Shown: positions 1 through 49,039 of the stretch, piece after piece
Layout: each line of letters opens with the position of its first letter
Position numbering within the stretch: position 1 is the first letter of the stretch
Notes under the pieces: generated by a model
Database searches by the model: none
Told to the model about the DNA's origin: nothing
What the model saw: the letters and a program-made list of their open reading frames with translations, nothing else
Translations under genes and position numbers: made by a program
Source: Synergistaceae bacterium
GTDB taxonomy: Bacteria > Synergistota > Synergistia > Synergistales > Aminobacteriaceae
Length of the DNA: 49,039 bases
Direction: 5' to 3'
Assembly: GCA_031272035.1 (NCBI GenBank)
Contig: JAISUO010000049.1
Location: 1 to 49,039 of the forward strand

Positions 1-96
1 AGCTCCAATGGGCAAAGTAAAAAATAAGTGCTATGCATGGATATGAACCAGATTACGTATTACAATATGCTTACAATATTGAAGGAGGTTGTGGCT

Positions 97-378
97 ATGG
101 GCGATACGATTAACCTTAGTATCCGAATGGACAGGGAACTGAAAGAGCAGGCGGAAAATCTGTTCTCCGAACTTGGCATGAATATGACGACCGCGTTTAA
201 TATTTTTGTACGGCAGTCTGTAAGGCAGGGCAAGATACCGTTTGAAATTTCTCTTGTAAAACCCAACGCAGTGACAATTTCCGCTTTAGAAGAAATTGCG
301 GATATGCGAGCTGGCAGAATACCGAAACAGTCGGCATCTGTTGCTGATTTTGCAAAGGAAATGGATGTTTCCGGATGA
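97..378 (+). CDS. RelB/DinJ-family antitoxin
   Basis: Antitoxin of a type II toxin-antitoxin pair. It should bind and neutralise the ribosome-dependent mRNA endonuclease encoded next, and repress its own promoter through a ribbon-helix-helix fold. The 93-residue product starts INLSIRMDRELKEQAENLF, followed by MNMTTAFNIFVRQSV, the usual DinJ/RelB ribbon-helix-helix signature. The C-terminal tail (about 60-93) would be the toxin-binding part. I chose ATG 97 because GAAGGAGG lies just upstream at 81-88; a GTG at 28 would add 23 unconserved residues. The stop overlaps the toxin ATG (ATGA at 375-378), showing translational coupling. The family is certain from sequence; activity is inferred. Confidence 0.9.
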   Translation: MGDTINLSIRMDRELKEQAENLFSELGMNMTTAFNIFVRQSVRQGKIPFEISLVKPNAVTISALEEIADMRAGRIPKQSASVADFAKEMDVSG

Positions 379-646
379 GGACGCCTGTTTATGCCACGCA
401 GTTCAAGCGGGATTTCAGGCGCTGCCAAAACGCAATTATCCTTTACAGAAACTGCTTGCGGTCATGAGCGAGCTTGAAAACGAAATTCCGCTGCCGCCAA
501 TTTACAAAGAACACTCACTGCAGGGTGAATATGCCGGTTCGCTGGAGTGTCATATCGAACCGGATTGGCTGCTGATTTACCAAATTGATGATGACATCAG
601 GGAAGTTTACTTTGTTCGAACTGGGACTCACAGTGACCTGTTTTGA
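375..646 (+). pseudogene. YafQ-family toxin, frameshifted
   Basis: mRNA interferase of the YafQ/RelE superfamily, partner of the upstream DinJ-like antitoxin. From ATG 375 the frame reads MRTPVYATQFKRDFRRCQ, the normal YafQ start, then runs into a TGA after about 29 codons. The rest of the toxin continues in the +2-shifted frame from about 427: RNYPLQKLLAVMSELE, KEHSLQGEY, ECHIEPDWLLIYQI and RTGTHSDLF, ending at 644-646. The histidines and aspartate used by YafQ (KEH, ECHIEPDW, TGTH) are all present. An A-run of four at 427-430 needs one more A to restore CAA AAA CGC, so a single-base deletion or a sequencing error explains the break. Without the shift the ORF would be a typical 90-residue toxin. 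Confidence 0.85.
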
Positions 647-659
647 GCAGGACTGGCCG

Positions 660-768
660 CAGGATACGAAGCCCCTCCGTGCAGGTCATACCGCCGCCCA
701 GGACGCAGCCCCAACACTTTTACCCGCTTCAACTCGTCTATGCTCAATGTCACTCGCTCCCGTTTCAT
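660..768 (-). pseudogene. transposase N-terminal remnant (ISNCY-like?)
   Basis: On the minus strand, ATG 768 opens MKRERVTLSIDELKRVKVL, which resembles the helix-turn-helix start of ISNCY-type transposases. The match then continues only after a frame change, as GGGMTCTEGLRIL at about 700-660, close to the family's G-R-M-T-x-x-E-A-A-R-I-L stretch. Nothing further is recognisable toward the toxin gene. Just upstream of the ATG the motif AATGTCC occurs twice within about 40 bases, as often seen at IS ends. This is probably the decayed edge of an insertion element; it is too short for certainty. Confidence 0.33.
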
Positions 769-839
769 GCGGACATTTTCCCTGACGAGTTACAGTAGGA
801 CATTATCACAGACGAACAACACACAGCTTCTGGAGACAC

Positions 840-868
840 TTGACACAAAACTGCAACTATAGCAAAAT
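840..868 (+). promoter_or_regulatory. candidate sigma70-type promoter for dctP operon
   Basis: A perfect -35 TTGACA at 840-845 is followed after 17 bases by CAAAAT (863-868), a 4/6 match to the -10 box. It lies 50 bases upstream of the TRAP binding-protein start. The -10 is weak, so this is a candidate only. Confidence 0.45.
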
Positions 869-917
869 AACATTACTTTTCTATAAATTACAAAAAAGAA
901 AGAGAAGGACACATCTG

Positions 918-1970
918 ATGAAAACGGAGAAAAGGTGTATAACCACGGCAATACTGTTCTTGGCGTTGGCGATTCTGTTACTCGGATACGGGACCTTAGG
1001 AGCAACTGCCAGTGGGGCTGCCGATGTAAACAATGATGTTGGAAGTGTCACCTTCAAATTTGCTTTTGTATCGTCTCAGGCGTTGTCAGATGAAGCCCAC
1101 GGGCTTATTGCAGACGAGATCGAGCGCCTTTCTGGCGGGAAAATGAAAGTAGAGCGTTACTTGCAGGGACAGCTCTACACCGACGACAATGACGGCGTAA
1201 TCGCGGTATCGGAAGGCAGTTGTGAGATGCTTATCATGGGAGACCTTATGATAAGCGGTGCAGTTCCAGAAGTAGCAGGATTCGGACAAATTCCTTTCGC
1301 TTTCAATTCACCGGAGCATTGTGAGAGATTCTGGCGAACTGTTGCGGATCGATGCAACGAAAAGATGATTGAAAAGCAAGGGGTCAGGATTCTAATGGAT
1401 TCCCTTGAATTGCGTGGTCCCCGCATGATAGTGGCCAATAAACCGATACTTGGGCCGAAGGACTTCAAAGGCGTGAAATTTCGTTTACCAGGTATTGCAG
1501 CGGCAGTTGCTGCATTTAACGCTCTTGGGGTAAGCCCCTTAACTTCCTCCTGGTCCGAAGTCTACCAGATCCTCCAAAGCGGCGTCGCAGAAGCTTGTGA
1601 ATCTCCTTTGTCCACTTTTGACTCTATTTCGGTGTACGAAGTCGCTAAATACGCCATGCTGACTAACCATACGTATTCTTTCCGTGCGGCTCACGTAAAT
1701 GAAAAATGGTGGCAGAGTCTTTCCGATGCCCAGCATAATATCATCCTCCAGGCGGTAAAAACCGGTTTTACACTCTTCAATGAAAAAGAAGCCAAAGGAG
1801 ATTCCGAGATAGCGAAGAAGTGGGAACAGAAGGGCATGAAAGTCTACCAAAACAGCGAAATCGATGTTGAAGGTATCAAAAATACCGTCACTCCCATCAT
1901 CCTTGAGAAATACAAAAATGAGTGGGATATGACTGTATGGGACATCATTCAGAAGACAAAAGACGCGTAA
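918..1970 (+). CDS. TRAP transporter substrate-binding protein (DctP family)
   Basis: Periplasmic solute receptor of a tripartite ATP-independent periplasmic transporter; it delivers an organic or sugar acid to the membrane subunits encoded next. It has 350 residues. The first 30 form a signal peptide (basic MKTEKR, then hydrophobic AILFLALAILLLGYG). The mature part shows the DctP pattern, including SVTFKFAFVSSQ, GGKMKVERYLQGQLY, and the substrate-site region LRGPRMIVANKPI followed by FKGVKFRLPG, where the family's carboxylate-binding arginine sits. I start at ATG 918, preceded by GAGAAGGAC; an upstream TTG at 840 would bury the signal peptide behind 26 residues. The two mannonate dehydratase-like genes downstream suggest a sugar-acid substrate (inference). 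Confidence 0.92.
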   Translation: MKTEKRCITTAILFLALAILLLGYGTLGATASGAADVNNDVGSVTFKFAFVSSQALSDEAHGLIADEIERLSGGKMKVERYLQGQLYTDDNDGVIAVSEGSCEMLIMGDLMISGAVPEVAGFGQIPFAFNSPEHCERFWRTVADRCNEKMIEKQGVRILMDSLELRGPRMIVANKPILGPKDFKGVKFRLPGIAAAVAAFNALGVSPLTSSWSEVYQILQSGVAEACESPLSTFDSISVYEVAKYAMLTNHTYSFRAAHVNEKWWQSLSDAQHNIILQAVKTGFTLFNEKEAKGDSEIAKKWEQKGMKVYQNSEIDVEGIKNTVTPIILEKYKNEWDMTVWDIIQKTKDA

Positions 1971-1990
1971 CTTCAGCTCACTCCCTTTGA

Positions 1991-2025
1991 AAGCGGCTTG
2001 GAAAGACCCTTCCGAGCCGCTTTTT
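1991..2025 (+). terminator. intra-operon hairpin between dctP and dctQ
   Basis: A 13-bp stem (1991-2003 with 2010-2022, one G-T pair) closes a six-base loop and is followed by TTTTTC. It stands between the binding protein and the small permease, so it likely acts as a partial terminator or 3' stabiliser that keeps binding-protein transcript in excess. Confidence 0.75.
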
Positions 2026-2048
2026 CTTTACAGAAAGAAGGCCCCGTT

Positions 2049-2558
2049 GTGAAATTTATGAACAAGGTAAAAAAGCTTGTGCTAAATATTTCTATTACCA
2101 TGTTTGTTATAGAAATAATCATAACACTTTTTCAAATCACAAGCCGGAACATTATTGGAAGGTCTTACGCGGAAATCGAAGAAATTGCAATAATCCTGCT
2201 CCCATGGTTCGGATTCTTCTGCGCAACGTACACACTTTATCGAGGAAACCATGTTCAGATCGAGTTCTTTTATTTCAAAATGCCCCGAAATCTCCAACGA
2301 ATTATTTTCTTGTTGACACAGGTGGTGCTTTTCATCTTAGTATCCACGATAGCCATCTACAGTATCAGGCTCTCCATTCGCCAATGGAACCTGAGCACTC
2401 CGTCACTCGGTTTACCAAACGGAATCAGGTATCTGGGGTTCCCCATTGTTACCCCATTTATGCTACTGCTTTTCGGCCACAATATCAGACGCACTTTTAA
2501 AGAAGAGTTCAACGATAACCAGGGGCTGAGTGAAATCCCAGCGAAAGGAGAAAATTAG
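2049..2558 (+). CDS. TRAP transporter small permease (DctQ family)
   Basis: Small integral membrane subunit of the TRAP transporter; it contacts the large permease and the loaded binding protein. About 169 residues with four hydrophobic segments: around KLVLNISITMFVIEIIITL, IAIILLPWFGFFCATYTLY, IIFLLTQVVLFILVSTIAIY and the C-terminal FPIVTPFMLLLF. The segment GNHVQIEFFY is the characteristic DctQ loop. I prefer GTG 2049, six bases after AGAAAGAAGG; ATG 2058 is an alternative three codons later. An upstream in-frame ATG-like start near 1998 falls inside the hairpin and is rejected. dctM begins three bases after the stop. Confidence 0.88.
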   Translation: MKFMNKVKKLVLNISITMFVIEIIITLFQITSRNIIGRSYAEIEEIAIILLPWFGFFCATYTLYRGNHVQIEFFYFKMPRNLQRIIFLLTQVVLFILVSTIAIYSIRLSIRQWNLSTPSLGLPNGIRYLGFPIVTPFMLLLFGHNIRRTFKEEFNDNQGLSEIPAKGEN

Positions 2559-2561
2559 TTT

Positions 2562-3860
2562 ATGGCCGGCGATTACCTGTTCTTCATAATCGCGTTTTTC
2601 CTTTTATTAATCGTATTGCGCGTGCCTATCGCTTTTTCGATGCTTATATCCTGCTTTGCGTTCATCCTTCTCTCGGGACGGTTGCCCCTCAGCAATATCT
2701 CCCAGGGAATGGTGTCGGGGCTCGGTAATTATGCGGTCATGGCATCTCCTTTTTTTATTTTAGTAAGCTATGTGATGAACCATGCTGGTGTCACGGAACA
2801 ACTCTTCGAATTTGCCAATTGCCTGGTGGGGCACATCAAAGGCGGTCTCGCGCACGTTAACGTACTGGCCAGCCTTATTTTTGCCGGAATGTCAGGTTCC
2901 GCAAATGCCGATGCGGCGGGGCTCGGCAATATCGAAATCCACGCCATGAAAGAAAAAGGGTTCGACGCCGATTTTGCTGTCGGTATAACTGCTGCGTCCA
3001 GTACAATAGGGCCGATATTTCCTCCTTCCAACCCCATGGTGTATGTCGGCATCTTTGCTAACGTCTCCATCGGAGCTATGTTCTACGGAGGCGTGGTTGT
3101 TGGGGTTCTCATGGCGTTGTTCATGTGCGTGACGGTATACGTTATCGCTCGAAAACGTAATTATCCCGTAGAAAAACGCGCAACGATGAAGCAATTATGG
3201 AAATCTTTCAGAGACGGATTTTGGGCGCTGCTGACGCCAGTAATCCTTTTGTACTGCCTCCAGAATGGCAATATCACACCTACAGAAGCTGGCGCTTTTG
3301 CTTTCGTATATGCTCTGTTCATAAGCATGTTCATCTACAAAAAATTGAAATTCCGGGATCTTTACGGTATTTTCGAACAGGCCGTTAACTCCGTCGGGAT
3401 CGTCCTCCTTTTTGTGAGTACAGGTAAAGTGTTCACATGGGCGCTGGGAGACCAGCAAGTAGGAGAAACCGTCGCCAGGTTCCTTTTTTCCCTGTCCCAG
3501 AACCCCTGGGTAGTCTTGCTGCTAATCAACTTATTTCTTCTCTTTTTGGGTACATTCATGGAAACTGTGGCGGCAATTACCATAGCTGCGCCAATTCTTT
3601 TCCCTATTGCCAGATCTCTTGGCATCAATCCAGTACAGTTCGGGGTAATATTTGTGTTGAATCTCATGATCGGTCTGTTGACACCGCCAATGGCAATCTG
3701 TCTATCGATAACCTCTAAAATCGGAGGGATCAGCTTTGAACGGGCATTTAAAGCTGTCACACCCTACTACATCGCTTTGTTGCTTGTCCTGTTGCTGATA
3801 AACCTGTTCCCGATTCTGACACTTGGCTTGCCACACCTGCTTCTCGGCGGCTATATGTGA
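2562..3860 (+). CDS. TRAP transporter large permease (DctM family)
   Basis: Main sodium-coupled transport channel of the TRAP system, in the inner membrane. The 432 residues are almost wholly hydrophobic, about 12 helices, a normal DctM length. The family signatures are visible: GMSGSANADAAGLGNIEI in the first half with TIGPIFPPSNPMV, and GTFMETVAAITIAAPI and IGLLTPPMAI in the second, which form the two substrate/sodium-binding halves. It starts at ATG 2562 behind GCGAAAGGAG. It follows dctQ immediately, and the next gene is 113 bases away in the same direction, so the dehydratase genes may be co-transcribed. Confidence 0.93.
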   Translation: MAGDYLFFIIAFFLLLIVLRVPIAFSMLISCFAFILLSGRLPLSNISQGMVSGLGNYAVMASPFFILVSYVMNHAGVTEQLFEFANCLVGHIKGGLAHVNVLASLIFAGMSGSANADAAGLGNIEIHAMKEKGFDADFAVGITAASSTIGPIFPPSNPMVYVGIFANVSIGAMFYGGVVVGVLMALFMCVTVYVIARKRNYPVEKRATMKQLWKSFRDGFWALLTPVILLYCLQNGNITPTEAGAFAFVYALFISMFIYKKLKFRDLYGIFEQAVNSVGIVLLFVSTGKVFTWALGDQQVGETVARFLFSLSQNPWVVLLLINLFLLFLGTFMETVAAITIAAPILFPIARSLGINPVQFGVIFVLNLMIGLLTPPMAICLSITSKIGGISFERAFKAVTPYYIALLLVLLLINLFPILTLGLPHLLLGGYM

Positions 3861-3973
3861 TCTTGAGAGAAAAGTCCGGACGAACGCTGCTGTTAGCCCT
3901 CCATGCCATGAGGGGGACGGTTTGTAACACCCAGATAGCAAGAACAACGTATTCCACACTGTGAGGTGTCTTC

Positions 3974-5017
3974 ATGAAACACAACATTAGGATGGTTGTC
4001 AGCCAATTCCAGGTATTTGACGAAGAAATGGCTGCTTTCGCAACTCAGTTAGGCATACATGAAATCCAAATGAATACTCCCGCGCTGCCAGGGGAAAAAG
4101 TATGGGCTTTTGAGGACATAAAAGACCTGAAAGACAGAATACAACACCATGGACTCAAGTTAGTCATGATCGAAAACATACCCCTGATATTTTATGACAG
4201 GGTAATTTTAGGCCTGCCGGGACGTGACGAACAGATTGCAAATTACATTACTACTATACGTAACCTGGCACGGCTTGATATCAGGCTTTTCGGTCATCAC
4301 TTTTCCCCAACCTTTGTGTGGCGCACGGACGACAAAGCACTTGGGCGAGGTAATTCAAAAGTCTCGGAATTTCGCCTTGAAAATCTGCGTGTTAATTCGA
4401 ATGCTTTTACAGAGCTGATGAGACGCAAACGCCATTTACTGGACTACGATGTGTTCGAGGTTGCCAGGGGATTGACGACGGAACATTTGTTTGAGAATTA
4501 CGCGTACTTTATGAAAGCCGTCACACCCGTGGCGGAAGAAGAAGGCGTCAAATTATTGTTACATCCCGATGACCCACCGTTAAAGGAATTCAATGGAATA
4601 CAACGCATGGTCACCTCCAGGGAGGACTATGAGAAGGCAATGGTCGTCGCCAACAGTGACGCATGGGGAGCTAACCTCTGTCTTGGATGCTGCTCGGAAA
4701 TGGGTGGAGCGGACGCGGTCAGGGATTTGATCCGGTTCTTTACAAAAAATCACCGCCTATATAGTGTGCATTTTCGTGATGTTCAGGGTATTCTACCCAA
4801 TTTTAAGGAATGTTTCTTGGGTGAGGGCAACTTCAACCCGGCAGAAATTATAAAGCTCCTTGCCGAAGAGGGATTTGAGGGACTGATCATGGAAGACCAT
4901 GTAGCGCACATGGATTTTGATTCTTTATACGGCCACAGGGCGCGGGCACATGAACTTGGGTACATCAAAGGCATGTTGAACATGCTGGATTTTGTTCCGT
5001 CAGTACCCCATGCCTGA
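3974..5017 (+). CDS. mannonate dehydratase-like protein (UxuA family), copy 1
   Basis: TIM-barrel metalloenzyme related to UxuA, which dehydrates D-mannonate to 2-keto-3-deoxygluconate in hexuronate breakdown. The 347-residue protein retains the four UxuA metal ligands by pattern: H197 (LLLHPDDPP), C236 (NLCLGCC), H266 (VHFRDVQG) and D308 (MEDHVAHM). It starts at ATG 3974 behind GAGGTG. It lies downstream of the TRAP genes and is followed after 48 bases by a second, divergent copy. Family membership is clear, but mannonate itself is not assured: the N-terminal half differs from classical UxuA and no uxuB, kdgK or uxaC is nearby. Confidence 0.8.
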   Translation: MKHNIRMVVSQFQVFDEEMAAFATQLGIHEIQMNTPALPGEKVWAFEDIKDLKDRIQHHGLKLVMIENIPLIFYDRVILGLPGRDEQIANYITTIRNLARLDIRLFGHHFSPTFVWRTDDKALGRGNSKVSEFRLENLRVNSNAFTELMRRKRHLLDYDVFEVARGLTTEHLFENYAYFMKAVTPVAEEEGVKLLLHPDDPPLKEFNGIQRMVTSREDYEKAMVVANSDAWGANLCLGCCSEMGGADAVRDLIRFFTKNHRLYSVHFRDVQGILPNFKECFLGEGNFNPAEIIKLLAEEGFEGLIMEDHVAHMDFDSLYGHRARAHELGYIKGMLNMLDFVPSVPHA

Positions 5018-5065
5018 AGGCAGAACCGTTATTTGTAAAGCTTTTTCGATAGAGGAGTCAATGGG

Positions 5066-6100
5066 ATGAATTTCGTAAAAGAATACCACGGAAACTCTAA
5101 CATCAAAATCAGTAACAGAATCGACGCGGAAGAAAGCGATGACTTTTTACAGTTTTTGCAGCAGATGGGTATCGATTGTTGCTATGCCTGGATAAAGACA
5201 GACCAGGATAATTACGATTTTCTGGCGCGGCTTAAGGAGCGTACCGCAAAGTATCATCTCAACCTGTTCAACTTAGGCAGCCTCGATTACGCCAAATCCT
5301 ACGCTGTCCATCGAGGTCTGCCAGAACGGGACAGAGACATTGAACGGCTGAATAATTTTATCAACGTTCTCGGAAAGATCGGCGTACCTACAACAACTAT
5401 CACATGGGAATCACAACATGCCTACGCGACATCGCCGGAAGGCTGGGTGGTAAAATCTGGACAGCCCAGGTATCAGATCACGACCCGTGGCGGAGCGCCG
5501 ACGCGCCTTTATGACCAACAAACAGTGGATGCCGACCCTCTCTCAAAAAAACTGCTTGTGACGAAGGAAGAAACATGGGCGAATTTCGAATACTTCGTAA
5601 AAGCTACCGTGCCAACCGCAGAAGAAAGTAAGGTGAGAATCTGCCTCCATCCGAATGACCCACCCGTTCCCAGTTCTTTGGGAGTCGCAACTCTCATTGA
5701 AAACATCGACGACTACAGGCGGGCCTTCGAAATCGCTGAAAGCGATTTCTTCGGCATGGAATTTTGCTGCGGCTGTTGGTTGGAGGGAGGACGCGCTCAC
5801 TTCTCAGATATTTTTCAGGCTATCCAAGAATTTGTAAAGGCCGGTAAGGTTTCGATTGTACATTTTCGCAATGTATCTGGTACGCTTCCATATTTCATTG
5901 AAACATTTGTGGATGACGGGTATGCGGATATGTACCAGATTATGAAAACCTTTGTGGAGGCCGGTTACAATGGGACGATGATCTATGATCATAGTCCCGA
6001 TATGACTACTGGGTTGGCTGCCCAGACCGCTTTCGCCATCGGATATATAAAAGCACTCAGACAGGCAGCGCAAAGCGAAGTACATAGAGGAATTCAATAG
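5066..6100 (+). CDS. mannonate dehydratase-like protein (UxuA family), copy 2
   Basis: Second UxuA-family TIM-barrel protein, 344 residues. The metal-ligand pattern is again intact: H195 (CLHPNDPP), C234 (EFCCGCW), H266 (VHFRNVSG) and D308 (IYDHSPDM). Outside these motifs it is strongly diverged from the first copy, so this is not a recent duplication; the two may act on different sugar acids or form a hetero-oligomer. ATG 5066 follows GAGGAG (5052-5057) with good spacing. It is the last gene of the AT-richer TRAP block and is followed by a hairpin at 6143. The substrate is not determined by sequence. Confidence 0.78.
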   Translation: MNFVKEYHGNSNIKISNRIDAEESDDFLQFLQQMGIDCCYAWIKTDQDNYDFLARLKERTAKYHLNLFNLGSLDYAKSYAVHRGLPERDRDIERLNNFINVLGKIGVPTTTITWESQHAYATSPEGWVVKSGQPRYQITTRGGAPTRLYDQQTVDADPLSKKLLVTKEETWANFEYFVKATVPTAEESKVRICLHPNDPPVPSSLGVATLIENIDDYRRAFEIAESDFFGMEFCCGCWLEGGRAHFSDIFQAIQEFVKAGKVSIVHFRNVSGTLPYFIETFVDDGYADMYQIMKTFVEAGYNGTMIYDHSPDMTTGLAAQTAFAIGYIKALRQAAQSEVHRGIQ

Positions 6101-6142
6101 AAGCCTAAAGCTTGCAGATCTCCCACTGTCCTCCAATGGATT

Positions 6143-6181
6143 GGACTTCGAGAGGCCTTGATCCTGAAGTCCCGTATTTTT
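6143..6181 (+). terminator. probable terminator after the UxuA-like pair
   Basis: GGACTTC (6143-6149) pairs with GAAGTCC (6166-6172), with a short inner AGG/CCT pairing, then CGTATTTTTAT. It ends the TRAP/dehydratase block. Apart from this and the promoter at 6349, the 343-base gap 6101-6443 is AT-rich with no gene seen. Confidence 0.55.
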
Positions 6182-6348
6182 ATATCTATGTGTGATAAGG
6201 CTTGGAAGTACAGGGTGAACCAATTTGGTCATAAATATAAAATATATTCTATGAATTGATCTTTCGGTCGACGTACATAGTCCTTGCAATTGTTGCTGGC
6301 TTCATAGATCTATTTTCTCGGGACTTCCTGCACAAAGTGACACGCATA

Positions 6349-6377
6349 TTGTCAACAGTGACCGAACATATTATAAT
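6349..6377 (+). promoter_or_regulatory. sigma70-type promoter for the LarA/SSS operon
   Basis: TTGTCA (6349-6354), exactly 17 bases, then a perfect TATAAT (6372-6377), 66 bases upstream of the first gene of the 6444-12173 operon. This is the best consensus promoter in the window. Confidence 0.85.
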
Positions 6378-6443
6378 TTTTAAATCTTATCTATATGTCG
6401 ACATCATACATAACACAAATAATAATGAAAGGTGGTTGAGTGA

Positions 6444-6884
6444 ATGAGGTTTATGCACACGAAACTGACGGAGTTTTACGAGAAACTGCGCCGGGCGGCG
6501 TGCAAGGTCCCTGGCAAGGAGTTTGAAGTGACGGGCCTGGAAAACCTTCGGACAGCCAAAATGCAATCCGTGGCCACCGGACGCATTGAGGAAACCATTC
6601 AGCAACTGGTGGAGCGTCCGGACGTCCAGAGGGTAGAGGCGCATTTCATGAACCTGATCCCGGAAACGGAACACACCCTCGTCCTGCGAGCTTACGGCCC
6701 CAACGGAGAGAAGGTCAAAGCCATTTTGCGCGAAATCACCATTTTCCACGAGACGGAGGAGGCGGAACTCGCCGGTTTTACCGACGTGGAGGATAAGCGA
6801 CTGCCGCTGAAATTTTACCACCCTGTCGAAAGTTTACCCCTGACGGGCTACGAAGACATCGACGCTCGAGCGAAAAAAGACTGA
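6444..6884 (+). CDS. uncharacterised 146-residue protein, first gene of the LarA/SSS operon
   Basis: I do not recognise this protein. It is soluble, charged, rich in Glu/Arg/Lys, with no signal peptide or membrane segment. An N-terminal helix-rich stretch (HTKLTEFYEKLRRAACKV) is followed by mixed alpha/beta sequence (EAHFMNLIPETEHTLVLRAYG; VKAILREITIFHETEEAEL) ending in a basic tail. A single Cys sits in RRAACKV. ATG 6444 follows AAAGGTGG. It lies 16 bases before the next gene and directly behind the promoter at 6349, so it is co-transcribed with the downstream genes. It could be a subunit or accessory of the 341-residue neighbour. Confidence 0.75.
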   Translation: MRFMHTKLTEFYEKLRRAACKVPGKEFEVTGLENLRTAKMQSVATGRIEETIQQLVERPDVQRVEAHFMNLIPETEHTLVLRAYGPNGEKVKAILREITIFHETEEAELAGFTDVEDKRLPLKFYHPVESLPLTGYEDIDARAKKD

Positions 6885-6900
6885 AGAAAGGAGGATAACC

Positions 6901-7926
6901 ATGGGTAAATTGAGGTACCGCCTCATCGCCGAGGGGATGTTGGAGGACAAGTTCATTCCGCTGACCATCGCCTACATCGACGTCAGGGACATCCGCAGGG
7001 CAGGCACGACTATCCAGGAGGCCATTCTGGCTGTGGGAAAAGCCTGTGGAGGGCCCTGCGGCATCAACATCTTCGACATGGAGGCCGTCACCACCACCAG
7101 CGACGGACTTATGGCCCCGGGTGCAATCATTTGCATGGCCGCCATGGACAGAGGAATACTCAACAAAGATTTCGGCACGCTGTTCATGGCGGAGATGCCC
7201 TACTCCAGAGAGCGCGTCGAAAAGGAGCCCCACCTGATCCAGTGGGAAAAGCGCTACTCCGGCAGGAGGCTCTTCAGAGGACCAAAACCGGCGACCAAAA
7301 GTATCCCAAAGCACCAGGCGGTCATGACCGGACGAGCTAACAACAACAATTCCGCCACGGAAATGATGAACATAGCCACCATGGAGGAGATTCTGCTTCC
7401 CATCCTGGGCCAGATCCAGTGCGTCCTGGGCGATGGCGACGTGCTGGTGGGGTACTGCGGAGGGGAAATTTCGGTGGGCATCGGCATGGTGGTTCCCGAA
7501 CTGTACGGGCGCGTCTTTCAGGTGCCGCTCTTCAAAGCCGGAGACACATCGCACAATTCCGGCCCGTACTCAAGAACTCTCAAAAGCGACATCCAATGCA
7601 TTGTTTCCGACAAGGCCTTTTTGGCGGAACACGTTCTCAACGCCATCGACGACGGCTGCGTTCCAGGGCGGATCATCGGAGGCTCGCCGGCGGTGTTGTC
7701 GGTGGCCCGGCATTACCACGCCGAAATCGACTATGACAACATCACCCCAAGGGCGTGGCTGGAACTGAGCAGCGTCGGCATCACCAGGGAAACATTACAG
7801 AAACCCACGCCCAAACTCAGCCGCGAGGAAATTTTGACCCGCGCCGACGAGATCATCCCCGGCGTGGACAAACCCTCGAAGCTTCCCGTGTCGAAAGTCG
7901 CTAAAGAGACGGAGATTGAAGTTTAA
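6901..7926 (+). CDS. uncharacterised 341-residue protein, probable enzyme
   Basis: Not recognised. It is a soluble 341-residue protein with glycine-rich, conserved-looking motifs suggesting an enzyme: GKACGGPCGINIFDMEAVTT (about 49-68), SDGLMAPGAIICMAAMDRG, TGRANNNNSATEMMNIATM, LGDGDVLVGYCGGEISVGIG and AGDTSHNSGPYSRTL. The Cys-Gly-Gly-Pro-Cys and Tyr-Cys-Gly-Gly segments could hold a metal or a thiol nucleophile. ATG 6901 follows a perfect GAAAGGAGG. The first gene lies 16 bases upstream and the symporter 63 bases downstream. Given the transporter and the LarA-like protein, a role in converting an imported hydroxy acid or related compound is plausible, but that is context only. Confidence 0.75.
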   Translation: MGKLRYRLIAEGMLEDKFIPLTIAYIDVRDIRRAGTTIQEAILAVGKACGGPCGINIFDMEAVTTTSDGLMAPGAIICMAAMDRGILNKDFGTLFMAEMPYSRERVEKEPHLIQWEKRYSGRRLFRGPKPATKSIPKHQAVMTGRANNNNSATEMMNIATMEEILLPILGQIQCVLGDGDVLVGYCGGEISVGIGMVVPELYGRVFQVPLFKAGDTSHNSGPYSRTLKSDIQCIVSDKAFLAEHVLNAIDDGCVPGRIIGGSPAVLSVARHYHAEIDYDNITPRAWLELSSVGITRETLQKPTPKLSREEILTRADEIIPGVDKPSKLPVSKVAKETEIEV

Positions 7927-7989
7927 CCAGGGCCGTGGGTCATGGACCCGTTAAAAAAGCGGAATTTCAAAACTATGAGGTGATTATAT

Positions 7990-9372
7990 ATGTTAATCGC
8001 AACATGGGTCATAGCGTTTTTGATCATGGTCGCTCTGGGCATTTACGCGGGCAACGTCATCAGCCAGTCCAACCAGTGGAGCGGCGCGGACAGAACATTG
8101 GGAGTGTGGGGGCTGGCCTGCATCTACGCGGCCTTCCAAATCGGCGGCGCCGCCATCGTGGGAGCGGCTCAGGACGGCTACAACTTCGGTCTGGCGGCCA
8201 TGTGGTACTCCCTGGGCACCGGCTCCTACTTCATCGTGGACGCGCTGTTCGCCGGAGGGCTCCGCGCCAAAATGACGGGCGACTCCGTCCCCGCCTTTCT
8301 CAGGCAGCATTTCAACAAAGGGCTGTCCCGTTTTTACGCCGTGATGTTCCTTCTCATGATGCTGTTCCTCATTCCCCTTCAGAGCAAATCCGTCGCCTCT
8401 TTGATTCAGGTCGTCATCCCCGAACTCGACGTCAGGATCTGCCTGGTCGTTTCCATCACCTTGGCTGCGGTTTATACCGGTTACGCCGGAATGAAGGGAG
8501 CGGAGGTCATCGGCAAGATCGTGTGTTTCTTCACTTACCTGCTCCTCATCGCGTTTGTCATTATGCACCTGAATAAATTTGGCGGCTACAGCGGTTTGGT
8601 CGCCAGCCTTCCGGAAGGGCACGGAAAAATATTCGCCGGACGCATGACGCCCGCCTACGTGGGAGCGCTTATTCTCGGCGGCGTCCTCAGTTCGTCTCTG
8701 TCCCAGGTGGTCCTCCAGCCCCTGCTGGCCGCCAGAAGCGACGGCGTTGCCCGCGCGGGGGCGTTGCTGGGCTACGTCATCAGCGCTCCGATTTGCATCA
8801 TCACCGGCATCATAGGCATGATGGCGGCCAAGCACAGCAATTTCAGCCTGGGGAATGGCGTCGGCGCTTTCGCATGGATCACCAAGGAACTCAGCCACCC
8901 TGCCGTTGCAGGTCTCTTCTTCGCGGTCACCACCATGATTATCGCGGCCACCATGGCCACCTTCATCATGTCCGCCGGGACGGTGGTGAAAGGCCTTTAT
9001 TTCGATCTCATCAACCCGAAGGCCACAGATAAGCAATTGCTGGCAGTGTCTCGATGGGGAACCATCCTGGCGGCCTACATCACCCTGATTCCCGCCATCC
9101 TTCTGCCCTCCAGCGCCATCAACGCGTTGTTCATGACCGTCCGGTACGCCTGCGGCTCGCCCTTCAGCTTCGCCATCATCGGTGGAACCTTCTGGAGCAG
9201 GGTCACCACGAAAGCCGCATCCTGGAGCGTCATCGCGAGCACCATCGTCGTCGCCGTCTGGCTTGTCATGGGACTCGACGGCAGGATTTCGGTGTTGTAT
9301 CCTTCCCTGGTGGTTTCCTTCGCGGTGGGCATCGCGGCCACTCTGATGGACTCGGGCAAGGCGAAGTCCTGA
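7990..9372 (+). CDS. sodium:solute symporter (SSS family)
   Basis: Secondary transporter of the solute:sodium symporter (PutP/PanF-like) family in the inner membrane. The 460 residues give about 12-13 hydrophobic segments in the LeuT-fold order. Typical SSS features are the GAAQDGYNFGLAAMWYSLG region after TM2, KMTGDSVPAFLRQHFN in the cytoplasmic loop, and the long helix GYAGMKGAEVIGKIVCFFTY. ATG 7990 follows TGAGGTGAT. It sits between the unknown 341-residue protein and the LarA-like protein, so it probably imports their substrate. Sequence alone does not name the substrate; carboxylates, proline and sugars are all possible in this family. Confidence 0.88.
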   Translation: MLIATWVIAFLIMVALGIYAGNVISQSNQWSGADRTLGVWGLACIYAAFQIGGAAIVGAAQDGYNFGLAAMWYSLGTGSYFIVDALFAGGLRAKMTGDSVPAFLRQHFNKGLSRFYAVMFLLMMLFLIPLQSKSVASLIQVVIPELDVRICLVVSITLAAVYTGYAGMKGAEVIGKIVCFFTYLLLIAFVIMHLNKFGGYSGLVASLPEGHGKIFAGRMTPAYVGALILGGVLSSSLSQVVLQPLLAARSDGVARAGALLGYVISAPICIITGIIGMMAAKHSNFSLGNGVGAFAWITKELSHPAVAGLFFAVTTMIIAATMATFIMSAGTVVKGLYFDLINPKATDKQLLAVSRWGTILAAYITLIPAILLPSSAINALFMTVRYACGSPFSFAIIGGTFWSRVTTKAASWSVIASTIVVAVWLVMGLDGRISVLYPSLVVSFAVGIAATLMDSGKAKS

Positions 9373-9394
9373 AGGATACTGAAGGAACGAAGGC

Positions 9395-10669
9395 ATGAAG
9401 TTCACTTTACAGCAAAATATGTGGCAGGGTTTCGAGCCGGTGGAGATCGAGCTGCCTGACGCCTGGGACGTGGAGTACCACGGCGTCAAAGCCGACTCCC
9501 TGCCCGCGCTTACAAAGGAGGAAATCCGGGCGAAAATCAACAGGCCCTTCGGCCTGCCGCCCCTTCGGGAGCTCGCCAGGGGCCGGCAAAAGGTCGCCAT
9601 CGTTTTCGACGATATTTCCCGTGGCACGCCCACGCAGATCCTGGCCGAAATCGTTCTGGAAGAGCTGCACGCGGCGGGCATTCAAAAGGAGCAGATCCGA
9701 TTCCTCTGCGCTTTGGGCATGCATGGGGCGCACAACAGGCGCGACTTCGTCTGCAAACTGGGCGAAGAAATCGTCAGCAGCTACGACGTCTACAACCATA
9801 ATTGCTACGAGAACAACCTGCAGATCGGCGTCACCAAACGCGGGATTCCCGTCCAAATCAACGCCGAGCTGATGGCCTGCGACCTGAAAATCGGTCTGGG
9901 CGCCATGCTTCCCCACATCTTCAACGCTTTCGGCGGCGGCGGCAAAATCCTGTTCCCCGGCATGGCTTCGGACGTGACCGTGAACGGAAACCACACGGCC
10001 ATCGTTTCGTTCATGCAAAAGAACAAAGTCTCCCTGGCGGACCTGCTGGGCGACCTGCGGGTGGACGCCATGCGCACGGAAGTGGAGGAAATGACCCGGA
10101 TGGTGGGGGAGTTCTTCAAGATCGACTGCCTCTTCAACACCCGCCAGGAGATCGTTGACGTATACTCCGGGGACGCCATTGAGGAATACTACGCGGCGGT
10201 TCCCAAGGCCCAGGAAATCTACGTTTCCAAACGGGCCAGGGACAAGCAGATCGTCATCGTCAACGCCAACGCCCGTTCCAACGAGGCCAACATCGCTCTC
10301 GCCCTGGCGTTTTTGGGCATTTCCAGAGAAACAGGCGGAGACATCGTGCTCATCGACCGAACCACCATGGGACAGATCGTTCACTATCTTTTCGGCATGT
10401 TCGGCGACGACGCCCCCGGCAGGCAGTACCGCAAGGTAGCCAAGCCCAGCGATTTCATCCGCCGCATCATCTGCTTCATGAACAGAGATTCCACCACGGC
10501 GCACATCCTGGGCAACATGGACAAGCAGGTCTACGTCAACTCCTGGGCGGAGGTCATGGAGCTGCTCAGGGATTACGGCCCGGGAACGAAGGTGTCGGTT
10601 CTGGCGGACGGCAGTATGCAGTATTTCGAGATCGACCCAAACCTGAAGCTGACCTCGGGCGCGGCCTGA
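9395..10669 (+). CDS. LarA-like protein (DUF2088, nickel-pincer racemase family)
   Basis: Homologue of the lactate racemase catalytic subunit LarA, a family that racemises or epimerises 2-hydroxy acids with the nickel-pincer cofactor NPN. The 424-residue length is normal. Family motifs are visible: FDDISRGTP (71-79, with R76), LCALGMHGAHN (H110), YNHNCYEN (H135), and DLKIGLGAMLPHIFNAFGGGGK (split across H174 and K184). The only lysine between GIPV (151-154) and PH (173-174) is K165, so the cofactor-tethering lysine of the Lactiplantibacillus enzyme may not be at its usual place. No larB, larC or larE lies in the window, so cofactor synthesis would be elsewhere. ATG 9395 follows GAAGGA. The substrate is unknown. 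Confidence 0.8.
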   Translation: MKFTLQQNMWQGFEPVEIELPDAWDVEYHGVKADSLPALTKEEIRAKINRPFGLPPLRELARGRQKVAIVFDDISRGTPTQILAEIVLEELHAAGIQKEQIRFLCALGMHGAHNRRDFVCKLGEEIVSSYDVYNHNCYENNLQIGVTKRGIPVQINAELMACDLKIGLGAMLPHIFNAFGGGGKILFPGMASDVTVNGNHTAIVSFMQKNKVSLADLLGDLRVDAMRTEVEEMTRMVGEFFKIDCLFNTRQEIVDVYSGDAIEEYYAAVPKAQEIYVSKRARDKQIVIVNANARSNEANIALALAFLGISRETGGDIVLIDRTTMGQIVHYLFGMFGDDAPGRQYRKVAKPSDFIRRIICFMNRDSTTAHILGNMDKQVYVNSWAEVMELLRDYGPGTKVSVLADGSMQYFEIDPNLKLTSGAA

Positions 10670-10703
10670 TCGAATCGCGGCGGAAAATCGGGAAGGGGCC
10701 ACG

Positions 10704-11090
10704 ATGGATAACGAGACCTATATCATCGCCCAGGCGGACAAACAGGTTCTCAAAATCAGCGGACTGTCCGTGAAAGGGCTGGACACGAGACGGCTGGAAG
10801 CCATTCTGAGCGAAAAGGTCGGAAGTGTCGTTCGGGTTATCGGAGTTACGGGAAGTTCTATCGAAATGGACATCTACGGCGTCCCCGACGAACAGGTTCT
10901 CAGGAACGAAAGAGGGTTTGTGGAAGCGCTTGCCCTTGCCGAGGGCATCACGATTTCCGACCTTACGGCTGTGACGGCTTCACGAAAAATTATTCCCGCT
11001 GACTTCGCCGACATGCCTCCTGACAGAGACGCCGCCTGCGCCGCGGAAAGATGGATGCCCCATAAAGAAGGACGCGTCGTAAAAAAATGA
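10704..11090 (+). CDS. uncharacterised 128-residue protein of the LarA/SSS operon
   Basis: Not recognised. A small soluble protein with beta-strand-like repeats in the first 60 residues (TYIIAQADKQVLKISGL, VGSVVRVIGVTGSSIEMDIYG), then a helical region (EQVLRNERGFVEALALAEG) and a Pro/Asp-rich tail ending in lysines. There is no membrane segment and only one Cys. ATG 10704 follows GGAAGGGG. It lies 34 bases after the LarA-like gene, and its stop overlaps the next ATG (ATGA at 11087-11090), so the two products are probably made in matching amounts. A binding or regulatory subunit is possible; there is no direct evidence. Confidence 0.72.
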   Translation: MDNETYIIAQADKQVLKISGLSVKGLDTRRLEAILSEKVGSVVRVIGVTGSSIEMDIYGVPDEQVLRNERGFVEALALAEGITISDLTAVTASRKIIPADFADMPPDRDAACAAERWMPHKEGRVVKK

Positions 11091-11596
11091 GAAACGTTTT
11101 GATCCTGCCCACGGGCGGTGAAATTCGGGACGGGACTGTTCTGGACACGGACAGTCCCGAACTCATGCGTCAGGTTCTCGCTGCGTACCCCCTGTGCCGG
11201 GTAATCCGGGCCTCCCCGCTTTCAGACGAGGAATCGGCCATTGCCGAGGCCGTGTTGGAAGGGCGCGACGGAGGAGCCGGGCTGGTTGTTCTGATCGGAG
11301 GAAGCGGCGGCGGACACCGGCACAGCAGCAGCCTGGGAAAAGATTACACACACTCGGCGCTGGAAAAAATCCTGGAAAATCCGGCGTCCAGAGCCATCTA
11401 CGGAAAGAATGGCCACCTGTGGAGCAGAATGCTCTGCGGCCGGCTGGGCGATACGGTCGTCATCAACGTGCCCGGCCCTTTCACAGAGGCTCAGGCGGCC
11501 TTCGCCGCTTTTCTCAAAAGCTGGCGGGACAGGCCCGGCGACTGCGCCGCCGCCTGCCTCGCCATGGCGGAAGCGGTGCTCGAACATTATGGATGA
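11087..11596 (+). CDS. MoCF-like (MoaB/MogA/MoeA-fold) protein
   Basis: A 169-residue protein that resembles the molybdopterin-binding MoCF fold. The N-terminus ILPTGGEIRDGTVLDTDSPE matches the T-G-x-E-I-x-x-G-x-x-x-D-x-N strand-loop, and LVVLIGGSGGGHRH followed by GKDYT matches the GG-S/T-G loop with its downstream Asp-x-Thr. The later part (GDTVVINVPG) also fits the fold. It is overlapped at both ends: the start by the upstream stop, and its stop by the next ATG (11589). In this operon it may bind a nucleotide-like cofactor or substrate rather than make molybdopterin, since no other molybdenum-cofactor gene is present. The family call is moderate and the role is inferred. Confidence 0.62.
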   Translation: MRNVLILPTGGEIRDGTVLDTDSPELMRQVLAAYPLCRVIRASPLSDEESAIAEAVLEGRDGGAGLVVLIGGSGGGHRHSSSLGKDYTHSALEKILENPASRAIYGKNGHLWSRMLCGRLGDTVVINVPGPFTEAQAAFAAFLKSWRDRPGDCAAACLAMAEAVLEHYG

Positions 11597-12173
11597 CACG
11601 GTCACAGGAGTGTTTTTTTGCGCGGGGATGATGGGGTCGTCCATTCCCTTCGCCGCCGGAGGCTTTTGTCAGTCGGGGACGGAACGGCTCTGTGAAGAGG
11701 AAATGAGGAGGCTGGAACATCTGAACCTTTCATCCTGCCGTGACCTCTTCCTTCTGGACAAAAAAGCCGCCGAAGCGGTGCAGGAACGCGCGAAGTCTTT
11801 CATATACGCGGTGGGGATCACCTTCCGCCATCCAGAAATCTGCGCCTCTACGGGAGGCGTGCTGGGCAACCCGAACCGGGAGGGTCGGTCTTCCGAGGGC
11901 ACGACGGAGGATATTGGAAACGGTTTCAGCATGTTCTCCCACCCCGGCGGCCCAGGCGTCGTCATTCGAGGGGACGCGGAAACGCTGGAACCGCTTGCCC
12001 GAATGAGCTTCAACGGACTGAAAGGCGGGAAAAAAGCCGAGATCGCGGAGGCCGTTTTAAGAGAAAATGCCGTAGAAGTCTATATGATCCTCACGGACGG
12101 AACGGGCCCTGACGCAGAAGGCATCCTCCGGATCAGAGCCGGCAGAAGGAACATCCGTTACAGGCTGCCCTGA
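11589..12173 (+). CDS. uncharacterised 194-residue protein, last gene of the LarA/SSS operon
   Basis: Not recognised. A soluble protein with several small-residue loops: FFCAGMMGSSIPFAAGGFCQ near the N-terminus, YAVGITFRHPEICASTGGVLG (about 72-92), MFSHPGGPGVVIRGD and VYMILTDGTGPDAEG. Three cysteines lie in or near the first two loops. No signal peptide is evident, although the first 20 residues are mildly hydrophobic. ATG 11589 overlaps the upstream gene by eight bases, indicating coupling. It closes the operon; the next gene is convergent at 12219. It might form a complex with the MoCF-like protein, as their stoichiometric coupling suggests. Confidence 0.72.
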   Translation: MDDTVTGVFFCAGMMGSSIPFAAGGFCQSGTERLCEEEMRRLEHLNLSSCRDLFLLDKKAAEAVQERAKSFIYAVGITFRHPEICASTGGVLGNPNREGRSSEGTTEDIGNGFSMFSHPGGPGVVIRGDAETLEPLARMSFNGLKGGKKAEIAEAVLRENAVEVYMILTDGTGPDAEGILRIRAGRRNIRYRLP

Positions 12174-12175
12174 GC

Positions 12176-12205
12176 TTCATGCTGTACTGGTTCATGCTGT
12201 ACTGG
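12176..12205. repeat. 15-bp perfect tandem duplication
   Basis: TTCATGCTGTACTGG occurs twice in direct succession between the convergent ends of the LarA/SSS operon and the M42 gene. There is no dyad symmetry or T-run; no terminator was seen in this 45-base gap. Confidence 0.85.
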
Positions 12206-12218
12206 AAAGAAAGTCTTC

Positions 12219-13178
12219 TTACGCCGTGCGAATGATCTCCGCGAGCACGTTTGCCACACCTTCCGCGTCGCGGAGGCAGATCATCTCGCCGGGAGAGAGA
12301 CGGCCTTTCGTGGGCAGGCCGATGGCGCACGCCGACGCGCCGGCGCGAAGCATGTGGCTTGCGGCAGTTTCGCGTCCGTCCGGTTTGTCGATGATCTCGC
12401 GCTGAAGCTCGACGCCCGCTCTCCTGGCGCAGGTCTCGACCCGCTCAACCGCATCCCGGGGGTATATCGCGCCCGTGTCCCGAAGGACGACGGACGGGCC
12501 GTGTCCGAACTTCGTCCTTCCAGCGTCGATGACGTCAATCGCGACGCCAATCTCGGGGGCGAGGGCCCCGGATGCCGCCCTGACGCCTCTGGCGTCCAGC
12601 TCTGCCTGCGCGGCGAAAACGAACGCCATATCGCCTCGGGCGCGCGTTTCTCCCGCCGCCATGACGAGCGCGGCGCACGCCGCCGCCGCCGCGCAGGAGG
12701 CCCCGATCACAATGCCGTCCCCCTCCGCGAACGCCGGAGGAAACGTGGCGGCATCCCCCGCCCTGACTCCGGAGGCGTGTTCAGGCGAGCCCATGTCGAT
12801 ATACAGATTCTTCATTTCTACGGAGGCGTCATAAGCGACGACGCCGCGCCCTCCGCCGCTGAAGCGGACCTGCGCGCCAACCAAAGCGTGGGGATCGAGT
12901 GTCCCTATCGGCATAAAACCGACCTTCCCCGTCCCGTCGGGGGTTTTCGCGATCAACGTCGGCGAGTCGAGAGGAGCGCAGATCATGATTTTTCTCCCCT
13001 TTTCCCCATTTCCCCCGGTTCCGCGGCGGCACACGATCAGGCTGCCAAGGGGGTCGAACGAAATTTCGTCCGCAAGGCCCTCCATCGCGCGGGCCAAAAC
13101 TTCCGCTCTCTCTTTTTGGTATCCCGTGGGCGCCGGAGCTTCCACGATGTTTTTGATTAACGCGAGCAGTTCCGTCAT
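12219..13178 (-). CDS. M42 aminopeptidase paralogue, probably inactive
   Basis: A 319-residue member of the M42 glutamyl-aminopeptidase family, third of three tandem copies. It keeps the fold pattern (YQKERAEVLARAMEGL; SFDPLGSLIVCRRG; GFMPIGTLDP), but the dinuclear metal site is eroded. Compared with the adjacent active-looking copies, AHTDEVG becomes APLDSPT (His lost), KAIDDRLG becomes VIGASCAAA (Asp lost), and VCEEVGLRG becomes AAQAELDARG (catalytic Glu lost, second Glu kept). Only one Asp ligand (IDVIDAG) and a downstream His remain plausible. It lies four bases after the preceding gene, so it is co-expressed; it may be a structural or regulatory subunit of a mixed M42 shell. It is also about 27 residues shorter than its neighbour. 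Confidence 0.78.
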   Translation of the reverse strand: MTELLALIKNIVEAPAPTGYQKERAEVLARAMEGLADEISFDPLGSLIVCRRGTGGNGEKGRKIMICAPLDSPTLIAKTPDGTGKVGFMPIGTLDPHALVGAQVRFSGGGRGVVAYDASVEMKNLYIDMGSPEHASGVRAGDAATFPPAFAEGDGIVIGASCAAAAACAALVMAAGETRARGDMAFVFAAQAELDARGVRAASGALAPEIGVAIDVIDAGRTKFGHGPSVVLRDTGAIYPRDAVERVETCARRAGVELQREIIDKPDGRETAASHMLRAGASACAIGLPTKGRLSPGEMICLRDAEGVANVLAEIIRTA

Positions 13179-13182
13179 ATCT

Positions 13183-14220
13183 TCACTTCCCCATTATGCG
13201 AATGAAAAGCCGCGTCAGGTCGAGCACGGCGACGGCGTCAGGCAGATACAGGACGTTGTTGGCGCTGTGAATGTAGCGGGTGGGCGCGGACACGCCGAAC
13301 GTAAGGGAGCCGCCGTTCCTCAGATGGATCGAGCCGGAGTCCGTGCCCCCTTTCGCCCCGTCGCGGGGCTGCCAGCGAATACCCTCGGCATCCGCCGCTT
13401 CCGTCATTCGCCGCAGAACATCCCGATCGTAAAACGTGGCGCGGTCCATCAGAGAAACCGCCGCGCCGCCTCTCTGATACGTCGGGCGGTTGTCGGAGGG
13501 AACGCCTGGCATGTCCGCCGCGCTCGTCCCCTCCAGGACAAGGGACACGTCGGGGCGGACCCGTTCCGTGAGCGCCGCCGCGCCGCGAAGCCCGACCTCC
13601 TCGCACACCGAGAACGCGAACCACGCGTCGAACGGCAGTTCTTCCCGGATGAGCGCAACCATCACGGCGCAGCCCAGACGGTCGTCGATGGCCTTCGCCT
13701 TGAAATAGTCCTCGCCGAACGGGCAGGGCTCGCTTTCAAAGGCGATCGGGTCGCCGACGTGGACGTGCCGGAGCGCCTCCGCCCTGTCCCTGGCGCCGAT
13801 ATCGACGAACAGCTCCTCTATGGAAGGGCAGAGGGTTTTCTTTTTTTCGTCCCACAGTTGGAACGCCTTGACGCCCACCACGCCGGGCAGGTTCTTCTCT
13901 CCGATCCGCACCCTTTGCCCCAGGATGACGCGGGGGTCGAGAGAGCCCACGGCGACGAATTTCAGCAACCCCTCGTCCGTGATTCGAAAGACGAGCCCCC
14001 CGACCTCGTCCGTGTGCGCGCAGATCATTAAACGCCGGGCCGGGCGCTCCGCTCCTTTTTTAAATACGATGAGGCTCCCCATCGCGTCGGTCGTCATCTC
14101 GTCGGCGTGGGGCGCGACCATCTCGCGGACGGCCGCACGCGCGCGATCCTCGTAGCCCGAAACGCCATCGACGGCGCACAGCGTCTGCATCAACGCGGTC
14201 AGTTCGGTTCGCGAGGTCAT
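13183..14220 (-). CDS. M42 family aminopeptidase
   Basis: Metallo-aminopeptidase of family M42 (glutamyl aminopeptidase/TET type), usually a 12-subunit cytosolic shell that trims peptides from the N-terminus. The 345-residue product has the full active site: H and D in ICAHTDEVGG, bridging D in KAIDDRLG, the Glu pair in VCEEVGLRG, the acid in LVLEGTSAAD and the downstream GGTDSGSIH with YIHSANN. I start at ATG 14220, which overlaps the stop of the upstream paralogue (ATGA), rather than at a start 57 codons earlier inside that gene. It acts downstream of the Dpp peptide importer in the same transcription direction. Confidence 0.9.
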   Translation of the reverse strand: MTSRTELTALMQTLCAVDGVSGYEDRARAAVREMVAPHADEMTTDAMGSLIVFKKGAERPARRLMICAHTDEVGGLVFRITDEGLLKFVAVGSLDPRVILGQRVRIGEKNLPGVVGVKAFQLWDEKKKTLCPSIEELFVDIGARDRAEALRHVHVGDPIAFESEPCPFGEDYFKAKAIDDRLGCAVMVALIREELPFDAWFAFSVCEEVGLRGAAALTERVRPDVSLVLEGTSAADMPGVPSDNRPTYQRGGAAVSLMDRATFYDRDVLRRMTEAADAEGIRWQPRDGAKGGTDSGSIHLRNGGSLTFGVSAPTRYIHSANNVLYLPDAVAVLDLTRLFIRIMGK

Positions 14221-15287
14221 GAGACGCGGCCTCCTTCTCCATTCAAACCCTGAAAGTCCAAACCGCGAAAGTCCCGACAGAAGGCGCATAACAGCTTTCC
14301 CAGCGCTTCCACGTCGTCCAGGCGGACCGTTTCGACGGGCATGTGCATATACCGGACCGGCAGAGAAACGACGACCGTCGCCGCGCCGCACGCCGCGATT
14401 TGCGCCGCCCAGGCGTCCGTCCGGCTGGTTCTCGGTATGGCTTCAAGCTGATAAGGGATGTTTTCCCGCTCGGTGACCGCGATCAACGCCTCCGCCATGC
14501 GCGGGGAGCTGTTCGCGCCGCGCCCGATCACCGGCCCGCCCCCCATCTCGTGTACCCGCTCATATTTCCCGGCGTCCGGCGTTCGCGCGTGACAGGCGTC
14601 CACCACGACGATATATTCGGGGCGTTCGCGCCTGACGACCTGCTCCGCGCCGTGCAACCCGGATTCCTCCCTCGTGACGCCTGCGACCGCGAGCTGACAC
14701 GGCAGTTCCACGCCCGCAAGCCCTTCGAGCGCGTGGAGAACGGCTGCGAGCCCCGCTCTGTTGTCCATCGCCGGGCCGGCGATCGTTCCGCCCAGAAGCT
14801 CCACCGGCCTCGTGTCGTATACGGCGAAGTCGCCCGGACGGATCAGTTCTCTCGCCTTTTCGCCGCTCATGCCGAGGTCCAGCGTCATATCCTCCGGGCG
14901 CGGCGCTTTCAGCTCGTCCCCGTCTTCCTGGAGGTGAGGGGGCAGCGCGCTCACGATGGCTTTGAGCGGGCCGTTTCGCGTCAGGATCGTCATTTCGTTC
15001 GAGAGCAGGATTCTGGCGTCGATGCCGATTGGCGAAAAACGGGCGAAGCCATCGTCCGTCACCTCCGTGACCATCAGGCCCGCCTGGTCGATGTGAACGT
15101 CGATCAGGAGCTTCGGCGCGCCCGTTCGGGAACTGCCGCGCATGGCCACGACGTTCCCGAATGGATCGACGGATACCGAGTCCGTCAGGGGGCGCAGCCT
15201 GGCCGCGAGATCGGCCGACACGGCGCCTTCGTCTCCCGAGACGCCGCGCAGAGACGACAGACGCATGATTTCACTTTTCAAATCCAT
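14217..15287 (-). CDS. M42 family aminopeptidase
   Basis: First of three tandem M42 genes, 356 residues. Metal ligands and catalytic residues are intact: IDVHIDQAG (H, D), PAMDNRAG (bridging D), TREESGLHG (catalytic Glu plus ligand), VVVDACHA (D) and RYMHMPVE (final His). The RTSRTDAW segment fits the family's substrate loop. I place the start at ATG 15287, preceded by GAGGTG; the longer reading from 15344 would begin inside the terminator hairpin. The next gene overlaps its stop by four bases. It should hydrolyse peptides brought in by the Dpp system just upstream. Confidence 0.9.
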   Translation of the reverse strand: MDLKSEIMRLSSLRGVSGDEGAVSADLAARLRPLTDSVSVDPFGNVVAMRGSSRTGAPKLLIDVHIDQAGLMVTEVTDDGFARFSPIGIDARILLSNEMTILTRNGPLKAIVSALPPHLQEDGDELKAPRPEDMTLDLGMSGEKARELIRPGDFAVYDTRPVELLGGTIAGPAMDNRAGLAAVLHALEGLAGVELPCQLAVAGVTREESGLHGAEQVVRRERPEYIVVVDACHARTPDAGKYERVHEMGGGPVIGRGANSSPRMAEALIAVTERENIPYQLEAIPRTSRTDAWAAQIAACGAATVVVSLPVRYMHMPVETVRLDDVEALGKLLCAFCRDFRGLDFQGLNGEGGRVS

Positions 15288-15344
15288 GAACACACCTCGC
15301 CTGCGGGAGACAGCCCGAGCCTTCCCGAGAGTCGTTCGTTTCAT

Positions 15345-15374
15345 AAAACGCGCCGCCGTTTCAGACGGCGCGCC
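15345..15374 (-). terminator. GC-rich hairpin between dppA and the M42 genes
   Basis: On the minus strand, GCCGT and ACGGC close a five-base loop, extended by an outer CGC/GCG pairing with one bulge, then TTTTAT. It lies 22 bases after the dppA stop and 58 before the first M42 start, so it may be a partial terminator that separates abundant dppA message from the peptidase genes. Confidence 0.65.
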
Positions 15375-15395
15375 CGCGAATATTTATAATGCGTC

Positions 15396-16895
15396 CTATT
15401 TCCAGCTGAAATTGTAGATGAAGTAGAACGTCAGATCCAGACTGGCGTTGAGGTTTTTGGACCAGGCGTAGGGCTTCGACCTGTAGAGAATGGGGACGAA
15501 CCCGCAGATTTCCTGCACGTAATCGTTCGCTTCCCTGTAGATCGCCTGACGTTTCGCGTGGTCGAGCTCCACGTCGCCCTTGTCCATCAGCTCGTCGATG
15601 TGCGGGTCGCGGAACTTCACGGCCGCCACTTCGGCGGAGCGGGTGTGCGTCAGCCGCGAAAAATAGCTGAAATCGCGGTCGAGGCTGAGTCCCATGAGCC
15701 CGAAGCCGTAGGTCCCCTTGCGCATATTCGCGATGACGGCGGATGTGTCCATCGGCTGAATCGAGCAGGTGACGCCGATCTCCTCGAAATTCTGCTGGAG
15801 GACCTGCGCGATCTTGGGCCAGTAGCTGCTGCCGATGATGATCATGGGCCCCACGTCGATCCCGTCGGCGCAGCCCGCTTCTTTCATGAGCGCCTTTGCC
15901 TTCTCGGGGTTGTACTCGTATTTGACGCCGTCCTTTGGCGCGTCCGCGACGTACTTCGGGTACAGCATGAAATCGGCGGGCTCCGCCAATCCCTCGTAGG
16001 ACGCGATGATGATGGACTCCTTATCCACAGCGCAGGCCATCGCCTGGCGCAATTTCTGATTGTCAAAGGGCTTCTCGCTGATGTTGAAGGCCAGATAGCT
16101 GATGTGGTTCTCAGGAGCGAGCACCGTCGTGTATTTTTTGCTCTCCTCGATCCCGGCCCAGTTCGACAGCGGAATCTGCACCAGATCCAGCTCGCCGCTC
16201 TCAAAGGCGATAAGCGCGCTGGAGGTGTCGGGCATGATGCGGTACGTGACGTTTTTGATGGCCGGCGCGCCGCGCCAGTAGTCGTCGAACGCGACCAGCT
16301 CGACGCGGCTGCTGGGGTCGTACTTCACGACCTTGTAGGGGCCGGTGCCGCAATCCACGACGGTCGTCCCGAACTTGTCCCCAGCCGCCTCGACGGCCTT
16401 TTTGTTCAGGATCGCGATATCGACGATATAACCCAGAGCGGCGGTCATGACGGCCTTCGTCTTCACCTCGACCGTGGAGGGATCCACCGCGCGCACGCTT
16501 TCGATGGGCGAGACGCGCATCGCCATCGCGGGCGCTTTCATGGCCCGCTGGAAGGAAAAGACCACGTCGTCCGCCGTCACGGGCTCTCCGTTGTGAAATT
16601 TGGCCTTACGAAGTTTGAAGGTGTACGTCCTGCCGTCCGAAGCCAGCGTGTGGGACTCCGCGAGGCGCGGCGCAAGCGTGGTGTCGTCCTGGGTGTAGTA
16701 CAGGCTTTCGTACATCTGCCACAGTATCTGAAGGTCCGCGAGGGCCGTCGTGTAGTACGGGTCGAGTGAGGTCATCTCGCTGGGGATCGTCAGGTTGATG
16801 TCGGTCCTCGGCGCGGCCGTCGCCGCGTGGAACGAACCCCACGCCGTGAGAACGGCGAGAGCGATTGCGAGCGCGAAGAGCATCTTTTTACACAT
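15396..16895 (-). CDS. peptide ABC transporter substrate-binding protein (family 5, DppA/OppA-like)
   Basis: Extracytoplasmic receptor for peptides (or nickel/opines in related proteins) of the SBP family 5. It is 499 residues, with signal peptide residues 1-28 (MCKKMLF, then ALAIALAVLTAWGSF, cut near ATAAPR). Family motifs are LTIPSEMTSLDPYYTT, LAPRLAESHTLASDGRTYTF, KFHNGEPVTADDVVFSF (the SBP_bac_5 signature), GTGPYKVVKYDP and a C-terminal VPILYRSKPYAW. I choose ATG 16895, seven bases after AGGAGGA. It is the last of five dpp-type genes, after both ATPases. No lipobox cysteine is evident, so it may be a free periplasmic protein. Confidence 0.92.
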   Translation of the reverse strand: MCKKMLFALAIALAVLTAWGSFHAATAAPRTDINLTIPSEMTSLDPYYTTALADLQILWQMYESLYYTQDDTTLAPRLAESHTLASDGRTYTFKLRKAKFHNGEPVTADDVVFSFQRAMKAPAMAMRVSPIESVRAVDPSTVEVKTKAVMTAALGYIVDIAILNKKAVEAAGDKFGTTVVDCGTGPYKVVKYDPSSRVELVAFDDYWRGAPAIKNVTYRIMPDTSSALIAFESGELDLVQIPLSNWAGIEESKKYTTVLAPENHISYLAFNISEKPFDNQKLRQAMACAVDKESIIIASYEGLAEPADFMLYPKYVADAPKDGVKYEYNPEKAKALMKEAGCADGIDVGPMIIIGSSYWPKIAQVLQQNFEEIGVTCSIQPMDTSAVIANMRKGTYGFGLMGLSLDRDFSYFSRLTHTRSAEVAAVKFRDPHIDELMDKGDVELDHAKRQAIYREANDYVQEICGFVPILYRSKPYAWSKNLNASLDLTFYFIYNFSWK

Positions 16896-16914
16896 AACTA
16901 CTCCTCCTTTTATT

Positions 16915-16978
16915 AACAAAACAAATTATTAACTATTAACAAAACAAAGCATCGAACAAAACAAAAAATTGAACAAAA
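16915..16978. repeat. AT-rich repeats upstream of dppA
   Basis: AACAAAACAAA is present at 16915-16925, 16938-16948 and 16955-16965, with a partial copy at 16972-16978 (spacings 23, 17, 17). In the dppA mRNA this reads as a U-rich UUUGUUUUGUU series just upstream of a strong ribosome-binding site. Confidence 0.8.
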
Positions 16979-16994
16979 TAACCCACCGGCGCTT

Positions 16995-17993
16995 TTATAC
17001 ATCTTCGCTTTTTCCTTTCACTAACGCGCAGGCCACGTAATGCCCCTCTCCGGCTTCGCGGAGTTCCTGATCCCCGTTCACGCAGGCGGAAGAACAGAAA
17101 TCGCAGCGGGAAGCGAAGCGACATCCGGGCGGTGGTTCGATGGGGCTTGTCACCTCCCCTCGAATGACCTCCGATTCCTTTGCCGCGACGTCGATATCCG
17201 GCTCCGGAATGGCGGCGATCAGAGCTTTCGTATAGGGGTGCAGGGGATTGGCGAACAGCTCCCGTGAAGGAGCGCGCTCGACGCACTTCCCCAGGTACAT
17301 CACGGCGATTTCATCGGAGATGTGTTTCACGACCGACAGGTTGTGCGTGATGAACATGTAGGTCAGTCCCCGGTCATCCTGCAAATCCATCAGAAGGTTG
17401 AGTATCTGCGCCTGTATGGAGACGTCCAGGGCCGAGACCGGCTCGTCGCACACGATGAAACTCGGGTTCAGAGAAAGAGCGCGGGCGATGCCGATGCGCT
17501 GCCGTCTTCCCCCGTCGAGCTCGTGGGGATAGGCGTTGGTCAGCCTTTGCGCCAGCCCCACCGTGTCCATCAGCTCCGCCGTGCGGTTGTCGATCTCGCG
17601 CCGCGTCCGGAATATCCGGTTCACGATCATGTACTCGGAAATGAGTTCCGAGACCGTCATGCGCGGGTCGAGGCTGGAATAGGGGTCCTGAAAGATGATC
17701 TGCATCCTCTTCCGCATCTCCCGCAGCTGGCTCTTGCCGTAATGGATGATGCTCTCGCCCTCGAAGCGCACGTCCCCGTCCGTGTGGGGAATCAGGCGCA
17801 GGATGACCCTGCCCAGCGTGCTTTTTCCGCATCCGGACTCGCCGACGACGCCCAGCGTCCTGCCCCTCATGATCTTCAGGTCGATGTCGTCAACCGCGTG
17901 GAGCATTCCCCGCGAGGTTTTGAAGTATTTCCTGAGCCCGATGGTCTCCACAAGCGGCGTTTCACCCGTCGGGGCATCAACGTTGCGCCTCAC
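16995..17993 (-). CDS. peptide ABC transporter ATP-binding protein (DppF-like)
   Basis: One of two ATPases driving peptide import. The 332-residue protein has Walker A GESGCGKST, Q-loop IFQDPYSSLDP, Walker B FIVCDEPVSALD and the switch histidine in ITHNLSVV, plus the C-terminal oligopeptide-transporter extension with cysteines (PPGCRFASRCDFCSSAC) that can hold an Fe-S cluster. The ABC signature is odd: the expected LSGGQ reads LDGGR (in YPHELDGGRRQR). I set the start at GTG 17993, seven bases after AAGGAGG; this overlaps the end of the dppD-like gene by 17 bases. Upstream ATGs would extend it deep into that gene. Confidence 0.88.
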   Translation of the reverse strand: MRRNVDAPTGETPLVETIGLRKYFKTSRGMLHAVDDIDLKIMRGRTLGVVGESGCGKSTLGRVILRLIPHTDGDVRFEGESIIHYGKSQLREMRKRMQIIFQDPYSSLDPRMTVSELISEYMIVNRIFRTRREIDNRTAELMDTVGLAQRLTNAYPHELDGGRRQRIGIARALSLNPSFIVCDEPVSALDVSIQAQILNLLMDLQDDRGLTYMFITHNLSVVKHISDEIAVMYLGKCVERAPSRELFANPLHPYTKALIAAIPEPDIDVAAKESEVIRGEVTSPIEPPPGCRFASRCDFCSSACVNGDQELREAGEGHYVACALVKGKSEDV

Positions 17994-19005
17994 GCAAATC
18001 CCTCCTTTCATCGAAGAGATTTCCGTCGAAGGAATTTCCAGCGAAGAGATGACAGCGAATCCTGTGCGTTCCCAGGATTGCGTCGTCGGGATGGACGCAG
18101 TCGCAGACATCCACGCGCTGGGGGCAGCGGGGAGAGAAGGAGCAGCCCGGGGGGAGGTTCGTGGGGTCCGGCATGAGTCCGCCGATCGGGTTGAGCCGCA
18201 CGGCTTCCGATCGGATGGAGGGGATGGAGCCGAAGAGCCCGACGGTGTAGGGGTGGTGATTCGCCCCTTTGAAGATGTCCGCTTTCGTTCCGTATTCGAT
18301 GATCTCGCCCGCGTACATCACCGCCACGTCGTCGCAGGTGCGCGCCACGACGCCAAGGTCATGCGTGATCATGATCATTGAGGTTCTCAGGCGCTCTTTG
18401 AGGTCGCGCATCATCTTGAGCACCTGCGCCTGAATCGTGACGTCCAACGCCGTCGTGGGCTCGTCCGCGATCAGCAGGTCCGGCTCGCAGGCGAGCGCGA
18501 TGGCGATGACCACGCGCTGTTTCATCCCGCCGGAGAACTGATGCGGGTACTCATTCTTCCGCGACGGCGGTATGCCAACAAGTGAGAGGACGGTCTCGAC
18601 CTTCTCCTCGACGCTCCTGTCGTGCCTTCCGCCGTATTTATGCAGAATGAGCGCCTCCGCGATCTGGTCGCCGATGGTCAGCACCGGGTTCAGGCTGGTC
18701 ATGGGGTCCTGAAAAATCATGGATATCCGTTTTCCCCTGATGGCGCGCATTTCAGTCATCGGCAGGGACAGGAGGTCCAGCCCGTCAAACAGTATTTTCC
18801 CTCCCGTCACGATTCCGATACGCTCCGGCAGCAGGCGAAGCAGAGAAAGGGCGGTCGTCGTCTTTCCCGCGCCGGTTTCTCCCACCAGGCCGAGGGTTGT
18901 CCCGCGTTTCAGCGAAAGGTCGATGCCGTTCACCGCCCGGACCGTTTCGAGGTCGGTCTTATAGATGACGCTGAGGTTTTCGACGTGAAGCAGCGTGTCG
19001 TTCAT
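17977..19005 (-). CDS. peptide ABC transporter ATP-binding protein (DppD-like)
   Basis: Partner ATPase of the peptide importer, 342 residues. Walker [11 protein letters not shown]-loop [11 protein letters not shown], a standard signature FSGGMKQRV, Walker [13 protein letters not shown] and the switch region MITHDLGVV are all intact, followed by the oligopeptide-family C-terminal domain with [17 protein letters not shown]. The tail after CHLF is low-complexity ([11 protein letters not shown]). I start at ATG 19005, behind AGAAAGAG; an in-frame ATG seven codons upstream is possible. It sits 41 bases after the dppC-like gene. Confidence 0.9.
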
Positions 19006-19046
19006 GGCATACTCTTTCTGTTCCATCGCCTGTTCCATCGCCCGCG

Positions 19047-19919
19047 TCAGTTCTTCAGCTTGGGGTCGAGTACGTCGCGCAGGCCGTCGCCGACCAGGTT
19101 GAAGGACAGCGCCGAGAGGACGATGGCCATGCCGGGAAAGATCATCATGTGAGGGGCGACGCGCATAAACTCCCGCGCCTCGTTCAGCATCGCGCCCCAC
19201 TCCGGGCGGGGCGGCTGCACGCCCATCCCCAGAAAGCTCAGGCTGGCGGCCTGGAGGATGAGCTGGGAAATGCTCATGGTCGCCTGCACGATGATGGGGC
19301 CCAGCGCGTTGGGGATGACATGCCGCAAAATGACGCGGGCGTCGCCCGACCCTCCCGCCAGCGCCGCCTCGATGAACTCCTGATCCGCGATGGTGAGCAC
19401 GGCGGACCGCACGATGCGGACGAAGGCCGGCACGCGCGAAATCGTGATCGCGGCGATGAGGTTTCGGACGCCGGGGCCCAGCGCCGAGACGACGGCGAGG
19501 GAGAGCAGGAGGCTGGGAATGGACGTGAGAACGTCCATCAGACGCATGATCACGTCGTCGATGCGCCCCATGAAATACCCCGCCGCCGAGCCCAGCACCC
19601 CGCCCACGGACAGCGCGATAAGCGTCGTGACCACTCCGAGGGCGAGGGACGACCGCGCGCCGTGAACCACGCGGGCGAACTCGTCCCTCCCCAGGTCGTC
19701 CGTGCCGAAAAAGTGAGCAGCGGACGGCGTTTGCAGACGCTGCCTGACGTTTTGGGAGATGGCGGACTTGTAGGGCGCGATAACGTCGCCCAGGATGACG
19801 CAGACGATCAGGATGACGACGAAGACGAGACCCGCCATCGCCGCCGGATTTTTCCTGTAGCGCCGCCACAGTTCCTTGAAAACGCTCTGTTTTTTGAGTT
19901 TCGCCCTTTCGCTTTCCAT
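19047..19919 (-). CDS. peptide ABC transporter permease (DppC-like)
   Basis: Second transmembrane subunit of the peptide importer. The 290 residues contain an N-terminal helix (AMAGLVFVVILIVCVILGDV), a periplasmic stretch HFFGTDDLGRDEFARVVHG typical of DppC/OppC, and five more helices. The EAA-type coupling motif is visible as EAALAGGSGDARVILRHVIPN. ATG 19919 has AGGGA upstream; a GTG at 19934 overlapping the dppB-like stop (GTGA) is a plausible alternative that adds five residues. Confidence 0.9.
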   Translation of the reverse strand: MESERAKLKKQSVFKELWRRYRKNPAAMAGLVFVVILIVCVILGDVIAPYKSAISQNVRQRLQTPSAAHFFGTDDLGRDEFARVVHGARSSLALGVVTTLIALSVGGVLGSAAGYFMGRIDDVIMRLMDVLTSIPSLLLSLAVVSALGPGVRNLIAAITISRVPAFVRIVRSAVLTIADQEFIEAALAGGSGDARVILRHVIPNALGPIIVQATMSISQLILQAASLSFLGMGVQPPRPEWGAMLNEAREFMRVAPHMMIFPGMAIVLSALSFNLVGDGLRDVLDPKLKN

Positions 19920-19930
19920 GAGCGCGTCCC

Positions 19931-20863
19931 TCACTTCGTGTACTTCGCCTTGATGCGCGGGTCGACGAAGGCGTACATCAGGTCGACCGCCAGCATGATG
20001 AGGCAGAAAAAGACGGCGAGGAAGAGCGTTGTCCCCATGACGACGGGGATATCTTTCGTCTTGATGCTGGTGACGAGAAGCATCCCGAGGCCGGGGATCG
20101 AATAGACCGTCTCGGTGATCATCGCGCCCCCCAGCAGGCCGCCGAAGTTGATGCCCGTGATGGTGATGACGGGGAGCAGCGCGTTCTTAAGGGCGTGCTT
20201 CCAGATAACGACGCGCTCGCTGGCGCCTTTCGCCCGCGCCGTGCGCACGTAGTCCTGACGGACGGACTCCAGCATGGTGGAGCGCGTGAAGCGGAGCTGA
20301 TGCGCCGCGAAGGGGAGGCCGATGGCGAACATGGGGAGGATGTAGTGCCGCCAGCTGTCGACGCCGTTGCTCGGCAGGATTCCGAGCTTGAGCGAGAAGA
20401 TGTACATGAGGATCATGCCCAGCCAAAAGGACGGAACGGCCGCGAAGAACATGGCCGTCGTGGTGGAAAGGGTGTCGACCGCAGCGTACTGCCTGACGGC
20501 GGAGAGCACGCCCAGGGGAATCCCGATCAGGCACGCGCAGAGCATCCCGTTGAACGCGATGATGATCGACGTGGGCGCGCGCCGGAGGATCACGTCGATG
20601 ACCGGTATCTGGCTCCTGTAAGATTTTCCCATGTCCAGGCGGAAAATGAGGTCATAGATATAACGGGCGAAACGAACCAGAAGCGGCCTGTCGTACCCGA
20701 GTTCGTGATTCAGCGCGTCGATGGCCGACTGCTCCGCCGACGTTCCCAGGATCAGCGTGGCGGGATCTCCCGGCGTAAGCGAGCTGATGAAAAACACGAT
20801 GAAGCACACGCCGACGAGGATGGGAATAATTAGCAAAAGCCGTTTGATAACGTATCGATACAT
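19931..20863 (-). CDS. peptide ABC transporter permease (DppB-like)
   Basis: First gene of the dpp-type operon. The inner-membrane permease of 310 residues has the DppB/OppB start MYRYVIKRLLLIIPILVGVCF, periplasmic LTPGDPATLILG, and six hydrophobic helices. The coupling loop reads YVRTARAKGASERVVIWKHA, the family's EAA motif. ATG 20863 is close behind AGAAGG. The 240 bases upstream separate it from the regulator gene at 21105, which reads in the same direction; no convincing consensus promoter was found there although the stretch is AT-rich. Confidence 0.92.
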   Translation of the reverse strand: MYRYVIKRLLLIIPILVGVCFIVFFISSLTPGDPATLILGTSAEQSAIDALNHELGYDRPLLVRFARYIYDLIFRLDMGKSYRSQIPVIDVILRRAPTSIIIAFNGMLCACLIGIPLGVLSAVRQYAAVDTLSTTTAMFFAAVPSFWLGMILMYIFSLKLGILPSNGVDSWRHYILPMFAIGLPFAAHQLRFTRSTMLESVRQDYVRTARAKGASERVVIWKHALKNALLPVITITGINFGGLLGGAMITETVYSIPGLGMLLVTSIKTKDIPVVMGTTLFLAVFFCLIMLAVDLMYAFVDPRIKAKYTK

Positions 20864-21081
20864 GTCCTTCTCATCTCAGCCTGAGCAAAAAATACTTACT
20901 TATCGTCCGGAATTTATTTGTAGTTCATTTTATTCGCATGATAGTAGCAAAAATTCACCATGCCGTATATTGACCTTATTTAGGATCATAATACAATCTC
21001 CAAAGAGGAGGGGCTAAAACATAAATATTTCTGTTGCATGGGCTTATGAAATATTTTGGACTGAAGGATGAGCCGGCGGGG

Positions 21082-21101
21082 AAAAATAATTCAGGAATTA
21101 T
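21082..21101 (-). terminator. short AT-rich terminator after the regulator gene
   Basis: On the minus strand, ATAATTC and GAATTAT form a perfect palindrome followed by TTTTT, four bases after the regulator's stop. The stem is AT-rich and short, so termination may be partial. The remaining bases to 20864 hold no gene. Confidence 0.5.
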
Positions 21102-21104
21102 GAT

Positions 21105-22427
21105 CTATTTTTTCAGGTTGATTCGCACGATCCGTCCTGGACGCCCCGCCGTTGGCGAGGATTCCTTTCCCACGACGGTCAGATATCCTCCCGTTTCGAG
21201 CTTGAGCAGGATGCGGTTCATGCTTCGCAGGTTGATGCCGTAGAGGTCGGCCAGCTCTCTGGCCGTCGTGTCACGCAGATGGTGCTGGCGGACGATGCCG
21301 TCCAGCCTGGTCAGCGTCCGCAACCCGACGCCGGTCCGCTCCGAAACGCGGGACAGGGCCGCGCCGGTCCTTTGGCTCTCCTCGTCTTCATAGTCGGTGA
21401 CGGGACCAATGACGAGCTGATCCTCGTGCACGGCGAACATGCAGCTGACTCCGTTCGATCTCGCATGGCGAAGCGCCAGGCGGGCGTTGTGCTGAGATTG
21501 GCTGGCGTCGCCGCCGATGCCGATCCCGACGAAAATCTTTTGTTCCTCTCCGCGAAGAGAGAACATCCGCAGCGGGTCGAACCGTTTGAAGTCCCCGGTT
21601 TCGCTTCGGATAGCGGTCTGGGTTGTGAAAAGAGAAAAATGATCGGGAGGCGACTCAACGAGGGCCGCGCCCAGCCTCTGCGCGAACATATAAACCGGTT
21701 CGCTGACGGCGCTTCTGTCGTAGAACTGCTGGAGGATATTGGGGCCGGAGGACGTCCGCTCAGACTGGTAAGCTATCTCGATCTCAACGGCGGCCAGACG
21801 GAACTCCTCCATCATCTTGCTCTGGAGATCAAGACGCAGTTTATTGATTTGCTGGACGATGACCTCCGTTACGTTGCTGATGATGATGCAGGGAACACCC
21901 TCGCGGGTCAGGAACTCGAACACGCGAACGATGCCCGTGACGCAGCAGGTTGTCCTGCCGCTCTCGAACAGTTGTTTGTGGAACCGGCAGAGAAGGTCGA
22001 TGTAGTTTTCCTCGAAAAGGCTGAACCCCGCGAAATAGGGTTCGATGTCGCCGCCCGCATACCCCGCCTGGCGGTAGGCGTTGTGAATCAGGCTCTCGTT
22101 ATAGGAATCGAAGCTCGCGCGGCGGATGTCCAATCCCTTCACGTAGGCGGCCTGCAGGAGCGAGCAGACGAGGGAGAGAAGGCTTTGAGGAATGTACTCC
22201 CAGGGGCAGGAGGCGCGGAGGAAGCGGAGAACGTACCGGTAAGGCGTGGAGCCGGTGAAGAGCACGCAGTCCACCTCGCTCTGCCTTCCCCGAAGAATGG
22301 AAACGGCGTCCTGAAATGTCCGGTACGGCAGCGGAACGGGTTCGACGTACATCACGTGCCCTCTGATCGCCTCGATCACCCGGTCCACGCTGGTCTGCGG
22401 CCCGACAATTCCAATCTTCGTAACCAA
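21105..22427 (-). CDS. transcriptional regulator with GGDEF-like domain and C-terminal HTH
   Basis: A 440-residue cytoplasmic protein in three parts. The N-terminal half (LVTKIGIVGPQTSVDRVIEA onward) looks like a ligand-sensing region. The middle (about 300-350) reads KIFVGIGIGGDASQSQHNAR with RLALRHARSNG, resembling the degenerate GGDEF-like domains of CdaR/PucR-type regulators. The C-terminus (about 380-440) is a winged helix with RELADLYGINLRSMNRIL and a basic GRPGRIVRINLKK wing. I choose TTG 22427 because GGGGGGA lies six bases upstream; the longer readings overlap the kinase gene. It lies between the kinases and the dpp operon, so control of peptide uptake is plausible (inference). Confidence 0.65.
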   Translation of the reverse strand: MVTKIGIVGPQTSVDRVIEAIRGHVMYVEPVPLPYRTFQDAVSILRGRQSEVDCVLFTGSTPYRYVLRFLRASCPWEYIPQSLLSLVCSLLQAAYVKGLDIRRASFDSYNESLIHNAYRQAGYAGGDIEPYFAGFSLFEENYIDLLCRFHKQLFESGRTTCCVTGIVRVFEFLTREGVPCIIISNVTEVIVQQINKLRLDLQSKMMEEFRLAAVEIEIAYQSERTSSGPNILQQFYDRSAVSEPVYMFAQRLGAALVESPPDHFSLFTTQTAIRSETGDFKRFDPLRMFSLRGEEQKIFVGIGIGGDASQSQHNARLALRHARSNGVSCMFAVHEDQLVIGPVTDYEDEESQRTGAALSRVSERTGVGLRTLTRLDGIVRQHHLRDTTARELADLYGINLRSMNRILLKLETGGYLTVVGKESSPTAGRPGRIVRINLKK

Positions 22428-22519
22428 AAGCGTTCCCCCCGGCATCAACCCATTTTTCGCGTCCGATATTCGATCTATAAAATGCGGGCGGCATAAACTG
22501 TCAGATGGTCCATGCCCTG

Positions 22520-24580
22520 TCAAATAAAGGAAGCGAGTTTTTCCACCAGAGCTTCAATTTCGTCGCAGAACGCGTTGAGCTGTCTGGCTGTCTGCTCGTC
22601 TCTCGGAATCGATATCGTGTCGGCGATTCTGCCGACCTTGTCCGCTCCAATGCTGTAACAGGACAGCTTTATATCCTGAACCACATCGGCGAAACTCGAT
22701 TCGTCGTCGGATTCGCAGTATTCCTTCAAACAGCGCAGGGCGCCGGGAGCGCTGTCTGTGAAGCCCCTCAAAGCCGCCAGGTAAATTTCGGGCTTGTAGT
22801 CAAACCGCGCAAGGCCCTGGGCAAAATCCATTCCGTCGATACTGACAAAGGAGAAGAACTTATCCATGGATTTCTGCTGAATCCGGTGCTCCTGCCTCTG
22901 ATCCAGAAGAGAGGTCTCCGGTTCCGGGCTCTCCGGCCCTCCGGGGTGAGAAATCCACCGGAGCAAAATGGCGTCCAGCTCCTTCGAATCGATGGGCTTG
23001 GAGAGGTATCCCTGAAACCCGCTCTTCAGGAACATGTCGTCGGCGCCGGCCATGGCCGTGGCGGTCAGCGCGATAATCGGCACACTCCTGGCGTATTCCG
23101 TGTCGATTTCGTTCCGAATGATCCTCACCGCCTCCACGCCATCGATGCCTGGCATCATATGATCCATAAAAATCAGGTCATACCGCGGATTTTCGTCCCG
23201 GATCATTTGAATCGCCTGCCAGCCGCTGGCCGCCCTGTGAACGGTGAGATCGTAGTATTCCATCATGCCCTGCGCGACCTCAATGTTCATCTCCACATCG
23301 TCCACCACCAGCACCTTTTTACCCGTCATCGACACGAAGGACATCGCCTCCCGGTTTTTGCCGGCGCTGGTGATGAAATCAAATTTTTCCAGATTCGAGG
23401 CGACTTCACTTCCGATGATGGTGACGTTCGCCACGTTCTGCCTCAGGGTGACGCAGAACAGGCTTCCCCTGCCGTACTCGCTTTCAACGGTTATATTGCC
23501 CTGCATCATGCGGACGAGATTTTTGCAGATCGCAAGTCCCAGCCCCGTGCCCTCCGTGGCGCGGTGACTGGCCATATCGACCTGTTCGTACGCGCCGAAA
23601 AGTTTTTCGATATTTTCCGGCGATATTCCGATCCCGCTGTCTTTCACGTCGAAGCACAGCATAAAACGGTCGGCTTCGTAATAGCCATGAACATAAAGCT
23701 CCACAAATCCCTCTTTCGTGTATTTAATGGCGTTTGACACGAGATTGTTCACAATCTGGAGGATGCGCAGATCGTCTCCGTAAAGTCGGGACGGCAGTTT
23801 TTCATCTACCTTCAGCCGAAATTCCAGGGGTTTCGAGCCTATTCGGACGATATTCATTGAGACGACGTTTCCTATCAGGTTGGCCACATCGTAATCCACC
23901 GGCAGAAGCTCCATCCTGCCGGCCTCAATTTTGGAAATGTCCAGAATATCGTTGATGATACTCAGAAGCGTGTTCCCTGCCGAAAAAACTTTTTCGAGGT
24001 TGGAGAGGGTATCGACGGGAAGCGTCTTGCGAAGCTCCAGCTCCGTCAGTCCCTTGATGGCGTTGAGGGGCGTGCGGAGCTCGTGGCTCATGCTGGCAAG
24101 AAAGCTGCTTTTGATTTTGCTCGCTTTCTCGGCGGTTTCCTTGGCCTCCAAAAGCTCCCGCTCCATTTTGATGTAAGACGTAACGTCCACCGCCAGCTGC
24201 AGGTGGACTTTTTTGCCGCAGGTCCATTCGATGAGGCGGTCGGTGTTTCTGAAGACGCGCCCGTCGGCGCATTCCACGTCCCAGCGGACAATCTGCTCGG
24301 GCTCCTTCGTCAGTTTGTGCATGGGGCAAAAATCGCAGCGCCCGTCGGCGCTGGTCTGCATAACCTCCCAGCATCTCTGTCCGACCCCGGCTCTGGCCGT
24401 CCTGTAACTGCGGTTGATCCTGTCGTTGACAAATAAAATTTCATCTGTCTCAATGTCCATGACGTAAATCGAGGCGTCGAGATTGTCGAAAATATGGTCG
24501 ATGCTGGACAGCGGCAGCCCCGCGACGGAGCCGTCGAGGGAGCCAACCTGCAGGTCGGACTCCGGCCTGTCATTTACCAT
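22520..24580 (-). CDS. hybrid histidine kinase (PAS-HisKA-HATPase-REC-Hpt-like)
   Basis: Cytosolic-looking sensor kinase of 686 residues without clear membrane segments. Order: PAS-like domain (about 25-135; IFDNLDASIYVMDIETDEIL) with a Cys cluster DGRCDFCPMH; HisKA with SMSHELRTPLNAIKG (phospho-His); HATPase with N-box NNLVSNAIKYT and G-boxes DSGIGIS and GTGLGLAICKNL; a receiver with acceptor Asp in LIFMDHMMPGIDG and Lys in LSKPID; then an Hpt-like helical domain. In the last, the expected H-x-L-K-G reads QDIKLS, so the phosphorylatable His is missing. ATG 24580 has AGGGAG upstream. It is 39 bases after the other kinase gene. Confidence 0.9.
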   Translation of the reverse strand: MVNDRPESDLQVGSLDGSVAGLPLSSIDHIFDNLDASIYVMDIETDEILFVNDRINRSYRTARAGVGQRCWEVMQTSADGRCDFCPMHKLTKEPEQIVRWDVECADGRVFRNTDRLIEWTCGKKVHLQLAVDVTSYIKMERELLEAKETAEKASKIKSSFLASMSHELRTPLNAIKGLTELELRKTLPVDTLSNLEKVFSAGNTLLSIINDILDISKIEAGRMELLPVDYDVANLIGNVVSMNIVRIGSKPLEFRLKVDEKLPSRLYGDDLRILQIVNNLVSNAIKYTKEGFVELYVHGYYEADRFMLCFDVKDSGIGISPENIEKLFGAYEQVDMASHRATEGTGLGLAICKNLVRMMQGNITVESEYGRGSLFCVTLRQNVANVTIIGSEVASNLEKFDFITSAGKNREAMSFVSMTGKKVLVVDDVEMNIEVAQGMMEYYDLTVHRAASGWQAIQMIRDENPRYDLIFMDHMMPGIDGVEAVRIIRNEIDTEYARSVPIIALTATAMAGADDMFLKSGFQGYLSKPIDSKELDAILLRWISHPGGPESPEPETSLLDQRQEHRIQQKSMDKFFSFVSIDGMDFAQGLARFDYKPEIYLAALRGFTDSAPGALRCLKEYCESDDESSFADVVQDIKLSCYSIGADKVGRIADTISIPRDEQTARQLNAFCDEIEALVEKLASFI

Positions 24581-24619
24581 AAGGAACAGCTCCCTGTTTC
24601 AATCGTCTTTCGCATAAAC

Positions 24620-26803
<2,184 letters not shown>

Positions 26804-26818
26804 TACAAATGCCCTCCC

Positions 26819-27985
26819 CTACGAAAAGACACAGGCAATCAAAGTATAATTATGGAAGCGGTTTTTGAGTTTTCCGTCTTCACTGTAAACAGGGCAGATT
26901 TCCCCGCCGGAATAGGAGAACATGAACGGAACGTCCCCGGAAAACTTCCGAACGATTCGAGTTTCGCTGGCGAAGTCCGGACTGAGGATAAAATAGCGTC
27001 CACGGCAGGAATACGCCAGAATGCCATTGATATGCTCCACCTTCATGATCTCGCCCAGAGATTCCTGCGTCGTCTGAAGGATACCTTCGCGATTCAAAGA
27101 TCCCAGGGTCACGCCCGCGCCCGTGGGGATGCTCCCGCCGTAGACGCCGTCTCCCTCCGGAGTGACGCCATACATGAGCAGCGCCACCGGACGGGTGCCA
27201 TCCTCATAATCCACCATAAACGGGCTGGCCAGAGCCGGCCCCCATTTCAGGTCCTCGGTATGCATACCCAAACTTTCCAGATATTCCAGAAGAGGCAGAC
27301 CGTTGACGGACTTCACCACGTAGCCCTCCGAGTCGGTGACAATCCCCTTCTGCTGCTGAATGCTGTGCTCCGGAAGCGCAATGACGGTGAACTTCGCGTT
27401 GACGTCTCCTTTCATCAGGAGAAGAGCCGCGGTGTTTTGATGAGCCTGGTCGTTGCAGATCGTCTGGCTTTCCTCCCGACCCGAGACGGAATGGTCGCAG
27501 GACACCGTGCCGAATATGGGTATGCCTCCGGAAATTTCGTCGAGCTTCTCCAGAAACTGTCCGCCGCTGACCTCTCCCATCAGCGGGAAAAAGGCCATGA
27601 TGAAGGAGGGATCTCCCCCCAGTTTGCTTTTTGCCCGGGCATGGGTATCCATAACCGTGCGTTCGATGTTCTCAGCAGTGATGGTTTCAGACATGGCCGT
27701 CGAAAAGGAAACGTCGTCGCTGTAAAGCATGGTGAAGATCAGAACCTCGTTTCCTCCCTCGTCCCTGCAGGCGCCGCTGGTGGTAGTACAGCCGATCACC
27801 TCGAAGGGCAGTCGCTCGTACAGCGCCTTCACAACACCGGTCTCGATGTATTCGCTGTAACAGTGCACAAGCCCCACCGCATTTTTGAAGCTGCAGTTCT
27901 CCAGATCCAGCTGACGAACGACATCACCCACCGCAACTTCCACATCGTCGATTTCAGTTGTATATGCGCATCGCATTTTGATCAT
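26819..27985 (-). CDS. FIST N/FIST C domain sensory protein
   Basis: A 388-residue protein of the FIST family, found in bacteria as a ligand-binding sensory module, often linked to histidine kinases or chemotaxis and proposed to bind small molecules such as amino acids. The N-terminal domain is recognisable by VIGCTTTSGACRDEGG, IMAFFPLMGEVSGG and IPIFGTVSCDH; the C-terminal domain by VKSVNGLPLLEYLE and the closing ILAYSCRGRYFIL with PFMFSYSGGEI and YTLIACVF. There are no membrane segments. ATG 27985 follows GGAGGA. It is first in a four-gene signalling operon and presumably presents the ligand signal to one or both kinases; the pairing is context-based. Confidence 0.88.
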   Translation of the reverse strand: MIKMRCAYTTEIDDVEVAVGDVVRQLDLENCSFKNAVGLVHCYSEYIETGVVKALYERLPFEVIGCTTTSGACRDEGGNEVLIFTMLYSDDVSFSTAMSETITAENIERTVMDTHARAKSKLGGDPSFIMAFFPLMGEVSGGQFLEKLDEISGGIPIFGTVSCDHSVSGREESQTICNDQAHQNTAALLLMKGDVNAKFTVIALPEHSIQQQKGIVTDSEGYVVKSVNGLPLLEYLESLGMHTEDLKWGPALASPFMVDYEDGTRPVALLMYGVTPEGDGVYGGSIPTGAGVTLGSLNREGILQTTQESLGEIMKVEHINGILAYSCRGRYFILSPDFASETRIVRKFSGDVPFMFSYSGGEICPVYSEDGKLKNRFHNYTLIACVFS

Positions 27986-28188
27986 TCAGGGCATCCTCCG
28001 AACCAGCTCTACTGCCAAAATATTTTTACTAACTCAAAAAATCCAGTATATGCCTGCCCGCATGCGGAAATTCCTGTCGAGTTGAATAACTACTACAAAA
28101 ATACCGGCAATTTACTGATTTTGCACATGAGAAAATAACCTGACATTATTATTGTAACATATCCGAGCCATTTGGGCGGACTTGCGGT

Positions 28189-28218
28189 TTGACAGGACGG
28201 ACCCGCGTCAAATAAAAT
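28189..28218 (+). promoter_or_regulatory. candidate promoter P1 for the thioredoxin reductase gene
   Basis: TTGACA at 28189-28194, 18 bases, then TAAAAT (28213-28218). It is the distal member of a tandem pair. The divergent gap 27986-28339 (354 bases) is AT-rich near the FIST side and shows no gene. Confidence 0.6.
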
Positions 28219-28222
28219 CTGC

Positions 28223-28251
28223 TTGACATGAACAGGCCTCGGACGCATACT
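28223..28251 (+). promoter_or_regulatory. candidate promoter P2 for the thioredoxin reductase gene
   Basis: A second perfect TTGACA at 28223-28228 with CATACT (28246-28251) 17 bases on, 34 bases downstream of P1. The -10 matches 4/6 of consensus. Confidence 0.55.
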
Positions 28252-28339
28252 TGATAATATATTAGATGGAATGCCGCAGCCGGCGTTTGCACCACAAGAG
28301 ATGAGTGCTGAAAGATCGGCACAAAGGAGAAGATGGTTT

Positions 28340-29530
28340 ATGGAGAAGAGAGAGCTTGTCATTATTGGAGCCGGGCCGGCGGGAATGGCCGCCGCGATTT
28401 ATGGGCGACGGGCGGGACTTGACGTGCTGCTTCTGGAGAGAGGCGCCACGGGAGGACAGATCAACATCACCGACGAAATCGAAAACTGGCCCGGCGTTCA
28501 GCATGCTACGGGGCCGGAACTGGGCAACATGTTCCGGGAGCACGCTTTGAAGTTCAAGGCGGAAATCCGCATGGCGGACGTCAAAAAAGTGGAACTTCGC
28601 GGAGACAGCCGGATTGTTGTCACCGACACGGGAGAAATCGAAGCGGAGGCCGTCATCGTGGCCACAGGCGCGTACTTCCGCCGTCTGGGCTGCCCGGGAG
28701 AGGACGAGCACATCGGCCAGGGCGTCAGCTACTGCGCCGTGTGTGACGGAGCCTTTTTCGAGGGAGAAGAGATCGCCGTGGTGGGCGGGGGCAACAGCGC
28801 TGTGGAAGAAGGCGTGTACCTGACCAACTTTGCGTCCAAAGTCTACATCATTCACCGTCGGGACGAGTTTCGCGCGGACCGGGCCGCGGTGGAGCGAGCG
28901 CTTTCCAACCCGAAGATCGTCCCCGTCTGGAACAGCGTTGTGGAGCGCATCGAAGGCGACGGAGCCGTGGAAAATCTCGTCCTGAAAAACGTCAGGACCG
29001 GCGAAACCTCCAGCCTGAAGGTGGCGGGCGTATTCATGTTCGTGGGACAGGCGCCTTACGACGAATGCGTCAGAGGCCTCGTGAAGGCCACAAAAGAGGG
29101 CTGGATCCTGGTCAACGAAAAGATGGAAACGTCCGTGGACGGAATCTTCGCCGCCGGAGACGTCTGCAACAAGCACCTGCGTCAGGTTCTGACGGCGGCC
29201 TCCGACGGAGCCATTGCGGCCATGGGAGCCTCCTCTTACATCAACGAGCAGATTCACCTGCGGGCCGTCCTCCTGGAGCCCGAGTCCGTGACGGCGTTCT
29301 TTTACTCGAGCATCGACGAGAAGCAGGCTCACCTGTCCAACGAGGTCGAAAAATTCGCCAAAAAGCAGGGTAAAAAGATTCCCATCATCGACGGGTACAA
29401 AAACGCGCGCATGATCGAAAAGCTGGATATCGGCTCCCAGCTTCCGGCCGTCGTGGAACTGCGCAGGGGCAGTGTGGCGAAGGTCGAAAAACTCGCCTCG
29501 GAAGCCGACATCGCAAAAATACTGGGATAA
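28340..29530 (+). CDS. trxB: thioredoxin reductase with C-terminal thioredoxin-like domain
   Basis: FAD/NADPH disulfide reductase, 396 residues. FAD site VIIGAGPAGMAAAIYGRRAG near the N-terminus, redox pair CAVC (C132 and C135), NADPH site VVGGGNSAVEEGVYL with HRRDEFRAD, and the second FAD motif GIFAAGDVCN are all standard for TrxB, which ends near residue 307. About 88 extra residues follow with a thioredoxin-like pattern (SVTAFFYSSIDEKQAHL; PIIDGYKNARMIEKLDIGS; LPAVVELRRG), but the CxxC is replaced by SSIDEK, so this domain cannot exchange disulfides. ATG 28340 lies ten bases after AAGGAGA. It starts an operon with the PfkB-type kinase. Confidence 0.88.
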   Translation: MEKRELVIIGAGPAGMAAAIYGRRAGLDVLLLERGATGGQINITDEIENWPGVQHATGPELGNMFREHALKFKAEIRMADVKKVELRGDSRIVVTDTGEIEAEAVIVATGAYFRRLGCPGEDEHIGQGVSYCAVCDGAFFEGEEIAVVGGGNSAVEEGVYLTNFASKVYIIHRRDEFRADRAAVERALSNPKIVPVWNSVVERIEGDGAVENLVLKNVRTGETSSLKVAGVFMFVGQAPYDECVRGLVKATKEGWILVNEKMETSVDGIFAAGDVCNKHLRQVLTAASDGAIAAMGASSYINEQIHLRAVLLEPESVTAFFYSSIDEKQAHLSNEVEKFAKKQGKKIPIIDGYKNARMIEKLDIGSQLPAVVELRRGSVAKVEKLASEADIAKILG

Positions 29531-29539
29531 AAATCTCAA

Positions 29540-30475
29540 ATGATCCTCACCGTTACGTTCAATCCGGCAGTCGATATGGATTTTCTCGTCGAGGACTTTC
29601 TTCCCGGCAGGCGATACAGAGCGGACGTGTCGCGGCGCAGCCCGGGAGGAGCGGGAATCAACATCTCCATTATCCTGCGTCGCCTCGGACAGCCATCCAT
29701 CGCGTCGGGATTTTTGGCCGGATTCGACGGGCTGTATATTCTGGAGGCCCTTCGAAAAGAGGGCATTTCCACGAATTTCATCCATACCGGCGGGGAAACG
29801 CGAATCAACGTCTGCATCATTGATGTGGAGCGTAATGTGGAGACGAGACTGCACGAGCGGGGAATCGAAATTCCCGCCCAGGACAGAAAAATTTTTCTGC
29901 GCAATTACGAGCGGATTTTGACCCGCGCTCACGCGGTCTGTCTGGGAGGATCCCTGCCTCCCGGACTGAACGTCTCCATCTACGGGGAAATGGTGAAGAT
30001 GGCAAAAAACGCGTCTCTTCCGGTGGTCGTCCATCCGACGGAGGACGCTCTGGAGGCCGCCCTGGAGGAGGCCCCCACCGTGGTCAAACTGGACTATCAG
30101 TCCCGGCTTTCGGAAACCGGCCTCGCAGGTCAGGAAGAGGTGAACGCTTTCGCGAAACAGGCCCTCCTTCTGCGCGGCCGCGGCACCCAGTGGGTCATCA
30201 CGTCTCTCAGTCGGGAAAAAGTCGCTTTCGCCTCGCCGGGAGGGCTCTGGATCGCCGAAAACCCCCTTTCAGAAATGAGATACGTCTACGCCACGGAGGA
30301 CGCTCTTTTAGCGGGGCTGTTGGCCGGACTGCAGGAGCGGTTTTCGTCGGAGCGGGCCATCCGGCTGGCTATGGCCTGTTGCAGGGAATGCGCCACGCAT
30401 CATGAAAAATTTCCCGAAAACAGAAGTTGTGTAGAAAAACTGACCTCCGACGTTCTTCTCACAAAAATCGACTGA
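29540..30475 (+). CDS. PfkB-family sugar kinase (1-phosphofructokinase/LacC-like), atypical
   Basis: A 311-residue ribokinase-fold protein closest in layout to FruK/LacC, which phosphorylate fructose-1-phosphate or tagatose-6-phosphate. The start MILTVTFNPAVDMDF, GGAGINISIILRRLG (signature 1), INVCIIDVER and CLGGSLPPGL are family-typical. Two usually conserved places deviate: the K-P-N-x-x-E segment reads VKLDYQSRLSE, and the catalytic G-A-G-D loop reads YATEDALLAG, keeping the Asp but losing the anion-hole glycines. It may have altered substrate use or low activity. ATG 29540 lies nine bases after trxB with no clear Shine-Dalgarno, so it is probably coupled. No fruA/PTS gene is nearby. Confidence 0.75.
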   Translation: MILTVTFNPAVDMDFLVEDFLPGRRYRADVSRRSPGGAGINISIILRRLGQPSIASGFLAGFDGLYILEALRKEGISTNFIHTGGETRINVCIIDVERNVETRLHERGIEIPAQDRKIFLRNYERILTRAHAVCLGGSLPPGLNVSIYGEMVKMAKNASLPVVVHPTEDALEAALEEAPTVVKLDYQSRLSETGLAGQEEVNAFAKQALLLRGRGTQWVITSLSREKVAFASPGGLWIAENPLSEMRYVYATEDALLAGLLAGLQERFSSERAIRLAMACCRECATHHEKFPENRSCVEKLTSDVLLTKID

Positions 30476-30620
30476 GGCCCGCGGGTCAACGGGGTCGTTC
30501 CGGAAAACAGAGGCTGCGGGTTGTTCCTCGCGGTTCACACATAATCTCAGGACAAAAGTTCTGACTTTCGTTTTGACTTTTAATGTCCGAAAACAGGAGA
30601 GAAGAGGGAGAGTGATATCC

Positions 30621-31139
30621 ATGGAAAATAAAACTCAGACGGCGCCGTTTACGTACCAGGCCACCCAAATATCTACGGCGACAAAAGAGCAGCTTCTTTT
30701 GATCACTTACGACATTGGCATACGTTCCTGCCGCATGGCGGAAGCGGCCCTTGAAACGGACGGCAAAGCTCAGAATTTCGACGTGGCCAACAGAGAAATT
30801 CTGCGGGCTCAGGACGTCATTCGCGAACTCATGGTGACGCTCAACACCGAAAAGGGCGGCGACATGGCAAATGGGCTGATGCGCCTCTACGACTACATGT
30901 ACCAGCTTCTGGTGGACGCCAACATCAAAAAAGAGCCCAAAAACATTGTTACCGTACGGACGATGCTGGAGGACCTGAAAGAGACCTGGGAGCAGGCTCT
31001 GATGAAGCTGCTGAAGGAATATCAGACGGCTCACCCCGAAGACGAAGAAGTGAAGACCGCCGTCAGGGACATCCCGACGCCTTCCGTTCCGTCTGAGAGC
31101 AGGAGCGCGCCCGCCGGGGGACTGAACATTGCGGGATGA
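30621..31139 (+). CDS. fliS: flagellar export chaperone FliS
   Basis: Cytosolic chaperone that binds flagellin's C-terminus and keeps it unfolded for export. 172 residues; the FliS pattern is clear in YQATQISTATKEQLLLITYD, GIRSCRMAEAAL, the central REILRAQDVIRELMVTLN and GLMRLYDYMYQLLVDANIKK, then LEDLKETWEQAL. The Pro/Ser-rich tail (PTPSVPSESRSAPAGG) is unconserved. ATG 30621 lies after AGAGGGAGAG; a GTG at 30612 is possible. It overlaps the flgN-like gene by 11 bases. Its presence implies a flagellated cell, though no flagellin lies in the window. Confidence 0.9.
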   Translation: MENKTQTAPFTYQATQISTATKEQLLLITYDIGIRSCRMAEAALETDGKAQNFDVANREILRAQDVIRELMVTLNTEKGGDMANGLMRLYDYMYQLLVDANIKKEPKNIVTVRTMLEDLKETWEQALMKLLKEYQTAHPEDEEVKTAVRDIPTPSVPSESRSAPAGGLNIAG

Positions 31140-31620
31140 TGTTCTGACGCAGGTAACCAACCTTCTGACCCGAGAACTGGGAATATATCAGACCCTGCGC
31201 AGGATGGTGGGACGAGAACTGGAGGCCATCATCCTCAATGGGGATATGGAAGAATTGCTGGCTATTTTGCAGGAAAAACAGGAAATCATTTCTCGGCTGC
31301 AGCTGCTGTCGGATACCTGGGCGGATGCCCTGCCTTCCATGGGTCTGGAGGAACTGCGGGGGACGGATGGTTTTTGGGAAACGCTGTCGTCTCTTTTCAG
31401 TGAAGAGGATTCCGCCACTTTCCAGAGCGTTCTCACGGAAACGAGAAACGCCGCCGAAGACCTGATGAAGGCCGAGAAAAACGTCCAGGAAGAACTGGAA
31501 AAACACGTGCAGTCCCTCCGAACCAAAATGTTGCAGATTAACCACGGCCGATCGGCCTGTATCGGCTACGCGAAAATGGGGGGAGGAAAGATTGAGCAGG
31601 GTAACGGGGATTCCGATTAA
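31129..31620 (+). CDS. flgN: FlgN-family flagellar chaperone
   Basis: A 163-residue, highly helical acidic protein in the usual position after fliS. The helix NLLTRELGIYQTLRRMVGRE, then ILNGDMEELLAILQEKQEIISRL and the later coiled coil NVQEELEKHVQSLRTKML match the FlgN/FliT layout; FlgN escorts the hook-junction proteins FlgK and FlgL to the export gate. The start is TTG 31129 (GGGGGA seven bases upstream); there is no in-frame ATG nearby. It overlaps both neighbours, showing tight coupling. FliT-like function is an alternative, but length and pattern fit FlgN better. Confidence 0.78.
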   Translation: MRDDVLTQVTNLLTRELGIYQTLRRMVGRELEAIILNGDMEELLAILQEKQEIISRLQLLSDTWADALPSMGLEELRGTDGFWETLSSLFSEEDSATFQSVLTETRNAAEDLMKAEKNVQEELEKHVQSLRTKMLQINHGRSACIGYAKMGGGKIEQGNGDSD

Positions 31621-32743
31621 AATTTTTTCCGCCAGATCGTTTTCGGTGTTCCTGATTTTGCTTTTGTCTCTTCTCAGCCCCTTATGCGCCCGTGCCGCAA
31701 ACGTCGACAGCACCGCTGAAGTCATTTCAGAAGACGAGGGGATAGAGGACCCTCAACTGGCCAGGGAAAGAAAAATAGGCCGCAGAACGGTTCGTCAGAT
31801 CGAAGCCCGGTGGGAGCTGATTGCAGACCCCGCCCGTCTTGCGCATCTGACCATGATTCTGAACAAACTGGAACCTCACATGAAACGCAAAATCCCCTAC
31901 GAGCTGCGCATCCTGCGCATGGATGTCCCCAACGCTTTCTGCCTCCCCGGGGGGTTCATTTTTTTTACGTCAAAGATGCTGGACCAGTTGCACTCGGATG
32001 CCGAAATTGCCGCGGTCATGGCCCATGAAATGATTCACGTGGATCAAAGCCACGGGCTGAAAATGGCCGCGAAATCCAACAGGCTGAGCCTCGCGGCGCT
32101 GGCCGCCGCAGTGCTCAGCGGAGGAGCGCTGGCCCCCGTGGTTATCGCCCAGGTCGCCCAAGTCGCCATGACCAGCGCCTACAGCATCGAATTCGAAAAA
32201 GAAGCCGACAGTATGGGACTCGACGTCCTCATCGCCTCCGGGTACCCGCCCTCCGCGATGATCACCCTCATGGAGGGGTTTCTGCACGAGGAAATGAAGC
32301 AGCCCATCTACGAATACGGCATTTACATGGATCATCCGGAATCCGCCGAACGCGTCAGGGCCATGAGCGCAAAACTGAAAGCGCTGCATATAAATCTTCA
32401 GAGAAAATATCCCTTGCATCTGCTCAGAACTTCCATAGAAAAGTTCGGCAGTGAAGCAAGGCTGCTGGTGGATGGCGTTCCGGTCTGGAGCGGGTTTAAC
32501 AGTGCGGAAACTCTCAGGGTGATGACGCAGGCGCAGAAAAGCCTCGATCGGGATTTTCAGATGGAACTCCCGCCCTATGAACTGCAGCTGGAGGGCAATG
32601 AGATTCTGCGTCTGCGAAACGGTATTCTGGCCCAGACGCCTCTGCCCCAGGGGATGCAGGACCTGAAAACCCTCAGAAAAAACCTGCTGGATGCCCTTGC
32701 CCGGGCTCAGGCCAAACATCCCATCGCAAAGTATTTCAGGTAA
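31592..32743 (+). CDS. M48-family metalloprotease (BepA/LoiP-like)
   Basis: Secreted or periplasmic zinc protease of family M48, 383 residues. The signal peptide spans about 1-35 (SVFLILLLSLLSPLCARA). The zinc motif is HEMIH (AVMAHEMIHVDQSHG), with the third ligand Glu in IEFEKEADSMG; FCLPGGFIFFTSKML is the family's upstream signature. C-terminal to the catalytic part are helical and LRVMTQAQKSLDRDF segments without clear TPRs. TTG 31592 is preceded by GGGAGGAAAGA and lies inside flgN, so it is co-expressed with the flagellar chaperones. It probably degrades misfolded envelope proteins. It ends seven bases from the convergent carD-like gene. Confidence 0.88.
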   Translation: MSRVTGIPIKIFSARSFSVFLILLLSLLSPLCARAANVDSTAEVISEDEGIEDPQLARERKIGRRTVRQIEARWELIADPARLAHLTMILNKLEPHMKRKIPYELRILRMDVPNAFCLPGGFIFFTSKMLDQLHSDAEIAAVMAHEMIHVDQSHGLKMAAKSNRLSLAALAAAVLSGGALAPVVIAQVAQVAMTSAYSIEFEKEADSMGLDVLIASGYPPSAMITLMEGFLHEEMKQPIYEYGIYMDHPESAERVRAMSAKLKALHINLQRKYPLHLLRTSIEKFGSEARLLVDGVPVWSGFNSAETLRVMTQAQKSLDRDFQMELPPYELQLEGNEILRLRNGILAQTPLPQGMQDLKTLRKNLLDALARAQAKHPIAKYFR

Positions 32744-32749
32744 ACCCGG

Positions 32750-33271
32750 CTACGCCTCTTTTTTGTCCTCGACCTGTACCTGTTCAAGGATAAACGGGAC
32801 GACCTCTTCCAAACGCAGATTGAGAACGTGAGCAAATTCTTCGTGAAGCATTTTTTCGGCCTCTCTCAGAAACCGCCTGTCGGTAAGATGCAGTTCCTTC
32901 CCTTTTTCTTTCTGCGATTTTCGGCGCAGGTAGAGCGTTTTGATGAGCCGGATCAGTTCCTTCCGGTCTCCGGTCTCCAGAATTTTCTGGTATTCTCCTC
33001 TGCGCACCGCCTCGTCATCGATCCAGATTGAAGTTTCATCCGGCATGGTCCGGATCAGATCCTGAATTTCCTCCATGGACAGAACGGGCCGCAGGTTTGC
33101 CGTGGCCGTTTCATTGTTCACCGGGACAAAAATTGTGGATTTCTCATCGGAAAGAGGTTTCAAAACGTAGTATTCCAGAGTTTTGCCCCGCAAGTTCTTT
33201 TCTGAAACTTCCATGATCCTGCACAATCCCAACCCGCCGTACAACACGGTGTCGTTGACGCTATACATCAT
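32750..33271 (-). CDS. CarD-family transcriptional regulator
   Basis: CarD/CdnL-type protein that binds the RNA polymerase beta subunit and stabilises open promoter complexes. 173 residues: an N-terminal Tudor-like RNAP-interaction domain (YSVNDTVLYGGLGLCRIMEV; YYVLKPLSDEKSTIFVPVNN) and a helical DNA-binding domain (GDRKELIRLIKTLYLRRKSQ; LTDRRFLREAEKMLHEEF). I start at ATG 33271, seven bases after AAGGAGG, with a second ATG directly after. It has its own extended -10 promoter at 33418. Confidence 0.9.
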   Translation of the reverse strand: MMYSVNDTVLYGGLGLCRIMEVSEKNLRGKTLEYYVLKPLSDEKSTIFVPVNNETATANLRPVLSMEEIQDLIRTMPDETSIWIDDEAVRRGEYQKILETGDRKELIRLIKTLYLRRKSQKEKGKELHLTDRRFLREAEKMLHEEFAHVLNLRLEEVVPFILEQVQVEDKKEA

Positions 33272-33417
33272 GCTCTTTCCTCCTTTTCTTTTTCCTGCAG
33301 ATCGCCCCACCCTCACACCAGACACGTAATAAAAAACGTGCGCCTGCCGCAACTGGACTTACGTTCCACAAGGCAAACTGCACGTTGAGCTCGTTATTCT
33401 ACAGGTATTACCGCTCT

Positions 33418-33426
33418 ATTATAACA
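33418..33426 (-). promoter_or_regulatory. extended -10 promoter for the carD-like gene
   Basis: On the minus strand TGT-TATAAT ends at 33418, a perfect -10 with the TGn extension. No good -35 is present 17 bases upstream. It lies between the end of ligA and the carD-like gene, about 150 bases before the start codon. Confidence 0.6.
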
Positions 33427-33441
33427 AAAAATATCTCCTGT

Positions 33442-35712
<2,271 letters not shown>

Positions 35713-35793
35713 CTAAACGAACAGGATATAATTCAAAAGAGAGCTTTGACCTCCAGAACTTTCAAGTTTGAATATATAAAAATCTCTTTCTTT

Positions 35794-35822
35794 TTGTAAA
35801 ACAGAACCTAACATGTTATAAT
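35794..35822 (+). promoter_or_regulatory. promoter for the M20/YfcC genes
   Basis: TTGTAA (35794-35799), 17 bases, then a perfect TATAAT (35817-35822) with a TGn extension. It lies about 170 bases upstream of the M20 start; the leader is AT-rich with no obvious gene or terminator. Confidence 0.75.
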
Positions 35823-35995
35823 CGATTCGATTCAGGGAATACAGGCCTTCCTGAAGAGTCGCGACTTATTGTCCATGTTGCAGTTATAGTTTATCTCTCT
35901 GCAGTGAAAAAGCAGAAAAAAACTCTTCGCAAAGCTTCGGCAGAATGTTACTGGCGCTGCCAATAATTAAATATCAGTTGGAAGGAGAACGAGAA

Positions 35996-37129
35996 ATGGA
36001 TTTGGTGAAATATCTCGACGAGAATCGCGCATCAATTTTGCGGACTCTCGACGAACTGCATGACATGCCCGAGGCCAGCGAAAAGGAGTTCAACACATCC
36101 GCCTGCCTCGCGCAGCACCTGAAGGAATGCGGCTACACCGTCAAAACCGGCGTCGGAGGCACAACGGGAGTTATCGGTGTTCTGGACAGCGGGAAACCCG
36201 GTCCGGTGGTCGGCATTCGAGCCGACATGGACGCCCTGCTTTACGAGGTGGACGGAAAAACCGTCGCCTCCCATACCTGCGGACACGATGCAAACAGCAC
36301 CGAAGTTCTGTGGGCCGCAAAAGCCATCTCCGCATGCGGCAAACCTCAAAAGGGTCGTTTCATGGCGATTTTTCAGCCTGCCGAGGAAGTGGCCAGCGGC
36401 GCTCTGGCTCTTCTGAAAAGCGGTGAGCTGGAGGGACTGGAGTATCTTTTCGGTACCCACCTGCGCGCAATTGAGGAACTTCCCATGGGAAAAATCACAC
36501 CTTCTCTGCGACATTCCGCCTCCGGGTTCATGTTTGCGGAGATAACCGGCAAAGGCGCTCACGGCGCACGTCCTCATCTGGGGGTCAATGCCGCGGAGGC
36601 CGCCGCGGCGGCTCTATTCGCGATCAACAGCGTTCACGTGACCCCGCTCGTCCCCCACTCCGCGAAGGTGACCCGAATACGCTGCGGCAGCGATTCTCTC
36701 AACATCATCCCCGACAGGGCCGAAATCGCCGTGGATATGAGAGCTCAGACTAACCCGGTTATGGCTGATCTTCGCGCAAAAGTCGAGGCCGCCATCACGG
36801 GCGGAGCCGCCTCCGTCGGCGCGAAGGCCGTTTGCCACTGGAAAACCGGCTGCCCCGCCGCTCAGGACAGCGATGAAGTGGTCGAAATCGCGCGCCGCGC
36901 CATCGTATCCGTGTTGGGGGAAGAAGGGCTGGCGCCCTGCATGGAAACCCCGGGAGGCGAAGATTTCCATTATTACGCTCAGGGCATTCCCAACCTGAAA
37001 ACCACCGTCATCGGTGTAGGGGCCGACCTGACTCCCGGCCTGCATCTCAGGGGCATGACCTTCAATCACGAAGCCGTCATCTGCGCCGCCAAGGTTCTGG
37101 CGCTGATGGTTCACAGTCTGGTTGCCTGA
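35996..37129 (+). CDS. M20D-family amidohydrolase/peptidase
   Basis: Zinc- or manganese-dependent amidohydrolase of the M20D group (hippurate, N-acyl-amino-acid or aminobenzoyl-glutamate hydrolases). 377 residues. Metal-site motifs: IRADMDALLY, SHTCGHDANS (Cys and His), FQPAEEVASGA (Glu pair), LFGTHLRA (His) and the C-terminal LHLRGMTFNHEA; the small dimerisation domain carries GKGAHGARPHLGVNA. ATG 35996 is six bases after GAAGGAGAA; an earlier GTG-like reading lacks this. A YfcC-type carrier follows 113 bases downstream, so it probably hydrolyses an imported N-acyl or dipeptide-like compound in the cytosol. The exact substrate is not deducible. Confidence 0.88.
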   Translation: MDLVKYLDENRASILRTLDELHDMPEASEKEFNTSACLAQHLKECGYTVKTGVGGTTGVIGVLDSGKPGPVVGIRADMDALLYEVDGKTVASHTCGHDANSTEVLWAAKAISACGKPQKGRFMAIFQPAEEVASGALALLKSGELEGLEYLFGTHLRAIEELPMGKITPSLRHSASGFMFAEITGKGAHGARPHLGVNAAEAAAAALFAINSVHVTPLVPHSAKVTRIRCGSDSLNIIPDRAEIAVDMRAQTNPVMADLRAKVEAAITGGAASVGAKAVCHWKTGCPAAQDSDEVVEIARRAIVSVLGEEGLAPCMETPGGEDFHYYAQGIPNLKTTVIGVGADLTPGLHLRGMTFNHEAVICAAKVLALMVHSLVA

Positions 37130-37242
37130 CGCGAGACTCCTTCCCCGACCGAAAACAAAAGCCTGAACATCTCATATTCCGTCTCTCCTGATTTTCAGGG
37201 TCAATTTGGATTTTAAAATTAATTTGGGAGGAATTATCTGAA

Positions 37243-38667
37243 ATGGCAGACAAAATAATTTCTGTATCCGAGCGAGTAAAAAAGTTTCCCCACGTTTTCG
37301 CCTTCCTGTTTTGCACGGTGCTGTTCGTCATCATTCTGACCTGGGTCGTTCCGGCCGGGCAGTTCGAGCGCACGGCCCGAGTCGTGGCGGGAATGAAGCA
37401 AAGCACCGTCGTTCCCGGGACCTACCACGAAGTTCCCTCCGCGCCCCAGGCGCCCTGGACAATTTTCACCGCGCTGGACAGGGGCTTTTCGCAGTCGGGA
37501 GGCATGATCTTCATGGTCTTCTTCTGCGGGGCGGCCGTCTATATCCTGGAAAAAACGGGAACGGTGCGGGTCTCCTTTCAGCGGCTGCTGAAAAAAGTTT
37601 CCGGAAGAGAGCAGCTGGCCATTTTCGCCGTGATGTTCTTCATGTCCATCGGAGGCGCGGTGGGCGCCTTCGCGAATACCTCGCTGGCCCTTCTGCCTTT
37701 GGGCATCCTGCTCTCCAGAGCCATGGGATTCGACAACGTGGTGGGGTTCGGCATGGTCTATCTGGGATCTTACGCCGGATTCAACGTGGGATGGGGAAAC
37801 GTGTTCACCGTCGGAATCGCCCAGGACATCGCGGAGCTGGAAAAATTCTCCGGCTTCTACGTTCGCGTTCTCTTCCATCTCGTCAACCTGGCTCTGTCGT
37901 ACTGGTGGGTCTCGCTCTACGCAAAGCGCATCAAAAAGACCCCGCAGGCCAGTCTGCTCTATGACGAAGGGGCGGACCTGTCGGAAATCTATGGCTCCGA
38001 CCAGAACTTCAGCGACCACGAGCCCTTCACCTGGAGGCACAAAAGCTGCCTTTTCATCACCATCCTGGGATTTGGCGCCATCATTATCGGCTCCATCCTC
38101 TGGAACTGGGGTATTCCCTACTACTCAGCCACGTTCCTCGCGATGGCCATATTCGTGGGACTGTTTGGGGGGCTCGGAGTCAACGGGACCTGCCGGGAGT
38201 TCATCAAGGGGAGCGGAACGATGGTGGCCGGCGCCTTTGTCATCGGGATCTCCCGCGCCATTTCCGTCGTGATGGCCGACGGTAAAATCATCGACTCCAT
38301 CGTGTACTACATCTCTCAGCCCATTTCCTACTTTGGACCGATTATCGGCGCCAATCTCATGTTCTACGCCAACGTCCTCATCAACTTCTTCATCCCCTCC
38401 GGGTCGGGGCAGGCCGTGGCGGTCATGCCGCTGATGGTTCCCATCGCGGACCTTGCGCATATTACCCGCCAGGTCGCCGTTCAGGCCTTCCAGTTCGGCG
38501 ACGGATTCACCAACTGCATCCTGCCCACCGCCGGCGTCGTCATGAGCTCCCTGGCCCTTGCCAACATCCCCTATACCCGCTACCTCAAATGGTTCTTCCC
38601 CGTTGTGGTCATGCAGATCGTCCTCGCAAGCGCAGCCATCACCATACTGCAATACATCGGCTGGTAA
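37243..38667 (+). CDS. YfcC/AbgT-like membrane carrier
   Basis: Inner-membrane secondary transporter of the DcuC/YfcC superfamily, 474 residues with about 12 hydrophobic segments. The start FPHVFAFLFCTVLFVIILTW followed by VVPAGQFER is the YfcC signature; two re-entrant-like regions follow (GGAVGAFANTSLALLPLG and FFIPSGSGQAVAVMPLMV). Related proteins carry amino acids, peptides or aminobenzoyl-glutamate. ATG 37243 lies behind GGGAGG. Pairing with the M20D hydrolase implies uptake of that enzyme's substrate. A bidirectional terminator follows. Confidence 0.85.
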   Translation: MADKIISVSERVKKFPHVFAFLFCTVLFVIILTWVVPAGQFERTARVVAGMKQSTVVPGTYHEVPSAPQAPWTIFTALDRGFSQSGGMIFMVFFCGAAVYILEKTGTVRVSFQRLLKKVSGREQLAIFAVMFFMSIGGAVGAFANTSLALLPLGILLSRAMGFDNVVGFGMVYLGSYAGFNVGWGNVFTVGIAQDIAELEKFSGFYVRVLFHLVNLALSYWWVSLYAKRIKKTPQASLLYDEGADLSEIYGSDQNFSDHEPFTWRHKSCLFITILGFGAIIIGSILWNWGIPYYSATFLAMAIFVGLFGGLGVNGTCREFIKGSGTMVAGAFVIGISRAISVVMADGKIIDSIVYYISQPISYFGPIIGANLMFYANVLINFFIPSGSGQAVAVMPLMVPIADLAHITRQVAVQAFQFGDGFTNCILPTAGVVMSSLALANIPYTRYLKWFFPVVVMQIVLASAAITILQYIGW

Positions 38668-38702
38668 TCGCTTTTCGAAAAATTCAGACCAGAAATTCAG
38701 AA

Positions 38703-38736
38703 CGAAAAGGGCGGTCGTCAGCGGCCGCCCTTTTCG
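38703..38736. terminator. bidirectional terminator between the YfcC-type carrier and thrS
   Basis: CGAAAAGGGCGG (38703-38714) pairs perfectly with CCGCCCTTTTCG (38725-38736), a 12-bp stem with a ten-base loop and A/T-rich flanks on both sides, between two convergent genes. Confidence 0.9.
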
Positions 38737-38769
38737 CTTAATTTCAAAATCCAATGTTCCGGTCTATGC

Positions 38770-40731
38770 TCAGCTGGCAGCGCTTTTCGCGGGCTCGCCA
38801 TCCTTCAGGGGGTTGAACTCCCCGTCCAGAACGATGCGGAACTCCTCCAGAGACATGCTGCCCAGGTCCCCTTTGCTGCGTTCGCGCACCGCCACCAGCC
38901 GGGACTCCGCTTCCCTGTCGCCGATGACGATCATGTAGGGGACCTTCTGGAGCTGCGCGTCCCGGATGCGTTTGCCCAGCTTTTCGTCCCGGGTGTCCGC
39001 TTCCACCCGAAGACCCCAGGATTTGAATATCGCGGTCAGCTCCCGCACATAAGCCTCGTGCTCCTCCGAAATGGGAATCAGCTTCACCTGCACAGGGGCG
39101 ATCCAGAAGGGGAACGCCCCCGCATAGTGTTCGATCAGGATGCCCAAAAACCGCTCGATGCTGCCGAGAACCGTGCGATGGAGCATGACGGGGCGATGTT
39201 CCTTTCCGTCGGCTCCAACGTAGGTCAGGTCGAATCGCTCCGGCATCTGGAAGTCGAGCTGAATCGTGCCGCACTGCCAGGTTCTGCCGATGCAGTCCTC
39301 CAGGTGGAAATCAATTTTCGGGCCGTAAAACGCGCCGTCGCCCTCGTTAATCCGGTACTGGGAGCCGGTGGAGTCCAGGGCCTCCTTCAGGGCCGCCTCC
39401 GCCGCCGCCCACTGCTCGGCCGTCCCCATGGAGTTTTCCGGCCGCGTTGAAAGCTCAATGTGGTAGCGGAAACCAAAAACCTCACGATAAATGTAGTCGC
39501 ACAGGTCCATGATTCCGACGACCTCTTTTTTGACCTGCTCGGGGGTGCAGTACAGGTGCGCATCGTCCTGAGTGAAGCAGCGAACGCGCATAAGTCCGTG
39601 CAGGGCGCCGCTGCGCTCGTGTCGATGGACGATGCCCAGCTCCGCCATGCGAAGCGGCAGGTCCCGGTAACTGCGAATCTGAGTTTTATAGACCAGCATT
39701 CCCCCCGGACAGTTCATCGGCTTCACGGCAAAGGGTTTTTCGTCGATTTCCGTGAAGTACATATTCTCCTTGTAATGATCCCAGTGCCCGGACTGAAGCC
39801 ACAGCGAACGGTCCAGAATCAGCGGCGTCCGGATTTCTTCGTACCCGCGCTTCGCGTGTTCCTTTCTCCAAAAGTCCAGCAGCGTGTTGATGACCGCCAT
39901 ACCCTTCGGGTGGAAGAAGGGAAAGCCCTGCCCTTCGTCGTGGAGGCTGAAGAGGTCCAGCTCTTTGCCCAGCTTGCGATGGTCGCGCAGTTTTGCCTCT
40001 TCGAGACGCCGCAGGTGCTCCTTCAGCTCGTCTGGAGTCGCGAAGGCCGTGCCGTAAATGCGGGTCAGCATGACGTTCTTCTCGTCTCCGCGCCAGTAAG
40101 CGCCGGCGATGGAAAGCAGTTTGAAATTCCGGAGCCGGGAAGTATCCGGAACGTGGGGCCCCCGGCACAGGTCCACATAATCGCCCTGTTTGTAAAGCGA
40201 CACGCCCGGGACGTCCAGTTCGGAGATCAGCTCCACCTTGTACGGGTCTCCCCGATCCCTGAAAAACTTCAGAGCGTCTTCCTTCGTCATCTCGATTCGC
40301 TCGATCTTCAGCGCGGCCCCCGCCAGTTTTCGCATTTCCTCCTCGACGGCGGAAAGGTCCTGTTCCGTCAGAGTCACCGGCACGTCCACGTCGTAATAAA
40401 ATCCGTCCTTAATGCAGGGACCGATGCCAAACTTCGCTCCCGGCCAGAGCTTTTCTATCGCCTGAGCCATCAGGTGAGCGCAGGAATGGCGCATGATGTC
40501 AAGCCCCTCCTCCGAATCCGCGTAGACGCCCTCCATCGTGCCTCCCCGCGACACCGTCCGCTCCAAATCCAGAAGCTCTCCGTCCAGCTTCCCCGCCAGA
40601 GCCTTCTTTCCATTCGGACTTTTCAGAAGGCCCAGTCCGGACAGAATCTCGGATACCTTCGCCGATTCCTCAGGCAGTTCACACACTTTCCCCTGCCCGG
40701 CGCCTCCCTGGAATTTCAACATCTCCATCAT
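38770..40731 (-). CDS. thrS: threonyl-tRNA synthetase
   Basis: Charges tRNA-Thr with threonine. 653 residues: TGS domain (1-65), editing domain with HSCAHLMAQAI and CRGPHVPDTS, class II catalytic core with MNCPGGM (zinc Cys), motif 2 IVHRHERSGALHGLMRVR, FTQDDAHLYC (zinc His), motif 3 HRTVLGSIERFLG (zinc His), and the anticodon-binding domain with RIRDAQLQKVPYMIVIGDRE. Zinc ligands and motifs are complete. The start codon region is MMEM (ATG 40731, 40728 or 40722), with GGGAG just upstream. Expression is under a T-box riboswitch located directly upstream. Confidence 0.96.
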   Translation of the reverse strand: MMEMLKFQGGAGQGKVCELPEESAKVSEILSGLGLLKSPNGKKALAGKLDGELLDLERTVSRGGTMEGVYADSEEGLDIMRHSCAHLMAQAIEKLWPGAKFGIGPCIKDGFYYDVDVPVTLTEQDLSAVEEEMRKLAGAALKIERIEMTKEDALKFFRDRGDPYKVELISELDVPGVSLYKQGDYVDLCRGPHVPDTSRLRNFKLLSIAGAYWRGDEKNVMLTRIYGTAFATPDELKEHLRRLEEAKLRDHRKLGKELDLFSLHDEGQGFPFFHPKGMAVINTLLDFWRKEHAKRGYEEIRTPLILDRSLWLQSGHWDHYKENMYFTEIDEKPFAVKPMNCPGGMLVYKTQIRSYRDLPLRMAELGIVHRHERSGALHGLMRVRCFTQDDAHLYCTPEQVKKEVVGIMDLCDYIYREVFGFRYHIELSTRPENSMGTAEQWAAAEAALKEALDSTGSQYRINEGDGAFYGPKIDFHLEDCIGRTWQCGTIQLDFQMPERFDLTYVGADGKEHRPVMLHRTVLGSIERFLGILIEHYAGAFPFWIAPVQVKLIPISEEHEAYVRELTAIFKSWGLRVEADTRDEKLGKRIRDAQLQKVPYMIVIGDREAESRLVAVRERSKGDLGSMSLEEFRIVLDGEFNPLKDGEPAKSAAS

Positions 40732-40763
40732 CTCCCAATTTTCGATCTAAAAAATCAAGACAG

Positions 40764-41055
40764 AAAAACGCCCGCGTCCTCTCACCATGGAGACGACGTG
40801 GGCGCAGACTTGTCGCGGTTCCACTCCATTTCCGGACCGAAAAAACGATCCGGCGCTCAAAACCGCTGTACGGGGCGGCTCCCCTGCGTCTTATTCCTCC
40901 GTCGCTTTCCTCGCGGCAAAACCGGACCTCGACGCTCACTCAGAGGGGGTCTTCGCTTCTTTTCCGGCGGCGGGATTCTCAGCCGCGATCCCGATTCTCT
41001 GTTCGCCTTCGATGGAAGTTACTCTTCCTCTTCATCGTGTCTATTTCATTTGTCA
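40764..41055 (-). promoter_or_regulatory. T-box riboswitch in the thrS leader
   Basis: On the minus strand the leader opens with GATGAAGAGGAAGAGTAAC, the usual 5' base of Stem I, followed by CAGAGAATCGGGATCGCGGC (Stem I apical region). A candidate Thr specifier ACC lies in GAAGACCCCCTCTGAG. The T-box itself reads AGTGGAACCGCGA (40827-40815), followed by the terminator hairpin 40805-40769 and TTTTT (40768-40764). Uncharged tRNA-Thr should stabilise the antiterminator and switch on thrS. Element identity is strong; the specifier codon is less certain. Confidence 0.85.
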
Positions 41056-41068
41056 ACTCTGAAGAAAA

Positions 41069-41097
41069 AGAATAACATCGAAACATCTTTAACACAA
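41069..41097 (-). promoter_or_regulatory. promoter for the T-box/thrS transcript
   Basis: On the minus strand TTGTGT (41097-41092), 17 bases, TATTCT (41074-41069), with TG one base before the -10. It starts transcription just before the T-box Stem I. Confidence 0.6.
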
Positions 41098-41290
41098 GAG
41101 GGCTCTTAGAATAGTTTTCCGTGATATGATTTAACAAATATTTTATACAGCAAATTAATACAAATTTTTACACAAAATGACGAACACCTGTATGGAGCGC
41201 GCAAACAAAAATGGACGACCGGAAATATCTTATGAGAACAATGTCTCCTGAAGAAGTGATTTTCACTCTGCCTGGACGGGGAGATGCATC

Positions 41291-43255
41291 ATGCGTCTGA
41301 GGACTCTGACCGACGAGCGGATCGCGATTCAGTGTCACAATAACCCCGATGCGGACGCTCTGGCCGCCGGTTTCGGACTCTTTTGCTTTTTCGACTCGGA
41401 AGGCCACTACCCCCCGAAGCTGTTCTACGGCGGCCCGGCCGTGACAAAACCCAACCTGACGGCCATGATCGAAGAACTGAACATCCCCGTGGAGCACGAG
41501 CCGGACCTGAAGGAGTGGGACGGTCTGCTGATCACCGTGGACTGCCAGTACGGAGCGGGAAACGTGGCGCCTGTTTCGGCCCCTCGCATCGCCGTCATCG
41601 ACCATCATATCCAGGAAAGCGAACTGCCCGCTCTGGCGGACCTGCGTCCCTGGCTGGGAAGCTGTTCCACTCTGGTGTGGAAACTTCTGGAAGAAGCGGG
41701 CTTCTCCGTGGACGTCCAGTTGGGAACGGCGCTGCATTACGGTCTGTTCACCGACACCAACGGATTTTCCGAGGTTCGTCACCCTCTGGATCGGGATATG
41801 TGGGATTCTCTTCCGGTCAATGAGCGTATTCTGAAAAAACTCAAGAGGTCGAATCTGGCGCTTTCCGATCTGTCCATCGCGTCGGCGGCGCTGAAGGATT
41901 TTCACTTCGACCCAAGGAGGCGTTTCATGGTCATTGCCACGCCGCCCTGCGACCCCAATCTTCTCGGCTTTATCAGCGACCTGTCCATGCAGGTGGACGC
42001 CGTGGATTTGGCGATCGTCTACATGCCGGGGATGGAAAAAATGGACGACATCAAATTTTCCGTGCGGACGGCCGTCCGTGAAACCAAGGCCTCGGAGCTG
42101 GCGAGCTGGCTGGCCCGGGACATCGGGTCGGGAGGCGGACACCGGGACAAAGCCGGCGGATACCTGGCCGGGAGAAAATACGCGGACCAGTTCGGTGACC
42201 GCCCTCTTTCTCTCTATTTTCTGGCGGAGGTTCGGGAGTACCTCGACACCTGCACCATCATCGACTGCGCGGCCGTAACTTCTCCCTTCTCCGGGGATTT
42301 GAACGTCAAAGAGATGAAACGTTACCGGAAACTGCCGGTACGCCTGGGGTTCGTGCCCTGTCATACGCTGTTCGAGGGACACGCCGACCTCCAGATTCGT
42401 ATGCTCGAAGGAGACATCGACATCTCCGCGGATGAGGAAACGATTTTGATGATTGGCCTTAAAGGAGAAGTTTATCCCGCAAAGTACGAAAATTTCATCG
42501 AAACCTACACTCTGACCGGAGAGCGTTTTGCCATCGACTTTTCCTATCCGCCCAAAGTGTTCAACAAGAACACGGGAACGAGGGTATCTCTGCCGGACTA
42601 CGCGCAGGCCTGCGAATCCTCCGGCGAGGGCGGAGGCTGCGTGCTGGCCATGCGCCTCGAAAAACGCGTCAAACTTTTCACCCGATGGGACACCGAAAAT
42701 TACTTCCGCGGAGATCCCGGAGACTGGATCGTGGCCCGTTCTTCGGACGACCTTTATATCGTTACGGCGGACCTGTTCGATAAACTCTACATTCGGGACT
42801 GCACGGACGAGGACATCTCCGGTCAGCCCCAGGCCGTGCGGGTTCTCAAAAAAAGTTTCCCCGTCCCCGTGACCTTTGCCACCAAGGGCGGCTCCCTCTA
42901 CACCCGGGAGGGCCGGATTTCCTACGAACTGGGAGACGCGCTGCTCACCGGCCCCGAGGGAGAATCCTGGCCCGTGCCCAAAAAACGGTTCACCGAAACC
43001 TATGTTCCCCTCCCCGGCACGGAGACCGGCTCCGACGGCGTGTACCTCAAGGGGAAATTTCCCGCCTGGGCCCTGCAAATTCACGAACCATTCATCGTGA
43101 GGCTCCCCGGCAGAGGCACTCTGCGAGGCAATCGCGGAGACTGGCTCCTTCAGTACGCGCCAAACGAATATGGCATCGTGGGGCGAGAAATTTTCGAAAA
43201 AACCTGCGACATCCTCAGGTCCGAAACAGAAGCCGCGCAGTTCAAACTCAACTGA
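41291..43255 (+). CDS. DHH-family phosphoesterase with C-terminal PGDYG-type region
   Basis: Cytosolic phosphoesterase of the DHH/DHHA1 superfamily (RecJ, NrnA, GdpP group). 654 residues. The N-terminal catalytic domain has IAIQCHNNPDADALAAGFG, LLITVDCQYG, IAVIDHHIQ (the DHH motif) and GLFTDTNGFSE; DHHA1 follows with IGSGGGHRDKAGGYLAG. The second half is unrelated to nucleases: two segments with PGDW/RGDW (PGDWIVARSSDDLYIV; RGDWLLQYAPNEYGIVG) resemble PGDYG-type domains. ATG 41291 is eight bases after GGGGAG. It is divergent from thrS. Nano-RNA, cyclic dinucleotide or pAp hydrolysis are all possible; no RNA- or ligand-binding clue separates them. Confidence 0.85.
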   Translation: MRLRTLTDERIAIQCHNNPDADALAAGFGLFCFFDSEGHYPPKLFYGGPAVTKPNLTAMIEELNIPVEHEPDLKEWDGLLITVDCQYGAGNVAPVSAPRIAVIDHHIQESELPALADLRPWLGSCSTLVWKLLEEAGFSVDVQLGTALHYGLFTDTNGFSEVRHPLDRDMWDSLPVNERILKKLKRSNLALSDLSIASAALKDFHFDPRRRFMVIATPPCDPNLLGFISDLSMQVDAVDLAIVYMPGMEKMDDIKFSVRTAVRETKASELASWLARDIGSGGGHRDKAGGYLAGRKYADQFGDRPLSLYFLAEVREYLDTCTIIDCAAVTSPFSGDLNVKEMKRYRKLPVRLGFVPCHTLFEGHADLQIRMLEGDIDISADEETILMIGLKGEVYPAKYENFIETYTLTGERFAIDFSYPPKVFNKNTGTRVSLPDYAQACESSGEGGGCVLAMRLEKRVKLFTRWDTENYFRGDPGDWIVARSSDDLYIVTADLFDKLYIRDCTDEDISGQPQAVRVLKKSFPVPVTFATKGGSLYTREGRISYELGDALLTGPEGESWPVPKKRFTETYVPLPGTETGSDGVYLKGKFPAWALQIHEPFIVRLPGRGTLRGNRGDWLLQYAPNEYGIVGREIFEKTCDILRSETEAAQFKLN

Positions 43256-43277
43256 TACCAATTTGAAATCAAAGGCC

Positions 43278-43357
43278 TAAAGTTAGAATAGCTAAAAGCA
43301 ATGACATTCAAACATTAGTTTCTTCATTAACACTCGATTGAAAGCAAATTAGTATGA
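43278..43357 (+). repeat. 80-bp inverted repeat, copy A
   Basis: This segment matches the reverse complement of 48903-48982 at 72 of 80 positions by eye. Its outer region also carries GATACCAATTTG (43253) and a near-inverted CAAATTAGTATG at the other end, so the unit 43253-43357 has short terminal inverted repeats like a MITE. It lies after the DHH gene and before the minus-strand module. Confidence 0.85.
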
Positions 43358-43389
43358 AACAGACAAAGGGCGCAATGTTTGCATACGAT

Positions 43390-43435
43390 GGAAGGGCAGT
43401 TCCTCCTTCGAAGACCTGGAGCGAACCGCCCCTCC
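43390..43435. other. long stem-loop downstream of the racemase gene
   Basis: A 13-bp stem (43390-43402 with 43423-43435, two G-T pairs) continues as CTCC/GGAG around a loop, 17 pairs in all with one bulge. It lies eight bases after the minus-strand racemase stop. There is no T-run on either side, so it may stabilise or process the mRNA end rather than terminate. Confidence 0.7.
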
Positions 43436-43442
43436 GGAAATT

Positions 43443-44099
43443 TCAGTCGGTCAGTTCCTTCAACATGCGGATCAGGATGTCGTCGGGGTTCTCCACCGGA
43501 ATGGATATTCGCGCGGCCAGCTCGCGCTCGATGTAGGGCAGGTGCGTGCAGCCCAGCGCAATACACTCGGCTCCGACTTTGGCCATGCCCTCGCAGATTT
43601 CGATCAGCCCCATTTTTTCGACCAGCTCCAGGGGAGGCTTATGCGCCTCAATTCCCTTTATGACGGACCTTACGGAACAACTGATGACCAGCATGTCGGG
43701 GTTCGCCCCGTAGTACGCCAGCTCCAGGCCGCAGGCGGACTGGGCGGAAACCGCCAGAACCCCCGCGTATTTGTGTTTTCGGGCGATTTCGGCATGGGCG
43801 TCCAAAGGCGTGACGATTTTCAGAGGGGACTTCGCCCTCAGGTCCGCGAGGTCCAGCGCCGCCGACAAAGAATTGCAGTAAATCATCGCGGCCTTTCCGC
43901 CTTTATCCGCGGCGGCGCAAATCGCGTCCAGAGTGATCTTTTGCAGCCGATCCCGATGATACGTCTGAAGGTCGAACTGCTCCGGCCCGCTGGAAGCGGT
44001 GGCCGTCGGGATTCCGGTAAAACCGTTTCTGGAAAGCAGGTCCATGCCCATTTTGGTATCGACAGGAGTCCCCGCTATGACAGACACTGTGCGGTTCAT
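43443..44099 (-). CDS. aspartate/glutamate racemase-family protein
   Basis: Cofactor-independent racemase fold, 218 residues. The two-cysteine mechanism is supported: first Cys in MIYCNSLSAA, second in ALGCTHLPYIE, the family signature. Typical members are MurI, aspartate racemase and hydantoin racemase. The start SVIAGTPVDTKMGMDLL differs from MurI (VFDSGVGG), so a peptidoglycan role is unlikely. ATG 44099 follows AAGGAGATG. It lies 14 bases after the PLP enzyme gene and near a D-aminoacylase, so it probably interconverts the L and D forms of an amino acid in that catabolic module. Confidence 0.82.
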   Translation of the reverse strand: MNRTVSVIAGTPVDTKMGMDLLSRNGFTGIPTATASSGPEQFDLQTYHRDRLQKITLDAICAAADKGGKAAMIYCNSLSAALDLADLRAKSPLKIVTPLDAHAEIARKHKYAGVLAVSAQSACGLELAYYGANPDMLVISCSVRSVIKGIEAHKPPLELVEKMGLIEICEGMAKVGAECIALGCTHLPYIERELAARISIPVENPDDILIRMLKELTD

Positions 44100-44113
44100 A
44101 TTTTCACATCTCC

Positions 44114-45304
44114 TTAAAGCCCGGCTTTTTCCAGAGCCTGGCGGATGTCCTCAATGAGATCCTCCGTATCCTCCAGACCGACGCTCAACCGGAAGAATCC
44201 GGCGTGAAATTCTTCGGGATACAGGTATTGACGTTCGTCCTGCTCGCCATTAAAGACGATGAGGCTTTCGTCATGCCCCAGAGACATGGCGGAGGTGATG
44301 ATCTGCAGATGGCTGACAAAGCGGCAGTGGGCGTCGTGGTCCGCCTTCAGGCCGAAAGACATCATGCCCCCGAAGCCGTTTGACATTTGTTTTTTCGCCA
44401 GTTCGTGACCGGCGTGGCTTTCCAGTCCGGGATAGGCCACAAAACGGACCGCGGGATGACCCTCCAGGAACCTCGCCACCGTCAGGCCGCTTTGATTGTG
44501 CTGACGCATACGGAACGGAAACGTCACCGTGCCTCGCATGATCAGCCAGGCGTTGAACGGGCTGATGGCGCAGCCCGTGTTGATCATGGCTTCCCGGCGG
44601 ATCTTATGGAGCAGGTTCGAGGGGCCGATGACAGCGCCGCCCAGCGCGTCGCCGTGGCCGTTAATGTACTTCGTCAGGCTTTCCACGCACAGGTCCGCCC
44701 CCAAAGTCATGGGACGCTGGTTGTAAGGCGAGGCAAAGGTGTTGTCCACGGACAGAAGCGCTCCCGCGTCGTGGGCGATTTTCGCTATGGCCGGTATGTC
44801 GCTGATCTTCGTGAGGGGGTTCGAGGGCGTTTCGATGTGGACCAGCTTTGTCTCGGGACGAAGAGCCGCTCTGACGTTTTCGGGGTCCCGACTGTCCACC
44901 AGCGTTGTCTGAATGTTGTATTTCTCCGGCAGAAGCTGGTGCATTTGACGGTACGCCCCGATATAGGTGCTGTCCGAAACCACCACGTGATCCCCCGTCT
45001 TCAGGGTCGTGAAAAAAACGCCCCACAAAGCCGCCACTCCGGTGGCCAGGACCACGCAGTCCTCGCCCTCCTCCAGAGAAGCGATTTTTTCCTGCAAAAA
45101 TTTCTGATTTGCGTTCCCATTACGGGCATATATGGCCTCTTTGGAGGTGCTCCAATCGACGCTGGAGGGGTCATAGGGCAGAGCGTAGCAGTTGGCCATG
45201 GTGATCGGTCTGCGGAGAGCCCCCGTTTCCCTGTCGATGCCGTTCCCTTCATGCACGGAGCGAGTTTGAAAACCCAGTTTTTTTCTATTTTTCGAATCGG
45301 TCAT
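44114..45304 (-). CDS. Cys/Met-metabolism PLP enzyme (cystathionine gamma-synthase/methionine gamma-lyase family)
   Basis: Fold-type I PLP enzyme acting on the gamma (or beta) carbon of sulfur amino acids. 396 residues, normal family length. The N-terminus FQTRSVHEGNGIDRETGAL, YARNGNANQKFLQEKIASLE, LATGVAALWG (phosphate loop), VDNTFASPYNQRP and the Schiff-base Lys in ESLTKYINGHGD are typical; the C-terminus has LIVFNGEQDERQYL and FRLSVGLEDTEDLI. ATG 45304 lies behind AAGGAAGGG. No met biosynthesis genes accompany it; next to a D-aminoacylase and a racemase, degradation (gamma-lyase) is more likely than synthesis, but motifs alone do not settle this. Confidence 0.85.
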   Translation of the reverse strand: MTDSKNRKKLGFQTRSVHEGNGIDRETGALRRPITMANCYALPYDPSSVDWSTSKEAIYARNGNANQKFLQEKIASLEEGEDCVVLATGVAALWGVFFTTLKTGDHVVVSDSTYIGAYRQMHQLLPEKYNIQTTLVDSRDPENVRAALRPETKLVHIETPSNPLTKISDIPAIAKIAHDAGALLSVDNTFASPYNQRPMTLGADLCVESLTKYINGHGDALGGAVIGPSNLLHKIRREAMINTGCAISPFNAWLIMRGTVTFPFRMRQHNQSGLTVARFLEGHPAVRFVAYPGLESHAGHELAKKQMSNGFGGMMSFGLKADHDAHCRFVSHLQIITSAMSLGHDESLIVFNGEQDERQYLYPEEFHAGFFRLSVGLEDTEDLIEDIRQALEKAGL

Positions 45305-45355
45305 ATTTGCCCTTCCTTTCGGTTCGAGTTGGTTCGAGTCGATTCAAGGTTTTTT

Positions 45356-46969
45356 TCAACATGACTGCTGACTTGTTCTTCGCAGGACGCGCCCCGCCTT
45401 TTCTTCGCGTATCTGACAGCGTTCCACGGCCACACGACCGTTGACCAGCACCATTTCGATGCCCTCGGGATAACGGTGAGGATCGTCATAAGAGGCTTTG
45501 TCCCTGAGCGACTTCGGGTCGAAGAGAACCAGGTCCGCCCAGCAGCCTTTTTTGATAAGTCCCCTGTCGGAAAGGCCGATGCGGGACGCGGGCAAAGACG
45601 TAATCTTGCGGATGGCGTTTTCCAGCGAGAGCAAATGGGAATCCAGGGCGAACCGGCGCAGGAAGCGCGGAAAGGTTCCGTAAGCGCGGGGATGAGGCCG
45701 CCCTCCAAGTTCGGGACACATGGCCCAGGCATCCGACGCCGCCGAGGACAGCGGGTGCGTCAGGCCCCACTCCATCTCCTCCTCGTCCACCGCGAAAAGC
45801 GCTATTGTGGCGTTGCAGCGTATTTCGGCCAGCAAATCCATGAACGCCTCGTAAGGGTCTCCCGCCTCCGGCGTTTCCAGCAGGTCCCTCAGAGTTTTGC
45901 CCTGAATGTCCGGACGGGACGGGGCGGAGCAAATCACGATGTTCTCCATCCCGCAGTTTCTCACCACGTTGTTTTCCCAGGCGGGATTTTTGAACTCCCG
46001 TCGGATTTTCTCCCGTTCGGCGGGGTCGGAAAGGCGCGAAAGCGCGCGCTGGACGCCTCCCTCCAGCGCGAAAGGGGGCAGGCACATGGTGATGGTGCTG
46101 GAGCCGGCCGTATAGGGATAAATATCGCAACAGACGTCGATTTCCTCTTCCCGCGCCAGTTCCATCAGACGCAGGGTTCGGCGCAGCTTGCCCCAATTGT
46201 AGCGTCCCGTGGCCTTGTGGTGAGAGATTTCCACCCTCACGCCGTTTGTTCGTCCCAGATTCAGCGCGGCCTCCACGGACTCCGTCAGCTTTCCTCCCTC
46301 GCTGCGCAGGTGGGTGGCGTACAACGCGCCGTACTCCGCCAGCACGGAGGCCAGTTCCTCCAGTTCCGCGTCTTCGGTGAAGCTCCCGGGAGGATAAATG
46401 AGACCGCTGGAGAGGCCGAAAGCCCCGTCGTTCAGGCTCTGACGCAGCAGGGTCTTCATGGCCGTCATTTCCTCTTCCGTGGCCGGAGAGGCGTCGAACC
46501 CCTTCACAGCGATGCGGATGGTTCCCTGCCCCACCAAGCTCGCGATGTTGTGTCCAAGGCCCGTGTCCTCCAGCCTCTTCAGAAATTCCCCGAACCCGTT
46601 CCAGGCCCAGTCGCTTTCCACGGCGGAGGGGATGAAGGGCGAAAGATACTGCCGGGCCAGGTCTCGCGTGGAGTCGGACAAAGGCGCCATGGACAGCCCG
46701 CAGTTGCCCGTCAGGGAGGTGGTCACCCCCTGCAGGGTGTGGCTGTGCATGAAGGGAAGCCCCAGGGCCGCCATGTCCAGGTGGTTGTGAATATCGACGA
46801 AACCGGGACACAGGGTCAGCCCGCCTCCATCCACGGAGTCGCGGGCGTCCCCTTTTTTCAAACGCCCGATGTCCGCGATCTTTCCGTCCTGTACGGCCAC
46901 GTCGCCCCTGAAGGGCGGGTTTCCCGTTCCGTCGTACACCTGGACGTTTCTAACAGCGAAATCATACAC
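45356..46969 (-). CDS. N-acyl-D-amino-acid deacylase (D-aminoacylase family)
   Basis: Amidohydrolase-superfamily enzyme releasing D-amino acids from N-acylated forms. 537 residues. Motifs: VDIHNHLD (HxH metal pair), LTGNCGLSMAP, YATHLRSEGG and ISHHKATGRYNWG (histidine ligands), and an Asp in LSSAASDAWAM that fits the catalytic acid. The beta-sandwich caps are at both ends (AVRNVQVYDGTGNPPF; IKKGCWADLVLFDPKSL). The start is GTG 46969, after GAGAGTG. It follows the TRAP large permease by 38 bases in the same direction, so the acyl amino acid may be imported by that TRAP system. Confidence 0.9.
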   Translation of the reverse strand: MYDFAVRNVQVYDGTGNPPFRGDVAVQDGKIADIGRLKKGDARDSVDGGGLTLCPGFVDIHNHLDMAALGLPFMHSHTLQGVTTSLTGNCGLSMAPLSDSTRDLARQYLSPFIPSAVESDWAWNGFGEFLKRLEDTGLGHNIASLVGQGTIRIAVKGFDASPATEEEMTAMKTLLRQSLNDGAFGLSSGLIYPPGSFTEDAELEELASVLAEYGALYATHLRSEGGKLTESVEAALNLGRTNGVRVEISHHKATGRYNWGKLRRTLRLMELAREEEIDVCCDIYPYTAGSSTITMCLPPFALEGGVQRALSRLSDPAEREKIRREFKNPAWENNVVRNCGMENIVICSAPSRPDIQGKTLRDLLETPEAGDPYEAFMDLLAEIRCNATIALFAVDEEEMEWGLTHPLSSAASDAWAMCPELGGRPHPRAYGTFPRFLRRFALDSHLLSLENAIRKITSLPASRIGLSDRGLIKKGCWADLVLFDPKSLRDKASYDDPHRYPEGIEMVLVNGRVAVERCQIREEKAGRVLRRTSQQSC

Positions 46970-47007
46970 GTCGTTTCACTCTCTTTCACACTCTGCCCGT
47001 TTGCGAT

Positions 47008-48366
47008 CTACCAGGGGCCTACGACCATGGAGCCCAGCATGACCTCGGGAAGCCAGCAGGACAGGACGGGAAGGTAGGCGGTCAGGAGCAGCACCGGTAT
47101 GCCCACGAACAGAAGGAACTTCATCATGATCGGCACCAGCTCGCCATAACCGCAGCCGGAAAGTCGGCTTCCGATGAAGATCGACATGGCGAAGGGCGGG
47201 GTCACGACCCCCAATCCCACGTTCACGATAATCATGGCGCCCAGGTGAACCATGTTGACGCCCAGTTCCTGCATCAGGGGCATCACCAGGGGAACGCCCA
47301 GAAGCATGATGGGTATGGCCTCCATGAACATCCCCATGAAGAGGAAAAGCAGGTTCACCGCCAGCAGAATCATGTATTTGCCGTGGAACAGCCCCAGCAT
47401 AAAGCTCGTCATTTGCTGAGCGACTCCCTGCTTGGTCAGATAGCGGGCGAAAACCGTGCCGCCCAACACCAGAATGGCGATGACTCCCAGAGAAATCACC
47501 GTGTGGTAAGTCGCTTTCCACCATTTTTTAATCGTCAGCTCCCGATAGACGAAGAAACCAACGAACAGGGAATAGCCCACGGCCAGCGCGCCGGCTTCGT
47601 TGGGCGTGCAGAGCCCTCCGTAAATGCTGGTGAGAATCAGGGCGGGACATCCCAGAGCGGGAAGGGCGGACCAGGTGGCGCTCAGGAGCTCTTTGAGCCT
47701 GCCGCCGCCGGCCTCGATTTCCTGGTTCCGGCTCATTTCCGCCGCCACTTCCGCCGAGATCAACTCGGGCATCACGTAATTCGGGCAGATGAAGTAGTTC
47801 AGGATGCCGTACCCCAGGGCCAGAAGGAGGCCGGGAAACACCGTGGACAGGAACAGCGCCGCGATGGACTGCTGAGTCAGAAGGCAGTAGATCAGGGCCG
47901 GCACGCTGGGAGGAATGAGATAACCCAGAAAGCTGGAGGAGCAGAGAACGGCGGTGGTATATCTGGGGGCGTAGCCGTACTTCTTCAGACGGGGCACGAG
48001 AAGGGGAATGAGCGCGGAGATGACGGGCACGGAAGACCCCGTCAGGGCTCCCATGAAAACGGCCGCGACGACGCCCACCAGCGCCATGCCGCCTCTCACC
48101 CGCCCCACCAGCGCGTAGGAAAATCGAACGATCCGGTCAGCCAGTCCCGCGTCCGAGATGAGGCTGCCCGCGTAAACGAAAACCGCTATGCCCAGGATGG
48201 TGGAATTGTTCATGGCGTGGTACAGAGTCATCGGAATGAAAGCGAAACTGACCCCGTCCGCCAGAGAGCCGAACAGCGGCGCGCCCAGAAAAAGCCACCC
48301 CAGAGGCACGCTGCAGATAAGCCCTCCCAGAAATGTCACAAGGGCGACGATGAGTCCTGCGCTCAT
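47008..48366 (-). CDS. TRAP transporter large permease (DctM family)
   Basis: Channel subunit of a second TRAP transporter, 452 residues, about 12 hydrophobic helices. Family motifs: GALTGSSVPVISALIPLLVP, FLGYLIPPSVPALIYC, LCTPNEAGALAV, FMGMFMEAIPIMLLGVPLV and GLGVVTPPFAMSIFIGS. I use ATG 48366, whose ATGA overlaps the dctQ-like stop, with GGAAGGAGG ten bases upstream; a start ten codons earlier is not needed. Compared with 2562-3860 the sequence is clearly different, so the two systems are not duplicates. Confidence 0.92.
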   Translation of the reverse strand: MSAGLIVALVTFLGGLICSVPLGWLFLGAPLFGSLADGVSFAFIPMTLYHAMNNSTILGIAVFVYAGSLISDAGLADRIVRFSYALVGRVRGGMALVGVVAAVFMGALTGSSVPVISALIPLLVPRLKKYGYAPRYTTAVLCSSSFLGYLIPPSVPALIYCLLTQQSIAALFLSTVFPGLLLALGYGILNYFICPNYVMPELISAEVAAEMSRNQEIEAGGGRLKELLSATWSALPALGCPALILTSIYGGLCTPNEAGALAVGYSLFVGFFVYRELTIKKWWKATYHTVISLGVIAILVLGGTVFARYLTKQGVAQQMTSFMLGLFHGKYMILLAVNLLFLFMGMFMEAIPIMLLGVPLVMPLMQELGVNMVHLGAMIIVNVGLGVVTPPFAMSIFIGSRLSGCGYGELVPIMMKFLLFVGIPVLLLTAYLPVLSCWLPEVMLGSMVVGPW

Positions 48367-48884
48367 TTGCCGGCGCCTCCTTCCGAAATTCCGCACAGAC
48401 TCAGAATCTGCGCGACCGTGTTATGGAACATGTGAAAGATGTTCAGGACGAACGCGACAAAAAGAGCCTCGATCATCCAGCTGGTGTTCAGCCAGGTGAC
48501 GAGAGTCGCCCATTCGGGGTATTTGATGGCACGCAGAAAATAAGCGTAGAAAACCGGAAACAGCAGGCACAAAAAAGTCAGGCACAGAAGATTGATGAGT
48601 ATTTTGACCACTTTTTTGGCTTTTTCCCCTTTGACGGCGAAAGAGGTGAAGACGTCCACGTTGATGTGGGAGTCCTGTCCGGTGGCCAGCGGGATAGCGA
48701 AAAAGGCGCAGAAAACGTAAACGAAAAGGGACACGTCCGCCAGCCAGATCACCGGAAAATGGAGCCAGTAGCGGTTCAGAATCTGCGCCATGATGGTAAA
48801 AGTGGCAAACAGCAGTCCGAATGCGGCCATCGCCGTTTCAAAAACGAAAAGACACCTGACGAATTTCAGATAAATTTTCTTCAT
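48363..48884 (-). CDS. TRAP transporter small permease (DctQ family)
   Basis: Small permease paired with the following dctM-like gene, 173 residues. Four hydrophobic segments (FETAMAAFGLLFATFTIMAQ, ADVSLFVYVFCAFFAIPLA, VKILINLLCLTFLCLLFPVF and WMIEALFVAFVLNIFHMF) and the DSHINVDVFTS loop are typical of DctQ. ATG 48884 follows AAGGAGGA; an earlier in-frame start lacks a site. No binding-protein gene precedes it within the window; the next 155 bases hold a repeat, so dctP would be farther upstream or unlinked. Confidence 0.88.
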   Translation of the reverse strand: MKKIYLKFVRCLFVFETAMAAFGLLFATFTIMAQILNRYWLHFPVIWLADVSLFVYVFCAFFAIPLATGQDSHINVDVFTSFAVKGEKAKKVVKILINLLCLTFLCLLFPVFYAYFLRAIKYPEWATLVTWLNTSWMIEALFVAFVLNIFHMFHNTVAQILSLCGISEGGAGK

Positions 48885-48902
48885 GAAATCCTCCTTGAAG
48901 AA

Positions 48903-48982
48903 TGATACCAATTTGCTTTTAACCGAGCGTTAATGAAGAAGCTAATGTTTGAATATCACTGCTTTTAGCTATTCTAACTTTA
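48903..48982 (-). repeat. 80-bp inverted repeat, copy B
   Basis: Reverse-complement partner of 43278-43357, about 90% identical. It begins with TGATACCAATTTG, the same end sequence as the unit near 43252. Beyond 48982 the two copies diverge. At 49021-49034 a TTAGTTTCTTCAT stretch resembles part of copy A, hinting at another truncated copy at the window edge. Confidence 0.82.
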
Positions 48983-49039
48983 TAAGCAGCGAACCGGTGA
49001 AGTATGAGCCGCGTGAGTCGCTTAGTTTCTTCATCAGGC

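Follow-up and report, generated by a model that had tools for sequence, protein, structure and literature searches.

Is a group of seven closely packed genes in a Synergistaceae bacterium organised around the LarA homolog and the sodium:solute symporter that it encodes, or around their less familiar partners? The question is raised by contig JAISUO010000049.1, of which the whole stretch of 49,039 nucleotides was analysed and is called the window here. A preliminary description had presented the genes as an operon built on these two proteins and serving a hydroxy-acid or related pathway. The locus comprises the following features:

6349..6377, + strand: sigma-70-type promoter-like site, TTGTCA-17-TATAAT, matching 11/12 consensus bases
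6444..6884, + strand: unk146, module gene 1, 146 aa; orthologues in other genomes
6901..7926, + strand: unk341, module gene 2, 341 aa; homologues in other genomes
7990..9372, + strand: SSS sodium:solute symporter, 460 aa; PF00474
9395..10669, + strand: LarA homolog, 424 aa; PF09861
10704..11090, + strand: unk128, module gene 3, 128 aa; homologues in other genomes
11087..11596, + strand: MoCF169, module gene 4, MogA-like molybdopterin-binding-type protein, 169 aa; PF00994
11589..12173, + strand: unk194, module gene 5, 194 aa; homologues in other genomes

The intergenic gaps are, in gene order, 16, 63, 22 and 34 bp long and are followed by overlaps of 4 and 8 bp. Several of the genes are preceded by Shine-Dalgarno-like GGAGG or AAGG runs, and the promoter-like site is the top-scoring one in a scan of 9.1 kb (3500-12600). 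The open reading frames, their spacing and the 11/12 site confirm that seven tightly packed and partly overlapping genes lie behind a strong promoter-like site, and judging from this layout they are probably transcribed as one unit. A clear terminator was not found between position 12173 and the end of a convergent M42 peptidase gene at 12219. A TRAP transporter and two UxuA-like genes located upstream (840-6100) were also weighed as operon members; they were excluded because their GC3 is about 0.5 and a 343-bp gap containing the promoter separates them from unk146. The contrast in GC3 with this block is sharp, and inside the operon the SSS and larA genes (0.80-0.82) differ from the five module genes (0.60-0.76).

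Four of the proteins had been described as matching no known family, and the searches agree. A single-sequence scan assigned no Pfam family to unk146, unk341, unk128 or unk194, and the best match to NCBIfam was at chance level (E 0.2). Chance-level matches only were likewise obtained when all sequences in the alignments of the four families were compared with Pfam and when PDB sequences were searched with the family profiles, the best of them linking unk128 to a stretch of the beta subunit of D-lysine 5,6-aminomutase (E 0.03). A match of unk341 to acetamidase (E 0.19) disappeared in the profile search. The five module genes are real genes, since distant genomes encode conserved versions of all five proteins.

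The symporter matches the SSF family PF00474 (64.2 bits, cut-off 22.8), and the LarA homolog matches Lar_N PF09861 (169.1 bits, cut-off 23.3, E 9.2e-50). The lar operon of Lactiplantibacillus plantarum (larA-larB-larC...) encodes a lactate racemase that depends on the nickel-pincer nucleotide (NPN). In an alignment to Lactiplantibacillus LarA, the window's homolog keeps the NPN-binding residues D73, R76, K184 and H200 (D72, R75, K184 and H200 in the reference) as well as both histidines, H110 and H174 (H108 and H174). However, L302 and A305 in the C-terminal domain replace Gln295 and Lys298, which all five comparison LarAs keep, and simple racemisation, as assumed in the preliminary description, is therefore not assured. 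The operon also differs from that of L. plantarum in that it lacks larB, larC and larE and carries five extra genes. Among the curated subgroups (malate, lactate, LarAH10 etc.) none accommodates the protein, the best score being 189.6 bits against a cut-off of 500. A larA and an SSS gene are likewise paired on a plasmid of Pusillibacter faecalis.

Members of the five-gene module were found in nine other genomes, namely one Spirochaetes MAG and several Clostridia-type genomes, and in five of the nine all five genes are present with their order kept. As judged from gene content, the conserved unit is unk146, unk341, unk128, the MoCF protein and unk194, and not LarA with the symporter; this previously unnamed set recurs in very different anaerobic bacteria. 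The module is contiguous, ordered and devoid of SSS/LarA genes in the Spirochaetes MAG (L002), two Eubacteriaceae MAGs (complete at L004, split over two contigs at L003/L015), G248 and G1040. In G1041, the same five genes have NadD between unk341 and unk128, and the module is rearranged in G847 and partial in G1030 and G809. A symporter or LarA gene between unk341 and unk128 is absent from the clusters of all nine other genomes, and no SSS symporter homolog occurs in the other module loci. Thus, the SSS and LarA pair looks to have been inserted between unk341 and unk128 in the lineage of the window. The unk341 gene is present in only one of 183 genomes of the order and had no match in plasmid searches. 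The neighbourhood comparison that had been proposed therefore upholds a coherent set of uncharacterised partners, whereas a central place for LarA and the symporter in the operon is not supported, since the other nine genomes carry module members without either at that place.

The module itself may be composite. Pairwise identities are correlated between unk146 and unk341 (r 0.91) and between unk128 and the MoCF protein (r 0.72), as against -0.06 for unk341-MoCF and 0.19 for unk341-unk128. In G248, unk341 is divergent (34-41%) but unk128 and the MoCF protein are ordinary (40-55%). This pattern, which is drawn from 7-10 sequences and depends largely on G248, suggests two units, unk146 with unk341 and unk128 with the MoCF protein.

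The first of these units comprises unk146, which has a core of about 120 aa and, in the window's genome, an extra C-terminal tail (orthologues 29-50% identical in eight genomes, with a partial ninth at a contig edge), and unk341, which is 39-56% identical in nine other genomes. The structure of unk341 was predicted from ten sequences (pLDDT 89.5, pTM 0.91), superseding a first model from five (pLDDT 68). Fold searches of the PDB with either model gave no solid close relative, the best Foldseek E value was 0.5 and a viral library gave no match. Structure comparison revealed the best partial likeness to one lobe of the DAP-epimerase/PrpF fold, and most of the best matches were PrpF/LigU methylaconitate-type isomerases and DAP epimerase, aligned via the N-terminal region and a C-terminal strand. 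However, the top Z score, 3.9 over some 136 of the 341 residues (rmsd 4.2), is far under the safe level, identity is only about 9-10% and the second half of unk341 is unmatched; kinship with this fold is not demonstrated by the model. Invariant residues include a single histidine, H218, and the lysines K133, K228 and K238, and the model is least certain at about 191-216, just before H218.

The second unit pairs unk128 (41-50% identical in seven other genomes) with MoCF169 in all seven genomes having both. MoCF169 scores 41.1 bits against PF00994 (cut-off 26.6), and its profile matches the molybdopterin adenylyltransferases Cnx1G/MogA across the full length (E 1.1e-4 for Cnx1G), which places it in the fold family that also contains the COG1058 domain of CinA. 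It differs from MogA/Cnx1G in its constant partner and in its altered motifs (IGGSGGGH, DYTHSAL and GKNGHLW). COG1058 was shown to be a family of pyrophosphatases with a connection to the recycling of NAD (PMC3680494). The fifth protein, unk194, is fast-evolving (25-29% identical in eight genomes) and has the conserved motifs TGG..G.P and GGPG. A fused protein of G847 (L053), in which an N-domain precedes a MoCF domain and which lies beside LarC and a NadC-like gene, was considered as an unk128-MoCF fusion. Its MoCF half matches (E 2e-11), but the fusion was not counted because the N-domain score against unk128 (20.5) is not clearly above the controls (19.3 for the best natural one; 3 of 60 shuffles score higher). 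It is thus the MoCF domain that links this second cluster to the module. Neither the fusion nor a 478-aa protein of L053 had a match in plasmid searches.

In the window the LarA homolog lies within the module, and elsewhere the module repeatedly adjoins NPN genes. A LarA homolog of group 22 (NCBIfam NF052515), above cut-off, stands directly beside the module in G185 and G1040, with an orthologue at the same place in G184. All LarA homologs in the other module loci belong to this group and lie at one end of the module; the window's LarA differs in subgroup. LarB, above cut-off, adjoins unk128-MoCF in G847 and is near the module in G1030, being the only such LarB found in each genome, and the N-terminal part of LarC follows unk194 in G847. 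NadD, which produces the substrate of LarB, is above cut-off inside the module of G1041 and adjoining that of G248. NadD near the module could serve NAD instead of NPN. Searches of the draft genomes G184 and G185, both module carriers, found neither LarB nor LarC, and the available flanks of the G183 and G809 clusters, each cut on one side, contain no NPN genes. A Lar_N search of seven module genomes revealed LarA homologs in each of them. The window's genome has 12 Lar_N matches, so that a LarA neighbour is less surprising there than elsewhere; larB and larC, whose presence elsewhere in this genome was to be checked, were both found.

Catabolic genes are also close by. Pyruvate:ferredoxin oxidoreductase neighbours the module as NifJ in G1041 and as the PorCDAB type in G847 and G1030. 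Upstream of the module in G1040 are a D-threonate-kinase-like gene, PdxA and a TRAP transporter, which recall the D-threonate-type pathway (DUF1537 kinase DtnK and PdxA2); however, that pathway is absent from the window and the other module loci, and the G1040 kinase is below the equivalog cut-off. LarA homologs occur in sugar/hydroxy-acid operons with typical transporter and catabolic neighbours (Desguin et al. 2020, PMC7583248), like the group-22 homologs beside the G184, G185 and G1040 modules. The five-gene partner set is not mentioned in the passages of the LarA-family literature that were consulted. The proposed link to LarA-type (NPN) chemistry and to the import and breakdown of hydroxy or sugar acids is strengthened, if indirectly, by these neighbourhoods.

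We consider it about an even chance that the seven genes form a catabolic operon for carboxylic hydroxy or sugar acids, in which a sparse but widespread five-gene module has been joined by the SSS/LarA pair. The chemistry, which we infer at every step, might proceed as follows. The symporter, going by its family, would import the acid, and the LarA homolog, having the cofactor residues, may carry out NPN-dependent hydride chemistry at C2. unk146 and unk341 could jointly form the substrate-specific, variable enzyme, which would take the acid in the direction of a 2-oxoacid, for example pyruvate, a step suggested by the linked pyruvate:ferredoxin oxidoreductase and threonate-pathway genes of other genomes. 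The constant pair of unk128 and MoCF169 would handle a nucleotide cofactor, for which NPN or another pyridine nucleotide related to it is the likeliest candidate, as the adjoining LarB, LarC and NadD suggest, and unk194 would be accessory.

The strongest competitor, to which we give perhaps half that weight, regards the module as a threonate/erythronate-type sugar-acid enzyme complex lacking a cofactor role; the LarA homologs would then be epimerases acting on its substrate, and the proximity of LarB, LarC and NadD would be incidental. The assemblage in G1040 and the failure to find LarB and LarC in G184 and G185 fit this, but NadD within the G1041 module and LarB next to unk128-MoCF in G847 do not, and the independent variation of unk128 and MoCF relative to unk341 is easier to reconcile with a cofactor role than with a role tied to the substrate. 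Rather unlikely is a dedicated operon for the racemisation of an imported 2-hydroxy acid by LarA, with the other five proteins as pathway enzymes or racemase accessories: all six NPN/histidine positions, the mid-operon SSS gene and the similar pair on the P. faecalis plasmid speak for it, but the module is kept elsewhere without this LarA or any symporter, and Gln295 and Lys298 have no equivalents here. Equally doubtful is that unk341, with unk146, is a nickel-pincer-dependent enzyme unrelated to LarA whose cofactor is loaded or modified by unk128 and MoCF169. The G847 cluster with LarB and LarC and no LarA, together with the invariant H218, K133, K228 and K238 and the case made in PMC11796402 for NPN proteins other than LarA, is consistent with this, but LarA homologs occur in all the module genomes searched, and confidence in the model is lowest immediately before H218. 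LarC catalyses nucleotide-dependent nickel insertion. In a bolder version, which we hold to be just as speculative, unk146 and unk341 would be the first NPN enzyme outside the LarA family (or would rely on a sister cofactor that shares its pyridine-nucleotide precursors), with unk128 and MoCF169 as a new LarC-like pair for cofactor activation or insertion. Least probable is a chance or historical juxtaposition without functional coherence, in which the SSS/LarA pair fell into a horizontally acquired block, as the rarity of unk341 in the order and the GC3 differences might indicate, but spacing and overlaps have been kept tight, very different bacteria share the gene order of the module, and LarA-superfamily genes turn up next to it repeatedly and independently.

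About 15% of the genomes surveyed possess larB, larE and larC but no larA (PMC11796402), and hence other NPN proteins should exist, none of which is named in that study. The module, with four unannotated families beside LarB, LarC, NadD or LarA homologs, provides a short candidate list for such non-LarA NPN-linked proteins. Since G1030 and G1041 are among the carriers assembled to megabase contigs, experiments may be possible. The module could reveal an anaerobic route for hydroxy or sugar acids, and it offers new candidates for further uses of the rare nickel cofactor, or of the acids acted on.

The seven genes named in the preliminary description were all recovered as tightly packed open reading frames behind a promoter-like site:

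6349-6377, promoter-like site upstream of the seven open reading frames, 11/12 consensus match
6444-12173, + strand, seven open reading frames with gaps of 16-63 bp plus two overlaps

Pfam assigned one domain each to three of the products (SSF, Lar_N and MoCF). The other four (unk146, unk341, unk128 and unk194, named by length in residues) had no Pfam match and the NCBIfam result was concordant; for unk146, unk128 and unk194, family and profile searches were likewise without any match. The LarA homolog scored far under every curated LarA subgroup cut-off in NCBIfam (best 189.6 bits, cut-off 500). The block directly upstream of the operon (840-6100), encoding a TRAP transporter (DctP, DctQ, DctM) and two UxuA-like TIM-barrel proteins, is of different origin, with a GC content of 42-48% and a GC3 of about 0.5 versus 56% GC for the window. 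Just 3' of unk194, a tandem direct repeat (TTCATGCTGTACTGG x2, 12178-12207) lies between convergent genes; two adjoining M42 peptidase genes that differ in similarity to the family (12219-14391) and an oligopeptide ABC transporter (15396-20863) follow.

The conserved unit comprises five genes and not seven, and this module is the object of interest. A search with unk341 across one genome per species identified three relatives with 56% identity, in one Spirochaetes MAG and two Eubacteriaceae MAGs. The Spirochaetes locus L002 and the Eubacteriaceae locus L004 (G185) have the order unk146-unk341-unk128-MoCF-unk194 with neither a symporter nor a LarA gene between them. Five members of the proposed set recur; the view that the operon is built on LarA and the symporter is not supported. 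The second Eubacteriaceae MAG (G184) carries the same five genes, split over two contigs (L003, L015). Further searches in Clostridia-type groups uncovered six more carriers: G248 and G1040 have all five genes in unchanged order, G1041 has NadD between unk341 and unk128, G847 has the five genes arranged as two blocks, G1030 has unk146-unk341-unk194, and G809 has a partial unk146, unk341 and unk128, then unrelated genes. The module is rare (1/183 genomes in the window's order, 3/67 and 1/294 in two other orders, 3 in a class sample of 391 genomes and 4/207 in the family of G847), and its patchy spread across very different bacteria suggests horizontal transfer.

The GC3 values of the symporter and LarA genes (0.80-0.82) and of the five module genes (0.60-0.76) are consistent with insertion of the former as a pair. 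A LarA-SSS gene pair is also present on a Pusillibacter plasmid, whose symporter shares 26% identity over 191 residues with that of the window. The window LarA retains the equivalents of D72, R75, H108, H174, K184 and H200, but has Leu and Ala at the positions of Gln295 and Lys298, which the comparison LarAs possess. According to PMC7583248, LarA homologs without H174 or K298 are possibly incapable of stereocentre inversion and could catalyse another hydride-based reaction.

LarB, LarE and LarC are known to make the nickel-pincer nucleotide (NPN) from nicotinic acid adenine dinucleotide (PMC11796402, PMC9283937). Besides the LarA homolog inside the window's operon, LarA homologs of the curated group 22 directly adjoin the module in G185 and G1040, above the NCBIfam cut-off, as does their orthologue in G184. 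A LarA-superfamily direct neighbour is seen in three lineages (window, G184/G185, G1040), versus a random expectation of about 1% of genomes or fewer, which we estimated from two neighbours and at most 12 such genes among about 3000. Moreover, the module is accompanied by LarB in G847 and G1030, in each case the only LarB over the cut-off, and by the N-terminal part of LarC in G847. NadD, which makes the substrate of LarB, interrupts the module in G1041 and adjoins it in G248. LarB was found above the cut-off in 8 of the 10 module genomes. Neither LarB nor LarC was detected in the draft genomes G184 and G185, although module and LarA homologs are present, which may reflect draft incompleteness or another cofactor source. 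No NPN genes were found near the module in the available flanks of G183 and G809, which end early on one side. Full LarC and an unassigned 478-aa protein are encoded in a second cluster in G847 (L053, G847:C43, 266-9000), together with proteins resembling ferredoxin and 2-oxopent-4-enoate hydratase, an [N-domain]-MoCF fusion, a divergent NadC-like protein and a permease; this cluster possibly represents another NPN-linked pathway.

The window's genome has 11 further Lar_N matches, five of them group-22-like, as well as one LarB above the cut-off and one full-length LarC; since these genes are present, NPN is probably available there. The same genome encodes a stand-alone LarC2-like domain protein just below the NCBIfam cut-off, beside TRAP transporter genes (L048, G000:C69, 4425-4952). 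Furthermore, a nicotinate phosphoribosyltransferase-like gene lies immediately upstream of a group-22-like LarA homolog (L085, G000:C105, 3-2817), a further pairing of a nicotinate-nucleotide gene with a predicted NPN enzyme gene.

Pairwise identities correlate between unk146 and unk341 (r 0.91) and between unk128 and MoCF (r 0.72), but not across these units (unk341-MoCF -0.06, unk341-unk128 0.19). For instance, the G248 unk341 shares 34-41% identity with all others, whereas unk128 and MoCF of this genome are no more divergent than those of the other carriers. The natural interpretation is that unk146 and unk341 form a substrate-specific enzyme and unk128 and MoCF a constant partner pair, although so small a set (7-10 sequences) makes this no more than suggestive. 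MoCF169 could be aligned along its length with the molybdopterin adenylyltransferases Cnx1G and MogA, and the related COG1058 domain is described as a family of pyrophosphatases connected with the recycling of NAD (PMC3680494). As LarC reportedly activates its substrate by cytidylylation ahead of nickel insertion (PMC11796402), a putative MogA-like nucleotidyl transferase would make chemical sense next to LarB. The structure of unk341 was predicted from 10 sequences with high confidence (pLDDT 89.5, pTM 0.91), and no good match was found among solved structures; most top rows had a DAP-epimerase-like fold (PrpF, LigU, proline racemase; Z at most 3.9 over 136 residues), a resemblance of the model that may be only a common arrangement.

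Some neighbours of the module suggest a link to catabolism. In G1040, the group-22 LarA homolog and the module are preceded by a DeoR regulator, a gene resembling D-threonate kinase (285 bits, under the equivalog cut-off of 450), PdxA (above its own cut-off) and a TRAP transporter. G1041 has genes for a TRAP transporter and pyruvate:ferredoxin oxidoreductase, and G847 and G1030 have a four-subunit pyruvate/2-oxoacid:ferredoxin oxidoreductase. The simplest reading common to these loci would be that a carboxylate is channelled into pyruvate or triose metabolism. The idea of an undescribed pathway receives partial support, with the focus shifted from LarA and the symporter to the five-gene module. 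The module is best classed as a variant form of the NPN-linked hydroxy/sugar-acid operons, and there is a small chance that one of its products is an NPN enzyme of a new kind.

Follow-up and report, generated by a model that had tools for sequence, protein, structure and literature searches.

M42 aminopeptidases of the TET type have mostly been studied as homododecamers, their subunits forming dimers and then hollow dodecamers. TmPep1050 of Thermotoga maritima, the nearest solved relative of the protein on which this work centers (C, below), is an active dodecamer on its own, so an intact subunit of the C type needs no partners. Together with TM1048 (1vho, which we take to be this protein) and TM1049 (2fvg), TM1050 (3isx, 4p6y) belongs to a run of consecutive locus numbers, and all three sites are intact. 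Mixed M42 assemblies are also on record. Among the TET1, TET2, and TET3 enzymes of Pyrococcus horikoshii, PhTET2–PhTET3 heterododecamers exist (PMC4220976), and in Bacillus subtilis the M42 paralogues YtoP and YsdC form a heterodimer that was modelled (9a5r) and supported by crosslinking in cells (PMC10090944). Analogous pairs of paralogous subunits, both needed and only one catalytic, are known from the M16B proteins SPH2681/SPH2682 and TTHA1264/TTHA1265 (PMC12731061) and from alpha/beta MPP, where one of the two paralogues carries the catalytic residues (PMC11266112), although these M16 heterodimers are unrelated to M42 in fold and family. In the literature searched we found no description of an M42 pseudo-subunit, with a 2024 review of pseudo-metallopeptidases not containing the string M42, and none of reciprocal loss of loop and metal site in M42 arrays.

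The window, the whole stretch of 49,039 nucleotides analyzed here from a Synergistaceae bacterium, contains three M42 genes lying head to tail in an apparent minus-strand operon with the order oppB-oppC-oppD-oppF-SBP-A-B-C (Table 1). The A stop and B start codons overlap as ATGA, and C starts 4 nt past the B stop. The A reading frame is given from 15344, with an alternative start at 15287 (MDLKSE...) also plausible. Our sequence scan for sigma-70-like promoters and terminator-like sites at the operon found none above background.

Table 1. Coordinates of the window operon and of M42 loci in other genomes
Feature	Sequence	Position	Strand	Remarks
oppB, OppB-type permease	window	19931..20863	(-)	first gene of the run
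oppC, OppC-type permease	window	19047..19934	(-)	
oppD, OppD-type ABC ATPase	window	17977..19062	(-)	
oppF, OppF-type ABC ATPase	window	16995..18110	(-)	
SBP_bac_5, peptide/nickel-type solute-binding protein (SBP)	window	15396..16919	(-)	directly upstream of A
M42 aminopeptidase A	window	14217..15344	(-)	metal site intact (H,D,EE,D,H); PPH substrate loop
M42 aminopeptidase B	window	13183..14220	(-)	metal site intact, Glu at D235 position; loop KAFQL
Candidate M42 pseudo-subunit C	window	12219..13178	(-)	H68, D182, E212, H323 equivalents lost; E213, D235 kept
M42 trio, G034	L040	8231-11176		M55 D-aminopeptidase gene and SBP upstream
M42 trio, G025	L041	8210-11260		M55 D-aminopeptidase gene and SBP upstream
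M42 array, G216	L186	6056-9074	(-)	C damaged by E212A only
M42 array, G310	L187	2949-6095	(-)	B damaged, E212D and H323R
Natural A-B fusion, Clostridia MAG	L115	1144-3252	(+)	one ORF, 736-aa open frame

All three proteins score above the curated cut-off of 23.2 bits for the Pfam M42 profile PF05343 (A 225, B 238, and C 77.6 bits). The single-chain AlphaFold2 model of C, built with 18 window and relative sequences, is confident (pLDDT 92.0, pTM 0.92), and its top Foldseek matches are the M42 TET enzymes 1xfo and 1y0r (TMq 0.90; TM 0.90 to PhTET2), making C an M42 homologue by both sequence and predicted fold. A competent M42 site was taken to comprise the ligands H68, D182, E213, D/E235, and H323 with the catalytic E212 (PhTET2 numbering; roles from PMC8993905 and PMC3511314). 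A and B have all of these residues, while alignment of C with B and TmPep1050 shows four of the six to be gone: both ligand histidines (H68 is P69, in APLD, and H323 is L294, in TKGRLS), the bridging Asp (D182 is A163, in GASCAAA), and the catalytic Glu (E212 is A192, in QAEL). Retained are E213 (E193), D235 (D215), and the conserved D70 (D71), giving C the signature PDAAEDL at positions H68-D70-D182-E212-E213-D235-H323. The original prediction of three tandem M42 genes, the third with an eroded metal site in an intact fold and reading frame, agrees with the open reading frames, the alignment, and the model; it named the ligand His, bridging Asp, and catalytic Glu correctly and overlooked the fourth loss, at H323. 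Judged by its residues, C is not classed as an aminopeptidase, though it is an M42 homologue.

To place the trio, we drew on a B-anchored scan, which needs B-like motifs and is thus biased to intact B, though not to intact A or C. Tandem M42 genes proved common: among the 80 Bacillota loci (mostly Clostridia) that matched best, 77 held two to four M42 ORFs, with two in 53 loci, three in 19 (one of them owing to a split ORF), and four in 5, and one more locus held the A-B fusion (L115, Table 1). Every complete member in these loci has an intact site. The order is nearly always A-B(-C), and signatures are fixed by position: 74 of 75 A proteins carry the PPH loop, all 75 B proteins have the loop His and all but one of them Glu235, and the loop His is missing from 21 of 23 C and 5 of 5 D proteins. 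The catalytic-chamber loop of the window C, short and without the conserved His, is therefore usual for its class. By order and signatures the window trio is an A/B/C tandem array, the exception being the B loop, which is present with its His replaced by Gln (KAFQL). This Gln stands where the G164 orthologue of B (below), like all the Bacillota B proteins, carries His. In the tree, A proteins form one group (SH-aLRT 88) and B proteins another (99), each including its window member; the window A and B adjoin Clostridia arrays, and the window and G164 C proteins fall among the C/D proteins of Clostridia arrays. When eight Clostridia genomes were searched with a profile of these two C proteins, the top match in every one was the C/D member of the array, confirming the identity of C. 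The PDB matches of A to 1vho (third best), B to 2fvg (best), and C to TmPep1050 (best) follow the same order, and with loop and 235 signatures in agreement TM1048-1049-1050 looks like the same trio. The tandem array itself is thus ordinary and known in kind; what distinguishes the window trio from the T. maritima one, as from the P. horikoshii enzymes (same family and fold, all subunits active, mixed in vitro) and from YtoP-YsdC (no third member, neither reported dead; PMC10090944), is its dead C.

This dead C is not confined to one genome. G164, from another family of the same order, has the same operon with the trio in the same position, an SBP 72% identical to that of the window upstream of it, the same A-B-C order and ATGA overlap, a B-C gap of 3 nt, and a C that is also dead (RDGSEDL at the signature positions above). 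An independent genome having this orthologue, we rejected a sequencing artefact or chance ORF as the cause of C. Across the class, about 10 of the 183 genomes examined carry an M42 trio, a patchy presence that suggests transfer between lineages; those of family f9 are intact and have no adjoining SBP. A single-protein scan of genome contigs with C gave 89 pattern matches and no relative.

Dead members recur in other arrays. In G034 and G025, both with the order SBP-A-B-C, A and C are dead and B is intact: A keeps PPHI and has lost the metal site, B keeps the metal site and has lost the loop, and C has lost E213 as well. The G034 C, though more diverged, is still predicted to fold confidently (AlphaFold2 pLDDT 91.7, pTM 0.91). 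A further search took in 394 genomes of one order; among its 30 best loci, G216 has a damaged C and G310 a damaged B (Table 1). Every array with a dead member retains at least one intact member. If a conserved pseudoenzyme is a protein that has lost catalytic residues yet, in at least two lineages, keeps its frame open under purifying selection, then the window and G164 C proteins are such, as are the A and C proteins of G034 and G025.

One alternative is that C is a decaying, functionless pseudogene. The window and G164 C proteins are only 40% identical, compared with 63% and 70% for A and B, so C evolves faster than its neighbors; conserved columns have been lost broadly in C; and the two drafts from the window's own genus (G001 and G002, 88% and 82% complete) contain no match to it. 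These drafts also contain no complete M42 gene, meaning that what is missing or unassembled in them is the entire operon and not just C. The original prediction held that absence or disruption of the copy in close relatives would indicate simple decay; this is borne out only in part, as the absence extends to every complete M42 gene and C is not singled out as lost or broken. In two families, moreover, the frame is open and tightly coupled to its neighbors, with 311 codons aligned between the two C genes and no stops, and the predicted fold is of high confidence. Identity exceeds that expected from composition by 0.30 at the first codon position, 0.47 at the second, and 0.07 at the third, leaving the second strongly constrained and the third near saturation, and NG86 estimates (dN 0.64, dS 1.85) indicate purifying selection, in a test made coarse by its single dead-C orthologue pair and a dS near saturation. 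Both C proteins carry H323L, a change that none of 33 intact C/D proteins shows, so it predates the split of the lineages and the ORF survived it; with the purifying selection, this implies that erosion of the site in C had begun before the lineages diverged and that C has been retained as a protein since. The check proposed with the original prediction, a comparison of the dead copy across related genomes, came out partly in its favor. The codon test also led us to reject a lineage-specific pseudogene, and as it largely refutes decay in general, we regard a functionless C as very improbable.

Two further readings keep C functional. C might still be a hydrolase with an altered site, for example by using E193 and D215 to bind a single metal, these positions being kept in both the window and G164; with the bridging Asp, both His, and the catalytic Glu all replaced, E213 missing as well from C of G034 and G025, and E212 strictly conserved in the enzymes aligned by PMC3511314, the chance of this appears slimmer still than that of a functionless C. 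A more serious contender has C acting apart from A and B, in peptide binding, sensing, or as a chaperone of imported peptides, with the M42 fold serving as a binding cleft. Window C keeps 8 of 16 columns conserved in intact C proteins near the motifs and 25 of 40 elsewhere (p 0.55); its losses are thus not concentrated at the active site, and C may have drifted to another role. A few derived residues are common to the window and G164 C proteins, and C adjoins genes for an SBP and an Opp importer. C is, however, always encoded in an array with an intact A and/or B alongside, and the recurrence of dead A, B, or C members is easier to explain by interchangeable subunits, leaving a separate role for C rather unlikely.

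We therefore favor, with moderate confidence, the reading that A, B, and C form one set of TET-type M42 subunits, C being a pseudo-subunit that co-assembles with A and/or B. The original prediction of a structural or regulatory subunit fits the conservation of a dead C in G164 and the recurrence of dead members beside intact ones, and to this extent it stands; the mixed M42 shell that it also proposed would rest on the natural A-B fusion, the complementary losses, and analogy with the precedents elsewhere. In such a system, peptides would be brought in by the Opp importer and trimmed at the metal sites of A and B. C would fold as an M42 subunit, should not hold two metals or activate water, and would most likely join A and/or B in mixed dimers or dodecamers, where as a non-catalytic member it may shape the chamber or stabilize the shell. 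As metals aid dodecamer assembly (PMC8993905), a metal-free C may assemble poorly.

A broader proposal, which we put forward tentatively as possible rather than probable, is that the products of bacterial M42 arrays are obligate heteromers, TET peptidases whose paralogues divide the labor: some subunits carry the metal site, others supply the PPH loop in trans, and others serve as scaffold only. The loop His of one TET subunit may lie near the active site of its neighbor, its mode of action being open (PMC8993905). The complementary losses of loop and metals in G034 and G025 are what shared active sites between A and B would lead one to expect, and are difficult to account for if A and B each form a homomer of their own. 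Under this proposal, the division would be complete in G034 and G025, with A contributing only the loop, B only the metal site, and C neither, and the window operon would be an intermediate stage, with C contributing neither and the B loop His lost. Arrays that split loop and metals between paralogues offer a natural test of loop action in trans, and they suggest that Bacillota and related bacteria commonly make heteromeric M42 machines.

On the upstream side of the opp genes, 21105-27985 (-) of the window encodes a 472-aa protein that matches no Pfam family, along with two hybrid histidine kinases and a FIST-domain protein. Convergent with the operon, 7990-12173 (+) encodes an SSF symporter, a MoCF-domain protein, a 128-aa orphan, an ORF without Pfam match, and a LarA-like protein scoring below NCBIfam cut-offs; LarA-like genes also lie near the M42 trios of G034 and G025.
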